33,863 nucleotides of DNA from Rhodobacter sp. (GTDB lineage Bacteria; Pseudomonadota; Alphaproteobacteria; Rhodobacterales; Rhodobacteraceae): contig PNJK01000038.1 of the NCBI GenBank assembly GCA_013821825.1, positions 1 to 33,863 on the forward strand, in the 5' to 3' direction. Below the pieces are notes generated by a model that saw only the letters and a list, made by a program, of their open reading frames with translations, had not been told where the DNA came from and did not search any database. The translations under genes were made by a program, and so were the position numbers. This document shows positions 1-33,863 of this stretch, in pieces (positions within the stretch are counted from its first letter, which is position 1; each line of letters starts with the position of its first letter).

Positions 1-14
1 TTACACGTCTTATC

Positions 15-54
15 AAACGCTTATGCGCCGCCCTCCGGGGCGGCGTTTGCGTTT
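15..54 (+). terminator. Terminator-like hairpin at left edge
   Basis: A perfect 8-bp stem, CGCCGCCC at 26-33 and GGGCGGCG at 38-45 with a 4-nt loop, is nested in an outer AAACGC (15-20) / GCGTTT (49-54) pairing and is followed by a T-rich run. It would end transcription of a plus-strand gene lying left of the window. It could also act on the minus strand for the sbcDC operon, although it is more than 200 bases beyond the sbcC stop. Confidence 0.6.
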
Positions 55-271
55 CCAAAACCGGTGGAAGCACTGTGGAAGCAAGAGGGCGCGAAGTCCT
101 TAGAAAATCAGAGAAAACTGGCATGCCTTTGAGATTTCGAACAATTACGAGCACTCTGTCTGGATTGCCGCGCATCTCTCGATTGTTCTGGAAGCATGGT
201 GCTTAGCATCTGCATCGAGGATGTCGAACGTGTCGTCGATGCTGACGCTTCCGACAGGATTTTGGCAATCG
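55..271. other. Non-coding stretch before sbcC 3' end
   Basis: No convincing gene is visible. The only structure noted is the 9-mer GTGGAAGCA, present twice in tandem at 64-72 and 75-83 with a 2-nt spacer. Short open frames entering from here run antisense to sbcC and lack coding character. Confidence 0.4.
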
Positions 272-3200
272 TCATGTAGTTCCGTCCGCTGCAATCCTGA
301 CAGCGCTTTTTCCGCCGCCTTGTTTGGTCACCGTGATGCGGACCGGGATGCGATCTTTCATGGCCTCGACATGGCTGATCACGCCGACCTGTCGGCCCTG
401 CGATTGCAGACCTTCCAGAGCGTCAATGGCGAGGTCGAGGCTGGCGGCGTCGAGGGAGCCGAAGCCCTCGTCGATGAACAATGTCGCGGCCAAGCCGCCC
501 TTGCTGCCCATTCGGGACAGGGCCAGTGCGAGGGCAAGGGAGACGAGGAAACGCTCCCCACCTGAAAGACTACGCGTTGCCCTGGCCTCGCCGCCCATGT
601 CGATGTCTTCCACCTGCAGGGCGAGGTCGGCTGCGCGGCGCAAGCGATAGCGCGGGTTCAAGTCTGCGAGGTGGCGATTTGCGCTGTCTGCCAGCACATC
701 GAGGGTGATTGATTGTGCGAAACGGGCAAAGCGATCCCCGTTCTTGGATCCAACCGCGGCATTGACCGCCCGCCAGACATCGAGTTCGGCGCGGGCTTTG
801 GCAATCTCCCCTTCCAACCCGGCAAGTTTCTCTCGGTTTTCGGCATCGATGGCGATCTGGTTTTCAATGGCGCCTTGCCGCTGTTGATGCAGCACCGTGG
901 CAGCGTCAATCGCCTCGATGCGAGTGCGCAAGTCATCGGCCGGGGTCTCGGGAAGATCTTGTTGATGACGCAAGAGATCTAGCTTGCGTTCGTTCAGGGC
1001 AGCGCGGGCGGCGGTCAGGGCGTCATCAAGGCCGCGCAGATGATCGCGCATTGCCTGAACCTCATCGCGCCCCAGAGCGAACAGGGTTTCCAGATCCTCT
1101 ACCGAAAGGCCAAGGTCTGACCGTCTCTGATCAAATTCCGTCGTCGCAACCGAAGCCATGTTTTCTGCTGAAGACAGGTCCGCCTCTGCAGATTGCTGCT
1201 CGGTGACCGCAGCAACGGCCTGGTTCGAGGCTTCGGCATAGGCCTTCTGTGCGTCATCACGCGCGACCAGTGCCGCCTTACGGTTGTCGTTGAAACGCGT
1301 GCGATGCGCCGAGGTAGGCTCCCCGCCAAGGAGCGGAGCCCGTCTTTGGCGCAAGTTTATCAGAGCCAGTTGCCGGGCTTTTGCATCTTTTCGCGCGCGG
1401 TCCGCCAACTGCAGCGCGGCATCCGTCTTGCTGACCTGCCCAGAGACCTGCGGGGCAAGCTGCGCCAAGAGATCCTTGGACGCTCTTTGGGCTTCGCGCG
1501 CCTTGGTGACGCGGCCAACCAGAATTCCCAATCGATCCAATAGCTCCGGATCATTCAGGGCATCGCCAGCCTCTTCCAGCGGCACCAAGAATGGACCGAC
1601 TGCGGATGCATGCAGTTGCGCTGTCGCCAGATGATTCTGTGCCGCTTGCCGGGCCAGGCTGAGCATGCGGTCGGCGTCAGTCTTCGCGGTTGTCACGGCG
1701 TCCCGGTCTTTGGCCTTCGTCTTCAGGTCATCCTGGATGGCGTCCCGGCGACTTGCGATTGCGGCCAGATCTTTGCGCATTTGGCCAAGGCGATCCTGTG
1801 CCTGCGCCGCGACCTGCTGTGCGGCAGTGATGTGCAATTGCGCAGCCCCGACTGCACTCTGCTCTTCGTCCGGAGTTTCGGGAAGGCCATCAGGGCAACC
1901 GGGATGGGCGAGGGCTTGTGACCGTGCCGCGGTCCATTCGCCTTTGGCTTTTTCGAGGCGGGCGGCGGTCAAGGCGATCACCGTCTTGGCCTGCGCAGAC
2001 TGGGCATCATGTATGGCGCGTTGCCGCTCTGCCTCCATTTGCGCCGCGCGAGCTCTCTGCGCTTCCGTCCGGGCGGCAGCCAGATCTGTCCGCAACCGCG
2101 CCGCCAGATCTGCCAAGGCCGCATCGGCATGGATCGGGTGCTCGGCAGAACCACAGACAGGGCAGGGCGTGCCGGGTTCCAGATGCAGGCGCAGGTTTCG
2201 CGCCACGTCCGATGAGGCAAGGTCGGCCTGCTGTGAGGGGGCAATAAGGACGGCAACTTGGGCCTCTGCCCGGATTACTGCTTCGACCGCGCTAGCGATT
2301 GCTGCGGTTGCCACGGTTGCACCTGCGATGCCAGCCTGTTCTTGGGCCACCGCCAAGGCCCGATCGCGCTTGGCGGTGCCATGGTCCTCCCCTGCGCGGT
2401 GGAGTCCGCCAAGGGCTGTTGCCAGATCCGCCAGTTGGCGCGATGCCTGCACAGGATGCTTGAGTTCCAAGGCGGTTATCTGCGCGGAAAGCTGGGCGGC
2501 CTCACCTTGAAGGGCGACTTCCTTGTCGCTTCCCTCCGTGATGGCTGCGGTCAAGCCGTCGACCTGTGCCCGCAGCGCCCCGAGCTTCTCTTCGGCATCA
2601 AGAGCCTGCGTTTCCGCCTTGGCTGCTGCGGCCTGCGCCGCGGTATGCGCCCCGATATCTGCCCGGACCTGTTCCCAACGATCGGCAAGGGGCAGTGCTG
2701 TCGCAAGCTCAGCGATCTCGGCATCCGCCTCAGATAAATCGGCTTCCGCCTGCGTGACCGCAGCGCGCAAGTCGGTCAGGGCATCTCCTGCGATCTTGGC
2801 TTCCGCCTCCGCTGAATTGGCGGTGGATTGTGCCGTTGTCAGTTCGGTTGCAGCCGATAAAATCTCTGAATCCAGCGCCGCCGCTTCATCCCACTGTGGA
2901 CCCAGAACCTTGAACTCGGCTTCTTTGGCGGCAAAGTCGGCCGAGAACAGAGTTGCTGCCTCGCGCAATTCCTCGGCCCGCGCTTCCGCCTCACTGCGAC
3001 GGCCACGCTTGGTTTCAAGGGTGGCCGCGGCGGCTGCCATGCGTGCCGTGGCCTCCTTTGCCCTCGTCCAAAGCGGCCGCAGCGGATCAGCCCTGTCGAT
3101 CAAAGCCAGTCTCTCACGTTGCGGGACTGCTGCGGCCAACCCGACAAGCGTGGCGGATTCCATCCCCGCGGCTAGATCAACCTGACGGGCCGCTTCGGCA

Positions 3201-4006
3201 TGGCGGGCATGGCGCTCCATATCTGCCTGCAGCTTGGTCCGTTCTGCGATGGCAGCCGCATTTTCTGCCACAAGTGCTGCACTTTCCGCGGCCAGCGCGG
3301 TTTGCTCTTCTTCAGAGAGCAACCGATGCTCGCCCCGCCGCAGGGCGAGCCCATCATGCACCTGACGCGCTGCTTCAGTCCGTTCAAACACGCGCGTGGA
3401 AACAGCGCGGTAAAGGCCGGTGCCTGTGACCTTTTCCAGAAGACCTGCGCGTTCGTTTGTATCGGCGCGCAAGAAAGCGTCGAAATCGCCCTGGGCAAGC
3501 AAGACCGTCCGGCGGAACTCCTCATAGGTCAGGCAGGTCAGGGTGACGACCTGCTCGGTTACAGCCGTTGTCTGGCTGGCCAGAACCTGCTGATCTGCGG
3601 CCCGCGCCAAAGATCTTGAAACATTTTGCAGTTTGCCATCCGCCCTGTCGCGGGCACGCCGGGCCTGCCAGCGGGCGATGTAATCCTGCCCGTCCAAAGA
3701 AGCCGTGAAGCGCACCTCAGCCCAGCCTTGAACCGCGCCGCGCCGCAGGATGGCGCGTGCATCCTTGGCCTTGATTGCATCACCCGACGGATCGGGGACC
3801 TCGTCACTGGACGCGCCCGTGGCAAGGCGTGGCGCATCGCCGTAGAGCGCCAGACACATGGCATCGAGGATAGAGGACTTGCCCGCCCCGGTTTCGCCCG
3901 TGATGGCAAAAAGCCCTGCGCCATTAAGGGGAGCTGCGGTAAAATCGATCTCGAAACGGTCTGACAGGCTTGCGATGTTCTGGCCGGAAATCGACAGGAT
4001 GCGCAT
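272..4006 (-). CDS. sbcC: Exonuclease SbcC (Rad50-like ATPase)
   Basis: SbcC is the ATPase and coiled-coil subunit of the SbcCD nuclease, the bacterial Mre11-Rad50 equivalent. It opens hairpins and trims blocked DNA ends during repair and replication. Of 1244 residues, the N-terminus has Walker A GETGAGKSS at 37-45. Two very long Ala/Glu/Gln-rich coiled-coil arms flank a zinc hook, CPVC, with the cysteines at 615 and 618. The C-terminus carries the ABC signature SLSGGERF and Walker B LFIDEGFGSLD. The length suits alphaproteobacterial members. It follows sbcD after a 3-nt gap, so the two are co-transcribed and probably translationally coupled. All motifs are intact and no frameshift is seen. 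Confidence 0.96.
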   Translation of the reverse strand: MRILSISGQNIASLSDRFEIDFTAAPLNGAGLFAITGETGAGKSSILDAMCLALYGDAPRLATGASSDEVPDPSGDAIKAKDARAILRRGAVQGWAEVRFTASLDGQDYIARWQARRARDRADGKLQNVSRSLARAADQQVLASQTTAVTEQVVTLTCLTYEEFRRTVLLAQGDFDAFLRADTNERAGLLEKVTGTGLYRAVSTRVFERTEAARQVHDGLALRRGEHRLLSEEEQTALAAESAALVAENAAAIAERTKLQADMERHARHAEAARQVDLAAGMESATLVGLAAAVPQRERLALIDRADPLRPLWTRAKEATARMAAAAATLETKRGRRSEAEARAEELREAATLFSADFAAKEAEFKVLGPQWDEAAALDSEILSAATELTTAQSTANSAEAEAKIAGDALTDLRAAVTQAEADLSEADAEIAELATALPLADRWEQVRADIGAHTAAQAAAAKAETQALDAEEKLGALRAQVDGLTAAITEGSDKEVALQGEAAQLSAQITALELKHPVQASRQLADLATALGGLHRAGEDHGTAKRDRALAVAQEQAGIAGATVATAAIASAVEAVIRAEAQVAVLIAPSQQADLASSDVARNLRLHLEPGTPCPVCGSAEHPIHADAALADLAARLRTDLAAARTEAQRARAAQMEAERQRAIHDAQSAQAKTVIALTAARLEKAKGEWTAARSQALAHPGCPDGLPETPDEEQSAVGAAQLHITAAQQVAAQAQDRLGQMRKDLAAIASRRDAIQDDLKTKAKDRDAVTTAKTDADRMLSLARQAAQNHLATAQLHASAVGPFLVPLEEAGDALNDPELLDRLGILVGRVTKAREAQRASKDLLAQLAPQVSGQVSKTDAALQLADRARKDAKARQLALINLRQRRAPLLGGEPTSAHRTRFNDNRKAALVARDDAQKAYAEASNQAVAAVTEQQSAEADLSSAENMASVATTEFDQRRSDLGLSVEDLETLFALGRDEVQAMRDHLRGLDDALTAARAALNERKLDLLRHQQDLPETPADDLRTRIEAIDAATVLHQQRQGAIENQIAIDAENREKLAGLEGEIAKARAELDVWRAVNAAVGSKNGDRFARFAQSITLDVLADSANRHLADLNPRYRLRRAADLALQVEDIDMGGEARATRSLSGGERFLVSLALALALSRMGSKGGLAATLFIDEGFGSLDAASLDLAIDALEGLQSQGRQVGVISHVEAMKDRIPVRITVTKQGGGKSAVRIAADGTT

Positions 4007-4009
4007 GGA

Positions 4010-5227
4010 TCAGGCCTCCGACAGGGCATCGCGGAAGGCCGCAAGGTGATGGGCGTCGGGCGGGGTGCCATGCACCTCTTGGAAGGCGGACAGGAACAAA
4101 TCCTCGGGCGAAGTTTCCGCCAGGGTAGCCGGCGGGCGTTCCTGTGCCGGTTGATCGCTGCGCGTGATCGACAGGCCGGCGAGCCTCGCCGGAGTCCGCT
4201 CCATCAGGGTCTCGATTTCTGCCGCGAGCATGGTGACGGGGCGATCGGCTATCAATGACAGATACAAGAACGGTTGCTTGTCGCGAGGGGTGTCGGAAGA
4301 CAAGGTGATTTCGGCAAGCGCGGCCAGCATATCCTCCAGTTTGCCCGACCCGGAGCGTGGGAGACGAAACATCGGCACGGGCCGGTCGATGGGGATATGC
4401 CGATGCGACACGCCATCCGACAAATCGATCAAAGTCACTCCATGATCGTAAGCGATCTCCGAGGCAGACAGTGGAAAGGCCGAGCCCGAATAGCGCACCC
4501 GCCCACCATCCAGAGATTGCGGCCTGTGCAGATGACCAAGTGCGACATAGGCAAGCTCGCCCGGGAACACATCTGGTGGAACCGCATGTTCCCCGCCAAT
4601 CAGGATGCGCCGTTCTGCCCCGTCAGAGGCAAGCCCGCCAGAACAGGTGAGATGGCCCATTGCCAGAAGCGGCAGCCCACCCACACGGGCAACTGCGGCC
4701 TCGGTCATCTCGCGGTGCAGGGCGCGGACAGCTGCCGTTATGGCGGGTTCGTCACCATCCTCTGCGCCAAGGCGCAAGCCCGGTAGGTCGGCCTGGCGCA
4801 GGAAGGGAACCGCCAGTACGTGAGCGCGGATTGCTCCATGGCGGTCCCGAAGCGCGATCAGATGCCTGTCAAGATCGACCCCTTCAGCGCCGCGGCGTAA
4901 CGTGCCAAGCACATGGACACCCAACTCTTTCAGTACTGCCTCAGGCGCTTCCAAACGTTGTGCCGGATCGTGGTTACCCGCCGTCAAGATGATCTGCAGA
5001 TGTGGGCACGACCGAACCATGCGCGCGATGGCCCCATAAAGAAGGCGCTGCGCTTCGCCAGAGGGATTGATCCCGTCGAAGACATCTCCCGCCACAAGCA
5101 GCGCATCCACGTCTTCCGCCAGGATCACATCCTGCAAACGATCCAGAAACGCCCGGTGTTCATGGTCACGAGACCAGCCATTCAGTGTCTGGCCAATGTG
5201 CCAATCGGCGGTGTGAAGGATGCGCAT
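4010..5227 (-). CDS. sbcD: Exonuclease SbcD (Mre11-like phosphoesterase)
   Basis: SbcD is the metal-dependent nuclease subunit of SbcCD. The 405-residue protein starts MRILHTADWHIGQ and shows the calcineurin-like phosphoesterase metal ligands in order: DWHIG near 8-12, GDVFDG near 47-52, GNHD near 84-87, a mid-chain MGHL motif and the C-terminal GHLHRPQ. The rest of the C-terminal half forms the capping and SbcC-binding region. It is the first gene of the sbcDC pair, with only 3 nt before sbcC. About 240 bases separate it from the HEPN gene upstream, so it may have its own promoter there. Confidence 0.95.
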   Translation of the reverse strand: MRILHTADWHIGQTLNGWSRDHEHRAFLDRLQDVILAEDVDALLVAGDVFDGINPSGEAQRLLYGAIARMVRSCPHLQIILTAGNHDPAQRLEAPEAVLKELGVHVLGTLRRGAEGVDLDRHLIALRDRHGAIRAHVLAVPFLRQADLPGLRLGAEDGDEPAITAAVRALHREMTEAAVARVGGLPLLAMGHLTCSGGLASDGAERRILIGGEHAVPPDVFPGELAYVALGHLHRPQSLDGGRVRYSGSAFPLSASEIAYDHGVTLIDLSDGVSHRHIPIDRPVPMFRLPRSGSGKLEDMLAALAEITLSSDTPRDKQPFLYLSLIADRPVTMLAAEIETLMERTPARLAGLSITRSDQPAQERPPATLAETSPEDLFLSAFQEVHGTPPDAHHLAAFRDALSEA

Positions 5228-5468
5228 CGGATACTCGAACAGTTCTGGTTCCTCGAATTATTGCAGGGTTCTGTTCGGCTTAGCCATTGAATTCCTGCGC
5301 TTGAGCAAGCCGCCGGATATTCTGGGCGGCATTGCCGCGAGCGTCGCGGTGCTACTCAGCGGTTGGAGCCTCCGGCAAATCCGGCTCTGTCCAGACTGGA
5401 TCGGGCCCATCACACCAAGCAAGACTCACATCAAAACCAAATATCGAGCCAGAAGTGAATTGGTGGCG

Positions 5469-6134
5469 TCATTCGACGACAGGATAGAACGGTTTGCCCC
5501 AATCCTTTCCCGGGTTGTCCATCATCAGATCCACAAAGACCGGAAGCAAGAAGGCGAGGATCGCGGCGCCGTCGCGCACCTGCGCCCGATTCACGCCGCT
5601 GTTCCAGGTTGAGCCGCCGTGAACCAGTTGATTGCGTAGTACATAAAGCCGGTCGAAGACGAAGCTCAGAACCCGGGCGCTGTCGCCCACTTGGAACGCT
5701 TGCGCGAAGGAGCGGGCCGAAGCCCTGAAGCGATCTTCCCAGTCCGCGAACCCGTCGATCCCATTGTGATGCTGCCAGAACGGGTTGAAAACATAGCGGT
5801 TCTCCATCAGCATCCGTACTGGCCCGGAAAACCGCTGCCACAGCGCATTGTAGATGCGCCGCCCCCCATCCAAAGCCACCAGTTTGCCAAAGAAGTCCAC
5901 GAAAGCAGCACGTTCACCGGGGGCTACCGTCTGAAACTCTCGCTCGTCTGCATAGGCCGCATTGAAGGCGATCCAAAGGAAGATGAAGCGGGCGTCGTCA
6001 TCGTCGCCGCAAGCTTCGGCGCGGCCGATCCAGCTGATGGCGCGATGGGCACGCAACCCCATGGTTTCGGGAAAACCCGCACGGATGGCGCGTTGCTTGG
6101 TCTTCAGGGCAGCATGGTCGAGAGCATCCTTCAT
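5469..6134 (-). CDS. HEPN-domain protein (putative RNase)
   Basis: This 221-residue, largely helical protein is not one I can name, but it contains RNQLVH at 167-172. That fits the R-x4-6-H motif (often with N after R) of HEPN domains, which are metal-independent RNases common in toxin-antitoxin and phage-defence systems. Many family members are inactive or RNA-binding only, so catalysis is an inference. The start ATG at 6134 has an AAAGGA ribosome site about 8 nt upstream. It lies 26 nt after the WYL regulator stop and is almost certainly in the same operon. No separate antitoxin such as an MNT nucleotidyltransferase is next to it, so it may be controlled by the WYL regulator instead. Confidence 0.75.
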   Translation of the reverse strand: MKDALDHAALKTKQRAIRAGFPETMGLRAHRAISWIGRAEACGDDDDARFIFLWIAFNAAYADEREFQTVAPGERAAFVDFFGKLVALDGGRRIYNALWQRFSGPVRMLMENRYVFNPFWQHHNGIDGFADWEDRFRASARSFAQAFQVGDSARVLSFVFDRLYVLRNQLVHGGSTWNSGVNRAQVRDGAAILAFLLPVFVDLMMDNPGKDWGKPFYPVVE

Positions 6135-6160
6135 CGTTCAATTCCTTTTCTGAAAGCGGA

Positions 6161-7144
6161 TCACGGTAGCCCGTCAAAATCTGATCGCTGGTAGCCTTCC
6201 ACCAAAGTTCGTAGCCCTTCCGGGGCAACAACCTCGACCTTGTTGCCCCATTGATAGAGATGCCATGCCATCTCGAGCCACCCCGCCGCGTGGAACTTCA
6301 CGATCAGGCTGCCATCGTCTTGCTGTTCCAGAGCTTGCGTGGGATGAAAGCGGAACTCGGCGGCGCGGGAAGCGACCTCAGGCGCAAATCGCCAGATCAC
6401 TTCGCCATATTGCGCGGGATCCTGATAGACGCCAAAGGCCTGAGCTGCATAATCCTCCAGTGAAAATCCGGGCGCGAAGGCGAAACTCTCGTCCAAGGCT
6501 TCGGCAGTGTGGATCCGGTCCATTCGGAAGTTCAGGATCGTGTCACCCCGTGACGGTTGCCGCGCGACAAGATAGCTGCGGTGCCCCAAAAGCAGGCCGT
6601 GCGGCTCGATGACCCGCTCTGGGGCGTCGGGGTCGCCGTAACGTAGTTGCAAACGGAAGGGACCGCGCAGGGCCTCGATCACCGCATCAAGGACTTTCGG
6701 GGCGAGGTTGACCCTAGGGCCGGGTCTGGTCACAGAACCCATCGCGGTCAGGACGGCTTCGGCATCGGCCTCGGTGCGCGCGGCGTCCTTTGGTGCAAGA
6801 CGCGCAAGCAGACCGTCGCGCAAATCGGCAAGGGCAGAGGCGTGGCGCAAGCGTCCATCGGCCTGCGCAGTGCGGCCCGCGATCTCCAACGCTTCAACGG
6901 CAGTCTCTTGCCGGGGCTGCAGCCGGTCGAGCATCGGATCAGCAAAGCGCCAACGGCGGCGACGGTCATCACCATCTTCCGCTTCTACGTTCATGAAGGT
7001 GGTCTCCAGCGCATCTGTCATGCGCTGCGCGGTCCGGTGCGAAATGCCGAACTCTTCGCAGATTTCATCGAGGCTGATCCCATTGCGCCGAGATGCCGCC
7101 AGCCTTGCGAGCCTGATCAAGTCCTGCGCTTTGGAAAACGACAT
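6161..7144 (-). CDS. WYL-domain transcriptional regulator
   Basis: The 327-residue protein has an N-terminal winged HTH (about 1-60, with DEICEEFGISHRTAQRMTDAL as the recognition unit). A WYL domain spans about 150-230, containing RVIEPHGLL and SYLVAR at the usual WYL position, and a WCX-like C-terminal region follows, ending in the WGNKVEVVAP segment. WYL regulators sense nucleotide or nucleic-acid ligands and often repress defence loci (BrxR and CapW are known examples). Here the gene is divergent from the RecB/helicase gene and heads the WYL-HEPN operon. The ATG at 7144 has an AAGGT ribosome site. An inverted repeat 23 bases upstream of the start is its likely operator. Confidence 0.88.
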   Translation of the reverse strand: MSFSKAQDLIRLARLAASRRNGISLDEICEEFGISHRTAQRMTDALETTFMNVEAEDGDDRRRRWRFADPMLDRLQPRQETAVEALEIAGRTAQADGRLRHASALADLRDGLLARLAPKDAARTEADAEAVLTAMGSVTRPGPRVNLAPKVLDAVIEALRGPFRLQLRYGDPDAPERVIEPHGLLLGHRSYLVARQPSRGDTILNFRMDRIHTAEALDESFAFAPGFSLEDYAAQAFGVYQDPAQYGEVIWRFAPEVASRAAEFRFHPTQALEQQDDGSLIVKFHAAGWLEMAWHLYQWGNKVEVVAPEGLRTLVEGYQRSDFDGLP

Positions 7145-7166
7145 GAACTTACCTTGATGCTAAAGC

Positions 7167-7183
7167 GTGTCAGAGATTGACAC
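7167..7183. promoter_or_regulatory. Candidate WYL-regulator operator
   Basis: A perfect inverted repeat, GTGTCA-GAGAT-TGACAC, lies in the divergent promoter region, 23 bases from the WYL start and about 80 from the helicase start. Dimeric regulators of this type bind such palindromes, so one site could control both directions. The repeat itself is seen directly; its role is inferred. Confidence 0.5.
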
Positions 7184-7261
7184 CCATGCAAGCTATTGAT
7201 GATCCTGCAATCTGTCGAGGCGATTCCCTTGCGGGTTGCGTTCGGATCATTCGGAGCAACC

Positions 7262-10200
7262 ATGCGGGACGTTGGCGGCCATATGCTCTTCTCAGCGACC
7301 GACCTGATGCGGTTCATGGGCTGCGCCCATGCGACCACACTGGATCTATCTCGTTTACGGGGAGAGGGGCCGGATCCGCGCGAGGATAGTGAGGACGCCG
7401 CCCTGCTGCAAAAGCAGGGCGATGCCCACGAGGCGGCGCACCTCGCGCGGCTGGGCGCGGCAGGGCGCGGTATCGTGGAGGTAGCGCGGGGCGACCTTGT
7501 GCAGAACGCCGCCACAACCCGCGCTGCACTTGCTGCCGGACCGGAGGTCGTGTTTCAGGGGGCGTTCCTGTCGGGCAACTGGGGCGGGTGGTCGGATTTT
7601 CTGGAACGCGTGGAGCGCCCCTCGGCCCTTGGCGCTTTCAGCTATGAAGTGGCCGACACAAAGCTTAAGCGCCGCCCGCATCCGAAACACGTCCTTCAAC
7701 TGGTGCTCTATTCCGACCTGCTGACCGAAGTTCAGGGTGTCGCGCCCGAGTTCGCCCATGTCGAGCTTGGCGACGGTACCCGTGCAACGCTGAGGCTTGC
7801 TGACTATTCGGCCTACGCAAGGATGGCCCGCGCACGGCTGGAAGGTTTTGTGGCCAACCCGACGCCGACAAGGCCCATTCCCTGTGCCGATTGCGGCCTG
7901 TGCCGCTGGGCCGATCATTGTGAGAGCGTCTGGCAGACAGCGGACAGCCTGTTCAACGTGGCCAATATCAGCCGTGGACAGGTTAAGAAGCTGGAAGCTG
8001 CGGGCATCGCCACGATGGAAGCTCTGGCCAACCTCGATTATCCGGTTCGTGGTATGGCCGAAAACACCCGGCTGCGACTGATCACGCAAGCCCGGCTGCA
8101 GCACGCTCGCAAGACCGGTGAGCCGACGTTCGAACTGCGTACGCCCGAACCTGGCAAGGGATTTGAGCTGTTGCCCGAGCCGCAGCCCGGCGACATCTTC
8201 TATGACATCGAAGGCGATCCGCATTTCGAAGGCGGCCTGGAATACCTGCATGGCGTCTGGTTCGACGGTGAGTTTCGCGCGTTCTGGGGCCATGACCATG
8301 CCGCCGAGGCACAGGCACTTTCCGAATTGCTCTCGTTCTTCCGTGACCGCCTCGACGCGCATCCAGCCGCACGCATCTACCACTACGCCGCGTACGAAAT
8401 CACGGCGCTGCGGCGGCTGACCACGAAATATGGGATCGGCGAGGCCTTTCTCGACCGTCTGCTGCGCGAGCGCCGTTTCGTTGATCTTTTTGCCGTGGTG
8501 CGCGGCGGGTTGATCGGGTCAGAGGCCAATTACTCCATCAAGTCGATGGAAGCCTTCTATGGCCGCAAGCGAGATGGCGAGGTGAAAACCGCAGGGGGTT
8601 CGGTCGTCGCCTATGAACGCTGGCGCGAAACGGGTGATCAGCAGATCCTAGACGAGATCGAGGATTACAACCGCGTCGACTGCATCTCGACCGAGGAGTT
8701 GCGCGATTGGCTAGTGGGTATTCGGCCGACCGCGCCTTGGCCCGTGCTCGGGCAGGACGCAGGGCCCAAGGAGGCCGAAGAGGACGCCGATACCGAAGCC
8801 TTGCGGTCAATGCTTGCCGCCTCCGGCTTACCGCAAGATCGGCGGGATATGCTGTTCAGCCTTGGCGTTTTCCACAAACGCGAAGCCAAGCCTGCGCAAT
8901 GGGCGGTGTTCGACAGCGTCGGCAAGGACGAGGACGATCTGATCGACGATCTGGATGCGCTTGCCGGGCTAGAAGCCACCGGGCCCGTCGAACAGGTCAA
9001 GCGATCCATGGCACGCACCTACCGCTTTCCCCAGCAGGAGACGAAGTTGCGGCGCGGAAGAAACGCGACTGTACCGGTTGTGGACGGTCCGCCCGCGACA
9101 GTAAGCATCCAGGAAATGGATCGCACGGCGCGCCAGATCACGGTCAAAGCAGGGGCTGCTAAGGCGCACCTTTTGACGGACCGGCTCACGCTGCACCCGG
9201 ACTGGCCCCTGAACACCGACGTGATCGCCGCCGCCCTGCGGGACGTGATCGCCGATCAGTGCGGTTCGCGCACGTACAGGGCGGTCGATGACCTGCTGTC
9301 TCGTACCGCGCCGCGCCTTGCCAGCGGGCCCCTGCAGTCTGTTACCGATCCCGTCGCGGGCACAATCACGGCTGTCGCGGCGATGGAGGAGACGGTTCTG
9401 CCGGTCCAGGGGCCGCCGGGTACCGGCAAGACTTATGTCACTGCACGTGCGATCCTTGCCCTTGTTAGGAAGGGCGCGCGCGTGGGCGTCACATCAAACA
9501 GTCATGAGGCGATACGCAATGTGCTGATGGGCTGTTTGGACGCGCTGGAAGATGACGATCTGCCGATCACACTCGATCTCGTCCACAAGACGTCAAGCGA
9601 GGATGACGGTTATCCCGTGGGTTGCGCCGTTCGCCGGACCACCAGCAATGACGATGCCGCTGGCGGCCAGCATGTGGTCGGCGCCACTGCCTGGTTCTTC
9701 ACTCGCGACGAGAATGTACAAGCCTTCGACTGGCTGTTCGTGGACGAGGCAGGACAAGTTGGCCTTGCCAACATGGCTGCCATGGGCCGGGCCGCGCGCA
9801 ACATCGTGCTTGTTGGTGACCCCCGCCAGTTGCCGCAGGTCATCCAAGGCGCGCATCCCGAGCCTGCGAACCTCTCTTGCCTTGACTGGATGCTGGGCGA
9901 ACATGCGACCGTGCCGCCTGATCGCGGAATCTTCCTGCCGATATCAAGGCGCATGCACCCAGATGTTTGCCGCTTCATTTCAGATCAAGTCTATGAAGGG
10001 CGGCTCACCAGCCACCCTGACACCGTCCGCCAAAGCGTCACTGGCGCACCATTTCCCGAGGCTGGAGCATTCTGGGTGCCGGTTTCGCACGAAGGCAATG
10101 CTCAGATTGCTTCCGAAGAGGTGGCCGCCATTCAGGCCGCGACGTCTGAACTGCTGCGGGGCACCTGGACCGAGAAGGATGGCTCAAGCCGTCCGATGCG

Positions 10201-10528
10201 CCAGACGGACATCATCGTCGTCGCCCCATACAATGCTCAAGTGAATGCCCTCCGTGATGCGTTGCCCGATGGCATTCGCGTCGGCACAGTAGACAAGTTC
10301 CAGGGGCAAGAGGCGCCGGTCTGCCTCGTCTCGATGACCGCGTCCTCGGCCGAGGAAACGTCGCGAGGGATGGAGTTTCTGTTTTCGCTCAACCGGATCA
10401 ACGTGGCAGTTTCGCGCGCCAAGGGTCTTTCGCTGGTGTTCGGCGCACCGCGCCTGCGTGAGGCGAAATGCGAGACTATCGCACAAATGCGGCTGGTGAA
10501 TACTCTTTGTGGCCTGTCAGATTGGTGA
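7262..10528 (+). CDS. TM0106-type RecB nuclease/RNase H/SF1 helicase fusion
   Basis: This 1088-residue protein combines three parts. The RecB-like nuclease has GNWGGWSDFLE near 105-116, YEVADTKL near 128-135 and a cysteine cluster at 208, 211, 214 and 220 that could bind an iron-sulfur cluster as in Cas4-like enzymes. An RNase H-like exonuclease region begins YDIEGDP near 314-320. A C-terminal SF1 helicase has Walker A GPPGTGKT near 716, DEAGQ near 827, GDPRQLPQ, DKFQGQE and NRINVAVSRAK. It should process DNA ends by unwinding and cutting. I chose ATG 7262 because GGAG precedes it by 5 nt; frame-compatible starts at 7196 and 7199 have no such site. Its divergence from a WYL regulator suggests a regulated, possibly defensive role. 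The substrate is unknown. Confidence 0.88.
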   Translation: MRDVGGHMLFSATDLMRFMGCAHATTLDLSRLRGEGPDPREDSEDAALLQKQGDAHEAAHLARLGAAGRGIVEVARGDLVQNAATTRAALAAGPEVVFQGAFLSGNWGGWSDFLERVERPSALGAFSYEVADTKLKRRPHPKHVLQLVLYSDLLTEVQGVAPEFAHVELGDGTRATLRLADYSAYARMARARLEGFVANPTPTRPIPCADCGLCRWADHCESVWQTADSLFNVANISRGQVKKLEAAGIATMEALANLDYPVRGMAENTRLRLITQARLQHARKTGEPTFELRTPEPGKGFELLPEPQPGDIFYDIEGDPHFEGGLEYLHGVWFDGEFRAFWGHDHAAEAQALSELLSFFRDRLDAHPAARIYHYAAYEITALRRLTTKYGIGEAFLDRLLRERRFVDLFAVVRGGLIGSEANYSIKSMEAFYGRKRDGEVKTAGGSVVAYERWRETGDQQILDEIEDYNRVDCISTEELRDWLVGIRPTAPWPVLGQDAGPKEAEEDADTEALRSMLAASGLPQDRRDMLFSLGVFHKREAKPAQWAVFDSVGKDEDDLIDDLDALAGLEATGPVEQVKRSMARTYRFPQQETKLRRGRNATVPVVDGPPATVSIQEMDRTARQITVKAGAAKAHLLTDRLTLHPDWPLNTDVIAAALRDVIADQCGSRTYRAVDDLLSRTAPRLASGPLQSVTDPVAGTITAVAAMEETVLPVQGPPGTGKTYVTARAILALVRKGARVGVTSNSHEAIRNVLMGCLDALEDDDLPITLDLVHKTSSEDDGYPVGCAVRRTTSNDDAAGGQHVVGATAWFFTRDENVQAFDWLFVDEAGQVGLANMAAMGRAARNIVLVGDPRQLPQVIQGAHPEPANLSCLDWMLGEHATVPPDRGIFLPISRRMHPDVCRFISDQVYEGRLTSHPDTVRQSVTGAPFPEAGAFWVPVSHEGNAQIASEEVAAIQAATSELLRGTWTEKDGSSRPMRQTDIIVVAPYNAQVNALRDALPDGIRVGTVDKFQGQEAPVCLVSMTASSAEETSRGMEFLFSLNRINVAVSRAKGLSLVFGAPRLREAKCETIAQMRLVNTLCGLSDW

Positions 10529-10532
10529 CCAG

Positions 10533-10949
10533 ATGAACATCGAAAAGACTATTAGTGATCTGCCAAATACCGAAACGAGGAAACTCAAGGATCTGCTGGT
10601 GAACGCCAATAGGGTTCTAAGCAAAGATCCCAAGCACCTACAAGCTGCGTACTTGCGAGACGCTCTCACAGAAGAACTGGCACGACGCAAGGTTTCAAAC
10701 CGGACAAGAGTCGGCCCACTCTGGTGGGAGCCACATGATCCAGATGTTGCGGAATTTTTCGCCTACGATGAGGCACAGTCCACGATACCCGTGGCGGCGA
10801 TCTTCAAACGCGCCACTCATACGGCAACTCGCAAAGCAGTCTATTCGGTTCGGATCGGGGATCAAACCTTGGATGGCCAGTTTGAGGAGGTTGCCATGGC
10901 TCGCCGGGCGGGCTCAGAAGCATGGGAAAAGCGCCAAAAGCAAGTTTAG
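10533..10949 (+). CDS. Hypothetical protein, 138 aa
   Basis: I do not recognise this family. The protein starts MNIEKTISDLP 4 nt after the helicase stop. A helical N-terminal half (about 1-60, with a ladder of Leu/Ala and charged residues resembling a TPR-like helix pair) is followed by a compact C-terminal half with WWEPHDPDVAEFFAYDE. The ATG at 10533 is preferred to a GTG at 10509 that would overlap the helicase gene. The close spacing suggests cotranscription with the helicase, but base composition becomes more A/T-rich here, hinting at a different origin. Confidence 0.65.
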   Translation: MNIEKTISDLPNTETRKLKDLLVNANRVLSKDPKHLQAAYLRDALTEELARRKVSNRTRVGPLWWEPHDPDVAEFFAYDEAQSTIPVAAIFKRATHTATRKAVYSVRIGDQTLDGQFEEVAMARRAGSEAWEKRQKQV

Positions 10950-10983
10950 TCCGATGTTCGGACGCACGATCTGGAGGAAGAAG

Positions 10984-11313
10984 ATGAGTGAAGACAACTG
11001 GTTCGTATTGCGCCCGCAGAAGGCACAAGCGTTCGGCCGACCGGAGGGAAACGGGTTCCTTGTTCGGAAGGGTTCGACTGCCATGGTCAACGGCTCGCCG
11101 CGCGTTAAGCGCGATCGCGAAGAACGTGATCGGTTGGTGCGCCAAGGCGTTCTTGTTGTCGACAGTGATCCAGACCTCTATCGGTTTTCACGGGACCACA
11201 TTTTTGGAAGCCCGAGCATCGCCGGTGGCGTCGTAAAGGACGGCAACTGTAGCGGACCCCAAAGTTGGCGCAGACCCGCTGATGGCAAGACTTTGAAAGA
11301 AGCTGGCGGCTAA
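10984..11313 (+). CDS. DUF4357-domain protein
   Basis: This 109-residue protein carries GSPSIAGGVVKDGNCSG followed by SWRRPADGKTLKE in its C-terminal half. That is the pattern of DUF4357, a small domain of unknown function often fused to GIY-YIG nucleases or restriction-related proteins. Here it stands almost alone. The N-terminus (about 1-50, with KGSTAMVNGSPRVK) looks like a preceding small beta-rich unit. It begins 34 nt after the previous gene with an AGGAAGAAG ribosome site. The same reading frame stays mostly open downstream after its TAA, which is odd and is described with the next two entries. Confidence 0.7.
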   Translation: MSEDNWFVLRPQKAQAFGRPEGNGFLVRKGSTAMVNGSPRVKRDREERDRLVRQGVLVVDSDPDLYRFSRDHIFGSPSIAGGVVKDGNCSGPQSWRRPADGKTLKEAGG

Positions 11314-11367
11314 GGCATTGGCGTATGGAAGGCGATTTTACGGGAAACTGCTGCGTTACAAGAATTG

Positions 11368-11517
11368 ATGCCAGTCGTCGTCCCACTATGGACTGCGTCA
11401 GGCTCGGAGAAAGGCTGGTACTTGGACATGACGGTTGAGGCAGGGCTGGCGGTGATTGAACTAGGCGAACAAATGGACGCTGCGTCGTGGGATGAGTTCA
11501 TTGCCAGTGAGCTTTAG
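11368..11517 (+). CDS. Possible small ORF or 5' remnant of ATPase gene
   Basis: A 49-residue frame beginning MPVVVPLWTASG and ending ASWDEFIASEL has protein-like composition. It lies in the same frame as the DUF4357 gene before it and as the ATPase-like segment after its TAG (11515-11517). It could be a short gene, or the true N-terminus of the ATPase cut off by a nonsense codon. The ribosome site is weak. Confidence is low. Confidence 0.3.
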   Translation: MPVVVPLWTASGSEKGWYLDMTVEAGLAVIELGEQMDAASWDEFIASEL

Positions 11518-11596
11518 TCAACTTTTGACGCTTACCTGGCAAAACCTGCGTTTCTGCTAGGTCACTCCCGAACCGAGGCGCAGACTGCAGCAGACT

Positions 11597-13465
11597 ATGC
11601 GGGCCGCGAGCGAGACTGGTGGTGGCGGGCGCGTTCTCATCGAGGTCAACGGCAACACGCTCTTCGTAGCCAACACCGGCCAACATTTTCGAAAGCGTGG
11701 CGTTGCTGCGCTGATGACGGCCCATACCAGTGACAAACCAACGCGTGCCGCACGCATGATCGGCGCAAAGGGGTTGGGTTTTCGGGCAATTTTGAACTGG
11801 ACTGATGCACCAATAATCAGCAGCGGTTCGTTGGAGATCGGATTCTCCCGCATTCATGCCAAGGCAGTCGTTGAAAAACTCGCTGCCAACAACACCAAAA
11901 TCGCTTCAAACTTCTCTGAAACAAGCTTCAACCAGCCACCTTTGCTTGTTTTTCCAGCGACCGGGGATGAACTGGAGCGGCTTGGTGATGTCAGAACGAG
12001 CGAATTGCTGCAACATGCACGTACCCTCCGGGAGCAAGGGTATCACACCGTGATAGCCGCCCCGCTGCGCGACAATGGGGCGCTTCAACATCTCGTTGGA
12101 CAGGCCCGCCTTTTTGAGCCTAGCTTCCTGCTCTTTGTGGAGTCGCTCCAAGCCATCTGCATTCGTTTGCCTGACAGCGACGAGAAGAGATGGACAAAGG
12201 ACACCAAGGAAAACGGAGATGTTTCACTGGTCCTTGAGACCGACCAGGAAACCGTTGAACAGAAATGGATACTTCGGCAGCGCCGCGGGGGGATTGGTGA
12301 AGGCGAGGGCAGCAAAGAGTTTGAACTCGCAATAGCGCTGCGTCTGGATGCAAGTAACACTGCCAACAGGTTGCACAGCTACTTCCCGACATCGCTACCT
12401 TTGCCATTTTCAGGGCTGTTCCATGCAACTCTGGAACTCGACTCGAGCCGAAAGACAATCAACGAAGGCTCAGAGAAGAACCACGTGGTTTTGGCTGCGC
12501 TGGGACGTTTTCACGCGGAGGTTCTGGACGAACTCCGGGAATCGAAGCGGGTCACTGAACCGTTGAAGTGGCTATTTGCTCACCAACCTTTTCCTGATGC
12601 GCTCACGCCCGTGTCCGAAGCCTCTTGGGCCCGGGCCAGGCAACTGCCACTCGTGCGCTGTATGGACGGTTCTTGGCGGAGTTCAGATCAAGCAAGGGTC
12701 GGACCACCAGGCTATTCAAACTATCTTCCTCAGCGACTTTTTGGTCAACTAGCCTCATTGAGCGAGCCTGCGCACGAGGGCCTCTTGCGAAAAAGGCTGA
12801 AGGTGAGCGCATTAGGGTCAAAGGAGATTCTGGCGATACTGCGGGAGGCCGACCTCAGCCTCGTTGAACGCGCCAAGGCAATTTCGGGTATTGCCCAGTC
12901 CCTGCCAGAGGACTTTCACGATAGCAGGCTTCTGATCGATTTGCAGGGCAAGAGTATGCCCTCGACAGTAACGGCGTTCCCTCCTCCGACAGATGAGGTT
13001 AAGCGCCAAAGTCTACCCACCTGGGCAAACGCACGCTTTATTCATCCGGACCTTTGGTCGGCACTTTTGACCTCGGTCACTGGCAATACTCTTCGTGAGA
13101 AGCTTCATGCACTCAAAGGGTTCCGAGTGGTGGAGTATAGTGCCGACGCGGTGATAGCTGCCTTGCGTAGCCGGGTCACCGAACTTCTCAAAAAAAAGAA
13201 GAGTAATTCGGACCGCTTACAGGCCAGTTTCTTGGCGGCAGTTTATTCTTTGCATGACCAAAACAGAAACAGACCACCTGGTGCCTTCCGCGTACGCTGC
13301 CAAGACGGGGAGTGGCGAGATATTGCAACAGTACATCTTTCGGAATCGTTTGGTCAAATTGGACGGATTACCGCTGCCCTGTATCAAGGGAACATCCGAT
13401 CTTCTCGCTTTCTACCAAGCCTGACACGCGGGTCAGGGAGTACGAGCATAACGGCATCAAGATAG
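11597..13465 (+). pseudogene. Broken sacsin/GHKL-like ATPase gene
   Basis: The surviving frame begins at residues matching the middle of a GHKL ATPase fold: VLIEVNGNTLFVANTG (ATP-lid strand and G1-like box) and GAKGLGFRAI (G2 box). About 550 further residues of unknown fold follow. The essential N-box helix with the Mg-binding Asn is absent. Upstream, in another frame, 11518-11592 reads AYLAKPAFLLGHSRTEAQT then DYAGRE, which resembles the segment expected just before the N-box. A short frame-changing deletion therefore seems to have removed it. The 3' end is also lost: after about 13385 the sequence becomes repA. I read this as a decayed gene; a chance that the truncated ORF is still expressed remains. 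Its composition is more A/T-rich than the flanking DNA. Confidence 0.65.
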
Positions 13466-14316
13466 CGATTAAGCCGTCTGTCGATGGCCTAGCAACGGTC
13501 CATGACCGTGATGTGCTGATCTACTGCATCAGTCAGCTTATGACAGCTTTGAACGAGGGCAAGGAGGTTTCGCAGGTCGTCCGGTTCCGCGCCTTCGACA
13601 TGCTCGTTGCTACAAATCGGAACACGGCAGGCTCTGGTTATGGCCAGCTGAAGGCCGCACTCGAACGGCTTGCCGGTACGAGGATCAGCACAAATATCGT
13701 CACTGGTGGCAAGGAAGTTTTCCGAACTTTCGGCCTGATCGAAAGCGCTGAAGTTGTGCGGGAAACCCGTGACGGGCGCATGCAGGAAGTCGAGATCAAG
13801 CTTTCAGACTGGGTGTTCAATGCTATCAGGTCCAAGGAAGTGCTGACGCTGCACCGAGACTATTTCCGGCTGCGTAAGCCCCTCGAACGCCGCATCTATG
13901 AGATTGCCCGCAAGCACTGCGGCGCACAGAAGGAATGGCGGGTTAGTTTGGCGCTGCTTCAGAAGAAGTGCGGGTCAAACTCTACGCTCCGGGAGTTTCG
14001 GCGACTGGTCCTGAATATCGTGCGCGAGGACCGCGAGCACGATCACATGCCGGACTACTCGATTACGTTTGACGAACAAGACGACATGATTGCCTTCACA
14101 AACCGCCAAGGCGTTAAGATGGTGCTTCCGCAAGCGACGGCACCGCAGCTCGACGCGGATGTCTATGAGACAGCGCGGATGCTCGCGCCTGGCTTTGACG
14201 TACATTTTCTGGAACGCGAGTGGCGAAGCTGGCTGCCTGAAACCCCGCGAAATCCTGAAGCCGCTTTCCTTGGGTTCTGCCGCAAGTGGATGCAGAACAG
14301 AAAAGATACCGGATAA
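13312..14316 (+). CDS. repA: Plasmid replication initiator RepA (RPA family), chimeric 5' end
   Basis: From EHPIFSLSTKP (about 13391) the product matches the alphaproteobacterial replication initiator family PF10134. Diagnostic stretches are YEHNGIKIAIKPS, DRDVLIYCISQLM, RLAGTRISTNIVTGG and LERRIYEIARKHCG. It should bind the plasmid origin and start replication. The first 26 codons from GTG 13312 are the ATPase gene read in another frame, and no other usual start codon lies between 13315 and the RepA homology. The native N-terminus is therefore missing or replaced. GGGGA directly abuts the GTG, a poor spacing. It converges on the parA operon with only 2 nt between stop codons. Function as an active initiator is uncertain. 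Confidence 0.85.
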   Translation: MARYCNSTSFGIVWSNWTDYRCPVSREHPIFSLSTKPDTRVREYEHNGIKIAIKPSVDGLATVHDRDVLIYCISQLMTALNEGKEVSQVVRFRAFDMLVATNRNTAGSGYGQLKAALERLAGTRISTNIVTGGKEVFRTFGLIESAEVVRETRDGRMQEVEIKLSDWVFNAIRSKEVLTLHRDYFRLRKPLERRIYEIARKHCGAQKEWRVSLALLQKKCGSNSTLREFRRLVLNIVREDREHDHMPDYSITFDEQDDMIAFTNRQGVKMVLPQATAPQLDADVYETARMLAPGFDVHFLEREWRSWLPETPRNPEAAFLGFCRKWMQNRKDTG

Positions 14317-14333
14317 TTTTATATACCGGATTT
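14305..14333. repeat. CCGGAT repeats, distal end of par operon
   Basis: Two direct copies, GATACCGGATA (14305-14315) and TATACCGGATT (14322-14332), straddle the convergent stop codons of repA and the small partition gene. Related copies lie before parA at 15294-15319. They may be binding sites for the small DNA-binding protein or an iteron-like element. The repeats are seen; the role is inferred. Confidence 0.4.
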
Positions 14334-14615
14334 GTTTTTATACAATGCCCAAGCCTCTTCGATGATGACGCCTTGCTGCACCCCCCTGCGCTTGGCTTCG
14401 TTGGCGATTTCATCTGAAACGCCGGGCAGCACCTTGGCATGCACTTGCCCTGTGCGGGGGCTGGGTTTCCGCCCACGCCGTTTTTGCCTGTCGCGCGGCA
14501 CGAAGCCCAGCTCTTCCCCGGCACGCTCAGCCTTTTCAATTGCCTGCGGGCTACTGTCCTTCTCGCGGCTTTTCAGACGGCCAAGGTCAATGTTGAAGGC
14601 CTTCCCATCCGACAT
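14319..14615 (-). CDS. Small partition/stability protein, RHH-like
   Basis: The 98-residue basic protein is encoded 1 nt after parA. It has a lysine/arginine-rich, flexible N-terminal half, typical of a DNA- or ParA-contacting tail. Its C-terminal half, GQVHAKVLPGVSDEIANEAK onward, reads as a strand plus two helices, the layout of ribbon-helix-helix DNA-binding proteins. In small alphaproteobacterial plasmids such proteins act as the ParB-type partner of ParA and repress the operon. An AGGGGG ribosome site lies inside the parA 3' end. The fold is inferred from the pattern only; the operon position is the stronger evidence. Confidence 0.7.
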   Translation of the reverse strand: MSDGKAFNIDLGRLKSREKDSSPQAIEKAERAGEELGFVPRDRQKRRGRKPSPRTGQVHAKVLPGVSDEIANEAKRRGVQQGVIIEEAWALYKNKSGI

Positions 14616-14616
14616 A

Positions 14617-15276
14617 TCAAACCCCCTCGGTCAAACGTTTGTAGACGGCCTGAGCGAACTGCGCCGCGTTCTCTATCGCACCGTCCATATTGCCTTGGGC
14701 GGGCATGTTTCGAAGGTTTCCGCCGAACTCAAAGAGCGCCGAGAATGCCGCGCGCTCCATAAGCGGCGGATTGATCAGATCGACACCCTGCCCTGCCAAC
14801 GACTCTGCGATGCCGCTATGCTGTTTGGACCGGATGGCCTTGGTCATCGTGAAGACTACGGCATGCGGTATCTTGCGATCCAGCGCCTCCTCCTCCTCGG
14901 CGATGAGCTGAAGCGCTCTGACCCCGATTGTAGCATCAAGCGTCGTGGCCCTCATGGGGGTAATCACCAGGTCACCTTGGGAAATGGCCCTAGATACAAG
15001 GCGTGATGCAACGCCCTCAAGGTCAACGACCACGATCTGGCCGTCTGTGTCGTACTGCTTGATGGTCTTCACGATGTCAGATTCTGTGACGTTAGACAGT
15101 ACCTTTATCCGGTCAGGCAAGGCTCCTCGGTCTGCCCACAGGGTCAGGGAATGGTTAGGGTCGCAGTCCAGCATGACCACATCGGCACCGGCATGGGCCA
15201 GTTCCGTCCCAAGGATAATGGCCGCAGTAGATTTCCCGGCCCCGCCCTTAGGTGATGCGATAACGACAGTTGGCAT
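14617..15276 (-). CDS. parA: ParA-family partition ATPase
   Basis: This Walker-type ATPase moves plasmid copies to daughter cells. The 219-residue protein starts MPTVVIASPKGGAGKST with the deviant Walker A KGGAGKST at 10-17. It has LDCDPNHSL (Walker A') and VVVDLEG (Walker B region), and its short length is typical of small ParA proteins without an N-terminal HTH. I chose ATG 15276 because GGAG sits 6-7 nt upstream; the ATG at 15288 would overlap that ribosome site. It is the first gene of a two-gene operon with the RHH-like partner. Without its own HTH, regulation probably falls to that partner acting at the repeats just upstream. Confidence 0.93.
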   Translation of the reverse strand: MPTVVIASPKGGAGKSTAAIILGTELAHAGADVVMLDCDPNHSLTLWADRGALPDRIKVLSNVTESDIVKTIKQYDTDGQIVVVDLEGVASRLVSRAISQGDLVITPMRATTLDATIGVRALQLIAEEEEALDRKIPHAVVFTMTKAIRSKQHSGIAESLAGQGVDLINPPLMERAAFSALFEFGGNLRNMPAQGNMDGAIENAAQFAQAVYKRLTEGV

Positions 15277-15293
15277 GGCGAACTCCATATAAT

Positions 15294-15319
15294 CCGATAT
15301 TTATACTAACCGGATATTT
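15294..15319. repeat. CCG(G)ATATTT repeats upstream of parA
   Basis: CCGATATTT (15294-15302) and CCGGATATTT (15310-15319) are direct repeats 16 bases apart in an A/T-rich stretch just before parA. They resemble the copies at 14305-14333. This placement suits a partition site and autoregulatory operator. Function is inferred. Confidence 0.45.
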
Positions 15320-15346
15320 GAAATTATCCAATAAGAAAATTCAGGC

Positions 15347-15388
15347 CGTATAGCGCAACTTGACACTATACGACTGACGGCATATCTT
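15347..15388 (+). promoter_or_regulatory. higBA promoter with overlapping inverted-repeat operator
   Basis: A -35 box TTGACA (15360-15365) and a -10-like TATCTT (15383-15388) are spaced by 17 bases. A perfect inverted repeat CGTATAG (15347-15353) / CTATACG (15366-15372) brackets the -35 box, the expected place for HigA repression. The -10 box ends only 5 bases before the higB ATG, which suggests a leaderless or near-leaderless toxin mRNA, or a further promoter upstream. Confidence 0.6.
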
Positions 15389-15393
15389 TGGGC

Positions 15394-15684
15394 ATGCGAA
15401 TTCGGAATGTGCTTCACAAGGGCCTGCGCCGCTTCATCGAAGCGGATGACACGTCAGGCCTTCAGTCAGCGGTGGTTGAAAAACTGCGCCGCATCCTGTC
15501 GTTCCTGCAGGACATGGAGCGTGAAGAAGAGCTGCGGACGGTGCCAAGCTGGAAGGCTCACCAGATGACCGGCGACCGCAAAGGGACCTGGAGCTTGTTT
15601 GTCACCAAGAACTGGCGGCTGACATTCCGGATCGACAAGGACGAAGTCGAAATCATCGACCTCGACTATGAAGACTACCACTAG
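15394..15684 (+). CDS. higB: HigB-type toxin (RelE superfamily mRNase)
   Basis: This 96-residue toxin of the HigB/plasmid-killer family cleaves mRNA on the ribosome when its antitoxin is lost. It starts MRIRNVLHKGLRRFIE and shows the family pattern GLRRFIEADDTSGL, then KGTWSLFVTKNWRLTFRID and the acidic end DLDYEDYH. The length is normal. ATG 15394 is preferred to TTG 15388. The toxin-first order and the antitoxin 9 nt downstream are typical for higBA. It helps retain the plasmid carrying repA and parA next door. Confidence 0.9.
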   Translation: MRIRNVLHKGLRRFIEADDTSGLQSAVVEKLRRILSFLQDMEREEELRTVPSWKAHQMTGDRKGTWSLFVTKNWRLTFRIDKDEVEIIDLDYEDYH

Positions 15685-15693
15685 GAGATGGCC

Positions 15694-16026
15694 ATGACCG
15701 TGATGCGTGAAATTCGGATGATGAACCCGGCTCATCCTGGCGGGTTCATAAAGAGCGAGATTGTCGAAGCTCTCGATCTGTCTGTGACGCGAGCTGCTGA
15801 AGTGCTCGGCGTCACCCGTGCAGCGCTTTCGGCGTTGCTGAACGAGCGGTCGCACCTGTCGCCGGAAATGGCGCTTCGGATCGAGAAGGCGTTCGGCGTC
15901 TCCATGGACACGCTGATGCGGATGCAGAACAGCTATGACATTGCCCAAACGCGAAAGCGGGCAGGGGAGATCAATGTTACGCGGTTCTCAGAAGAGCTGC
16001 GCAACACCGGCCACCAGCCTCAATAA
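15694..16026 (+). CDS. higA: HigA antitoxin (XRE-family HTH)
   Basis: This 110-residue antitoxin neutralises HigB and represses the operon. MNPAHPGGFIKSEIVEALDLSVTRAAEVLGVTRAALSALLNERSHLSPEMALRIEKAFG, described here by its ends MNPAHPGG and RIEKAFG at about 9-68, is the classical HigA HTH region. ATG 15694 is chosen because AGGAG ends 6 nt upstream; the ATG at 15688 directly abuts that site. Co-transcribed with higB. The C-terminus is slightly extended and polar. Confidence 0.9.
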   Translation: MTVMREIRMMNPAHPGGFIKSEIVEALDLSVTRAAEVLGVTRAALSALLNERSHLSPEMALRIEKAFGVSMDTLMRMQNSYDIAQTRKRAGEINVTRFSEELRNTGHQPQ

Positions 16027-16178
16027 GTTTTGAAACAACCGCTCGGTCAACCTGCGGATAAGCAACGCTTCCGGCCACATCGCCCAGTGGTTTCTCTTAT
16101 GTTCTTGCATTAAGGGAATCTTAGCGCCACAGTGTCAAAAATATTCCCAGAGACATGGGGACAGGGAGTGTGGGCAGT

Positions 16179-17399
16179 ATGACCGAATTTGATATGCTGA
16201 TTCAGCAGACAGGCTGGACTGTGCCTGAGGCGGCGAAAGTGCTGGGGTACTCAGAAGGCCATCTGTACCGCTGGAAGCGGGGCGAAGAGACCCCGAGAGA
16301 AGGCGTTATCAACCTGCTGAAGATGCAGATTGCCGGGCGCAAAGCAGTTCAGAACGACGGGGCATTCACCTTCATCGACCTCTTCGCCGGGATTGGTGGC
16401 CTGCGCAAGGCCATGGAAAGCGCCGGGGGCCGCTGCGTCTTTACGTCGGAGTGGGATGCTTTCGCCCAGAAAACCTATCATGCCAACTTCCCTGACAACC
16501 GGCCAATCGCTGGCGATATCCGCGAAGTGGATGCCGCCGCTATCCCCGAGCATGATGTGCTGGTGGCAGGCTTTCCATGTCAGCCGTTTTCCATCGCCGG
16601 GGTCTCAAAGAAGAACGCCCTCGGGCGGTTGCACGGGTTCCAGGATGAAACACAGGGCACGCTGTTCTTCGATGTACTGCGTGTCCTGATGCACCACCGC
16701 CCGGCGGCGTTCCTGCTGGAAAACGTTAAGAACCTCAAAAGCCATGACAAAGGCCGGACCTTCGAAGTGATCCGGCGCAAGCTGACGGAAGAGCTGGGCT
16801 ATACTTTGCACACCCGGATCATTGATGCCGCCAATTTCGTACCACAGCACCGCGAGCGAATTGTGATGGTCGGGTTCCGGGAAAACACTGGGTTCTCTCA
16901 TGACGATCTGGTCCTGCCGGGCAGGGCAGGTCGGGGTATGCGCGATGTGCTGCACCCGGAGAATGGCTCAGAAGCCCCTGAGAGCCATTTCACGATAGGG
17001 CCTGATGCAAAGGTGAGCGACAAGTACACCCTGACCGATAAGCTCTGGCAGTATCTGCAAGGCTACGCGGCAAAGCACAAAGCAGCGGGCAACGGATTTG
17101 GCTTCGGGCTGGTGGATGGCGACAGCATCTCGCGGACGCTGTCAGCACGCTACTACAAAGACGGATCGGAGATCCTTGTCAGCAGGGGAACCGGTAACAA
17201 TCCACGCCGCCTGACGCCGCGCGAGTGCGCGCGCCTGATGGGCTATGATGACAGCTTCCGCATCCCTGTTTCGGACACGCAGGCCTATAAGCAGTTCGGA
17301 AACTCGGTCGCGGTGCCGGTCTTTGCCGAAGTGGCCCGTCTGATGCGGCCGCATATTCTGGCGCTGACCGAAGGGCCGGGCCTGCGCAAAGTTGGCTGA
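16179..17399 (+). CDS. DNA C5-cytosine methyltransferase with N-terminal HTH
   Basis: It methylates cytosine at carbon 5 to protect host DNA from the adjacent restriction enzyme. Of 406 residues, the first 55 or so form an HTH ([21 protein letters not shown]). The conserved motifs follow in order: [21 protein letters not shown] with the catalytic cysteine, [29 protein letters not shown] and [11 protein letters not shown]. The variable target-recognition region lies between VIII and IX. The HTH probably allows autoregulation, as in some C5 enzymes. ATG 16179 with GGGAG 10 nt upstream is favoured over 16155. A Vsr and an MvaI/BcnI-family enzyme follow, so CCWGG or CCSGG are plausible targets, by inference only. 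Confidence 0.95.
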
Positions 17400-17874
17400 T
17401 GTCCATGACCCTACCACCCGGAGCCGCAACATGGCGGCAATCCGGGGCCGGGACACAAAGCCTGAGCTGATCATCCGCAAGGGGCTTCATGCGCGCGGGT
17501 TCCGGTTCCGGCTTCATGGCCGTGACCTTCCCGGCAGGCCCGATCTGATCTTCCCGAAATATCAGGCGCTGATCTGGGTGCATGGCTGCTTCTGGCACGG
17601 CCATGACTGCCCGATGTTTCATTGGCCGAAAAGCCACGAAGAATTCTGGCGGGCCAAGATCGGGCGTAACCAGGAGAGGGACGCCACCACATGGACAGCC
17701 GCCAGAGCGGGCGGCTGGCGCTGCGGAATCGTCTGGGAGTGTGCGCTGAAGGGCAGGGGACACCTGCCACCCGGTCAGGTCATTGACTCATTGTCCTGCT
17801 GGTTGTCCTCTGATGCAGAAGAATTCTGCATTGAAGGTCAATGGATTGATAACGCCGCTCACCCGCCTGCTTGA
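17392..17874 (+). CDS. vsr: Very short patch repair endonuclease Vsr
   Basis: Vsr nicks next to T:G mismatches that arise when 5-methylcytosine deaminates, limiting mutation at methylated sites. The 160-residue protein begins at TTG 17392, overlapping the methyltransferase stop, giving [19 protein letters not shown] as in family members. The catalytic Asp region PGRPDLIFP, the zinc-binding [13 protein letters not shown] and the downstream GRNQERD segment are all present. An unusual TTG start and the overlap imply translational coupling. Its presence supports the view that the methyltransferase makes 5-methylcytosine. Confidence 0.94.
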
Positions 17875-19189
17875 TCAGATGGCTGCACACGGGGCGGCCC
17901 GCTTCTATGCAAAGCGACTCGCCCCGAATGACAACTCAAAGAACCAAGTTTATCTGGGCGGCGGTTTCGGAGCACTGAACATCATTCCCCATGGATTGGT
18001 CGAGAGTGACGACAGTAGCCGTGCGGGCAGCGTGCGCGACAGGGCCAAGGCCATGGTGCGTTTCTTCTGGCTTGATGATGAAGGCGTGACGCCCGCGCCG
18101 GATGCGCAACTGATCCTCTATCCGAAATATCCTGAAGTGCGGATGTCCGGTTTTCTGCGCGGGGCGGAGCGCGCGCCAAATGTCCTTATGAAATCACGCG
18201 ACGAAGGCCGGGTGCTGTTTTTCGGCATATGCCCGGATGGTCGCGTGCTGGGCCATGTCGTGGCCAGTGACGATCCGGTTGCCCGCGCCTTTGATGCTGC
18301 GGCGCACGGCCTCGATGCAACCGGCGTCTTCCTCGATCTGGAAAAGCTGCGCCAGGGCGGTACTGATCCGAAAGAAGCGCTGCTGGCAGCTCTCCGGCGT
18401 ATCCACACGAAGGGCTGGATCGCATCGCAGAAGATGGGCAGGGCAGGGGTGCCGGAACCCTATAGCGCCCGCAATGGCGGTGGCTATACGCTGGAGGCTG
18501 AGCTGGGAATTTCCCCGAACGGGTACGCTGATCCCGACTTCATGGGCTGGGAAGTAAAGCAATACGGGGTGAGCGACTTCACCAGTTACCGGGCGAAAAG
18601 CCCCGTCACACTGATGACACCGGAGCCGACCGGCGGCCTGTACCGCGACGAAGGCGTTGCCGCGTTCCTGCGCCGCTATGGCTATGCCGACAAGTCGGGC
18701 AAGGCTGACCGCATCAACTTCGGCGGCGTCTATGCCGCCAGCCGTGACTTGCACCCGGAGACCGGTCTAGTGCTGCGGCTGGCTGGATACGATGCTGCCA
18801 CAGGCAAGATCACCGATCTCGATGGCGGGATTGTCCTGCTCGACCGGGACGAGAATATTGCGGCGTCATGGGGTTTTAGAGGCATCATCTCCCATTGGAA
18901 CCGCAAGCACGCCAAGGCCGTCTATGTTCCGTCCCTCATGCAGTTTCCGCCGCCCGAGTACAGCTATGGGGCGGTCGTACAGCTCTGCGAAGGCACTGAC
19001 GTCCTGCTGCTTCTGGCGGCAGTTTCAGCGGGAAGCGTATATTATGATCCAGGCATCAAGATCGAGTCTGCCGGGACAGCAAGGCCTGTGATTAAGCGGC
19101 GCAGCCAGTTTCGGGTAAAACACCATGATCTCAATCAGTTGTACCGAGCAACCCACCTACACGCCATCATCAGTATGCCGGGAGAGTAA
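17813..19189 (+). CDS. MvaI/BcnI-family restriction endonuclease
   Basis: This restriction enzyme completes the R-M operon. Of 458 residues, the C-terminal half carries the family core KGWIASQKMG, GGGYTLEAELG and YADPDFMGWEVKQYG. In the last of these D242 and E247-x-K249 form the likely PD-(D/E)xK metal site. MvaI and BcnI themselves are about 240 residues; the long N-terminal region here is an added domain seen in some relatives. ATG 17813 overlaps the vsr 3' end in another frame; TTG 17783 is an alternative. MvaI and BcnI cut CCWGG and CCSGG, but specificity here cannot be read from sequence. The 3' end overlaps the convergent receiver-like gene by 20 bases. Confidence 0.88.
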   Translation: MQKNSALKVNGLITPLTRLLDQMAAHGAARFYAKRLAPNDNSKNQVYLGGGFGALNIIPHGLVESDDSSRAGSVRDRAKAMVRFFWLDDEGVTPAPDAQLILYPKYPEVRMSGFLRGAERAPNVLMKSRDEGRVLFFGICPDGRVLGHVVASDDPVARAFDAAAHGLDATGVFLDLEKLRQGGTDPKEALLAALRRIHTKGWIASQKMGRAGVPEPYSARNGGGYTLEAELGISPNGYADPDFMGWEVKQYGVSDFTSYRAKSPVTLMTPEPTGGLYRDEGVAAFLRRYGYADKSGKADRINFGGVYAASRDLHPETGLVLRLAGYDAATGKITDLDGGIVLLDRDENIAASWGFRGIISHWNRKHAKAVYVPSLMQFPPPEYSYGAVVQLCEGTDVLLLLAAVSAGSVYYDPGIKIESAGTARPVIKRRSQFRVKHHDLNQLYRATHLHAIISMPGE

Positions 19190-20567
19190 CAATCCCAGGA
19201 CGCGAAATGTATCGTGCATACTCTTGCGTGAGTTCATCCGTGAGCGCCTCGCGCAGGCGATATACAGGCACCCACGTCTTCGTAAGGTTGGGTGGGCAAG
19301 AGAATGATAGATTCTTAAACACTGAGAGTTTTCCGGGGTTCGCAGCATTCGGGAACCGCAGCACCGGCGACTGCCATTCAGATGCGCGACATGGGATACC
19401 TCTGCCAAACTTATCGCCGTTGCCAAGCCACATGGTAGGCTTGTCCGCGCTCTCGCTGCCATCAAGATTGGCAAATGACCACTCTATTCCTAGCAAGTAC
19501 AGAAGTGGTCCAGGCTTTGGTTGAGCTTGATCGCAAGAAGCGCCGATCTGCACCAAACGCAGCTTACAATCAGCCCACTCTCCCGCCTTGGCCCTGAATA
19601 ACTCACCGCGAAGCTGCGTTTCAGAAACTCCAAACTTTTCCTGAAGAGCCTCGTCGACGGCACCAAGTGGAAAGTTGATAACGGAGCCGAGGTCTGTCGC
19701 CTTGATGGAAAGCTTGCCGTCCTCCAAGGTTTGCACGGACGAAAGGTGTATGGCTGTATTCACTGCTGCCTGGGCCGATAGAGAGGGGACTTCCTTTGAA
19801 TCCACCAAAGATTCGTTCCAGTCGAAGTGCCTGCCACTATCCGGATCGTGCACCGCGATACGGTCGGCCAGTATTGGAACGAGTACATGATTAACCGACT
19901 CACGCGGATTATCGCGTGCCTTCTTTGCCCCAGCGCCTGCTTGGGACAGCCGATATAGCACCTTCCCAAGCTCAACCGAGAAGTCAGCGGAGCGACGATT
20001 CTCCAATGGTACAAGATCAACTACCGATCGGAGAACAGCGTCCACCGCCGCAGCACAGTCAGCTTCCCAAGTCATGAGAGCCTTCATCTGCGGATTCTCG
20101 GACATCCGTGTCAGAATGTCCGCTCGCAACTTCGCAGCGTCTATCTCACCTCCAGTGGAGGTATTAATGTAGTCACCCTTCCTCAGCGCGGCAAAGAACG
20201 CAGGTATGAAGCGCGAATCGTCACCGGTAAACCGTTCAAAAACCTCTTTCTTAAAGGCCTCCAACTCCGGTTGCTCGGCCCATAGTATTAATCCGTATGG
20301 CCCGCTATCAGGGCATATCAACTTCTGAATTACCTCTTGCAGCGCTGCAAAGGCAACCTTGTCGCCGGAGCCAAATGTCGCGCCCGTAGTCAAATTCTGA
20401 TCCAAGAACAAAATTCGCGTTCCAGGCAACTGCACCCAATCCGCCACCGTTTCATCCGAGTACAGCTTAGAATGGCAATCCAATCGTAAGGAATCGAGTG
20501 CTCTCTTTAGTCCAACAAGATGATGCTCTTTATCATCTACCAGCACGAATCTTGAATAAATGAACAT
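19170..20567 (-). CDS. Receiver-like domain protein, partner of dual-GHKL kinase
   Basis: A 465-residue protein without a clear named family. Its first 130 residues resemble a response-regulator receiver: VLVDDKEHH places the acidic pair at D11/D12, RILFLDQNL gives a possible phospho-acceptor D56, GLILWAEQP follows at strand 4 (with Ala at the usual Ser/Thr site) and K130 is a candidate conserved lysine. The remaining 330 residues are not recognised, contain no DNA-binding motif that I see, and may be an effector. It starts 2 nt after the stop of the dual-GHKL gene with GAGGA as ribosome site, so the two act as a pair. The DNA is visibly more A/T-rich than the R-M genes next to it, consistent with separate acquisition. 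Confidence 0.7.
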   Translation of the reverse strand: MFIYSRFVLVDDKEHHLVGLKRALDSLRLDCHSKLYSDETVADWVQLPGTRILFLDQNLTTGATFGSGDKVAFAALQEVIQKLICPDSGPYGLILWAEQPELEAFKKEVFERFTGDDSRFIPAFFAALRKGDYINTSTGGEIDAAKLRADILTRMSENPQMKALMTWEADCAAAVDAVLRSVVDLVPLENRRSADFSVELGKVLYRLSQAGAGAKKARDNPRESVNHVLVPILADRIAVHDPDSGRHFDWNESLVDSKEVPSLSAQAAVNTAIHLSSVQTLEDGKLSIKATDLGSVINFPLGAVDEALQEKFGVSETQLRGELFRAKAGEWADCKLRLVQIGASCDQAQPKPGPLLYLLGIEWSFANLDGSESADKPTMWLGNGDKFGRGIPCRASEWQSPVLRFPNAANPGKLSVFKNLSFSCPPNLTKTWVPVYRLREALTDELTQEYARYISRPGIVTLPAY

Positions 20568-20569
20568 TG

Positions 20570-22717
20570 TCAGTCCTCTTGGGGAGAAAACCTTAACGCG
20601 ACAACCGCGCCATCATAGACGTCTGGAACGTCGGTCTCAGATGCCTCCGGAAAGACGAGAGCACCGTCGTTCAACTCCATCACCATATTCGCGTAGTACA
20701 GTCCCATACCCATGCCCTCAGGGCGGCGTGAGTAGAATGGCCGCACCAATTCGGCTGGCGCATCCTGAAAACCGGGACCAGTATCCGCGATAACTATCGC
20801 GGGTCCCCCATCGAAGTCAGACTCAATATTCATGTAGATCGCGCGCCCACTTTCACCTTCTTCCTCCGGCCAGCGCGTCCGCATCCAGAATATAGCATTG
20901 TCGATGACATTAGTGATCGCGCCCAAGGTAAGGCCAAACGAGCATGACACGGTGACACTTGGGGCGTCGTCCTCGACTGCCGGACACTCGAGTCGCACGC
21001 TGTGATGTCGAAACCGTATCCGGTTCAAGTCGCGCGCGCGTTTGACCAATGACCTAAGATCGACCGGCTTCCTGTCCTTCTTCCGTAGCAGGTCCGAGAA
21101 CCCGTCGAGAAGGCGCATCATCTCCTTGACCTGCTCGGCCACCCCATCCATTTCAGGATGCCCTTCTAGGTTGCGGTAAAGTGATTGTATACCTTGCTCA
21201 ATCTCATGAAAGACCACGGCCAAGCTTGTGCCCGAGATGCCTGTTGATAGCAGTCGTTCTTTCATAGAAGAATATTCGTATTCAATACGGTCTAGGAGAG
21301 GATCAATCTGGCCCGAAAGGTGATTCTTACTTGCAATGAGCCGCAACTTTGCCACTGGCTCCATAATGCTCTTAGTCTCAGGGTCTTGAATGTCCCCCAA
21401 GAGTTCACGAATAGCCTTTCGATCTACTTCCCGCTCGCGCTGAAGGGGGTCGATTGCACCTAGCACAATCCTGCGCAAACTATCGTATGCGGCATTCTCA
21501 ATGAAGCCTTCACGGTTAGACTTCTCGACAAGTCCAGAGCTATCCTCTTGATTTATGGAAATATGGCCTACAACGATGTTGCGGCTAAGTCCTTTGGTTG
21601 GATTGTTTACTCGCTTCAGGTCTAGCCCAAGCCAGTCGTTGTTTCGCTCTCCATAGTCATAGACCCGAATTCCATCCCGATATACGCGGATGCCGCCGTT
21701 CTCATCAAGAAAGTCTTTTATAAAACTGGACTCTCCAATCTTTGCAGTAATTTTTGGCGTTAAGTCAAAAACAAAGAACTCTCCCGAGACAGGCCCAACC
21801 CCCTTTAGCATGCCTTGATCTGCAATGACCTTTCGAAGAGTAGTCCCCTGAGCTTTTCCGCTAAATAGTGGATCATCGTCATCGTTTTCGGATGGTGGCA
21901 CCAAAAGCCGAACGTCATTCTCTTCGACATGCCGCGCTTCTCTTCCGATGCCAGGAATCTTTTTGAAATCATATTTGTAGCTAAAGTTTGTGCCGTCGAA
22001 ATGGAAGGAATACTTCCACGGCGCGCGCTTCAGAAGCTCCACAGGGTCGGGTAGGTTTTCTATCCATTGCGGAAAGTCAGGGACTTCAAGCGATGCCACA
22101 AAGTCAGCTCTGCTTTCCTTCCCAAAAGGTGAGGAAATGGATGTGATTTGTCGGTATAGGCGACGCACCTCACCCCGCGTCCAATGGATTTCTCTAAGTT
22201 CGGATATACGAATTCTAGTTCCAGTCGACGCTCCCGTGAAGACTAACGGTGTTCGTACTTCGATATCAACCTTGGCATCCTCGAGAAATTCATGGGCCAT
22301 CATCGCATTCCAGTCTATGCGAACAACCACTTCTTGTTTGTCGACGGCCCTTGTGATCATTTCAATCTTGTTTCCAAGCTTATGAACTGACAACCGGCCT
22401 AGCCCCTTTGAGCCAAGGGGCAGTCGACCTTTCAGTGTTCTGGCCCTTTTCTGAAGCTGTTTCTCCTTGTGGTCGTGGGCGATGACCAACCAGATGTTTC
22501 GCACGATCTCTGGAGACATACCAAAACCGTCGTCGCGAACTGAAATTCGCGGTTCCTTTGTGCCAATTCCCCTTATTTTCACGCGGACATAAGAGGCGTC
22601 GGCGTCGTAGGCATTCTTGACAAGTTCAAATACGGCAAGCCTAGGCGTACCGATCAATTGATCGCCCAGTTGCTGCAGCAACCTAGCTCGAGGCTTGAAG
22701 GTGTCTCTTTCAGTCAT
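20570..22717 (-). CDS. Dual GHKL ATPase / histidine-kinase-like sensor
   Basis: A 715-residue protein with two ATP-binding modules. The N-terminal Hsp90/MORC-like GHKL fold has ELVKNAYDAD (N-box, about 31-40), VRDDGFGM (G1) and GSKGLGRL (G2, about 102-109). A middle transducer-like segment includes IRVYRDGIRVYDYG and KSNREGFIENAAY. The C-terminal histidine-kinase-like module has FHEIEQGIQSL with candidate phospho-His about 504, NVIDNAIFW (N-box), IADTGPGF (G1) and GMGMGLYYANMVM (G2). No transmembrane segment is seen, so it is probably a cytosolic sensor. ATG 22717 is chosen because AAGGA lies 6 nt upstream. It is the first gene of the pair with the receiver-like protein and probably signals to it. 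Confidence 0.8.
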   Translation of the reverse strand: MTERDTFKPRARLLQQLGDQLIGTPRLAVFELVKNAYDADASYVRVKIRGIGTKEPRISVRDDGFGMSPEIVRNIWLVIAHDHKEKQLQKRARTLKGRLPLGSKGLGRLSVHKLGNKIEMITRAVDKQEVVVRIDWNAMMAHEFLEDAKVDIEVRTPLVFTGASTGTRIRISELREIHWTRGEVRRLYRQITSISSPFGKESRADFVASLEVPDFPQWIENLPDPVELLKRAPWKYSFHFDGTNFSYKYDFKKIPGIGREARHVEENDVRLLVPPSENDDDDPLFSGKAQGTTLRKVIADQGMLKGVGPVSGEFFVFDLTPKITAKIGESSFIKDFLDENGGIRVYRDGIRVYDYGERNNDWLGLDLKRVNNPTKGLSRNIVVGHISINQEDSSGLVEKSNREGFIENAAYDSLRRIVLGAIDPLQREREVDRKAIRELLGDIQDPETKSIMEPVAKLRLIASKNHLSGQIDPLLDRIEYEYSSMKERLLSTGISGTSLAVVFHEIEQGIQSLYRNLEGHPEMDGVAEQVKEMMRLLDGFSDLLRKKDRKPVDLRSLVKRARDLNRIRFRHHSVRLECPAVEDDAPSVTVSCSFGLTLGAITNVIDNAIFWMRTRWPEEEGESGRAIYMNIESDFDGGPAIVIADTGPGFQDAPAELVRPFYSRRPEGMGMGLYYANMVMELNDGALVFPEASETDVPDVYDGAVVALRFSPQED

Positions 22718-22794
22718 CACACGTCCTTAGTGGTGATTTTCGGGGTCGCCGTCCACTGCATTGTATTCTTGCACAATACCGCAAGACCTCGTCT

Positions 22795-23334
22795 TCATGC
22801 TCTTCTGACAGTCTTAGTGCTAACGTTGAACAGATGAGCTATTTCGTGGATCGACCGACTTTCTTCGTCGCGCATCCGCCGAACTTCCACGCGCTGAGTA
22901 GCGGATAGGGCAGGAGGTCTGCCGCCAACCCGGCCACGCTTGCGGGCCGCCTCCAACCCCTCCTTGGTTCGTTCAGAAATCCGCTCCCTCTCAAACTGGG
23001 CGATAGATGCGAAGACATGAAACACCAGCCGACCGGCGGGCGTGGTGGTGTCGATGTCTTCGGCCAGCGACCGAAAACCCGCGCCCTGTGCCTGGATCGT
23101 GTCCACGATATCGAGAAGGTCACGCAAGGACCGCGCAAGGCGGTCATACTTGGTGACGGTGATCACGTCGCCCTGGCGCAGTTGATCGAGCAAGCGGTCC
23201 AGCTCGGGCCTGCTGCGGGCCGTGCCGGTGATCTTGTCAGCAAATATCTTCTCTGCACCCGCCGCCTTCAAGGCATCGAGCTGGCCGTCTAGGTTCTGGT
23301 CGTCTGTGCTGACGCGGGCATATCCGATGATCAT
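22795..23334 (-). CDS. Serine resolvase/invertase (TnpR-like)
   Basis: A 179-residue small serine recombinase. MIIGYARVSTDDQNLDGQ contains the catalytic serine at position 9. KYDRLARSLRDLLD and the FERERISERTKEGL segment of the long E-helix follow, then a C-terminal HTH, RSIHEIAHLFNVSTKTVRR. ATG 23334 gives the usual start; an upstream ATG adds 5 residues only. The C-terminus ends abruptly after the HTH. No transposase gene of Tn3 type is nearby, so it may serve plasmid multimer resolution or be a transposon remnant. Repeats in the 150 bases upstream may be its res sites. Confidence 0.92.
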   Translation of the reverse strand: MIIGYARVSTDDQNLDGQLDALKAAGAEKIFADKITGTARSRPELDRLLDQLRQGDVITVTKYDRLARSLRDLLDIVDTIQAQGAGFRSLAEDIDTTTPAGRLVFHVFASIAQFERERISERTKEGLEAARKRGRVGGRPPALSATQRVEVRRMRDEESRSIHEIAHLFNVSTKTVRRA

Positions 23335-23369
23335 GCCGCACTGTGCCAAAAACCTCCCAAAACCGCAAA

Positions 23370-23480
23370 GGTTTTGTCATGGGGTTTTGTCCATCCTAAA
23401 CCCTTGATACGAGGCAGGGCAGGGGGCAGGGACAGAAACGACCGTATTTGACTACAACATTCGGTCCAGAGGTTTTTGTC
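23370..23480. repeat. GGTTTT(T)GTC repeats upstream of resolvase
   Basis: Three copies in the same orientation, GGTTTTGTC at 23370-23378 and 23383-23391 and GGTTTTTGTC at 23471-23480, lie in the resolvase upstream region. That is where Tn3-type res sites with several subsites are found. The copies are seen; recombinase binding is inferred. Confidence 0.35.
23441..23452 (+). repeat. 12-bp direct repeat, left copy (ACCGTATTTGAC)
   Basis: The same 12 bases occur at 26111-26122, just outside the decayed IS. The pair brackets 2.7 kb holding the hydrolase pseudogene, the RidA gene and the IS, and may mark an insertion or recombination boundary. Confidence 0.4.
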
Positions 23481-23531
23481 CTATGCTGACAGGCGGCGAT
23501 GCGGACAGAACTGCAGTTGGCCGCCGCTCGC

Positions 23532-24423
23532 TTACCGCGCTCCTGCCAACGTCAGCATCGCAGCGGCAAATGCCTCTGGGGCTTCTTGGGGCAGGTTGTG
23601 ACCCGCTCCGTCTATGATTCTGCGCTCATAGAGGCCGGTGTAATGCGCGCGGTCGAAATCTTCTTCCGCAGGTGGATCGACCCCATCATCACGTCCCTGA
23701 AGCACGATACATGGGACGGCAATACCAGGCTGTGTGGCCAGACGTTCTTCGATCCCATCATACGTCGGATCACCGGGAATGCCACCAAAGCGGTGTCGGT
23801 AAGAATGTAGCACGATCTCCACAAAATCTGGGTTATCGAGCGAGGCCGCCGTTGCGGCCCAAGTTTCATCGTCGAACCTCCAGCTTGGTGACCAAAGCGA
23901 CCAGATATGGCGGCACAAGTCGTATCTGTTCTGTGTCAGCCCAACCCGCCCCCGTTCCGTGTGGAAATAGTACATGTACCAGTAGCGGGCTTCTTCTACC
24001 GCAGGCGCCGGTTGCCAGGCGTCTGCAATATTTTGAATGTTGTAGCCTTGGCCGCAACTAACGAGGCCGCGCACCCGCTCCCGGCCAAAGTGCCGCCACG
24101 ATACAGGCCGCACGTCCGCCCCAGTCATATCCACCGAGGAAGGCCCGCCTGATCTCAAGCGCGTCCATGAATGCCAAGAGGTCAGCGCCGAGCGCGGCTT
24201 GCTGACCGGAACGCATTGTGTCGGCCGAGAGGAAGCGTGTCGGACCATAGCCGCGCAGATAGGGGACAAGACAGCGAAATCCCCGTCCGGCGAGGGTGCC
24301 GACGACAGCATTGTAGGCACGGGTGTCATAGGGAAAGCCATGCAGCAGGATCACCGGATCAGCGCCTTCCGGCCCAACCTCATGGTAGTGGATATCAAGG
24401 TATCCTGCTTTGATCGACTTCAT
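23532..24423 (-). pseudogene. Frameshifted alpha/beta hydrolase
   Basis: The 5' frame (from ATG 24423, MKSIKAGYLDIHYHEVG) encodes the oxyanion-hole HGFP and the nucleophile elbow GGYDWGG, where Asp is the nucleophile as in epoxide hydrolases and haloalkane dehalogenases. After LWP the frame shifts by one extra G in a GGG run at about 24080-24083. A second frame continues with ERVRGLVSCGQGYN to the acid GRDDGVDPP and the catalytic His in GAGHNLPQEAP, ending at 23532. All catalytic residues survive across the two frames, so the break is recent or a homopolymer sequencing error. It is divergent from the RidA gene. The substrate is unknown. Confidence 0.82.
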
Positions 24424-24573
24424 CCGATGGTTCCCCAGAACGCCCCAGCTACTGGAAGTCTAATTCAAGGTGCAGAAGGGCGGCAATGGGCTGGAAGCAT
24501 CGATCTGGCCGACCGGCTCGACCTTTGGTGCTGGACCGTGCATTCTGACATCTCACCAGACGAGCGAGGGAGC

Positions 24574-24972
24574 ATGACGCGAAGGGCACTCTATCCGGCG
24601 GGCGGGTCACGGACAACGGCCGACCAGATCAAGCTTTCGCCGGGGATCATTTCCGGCAACCATGTCTTTGTGACTGGCATGACTGGAAGCAGCCCAGACG
24701 GCACGATGCCAAAGAATCTGGAAAAACAGTTCGGGCAGGCATTTGAAAAGATCGGCGCAGTTCTTCGGGAGGCCGGGCTGGACTTCGGCTCGATTGTCGA
24801 GATGACGACCTACCATGTCGGTCTGCGGGATCATTTCGACAGGTTCTGCGCAGTCCGTTCCAATTACGTCTATGACCCTTTTCCTGCGTGGACAGCGGTC
24901 GAGGTCGCAGGGTTGCGCAGGGAGGGAGCAGTCGTCGAAATCAGAGTGGTGGCCGCCATCGAATCAAACTGA
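24574..24972 (+). CDS. RidA-family protein (YjgF/YER057c/UK114)
   Basis: This 132-residue trimer-forming protein family includes the enamine/imine deaminase RidA. The segments SGNHVFVTGMTG, LDFGSIVEMTTYHVG and AWTAVEVAGL are typical. The position that carries the catalytic arginine in true RidA (proline-x-Arg before Ser/Thr) reads FPAWTAVEV, with Trp in place of Arg. Imine deaminase activity is therefore doubtful and it may belong to another Rid subgroup. ATG 24574 has a GAGGGA site just upstream; the frame stays open further upstream but that part lacks family similarity. It is divergent from the broken hydrolase. Confidence 0.85.
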   Translation: MTRRALYPAGGSRTTADQIKLSPGIISGNHVFVTGMTGSSPDGTMPKNLEKQFGQAFEKIGAVLREAGLDFGSIVEMTTYHVGLRDHFDRFCAVRSNYVYDPFPAWTAVEVAGLRREGAVVEIRVVAAIESN

Positions 24973-25007
24973 CCTAAGGGTCCGCTAAGGGCTCCTCGCG
25001 TAGGTGG

Positions 25008-25040
25008 CCTGGGACAAAATTCAGACGTTTCTGTCCCAGG
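25008..25040. repeat. Inverted repeat downstream of RidA gene
   Basis: A perfect 9-bp stem, CCTGGGACA (25008-25016) and TGTCCCAGG (25032-25040), lies between the RidA stop and the IS end. It could be a weak terminator, but no clear T-tract follows on either strand. Confidence 0.35.
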
Positions 25041-25057
25041 CGGTAACCACCGATATA

Positions 25058-26103
25058 GGTGAAAAACTCGGCCTACCATATGTTGTGTCGGCTACTTTGG
25101 AGCCGATTTAACCCGCTGAATCGGATTAGTTTTCAGTTGAAGTGAAGGGGGGCTTCGAAAGCCGTCCCGGCCTCACGCCGGGACCAGTTTCGCCAGACGT
25201 TTTAGGTTCTGCGCAGTGGCGGCGAGGAGGAATTCGTCCTCCGCTCCGCGCAAGCCGCGCAATCGGGGGCGGGTGAAGCCAAGATTGCGCTTCAGGTGGG
25301 CGAACAGCATCTCGACCTTTTTCCGCTTTCGGCGGCTCACTGTGAACTTTTCGGTCCGCGACAAGTCGCGGGCGATCTGACGGGCGGCTTCGTCCATGTG
25401 ACGGGTGACGGTCCGGGCGGGCGCAGTGGTGCAGGCTTTTCGGATCGGACAGGCCCCGCAGGTTTCCGTATCTGCGCTATACCGTTTGATCCGCATCGTC
25501 GGGTCAACCTTTCGAAGGCGCATCTCGTGCCCCTCCAGACAGGTGAAGCTGTCACGGTCGGCATCATAGGCGAAATGGCTCAGGTCATATTTGCCGTCCG
25601 TCTGATGCTGGCGGTCTAATACAGGGACGTGCGGTGCAATCTCGCGCTTGAGCAGCCATGCCAGAAAGGGGCCGGTGTCGCCGTCTGCGAACCGACCGTG
25701 GCGGTTCTTGGAAAAGGTCGACCGGTCTGGCACCCGGCCCTCTAGGCCGAGACGGCAAAACCAGCGATACGCCAAATTGAGATGGACCTCGTCAACCAGC
25801 CGCCGCTCTGACCGGATACCGTAAAGATAGCCGATCAGCAGCATGCGGATCATCAGCTCGGGATCAACCGAGGGTCGGCCCGTATGGCTGTAGAGCACCT
25901 CAAGCTCGTGGCGGATCGCGCCGAAGTCGAGCAACCAGTCGATCCGGCGCAAAAGATGATCAGCGGGGACGTGATCCTCGATACGGAAGCGGTAAAACAG
26001 CGCTTCCTGAACCTCTTGCGACCCATCATCGCCTGATCCTCCAGCCCGCCTGGATCAATTGAATCAGTCGGTTAGGCCCAGATCAAGCGAAGAGTTTTTC
26101 ACC
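25058..26103 (-). mobile_element. Decayed IS1182-like insertion sequence
   Basis: A perfect 12-bp terminal inverted repeat, GGTGAAAAACTC at 25058-25069 and its reverse complement at 26092-26103, encloses one transposase remnant. The element is about 1.05 kb, much shorter than full IS1182 relatives because the transposase has an internal deletion. No obvious target duplication flanks it: the four bases on either side differ. A stem GTCCCGGC / GCCGGGAC at 25164-25184 covers the transposase stop codon. Confidence 0.78.
25173..26029 (-). pseudogene. IS1182-family transposase, internally deleted and frameshifted
   Basis: The N-terminal part (EALFYRFRIEDHVPADHLL, then TGRPSVDPELMIRML, RSERRLVDEVHLNLAYRWFC and FSKNRHGRF) and C-terminal part (GACPIRKACT, KKVEMLFAHLKRNLGFTR, EFLLAATAQNLKRLA) match IS1182-type transposases. 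They are joined near 25695 with about 150-200 middle residues missing, including the first catalytic Asp regions. At the 5' end the ATG pair at 26024-26029 is out of frame by one base with the coding part that follows. The enzyme cannot be active. The element could only move if a full-length relative acts in trans. Confidence 0.85.
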
Positions 26104-26110
26104 ACCATCA

Positions 26111-26122
26111 ACCGTATTTGAC
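26111..26122 (+). repeat. 12-bp direct repeat, right copy (ACCGTATTTGAC)
   Basis: This matches 23441-23452 exactly. It lies 8 bases outside the IS right end and just beyond the 3' end of the radical SAM operon, so it may mark the border between the mobile segment and that operon. Confidence 0.4.
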
Positions 26123-26141
26123 ACTATCCGCTAGGACTGAC

Positions 26142-27143
26142 CTAAACGATTGCGCCAAGTGACGCATCGCCATGTGCGACCGTCGCAGTGTGCGCAGGCC
26201 GCAGGAAGTCCAGTACCCAGCAGTTCGCGCAGGGCTCAGGAATATCTCCATCACGCAGGGCTCCGGCCATGGCGTTGCGGCGGGCGACAATGCCCGGGGC
26301 GGGATCTTTGCCGACGCGCCCGAACGACCATCGAACATCCTTGACATGGCAGCAGGGCATGAAATCGCCCTCGGCCGAGATGTAGCCACCCTGAACCAGC
26401 CATGGGCAAGTCGGCGGCCCTGACCAGAGGTCTTCGAAAAGGCGCGGGTAGAAGCCAACGTCGCGTCCCGACTTGTCGATGGTGTCGTCCTCGTCAAAGC
26501 GCTTGCGGAGCGCTTCGACCTTGCCCGTCTCGTCGGCCGACAGCATCTCCGAGACCATCAGCGGTGTATAGGCGCTGACATAGGTCTGCTGATCCTGCAG
26601 GCCCTGGAACCAGATACCGCCGTCAAGGCCAAGGCTGCGGTAAAGCGCGATGATGTCTTCCGCCTCGGCCAGGGTGCTTTTCAGAACGGTGACGTTCAGG
26701 CCGATGACCGGACGCCTGCGCCCGCTTGCATTGCGCGCATCACGCAGGCGGGCAATGCCTTCAAGGACCTTGCCGAATGCGCCACCCCGTATCGTTTTGA
26801 ACCGTGCGGCATCGGGCGATTCCAGCGAGACGCCCACGCGCTCGATGGGAAGGGAGAGGATACGCTCCACCCGCTCGTCGCTAAGCAAGCTACCGTTTGT
26901 GATCATCGAGATCGATGCCCCAGCGCCCGCCGCCCCTTCGGCGATCCGGAAGAAGTTACGGTTCAGAAGCGGTTCGCCCTCGCCCTGCAACTCGACAGCC
27001 TGAAGGGTTGGAAAGGCCCGGAAGACGGCGTCGGAGATTGCCAGCGGCAAATCGGTCTGGTGCATCGTCCGACCGACGCAGAAGCCGCAGGTGTAGTTGC
27101 AGCGCGTCGTTGGTTCGATCTGAAGGAACTTTACCTCGGTCAT
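26142..27143 (-). CDS. Radical SAM enzyme with SPASM-like C-terminus
   Basis: A 333-residue radical SAM protein. The [4Fe-4S]/SAM site is RCNYTCGFC with cysteines 15, 19 and 22. GEGEPLLN (the glycine-rich SAM-binding strand) and MITNGSLL follow. The C-terminus has a cysteine set, CPW, then MPCCHVKD, then CANCW, that fits a SPASM or twitch domain holding further iron-sulfur clusters. SPASM enzymes commonly modify peptides or proteins. It is the last gene of the seven-gene operon; its ATG shares ATGA with the stop of the SPL-like gene. The substrate is unknown. The absence of a signal or membrane segment places it in the cytosol. Confidence 0.87.
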   Translation of the reverse strand: MTEVKFLQIEPTTRCNYTCGFCVGRTMHQTDLPLAISDAVFRAFPTLQAVELQGEGEPLLNRNFFRIAEGAAGAGASISMITNGSLLSDERVERILSLPIERVGVSLESPDAARFKTIRGGAFGKVLEGIARLRDARNASGRRRPVIGLNVTVLKSTLAEAEDIIALYRSLGLDGGIWFQGLQDQQTYVSAYTPLMVSEMLSADETGKVEALRKRFDEDDTIDKSGRDVGFYPRLFEDLWSGPPTCPWLVQGGYISAEGDFMPCCHVKDVRWSFGRVGKDPAPGIVARRNAMAGALRDGDIPEPCANCWVLDFLRPAHTATVAHGDASLGAIV

Positions 27144-28057
27144 CGCGCATCTCCTTGCTGGGGTGGTTTGAGAGGGGCTAGCGGGGCGGGGCTGCCTGAT
27201 TTGCGCAGGGTCGAGGGATCGGCATGGTCGATGACCCGGCCCAGCCGGAGTTCCAGCCCATGCTTGTCCAGAAGTCGGACGACGAGTTCTGAGAGCCTTT
27301 GCCGCCGAGCGGGGTCGGCATGCGCGACGACAAAGCGCGCGGCTTCGGTCTGATCGACCGACATCACCGATTGCAGGCGGAGCATCAGAGGCCTGGCCAC
27401 GTTTAGAAGCTCAGCATAGACGAAGCGGACCCCGGTCTGCGCTACGCGGCCGATCAAGGCATCCATCGCATCGGGCGCATCGACGTAATGCGTCATCAGT
27501 GGCCCGAGGAAGGCATAGGTCGGGACACCCCTTTGTGAAAGTTCACGCAGCAGGTCAAGCCGCGCCGAGTTGCGCGGTGCGCGCGCCTCGTAGATGCGGC
27601 CGATGGCGTCATCATCGGTGGTGACGGTCACGCCGACCTCGGCATGTGGCAGCGCTGACAGAAGCTCGGCATCGCGCAACAGAAGGGGGCTTTTCGTCAG
27701 AATAGACACTCGGCCCGGATAGGACCGGCGGACAAGCTCGCCCAGAATGCCGCGCGCGAGTTCGTATTTGCCTTCGGGGCCTTGCCAGGCGTCGGTGACC
27801 GAGCTGAGAAACAGCGTCGGGCCGGTTGAAAAACGGGAATGCGCGATCTCTTTGCGGAAGAGCTCGACCGCGTTGGTTTTGACGTAGACATAGTTGCCCC
27901 AGTCGTCGCGCGACTTGCCAACGAACCGCCCCATGAAGGAGGCGTAGCAATAGGAACAGGCGAAGGAGCAGCCGGTATAGGGGTTGATCACGTAATCCGT
28001 ATCCGGCAACCGGCTTGGCACGATGATCGAAGAGGCTTCCTGTTCGACGATCTGCAT
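27140..28057 (-). CDS. Radical SAM enzyme, SPL/Rv2578c-like family
   Basis: A 305-residue radical SAM protein with NPYTGCSFACSYCYA (cysteines 30, 34 and 37). That arrangement, with a following Tyr, is typical of the spore photoproduct lyase-like SplB/Rv2578c group. Downstream ILTKSPLLLRD and VTVTTDDD match the same group. True DNA photoproduct repair is not implied: these relatives are of mixed or unknown function. ATG 28057 is chosen, as the longer frame would run into the previous gene. It begins 10 nt after the regulator stop and overlaps the next gene by ATGA. It may make a second modification in the pathway. Confidence 0.83.
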   Translation of the reverse strand: MQIVEQEASSIIVPSRLPDTDYVINPYTGCSFACSYCYASFMGRFVGKSRDDWGNYVYVKTNAVELFRKEIAHSRFSTGPTLFLSSVTDAWQGPEGKYELARGILGELVRRSYPGRVSILTKSPLLLRDAELLSALPHAEVGVTVTTDDDAIGRIYEARAPRNSARLDLLRELSQRGVPTYAFLGPLMTHYVDAPDAMDALIGRVAQTGVRFVYAELLNVARPLMLRLQSVMSVDQTEAARFVVAHADPARRQRLSELVVRLLDKHGLELRLGRVIDHADPSTLRKSGSPAPLAPLKPPQQGDAR

Positions 28058-28067
28058 GGCGGCCTCG

Positions 28068-29165
28068 CTAGATGAGCGCTGCAAGGTGGCGGTTGCTCGC
28101 GAAGGCCACCGCGTATCCGCCGGGCACCGGCTGCAGAAGGCCCTGCGCGGCAAGCGCTTCGGCGCTGGCGCGCTGGTCCGGCCCGATCACTGCAAAACGT
28201 CCCAGTCGGGCGACAAGGTCGAAGACCGTGTGATCGGCGGCACGCGCAATCTCGGACCGCGGCGTCTCGACATGGTCGATGACATGGCCGATCACCTCGG
28301 CAAAGGGGACCGCTGCTGCGGCAAGCGGAGCGAGCTTGCGAAGAATGTGGCGCTCTACCACGGCCGGGTTCCGGCTTTGCCGCGCGGAAAATCCGGCCGT
28401 CCCGCTATCGGTTCCGAATATGAACAGGGTCGTATCATCGACAAGGAACATCGAGCCGGAAAAGGCCGCCGCAGGCGCGATGCGAAGGTCGATGCGCATA
28501 TCCTTGGTATCGCGCGTCACGATGTCGATGCCATGGACAAAAATCTCGTCTACCGTGGCGTAGCGGGTATAGCGCACGCCCCTTGCGCAACAGGCCACGA
28601 TGGCGGGCCAGAAGAGCGCTGTTTGCGGCAGGCGTGGCGGGCGTTCGGCCGACACGACGCTGGTCCGCGCATCGTAAAGTGCGCCGCTGCAGGCCAGCGC
28701 GAACTGGTCGGTGTCGTCAAAGTTCTTGCGGTACCAAAACGGTGACTTGCCCTGGTTCGGGACAAGGGCGATGGCCGCCGAGCGGATGGCAGCGATGCCC
28801 GCTGCGCGCGCCTCGCCCGGCATTGGCATCACGTGAAGCCCCGAGACAGCATCGGTTGCTGTGCGCCAAAGCGTGTCGAACATCAGCGCGTCCCAGACCT
28901 GCGCTGGCGATATCGCGACAAAGCGGGTTCGTTCGGTGTCGCGCTGTTCGCTGATCAGGCACAGGAGCACCAGCTTGCGCAGCGCAGCCCGCAGGCAGTC
29001 GGGCTCTATGCGGGTCGCTATGAGCAACTGCTGGAATGAGACCGAGCCACAGCGAAGGATGTGGCTGTAGAGAACGGCATCGTCTTTGCGAAAGCCGAAA
29101 GCAACCATGCTGCCGCGCAGCTGTTGCTCGGCCTCGGACAGGGGCTGGGCATATCCGGCGGTCAT
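28068..29165 (-). CDS. TrmB-like winged-helix regulator
   Basis: This 365-residue protein begins with a winged HTH (about 15-90: FGFRKDDAVLYSHILRCGSV, then FQQLLIATRIEPDCLRAALRKL) like the TrmB family. A middle domain, with FGTDSGT and LVDDTTLFIFGTD, recalls the PLD-like effector domain of TrmB proteins. TrmB regulators are best known from archaea and some bacteria and bind sugars. It overlaps the glycosyltransferase stop by ATGA and precedes the SPL-like gene by 10 nt, so it is embedded in the operon rather than divergent. Probable role: feedback control of the cluster. The assignment of the C-terminal part is tentative. Confidence 0.62.
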   Translation of the reverse strand: MTAGYAQPLSEAEQQLRGSMVAFGFRKDDAVLYSHILRCGSVSFQQLLIATRIEPDCLRAALRKLVLLCLISEQRDTERTRFVAISPAQVWDALMFDTLWRTATDAVSGLHVMPMPGEARAAGIAAIRSAAIALVPNQGKSPFWYRKNFDDTDQFALACSGALYDARTSVVSAERPPRLPQTALFWPAIVACCARGVRYTRYATVDEIFVHGIDIVTRDTKDMRIDLRIAPAAAFSGSMFLVDDTTLFIFGTDSGTAGFSARQSRNPAVVERHILRKLAPLAAAAVPFAEVIGHVIDHVETPRSEIARAADHTVFDLVARLGRFAVIGPDQRASAEALAAQGLLQPVPGGYAVAFASNRHLAALI

Positions 29166-30169
29166 TGTATCACCTCTGTGGCCGGGGCTGCCCGGACCGG
29201 CCGCGAGCCCGATTTTGTGGTTGCCGCCGTGCTCCAGTCGACGCCGACGATCCCGGACGCGAGCCTTGCCTCGGCCGCAAGGTTCGCCCGGTGGCGCATG
29301 CGGTTGAAGGCATGCCAGCGAAGCAGGTCCCGCAGACCTGCCAGCAGCCGCGGCCGCGGGGCAAAGCGGGCATCGCAGTGGTAGCGCCAGTTGAAATGGC
29401 GGCGGAGTTCGTCGGCATGTTCGGGAAATGCGGCGTAAGCAGCCAGAACGCCATACCGGATGCGCACCTGCTGGCGGAAATATTCGGCGCGACGGCAGGC
29501 GGTGCGAAAGTGGATCGTGCTGCCGTGCGGAAAGACGATTGGCAGGAAGCCGGATTGCCGGAAGAGGTCACGGTGCCGCAGGTAGTAGACATTGCAGACA
29601 TAGGCGTCATCGGCAATGCCCGTCGCGTCTGGGGGAAGCTCGGGGAAGGTCGCGGCAAAGGCGCACATGCTGCCGCCGATGCAGAAGCGCGGTGCCTCTT
29701 CGGCGGGCGCGAAGGCCAGCCGGGCGACCCAGTCGGTCACTCCGGTCCAGCCTGTGGGGGTAACGATGTGGCGCGACCCGACCAGGCCTTCGACGCCGAG
29801 GCGTTCGCGAAGGGCAACAAGGGTGTAGGCATTGATGCGCAGGGTGCCGGGTGCATAGTCCTGATCGTCGTCAACGATCTGGACGATCTCGCTGCCCCCG
29901 GCGCGCGCCTGCGCAACGCCGTGGTTGATGGCGTTGTTCTTCCCCGGCGTGGTCAGCACCAGCAGATTGGACGGGACCGGGCTGGTCCTGAGGGCGTCGC
30001 GAAGCGCGCGTTCGTCCTCGGCGGCGCTGAGGTTCAGAACCACCGTCAACTGGACCTCATGCGCTTTGACGAGGTCCGTCAGGGCGCGGCACAGAGCGGG
30101 AAATGTCGCACCGAAATAGCCGACGCAGCGAAAGGTCGGGACGATGACGGATACCTTGGCCATGTTCAT
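29162..30169 (-). CDS. Family 2 glycosyltransferase
   Basis: A 335-residue GT-A fold glycosyltransferase. VSVIVPTF opens the nucleotide-binding strand. GKNNAINHGVAQAR and QIVDDDQD (D100-D102, the metal/sugar-nucleotide DxD) follow, and CIGGSMCAF with DDAYVCN forms the acceptor side. No transmembrane helices are evident, so it is cytosolic or peripheral. ATG 30169 shares ATGA with the MATE stop; a second ATG at 30163 gives MAKVSV. In the operon it probably glycosylates the product or an intermediate. It could also take part in a surface polysaccharide, but the rest of the operon does not look like one. Confidence 0.88.
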   Translation of the reverse strand: MNMAKVSVIVPTFRCVGYFGATFPALCRALTDLVKAHEVQLTVVLNLSAAEDERALRDALRTSPVPSNLLVLTTPGKNNAINHGVAQARAGGSEIVQIVDDDQDYAPGTLRINAYTLVALRERLGVEGLVGSRHIVTPTGWTGVTDWVARLAFAPAEEAPRFCIGGSMCAFAATFPELPPDATGIADDAYVCNVYYLRHRDLFRQSGFLPIVFPHGSTIHFRTACRRAEYFRQQVRIRYGVLAAYAAFPEHADELRRHFNWRYHCDARFAPRPRLLAGLRDLLRWHAFNRMRHRANLAAEARLASGIVGVDWSTAATTKSGSRPVRAAPATEVIQ

Positions 30170-31524
30170 GCTCCGGCAGGTCTATCGAGGACGGTCGAGC
30201 TAAGGCGGGTCACAGCATTCCAGCGCAAGACCATGACCGCCGCGCGGATGGTTTCGTCAATACACAGTGCCAGCCAGATGCCGACGACGCCCAACCCCGC
30301 CGGCATTGCCAGCGCATAGGCCAACGGCACCCCAAGCCCATAGAGGAGCGCAAGACTTGCCAGCACCGGGAACCGGCTGTCGCCGCGCGCGACAAGCGCC
30401 CAGCAGGTGGTATTGTAGACGGCCTTTGCCGCTTCGGTCGGGATGGCGATCAGCAGCATCCAGCGTGCAGCCGACAGGATTGCCGGATCGTCCGTGAAAA
30501 CGCCGATCAGAAGGTTGCTGACGGTTAGCATTGCAAGGGTGATCAGGGCCGCGCCCGCCGCACCGATGCGATTGGCGCTGGCCACGACGGCACGCGCTCC
30601 GGCTTCGTTGCCAGCGCCGGTCTCGTATGAGGTAAGAATCTGCGCCGCGATGGCGATGGACATCGACCAGGTCAGAACGAACATTTCGATGTTGAGCACG
30701 TAGATGCGCGTGGCAAGTGCAGTGATGCCCAGGGACGCAACGAGGACGCTGATGACCAGCCATTGAATCTGGATAGCGGCGGGCTCGATCGCCGTCGGCA
30801 CCGCCTTGGCCCAAATGCGGCGCAGCATTCCGGTCCCGCTGGGTGGCTGAAGCAGCGCGCGCCTGTCGGGGATCAGGGTCCAAAGCACCAGCGCGTTGAC
30901 CGCATAGGCAACCACGGTGGCCCCGGCGATCAGCGCCACAAGCTGCGCGACCGGAAGGCGATGCTGGAAAAACTCCAGCGCTGCAGCGTTCAATGCAGCG
31001 TTCACGATCACGGCCAAGAGCGCGGCTTTCATCTGCGGGCGCGAATTTTGGCCGGAGAGGTGAAGGGCGGCAAACGTATGCTTCAACGACAGGAAGGCCA
31101 CGCCGGGCGCCATGACTGCCATATACATGGTGGCGTGCAGTGCCGCTTCGTCGGCAAGTCCAAGCAGGCGGGGAACGTAGGCCGACGTGGCGAAAAGGAT
31201 CGCCCCTGCGCCCAAGCCAAGGCCGACGCCGTTCCAGAAAGTCGTCCGCCGCGCAAGCGCAACCGCCTCTTGATTGCCCTCTCCGTCAAGATGTGCGCTG
31301 ACGACCGATCCGGCTTGGGCCACCTGTCTGAGGATCATCGCCAAAAGACCGAACAGCGGGAACAAGGCGCCCACGGCCCCGGCAGGAAGATCTCCCAGTT
31401 GGCTGAGGAAGTAGCTGTCGGTGACAAAGGTCGTGAACAAGAGCGCAAGGTCTATGCCGATCGGCCAAGACAAGGCGCCAAGACGCGCGGCGTAGCTGCG
31501 TTCGGATGAAGCGTTCCGCGTCAT
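30166..31524 (-). CDS. MATE-family efflux transporter
   Basis: This 452-residue inner-membrane protein with about 12 hydrophobic segments matches multidrug and toxin extrusion (MATE) transporters: PIGIDLALLFTTFVTDSYFL near the start and FPLFGLLAMILRQVAQ. A second-half repeat begins around AKAVPTAIEPAAIQIQWLV. ATG 31524 has AGGAG 8 nt upstream and overlaps the previous stop by ATGA; the much longer open frame that extends upstream is a shadow of the MFS-like gene. In this operon it most likely exports the finished product or gives self-protection. Confidence 0.88.
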   Translation of the reverse strand: MTRNASSERSYAARLGALSWPIGIDLALLFTTFVTDSYFLSQLGDLPAGAVGALFPLFGLLAMILRQVAQAGSVVSAHLDGEGNQEAVALARRTTFWNGVGLGLGAGAILFATSAYVPRLLGLADEAALHATMYMAVMAPGVAFLSLKHTFAALHLSGQNSRPQMKAALLAVIVNAALNAAALEFFQHRLPVAQLVALIAGATVVAYAVNALVLWTLIPDRRALLQPPSGTGMLRRIWAKAVPTAIEPAAIQIQWLVISVLVASLGITALATRIYVLNIEMFVLTWSMSIAIAAQILTSYETGAGNEAGARAVVASANRIGAAGAALITLAMLTVSNLLIGVFTDDPAILSAARWMLLIAIPTEAAKAVYNTTCWALVARGDSRFPVLASLALLYGLGVPLAYALAMPAGLGVVGIWLALCIDETIRAAVMVLRWNAVTRLSSTVLDRPAGA

Positions 31525-32531
31525 GACGCCCTTCTCCTGAAAGGTCGGCTGCGTTGCTTGACAGCCTGGCCGACAAGGGCCGCGGTCATCAACGCGAAGA
31601 CCGCGGCGATGAAGAACAGGTTCCCCGCCGCCCCGCCAACCGCAAGCCAAAGGCAGGCGACCAGCGCACCCAGCGCATGGCCGGCGTTCTCGGTTCCCGT
31701 CAAGGCGGCTTCGTCGAAACCAAATCGCTCGCGCGCGAGGCCTGTCAGATACACAACCATGCCACCGAAGAACCCTGTCAGTATCCACAAGGTCAGCCAG
31801 GCCCAGCCTCCCGGGGTCGCGACGGCAAGCAGCACAAGCACGAAAGCCAACACGATATGGCCCCCGATCACCAGCGTTTCGGCGGGAAGTCGTCGGCCGG
31901 CCAGATGCGGCGCCGAGATATATGAAATCCAGCCCATGACAAAACCGATGGTACCGTAGACAGGTCCGTAGGTCATCGCCAGCACGACGACCACAACGGC
32001 ATAGTAGCTGAAATAGTGCATCTGGTGGGCGACAAGCGCCGCTGTGATCGTTGGCACCGGCCGCAGTCCGCCAGTCCGGCGGGTTGGCTGATGCGACCAA
32101 AGCACAGCACACCCAAGGGCCAGCACGGCGAGGGCTGCGACCGGCAATGCGCCCGGCAGCGTCATTAGCGGTGCGGTCAGGAAACCAGCCACGCGGAATG
32201 ACCGCTTCAGTGTGGTCGGGACGGTTGCCTTGCCCAGGGCCATGCGCGACAGGTTCACGACCGCGCTTAGCACCGCAACAAGTGCCAACTGGATGGCCAT
32301 GGTCGGGACAGCGATCACCGCAAGGGCCAGCGCTGCTCCACACAGGACCAATGCGCGGGTGGCTGATCGGGTCATTGTGACCGGCAGCGGCACCAATGTC
32401 CCGATCTGGTAGGCCAAGGCCGTCAGCGCCGCAGCCATGAAGGGGCCAGGACCAAGGGCAGCCGCAAGGATGATGCCCAACTCCAGAAAGCCGGACAGCA
32501 CACTGAAGGCAAGGAATGCGGCAAGTCGCAT
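31521..32531 (-). CDS. MFS-like membrane protein
   Basis: A 336-residue protein with about 10 hydrophobic stretches, for example FLELGIILAAALG, ALALAVIAVPTMAIQLALV, FYAVVVVVLAMTYG-like and LFFIAAVFALMTAALV near the end, in a layout like major facilitator transporters. I see no specific substrate motif, and it is shorter than the usual 400 residues. It starts 8 nt after the radical SAM stop and overlaps the MATE start by ATGA. A second transporter beside the MATE gene may handle precursor uptake, self-immunity or export. Confidence 0.68.
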   Translation of the reverse strand: MRLAAFLAFSVLSGFLELGIILAAALGPGPFMAAALTALAYQIGTLVPLPVTMTRSATRALVLCGAALALAVIAVPTMAIQLALVAVLSAVVNLSRMALGKATVPTTLKRSFRVAGFLTAPLMTLPGALPVAALAVLALGCAVLWSHQPTRRTGGLRPVPTITAALVAHQMHYFSYYAVVVVVLAMTYGPVYGTIGFVMGWISYISAPHLAGRRLPAETLVIGGHIVLAFVLVLLAVATPGGWAWLTLWILTGFFGGMVVYLTGLARERFGFDEAALTGTENAGHALGALVACLWLAVGGAAGNLFFIAAVFALMTAALVGQAVKQRSRPFRRRAS

Positions 32532-32539
32532 GGCCGTGT

Positions 32540-33721
32540 CTATCCGCTGGCCAACTGGAACAGGCGCAGGCTAAGCTGCTCGCGCGCTGCCGGATGGGCA
32601 GGAGAGCCCGCAAGCACCGGATCGGCCGTGTCGAATATCCGGTCAAAGGGATCGGGAAGTGACGAGTTCAGGTACGAAAAGATCTTGCAGTGGCCCCAAT
32701 TCTCGCCTGCGCGGCCGTGGAAGGCCTGGGCCTTCGGACTGTTCAGGATCACCGTCATGGGATCGCGGGCAAGGTTGCCCAGCACCCATTCCGGTCCGAG
32801 CGGCCGACCGGTTCCACCGATGGCCCAGGGCGAAGCAAGAAGGGTGCCGTCTGCCATCAACCCAAAGCTTTCGGTCACCAGATCACAGGGGTTGCCGCCC
32901 GAGCTGCTTGGCAGCCCGACGAGATGCTTCAGCGCGCACTGCACCTTGACGACCGGCCAGCCATGCTTTTCTTCAAGGCGCTTCAGGACGCCAATGGCGA
33001 AGCGGTAGTCCTCAGCCTGCGGGATTTCATGTTCCAAGAGTGTCCCCCGTCCGACCGGGAACAGCCGCATCACAAGAAGCTTGCCGATCCCTGCATCATG
33101 CAGCGTCATGTAAAGCCGCGTCAGGTGGTCTTCGTTCAGGATGGCCCGGCTCAGGGGCGTTTCGGCCCGGGTGGGGATTCCCACCTGAACGAAGGCGCGA
33201 GCCTTCTTCAGGTTTCCCGCCGCGTATCCTTCTGGACGCAGCGCCACGTCTTCCAGTGTTTCGGCATCGAACGTGAAGTTGTACTCGCCGATATGGGGGG
33301 CGATCTCGGCGGCGCGGAAGGCGCTTGACCCGGCACCCGTCACTGTCAGCGTGACATTGGCCTTGCCAAGTCGCGAGGCGGCATACTGCAATAGCGTGAA
33401 ATTCTCGCGCACCGACAAGGCGTCACCGCCCGACGCGTCGATCCGCGCCTGATAGCCCGACAGGTGGTCGATGACACGGCGCTTGGCGTCAAGGTCAAGT
33501 TCCAGACCCTTGGATTGCCGGTGTTTGGCGGCAACGTCGTAGATCGACTGGTCCTTCGTGACCTGAATTTCCTCAAATGTTTCCAGCCCGTCGGAGCGGA
33601 TTTCGATCCGGCCGCCGCGCTTCTTGACATGGACGGCATCGACACAACACACGGCACAGTCCCAAGGACAGACAAGTGTCGAATTATAGATGATGTCGAT
33701 CTTCTTTGGTGTGTCAGACAT
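32540..33721 (-). CDS. Radical SAM enzyme, CPWDCAVC type
   Basis: First gene of the operon: 393 residues with the SAM/iron-sulfur motif CPWDCAVC (cysteines 18, 22 and 25) near the N-terminus, after an Ile/Tyr-rich first strand (KIDIIYNST). A glycine-rich SAM-binding segment, DASGGDALSV, follows. The C-terminal part has further cysteines (NPCDLVTE and WGHCKIF) that could hold an auxiliary cluster. I recognise the superfamily but not the reaction. ATG 33721 is preferred to GTG 33763 because GGAG at 33730-33733 lies 8 nt upstream and 33763 lies inside the terminator. Expression probably depends on readthrough of that terminator. Confidence 0.85.
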   Translation of the reverse strand: MSDTPKKIDIIYNSTLVCPWDCAVCCVDAVHVKKRGGRIEIRSDGLETFEEIQVTKDQSIYDVAAKHRQSKGLELDLDAKRRVIDHLSGYQARIDASGGDALSVRENFTLLQYAASRLGKANVTLTVTGAGSSAFRAAEIAPHIGEYNFTFDAETLEDVALRPEGYAAGNLKKARAFVQVGIPTRAETPLSRAILNEDHLTRLYMTLHDAGIGKLLVMRLFPVGRGTLLEHEIPQAEDYRFAIGVLKRLEEKHGWPVVKVQCALKHLVGLPSSSGGNPCDLVTESFGLMADGTLLASPWAIGGTGRPLGPEWVLGNLARDPMTVILNSPKAQAFHGRAGENWGHCKIFSYLNSSLPDPFDRIFDTADPVLAGSPAHPAAREQLSLRLFQLASG

Positions 33722-33731
33722 TACCTGTTCT

Positions 33732-33783
33732 CCAAAAACAAAAAGACCCCAGGAAACAACCACTTCGGTTGTTTCCTGGGGTC
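33732..33783 (-). terminator. Strong intrinsic terminator before the radical SAM operon
   Basis: A perfect 17-bp stem, GACCCCAGGAAACAACC (33745-33761) with its complement at 33767-33783, has a 5-nt loop. On the minus strand it is followed by TTTTTGTTTTTGG. The ribosome site of the first radical SAM gene (GGAG) begins within the end of this run. It therefore ends, or partly ends, transcription of whatever lies to the right, and acts as an attenuator for the operon. Confidence 0.88.
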
Positions 33784-33831
33784 TCTGCCTTACGGCGTCG
33801 GCTGGGCCGATTCTCCCCTAGATTGTTATCT
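33784..33831 (-). promoter_or_regulatory. Possible structured leader preceding the terminator
   Basis: On the minus strand this stretch contains TCGGC-CCA-GCCGA and GCC-GTAA-GGC hairpins. It also has a GGGG (33815-33818) that could pair with the ACCCC of the terminator's 5' arm on the same strand (33779-33783). Such pairing would compete with the terminator, as in attenuators or riboswitches. It matches no riboswitch class I can name. The structure is speculative. Confidence 0.3.
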
Positions 33832-33863
33832 CTAGCTCGCATTCGGCCGCCCGTCAATGTTTA
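33832..33863 (-). other. Possible 3' end of an upstream small gene
   Basis: One minus-strand frame entering from the window edge reads NIDGRPNAS then TAG (33832-33834). This could be the C-terminus of a gene, possibly a small precursor peptide given the terminator and radical SAM gene that follow. Only nine codons are visible, so this is a weak call; the other two frames close with stops within the same stretch. Confidence 0.2.

Follow-up and report, generated by a model that had tools for sequence, protein, structure and literature searches.

A seven-gene operon encoding three different radical SAM enzymes, a glycosyltransferase and a MATE transporter on a plasmid-like contig of Rhodobacter sp.

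Described systems and the layout of the operon

The tryglysin operon comprises wgkABCD (PMC8092268) and, judging from the NCBIfam names of the protein kinds, tryglysin-type RaS-RiPP systems unite a radical SAM/SPASM enzyme and a MATE exporter in one operon. In the case of mycofactocin, a radical SAM enzyme and a glycosyltransferase belong to one pathway (PMC7491314). Further points of comparison are viperin, the nucleoside-antibiotic enzyme BlsE and the radical SAM families PA0069, Rv2578c and mobile pair B.

Here, we analysed a stretch of 33,863 nucleotides from Rhodobacter sp. (contig PNJK01000038.1), referred to as the window. ORF analysis of its minus strand revealed seven uninterrupted genes from 33721 to 26142 with no internal stops. 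The junctions, in gene order, measure 8, -4, -4, -4, 10 and -4 nt, i.e. all six lie within 10 nt. A first-pass annotation made from the sequence alone had already described a single unit but counted five tight junctions out of six; the unit stands, and the count is corrected to six of six (4-nt overlaps and 8- and 10-nt gaps). The seven-gene operon is thereby confirmed as genuine. It encodes three unlike radical SAM enzymes, a GT2-type glycosyltransferase, a MATE transporter, a membrane protein and the product of gene 5. Among the papers listed in the literature searches, no described equivalent of the operon was found.

The operon resembles the tryglysin type in combining a radical SAM/SPASM enzyme with a MATE protein, but no precursor was found in the window, which has two additional radical SAM subfamilies and a glycosyltransferase; the WgkB score is 36.5 bits, where the curated model demands 650. 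As in mycofactocin biosynthesis, a radical SAM enzyme is paired with a glycosyltransferase. However, the MftC model gives just 30.2 bits for gene 7 (cut-off 265), and no other mycofactocin protein is named among the profile matches listed for the seven genes.

The encoded proteins

Genes 1, 6 and 7 carry the motifs CPWDCAVC, CSFACSYC and CNYTCGFC, respectively, and match different profiles, which bears out the earlier proposal of three separate radical SAM subfamilies. Gene 1 (32540..33721, minus strand) is assigned on the basis of its ORF, weak profile matches, a structure model and a homologue. It contains a CPWDCAVCC motif and the SPASM-like C-terminal cysteines C262, C279 and C345. The Pfam SPASM profile gives 17.3 bits, under its cut-off of 21.5, and 16.9 bits for the homologue in a distant genome, G843, that is described below; TIGR04053 is matched weakly (24.4 bits, cut-off 395), and Pfam Radical_SAM does not match gene 1. 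It is called a radical SAM enzyme because of the CX3CX2C motif, an SGGD stretch, the 42% identical homologue and the low-confidence model; most of the best PDB matches to this model have a radical SAM fold, with aldolase and triosephosphate isomerase barrels scoring nearly as high. Viperin structures are nearest to the model, followed at lower scores by lipoyl synthase and, at rank 14, by BlsE, at identities of 10-15% that set gene 1 apart from both viperin and BlsE.

Gene 6 (27140..28057, minus strand) is assigned from profiles and its G843 homologue. Its start is best placed at the ATG at 28057, 10 nt past gene 5, in preference to a longer TTG frame from 28153. Radical_SAM is matched at 41.7 bits (cut-off 29.5). 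For gene 6 and its G843 homologue alike, the best models are PA0069, Rv2578c and mobile pair B, with 99-123 bits against cut-offs of 360-430 (rSAM_PA0069: 123.3 and 121.8 bits, respectively, cut-off 360). These scores place gene 6 near the three families but outside them as curated. Mobile pair B further differs in that the operon partners are not those of the two-gene pair, which was compared by name only. The spore photoproduct lyase model gives 30.4 bits for the G843 homologue (cut-off 400) and no match for gene 6 of the window at E up to 0.1.

Gene 7 (26142..27143, minus strand) encodes an accessory radical SAM/SPASM enzyme, recognised by Pfam profiles and homologues. Both Radical_SAM (57.7 bits) and SPASM (25.5 bits) pass their cut-offs, and homologues with 40-42% identity occur at five gammaproteobacterial loci. 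The nearest PDB sequence is BlsE, at an E value of only 6e-4. The PADLOC viperin model (pVip), which states no cut-off, gives 56.2 bits, whereas the NCBIfam viperin model (cut-off 180) is reached neither by gene 7 (43.3 bits) nor by gene 1 of G843 (25.1 bits). The viperin and BlsE matches are weak and general for that part of the superfamily and, different from viperin systems, a nucleotide kinase is absent among the seven operon genes.

Two exporters had been proposed in the first-pass annotation. This holds for gene 3 (30166..31524, minus strand), a MATE family transporter by profile (MatE 118 bits, cut-off 24.9) that stays under the cut-off of TIGR00797 (115.4 versus 147.4 bits) and has a 25% identical homologue in the G843 operon. 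It does not hold in the same way for gene 2 (31521..32531, minus strand), which encodes a polytopic membrane protein by its hydrophobic segments, has no Pfam or NCBIfam match and could possibly, at a guess, serve as a second exporter or in self-protection. A 26% identical homologue of gene 2 adjoins gene 1 in G843. The product of gene 4 (29162..30169, minus strand) is a glycosyltransferase of the GT2 type that has a DDD motif and, by hydropathy, lacks a predicted transmembrane segment. Glycos_transf_2 scores 18.8 bits on gene 4 (cut-off 23.3) and 30.3 bits, above the cut-off, on the N-terminal part of its G843 homologue. Gene 5 (28068..29165, minus strand) is an unassigned ORF with no match in Pfam or NCBIfam; a comparison with a SarR fusion was not significant (E 0.39), and the structure model is unusable (pLDDT 36). 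A winged-helix-like regulator would be a guess from its sequence.

A second locus, the genomic setting and the distribution of the genes

The operon has a counterpart in G843, a distant bacterium with a genome of about 1.4 Mb, in which five of the seven genes lie side by side in another order. A 5.3-kb segment holds genes 1, 2, 6, 4 and 3 (tblastn E 2e-96, 2e-19, 1e-68, 1e-22 and 3e-34), with identities of 42% for gene 1 and 39% for gene 6 and of 22-31% for the MATE protein and the glycosyltransferase; at this level, the MATE match is not specific. At this locus tblastn detected neither gene 5 nor gene 7, which defines genes 1, 2, 3, 4 and 6 as a five-gene core. The only match to gene 7 in the G843 genome is partial (30%) and lies on another contig. 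Co-occurrence of all seven genes, suggested earlier as a test, was therefore not observed, the linkage in G843 being limited to five of seven. The start region of gene 1 and the glycosyltransferase gene are frame-interrupted in G843, which could mean decay of the locus, an unusual start or a sequencing fault.

The G843 segment has a GC content of 26.5%, compared with 33-35% in its flanks, and a tRNA-Gln gene comes directly after it. The contig of the window is plasmid-like, with an RPA replicon, ParA and a backbone that matches Rhodobacterales plasmids, and is probably a bacterial plasmid; an end overlap indicating circularity is absent. An insertion sequence with a DUF772/DDE transposase and 12-bp perfect inverted ends (25058..26103, no strand assigned) lies 38 nt past the gene 7 stop codon. 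The low GC content and the tRNA-Gln gene in G843, together with the plasmid-like contig and the neighbouring insertion sequence in the window, fit mobility. The contig also carries restriction and other defence-type genes. As the assembly of the window comprises 234 contigs with an estimated contamination of 4.95%, the contig may have been placed in the wrong genome.

Gene 1 is rare in the sampled genomes: within the order it was found in its own genome only (390 genomes), within the class in one further genome, G843 (385 genomes), and a phylum scan with a two-row alignment returned its own genome only (398 genomes). Just one other genome among those searched carries the core, an observation that counts against the reading proposed below. 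Three weak matches among 179 Bacillota genomes (E 5e-6 to 5e-4), each located where two frames of radical SAM type lie side by side, were rejected as orthologues; tblastn with the operon proteins gave only gene 7-like matches at these loci and, at one of the three, a single MATE match 1.6 kb beyond the radical SAM pair. Relatives of gene 7 at loci L003-L011 were likewise rejected as the same system, the other six genes being absent (tblastn, E 1e-3, stretches of 13-21 kb), and so were L015-L017, apart from a chance-level gene 6 match in L015 (E 0.11). Some distant gene 7 relatives adjoin glycosyltransferase-like or LPS-type transport genes. The genomes of L003, L009, L010 and L011 (0/4) and a gammaproteobacterial sample (0/210) gave no match; neither set contained a genome known to match, which makes these counts uninformative.

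Viral contigs scanned with genes 1, 5 and 7 and an alignment (A1) gave nothing of use, a second alignment (A2) gave one 27% match, and phages searched with gene 1 gave no match. Plasmid records had no match to genes 1, 2, 4 and 5 or to the operon DNA; genes 7, 6 and 3 matched 41, 57 and 6 records, every one under 60% identity, and three of the gene 7 records were inspected.

A proposed pathway and its alternatives

The best explanation, which we hold tentatively at slightly below an even chance, is a horizontally acquired, mobile operon for the biosynthesis and export of a small, diffusible, glycosylated metabolite. The gene order, the close spacing of the genes, the family membership of genes 3, 6 and 7 and the recurrence of the core in G843 are established. 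The signs of mobility, the lack of a short ORF common to both loci, the similarities to BlsE and viperin and the neighbours of the gene 7 relatives also speak for this reading; against it stand the frame interruptions and low identities in G843, the weakness of the BlsE and viperin matches, the missing upstream sequence and the possible misplacement of the contig. The core radical SAM enzymes 1 and 6 would act successively on a ubiquitous metabolite, i.e. a nucleotide, sugar or amino acid; a metabolite of every cell is suggested because hardly any other substrate would be available from a 1.4-Mb genome. The glycosyltransferase would then attach a sugar, and the MATE protein, together with gene 2, would export the product. 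Gene 7 and the possible regulator encoded by gene 5 may have been added in the window version, where they would tailor the product or regulate it. The chance is rather slim that this product belongs to a novel class of exported antimetabolites, in which viperin- or BlsE-like chemistry of gene 1 on a common nucleotide or sugar would be followed by a second radical step, by gene 6, glycosylation and MATE export, encoded by a five-gene mobile cassette shared between ordinary- and small-genome bacteria, with optional tailoring by the SPASM enzyme.

A RiPP operon comparable to that of tryglysin (wgk) would instead have its precursor gene beyond the contig end; the peptide would undergo modification by the radical SAM enzymes as well as glycosylation, and the MATE protein would export it. 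The SPASM domain of gene 7, which passes its cut-off, agrees with this, as do the weak matches of the WgkD MATE model (cut-off 510) to gene 3 (28.1 bits) and its G843 homologue (39.4 bits). Upstream of gene 1 the contig extends for just 142 nt and stops shortly past a strong 20-bp hairpin with a T-run (33742..33786, minus strand) that lies 20 nt before the start codon and is predicted to be a terminator or attenuator; in a RiPP operon it might divide a highly expressed precursor gene from the enzyme genes. The 164-nt stretch with the hairpin has a fold z of -7.3, and none of 200 shuffles was as stable. Rfam gave nothing at gathering score for 24000-33863 and five sub-threshold matches in the region of the hairpin (E 0.03-1.5). 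Against a RiPP, no short ORF is common to both loci (frames running off the contig end being left out), and in G843 only about 110 nt separate an opposite-strand gene from the first aligned codon of gene 1. The G843 locus lacks the SPASM enzyme, which would be the most probable modifier of a peptide, and no peptidase is named among the Pfam and NCBIfam matches listed for the seven proteins (in the case of gene 7, among the best 25 of 52 NCBIfam matches). The lack of a precursor in either locus weakens the RiPP proposal; since the sequence breaks off upstream, further genes may belong to the operon, and we consider a RiPP unlikely but with an appreciable chance. Of the product suggested in the first-pass annotation, making, glycosylation and export are thus retained, based on the gene classes and the five-of-seven linkage in G843, while the modified peptide is not supported.

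MATE proteins are related to flippases of the MOP superfamily, and this kinship is compatible with a cell-surface system that builds or modifies a lipid-linked or envelope sugar, with gene 2 and the MATE-fold protein flipping the sugar across the membrane. An O-unit flippase model matches gene 3 weakly (15.8 bits, cut-off 300), and the gene 7 homologue of Methyloprofundus adjoins LPS-type transport genes. Yet gene 3 clearly belongs to the MatE family, the glycosyltransferase lacks a predicted membrane segment, and polymerase, ligase and undecaprenyl-phosphate transferase profiles are unmatched among the matches listed for the seven genes, which leaves this system distinctly unlikely. Very doubtful is a cassette for resistance or detoxification, in which a compound from the environment would be inactivated by the enzymes and expelled by the pumps: the plasmid-like setting among defence-type genes and two membrane proteins, one of them weakly matching multidrug MATE models, would suit it, but two to three radical SAM enzymes and a glycosyltransferase generally resemble synthesis rather than inactivation.

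If the preferred reading of an exported glycosylated metabolite is correct, a minimal set of five genes, for radical enzymes, a glycosyltransferase and membrane proteins, would be enough to make a new metabolite for export out of ordinary cell chemistry. With so few genes, the product can be tested for directly by expressing them in a laboratory host. The same reading would hint at what radical SAM proteins near PA0069 and Rv2578c do; in NCBIfam, these two families are named by locus tags only.

Operon layout and protein families

Seven uninterrupted frames occupy the minus strand between 33721 and 26142, and their six junctions measure +8, -4, -4, -4, +10 and -4 nt, with the ATG starts of gene 3 and gene 6 at 31524 and 28057, respectively. 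The tightly packed unit described in the first-pass annotation is thus borne out and is even tighter than stated. GC content is 61-66% across the seven genes, and 73-79% at third positions.

All seven proteins were searched against Pfam and NCBIfam profiles. MatE in gene 3, Radical_SAM in gene 6 and both Radical_SAM and SPASM in gene 7 score above the Pfam gathering score, Glycos_transf_2 in gene 4 and SPASM in gene 1 are matched below it, and genes 2 and 5 have no match in either collection. A curated NCBIfam cut-off is reached by none of the seven proteins (for gene 7, among the best 25 of 52 matches). Gene 2 encodes many hydrophobic segments without a family, and nothing in the profile or hydropathy analyses backs MFS membership. 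Gene 1 contains a CPWDCAVCC motif and an SGGD stretch, and three cysteines in its C-terminal part are also kept in its homologue. The AlphaFold model of gene 1 has low confidence (mean pLDDT 48); Foldseek comparison with the PDB returned 32 matches at E values up to 1e-3, in which viperins rank at the top, followed by lipoyl synthase, BlsE and NifB, with an aldolase at rank 22 and triosephosphate isomerase barely beyond the limit. The predicted structure supports nothing beyond a radical SAM-type barrel.

A five-gene core in a second genome

Five of the genes are also found together in G843, a 1.4 Mb genome with a GC content of 31% in the 20 kb surrounding the operon. In tblastn searches, the genes occur in the order 1, 2, 6, 4, 3 within 5.3 kb, with identities of 42% (gene 1), 26% (gene 2), 38% (gene 6), 22-31% (gene 4) and 25% (gene 3). 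For genes 5 and 7, the 30 kb around this operon yielded no significant match (best E value for gene 5, 0.58), and the sole match to gene 7 in the whole genome is partial, 30%, and located on a different contig. The operon segment has a GC content of 26.5%, compared to 33-35% in its surroundings, and a tRNA-Gln gene comes after it. Of the five genes, two have broken reading frames: in gene 1, stops immediately precede the point where the alignment begins and a usual start codon is missing ahead of the cysteine motif; in the glycosyltransferase gene, the two halves lie in different frames. Either decay or an error in the sequence may explain these interruptions, as may, in the case of gene 1, an unusual start; in the window, both genes are uninterrupted. 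Judged from the frames by eye, the region downstream of this operon encodes large repetitive proteins that resemble autotransporters (L019, 15846-18797; L020, 6-1757).

With gene 1 as query, only the source genome was found in the order (1 of 390 genomes; five other members of the genus were empty), the source genome and G843 in the class (2 of 385), and one genome in the family of G843 (1 of 4). An alignment of both gene 1 sequences recovered the source genome in the phylum (1 of 398), one genome in the order of G843 (1 of 4) and weak, generic matches in a Bacillota sample (3 of 179). It had no match in a Gammaproteobacteria sample (0 of 210) or in four genomes carrying gene 7 relatives (L003, L009, L010 and L011; 0 of 4), both being sets without a positive control. 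Gene 5 was likewise found only in its own genome in the phylum (1 of 398). The large taxon groups are samples and the counts apply to the sampled genomes, so absence elsewhere is not shown.

Gene 7 relatives and the nature of the product

A genome scan with gene 7 revealed nine loci, five of which (L003-L007) match at 40-42%. In an alignment of the window, L003, L004, L005, L007 and L015 (excluding L006 and the more distant L008-L011), the CX3CX2C and GEGEPL motifs and the C-terminal CC and CX2C pairs are kept in all six rows. Directly upstream of the gene 7 homologue, L004, L005 and L007 have a glycosyltransferase-like ORF, recognised by a common GWELG start and, in L005, also by a sub-threshold Pfam match; an ORF occupies the corresponding position in L006, and none of this kind is present upstream in L003. 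A 32% homologue carried by a Methyloprofundus plasmid adjoins LPS-type transport genes, and on two Methylobacterium plasmids relatives at 25-27% are flanked by annotated glycosyltransferase genes. Because of these glycosyltransferase and LPS-type neighbours, the wide gene 7 family is often located with sugar chemistry. This fits a role of gene 7 in tailoring a glycosylated product but does not demonstrate it.

The gammaproteobacterial loci L004, L005 and L007 (about 4300-11000) share, besides the glycosyltransferase-like gene, similar upstream exported proteins, in which Pfam detects FG-GAP repeats for L005 alone; L004 additionally has a DRL oxidoreductase and L005 a GMC oxidoreductase. The Methyloprofundus plasmid (L015, 308-5465) carries the same RPA initiator family as the window, 3 kb from the gene 7 homologue.

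In a RiPP pathway, the radical SAM enzymes would modify a precursor peptide encoded by a short frame. Among short frames of 12-90 aa (99 at the window end versus 94 in the G843 segment, frames open at the contig end left out), none was found as a shared precursor: the sole match at E <0.01 joins frames that, by coordinates, are antisense to both MATE genes, and the other six consist of 4-5-residue identities or one 22-residue match (E 0.5). In G843, about 110 nt separate an opposite-strand gene from the first aligned codon of gene 1. Upstream of gene 1, the window contig continues for 142 nt before it ends, and a 20-bp hairpin with a T-run lies there 20 nt before the gene, in a stretch that folds with a z of -7.3; the hairpin could be the terminator of an upstream gene or an attenuator. 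The coupling of the genes, their mobile settings, the existence of a five-gene core and the fact that no precursor is visible lead us to prefer a small-molecule pathway that includes export to a RiPP pathway. The gene set is named in no title or abstract beginning among the literature records listed, which include 15 of 18, 15 of 85 and 8 of 157 records of the long lists.

Probable plasmid setting of the window

The window is one entire contig of 33,863 bases that has no end overlap. It encodes a replication initiator of the RPA type (293 bits) and an ATPase of the ParA type, together with SbcC, SbcD, a resolvase, an MvaI/BcnI endonuclease and a cytosine methylase accompanied by Vsr. Past the gene 7 stop, at a distance of 38 nt, lies an insertion sequence whose inverted ends measure 12 bp. 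Pieces of 9500-33863 match 37 plasmid records, each covering at most 80% of the query, and the best matches among 15 of the 37 are from Gemmobacter, Tabrizicola and Paracoccus, all Rhodobacterales; the operon DNA itself has no match in the plasmid collection. Based on the replication genes and these matches, the window is probably a plasmid of a Rhodobacterales bacterium.

The methylase, Vsr and endonuclease genes are consecutive on the plus strand (16155-19189), in a region where Gemmobacter plasmid DNA is 88.7% identical across 3 kb. Beside them, a GHKL-ATPase protein (716 aa) is directly followed on the minus strand (19170-22720) by one of 465 aa that matches neither Pfam nor PADLOC; the two are possibly a defence pair. 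A plus-strand frame at 11597-13465 matches positions 60-668 of 1538 in the PADLOC TmtA model (442 bits), overlaps the beginning of the RPA gene frame at 13312 and looks like a truncated defence gene. On the minus strand (23532-24423), an alpha/beta hydrolase match is confined to the upstream frame 24058-24423; the gene looks frame-interrupted, because an overlapping frame without a family match (23532-24341) seemingly continues it.
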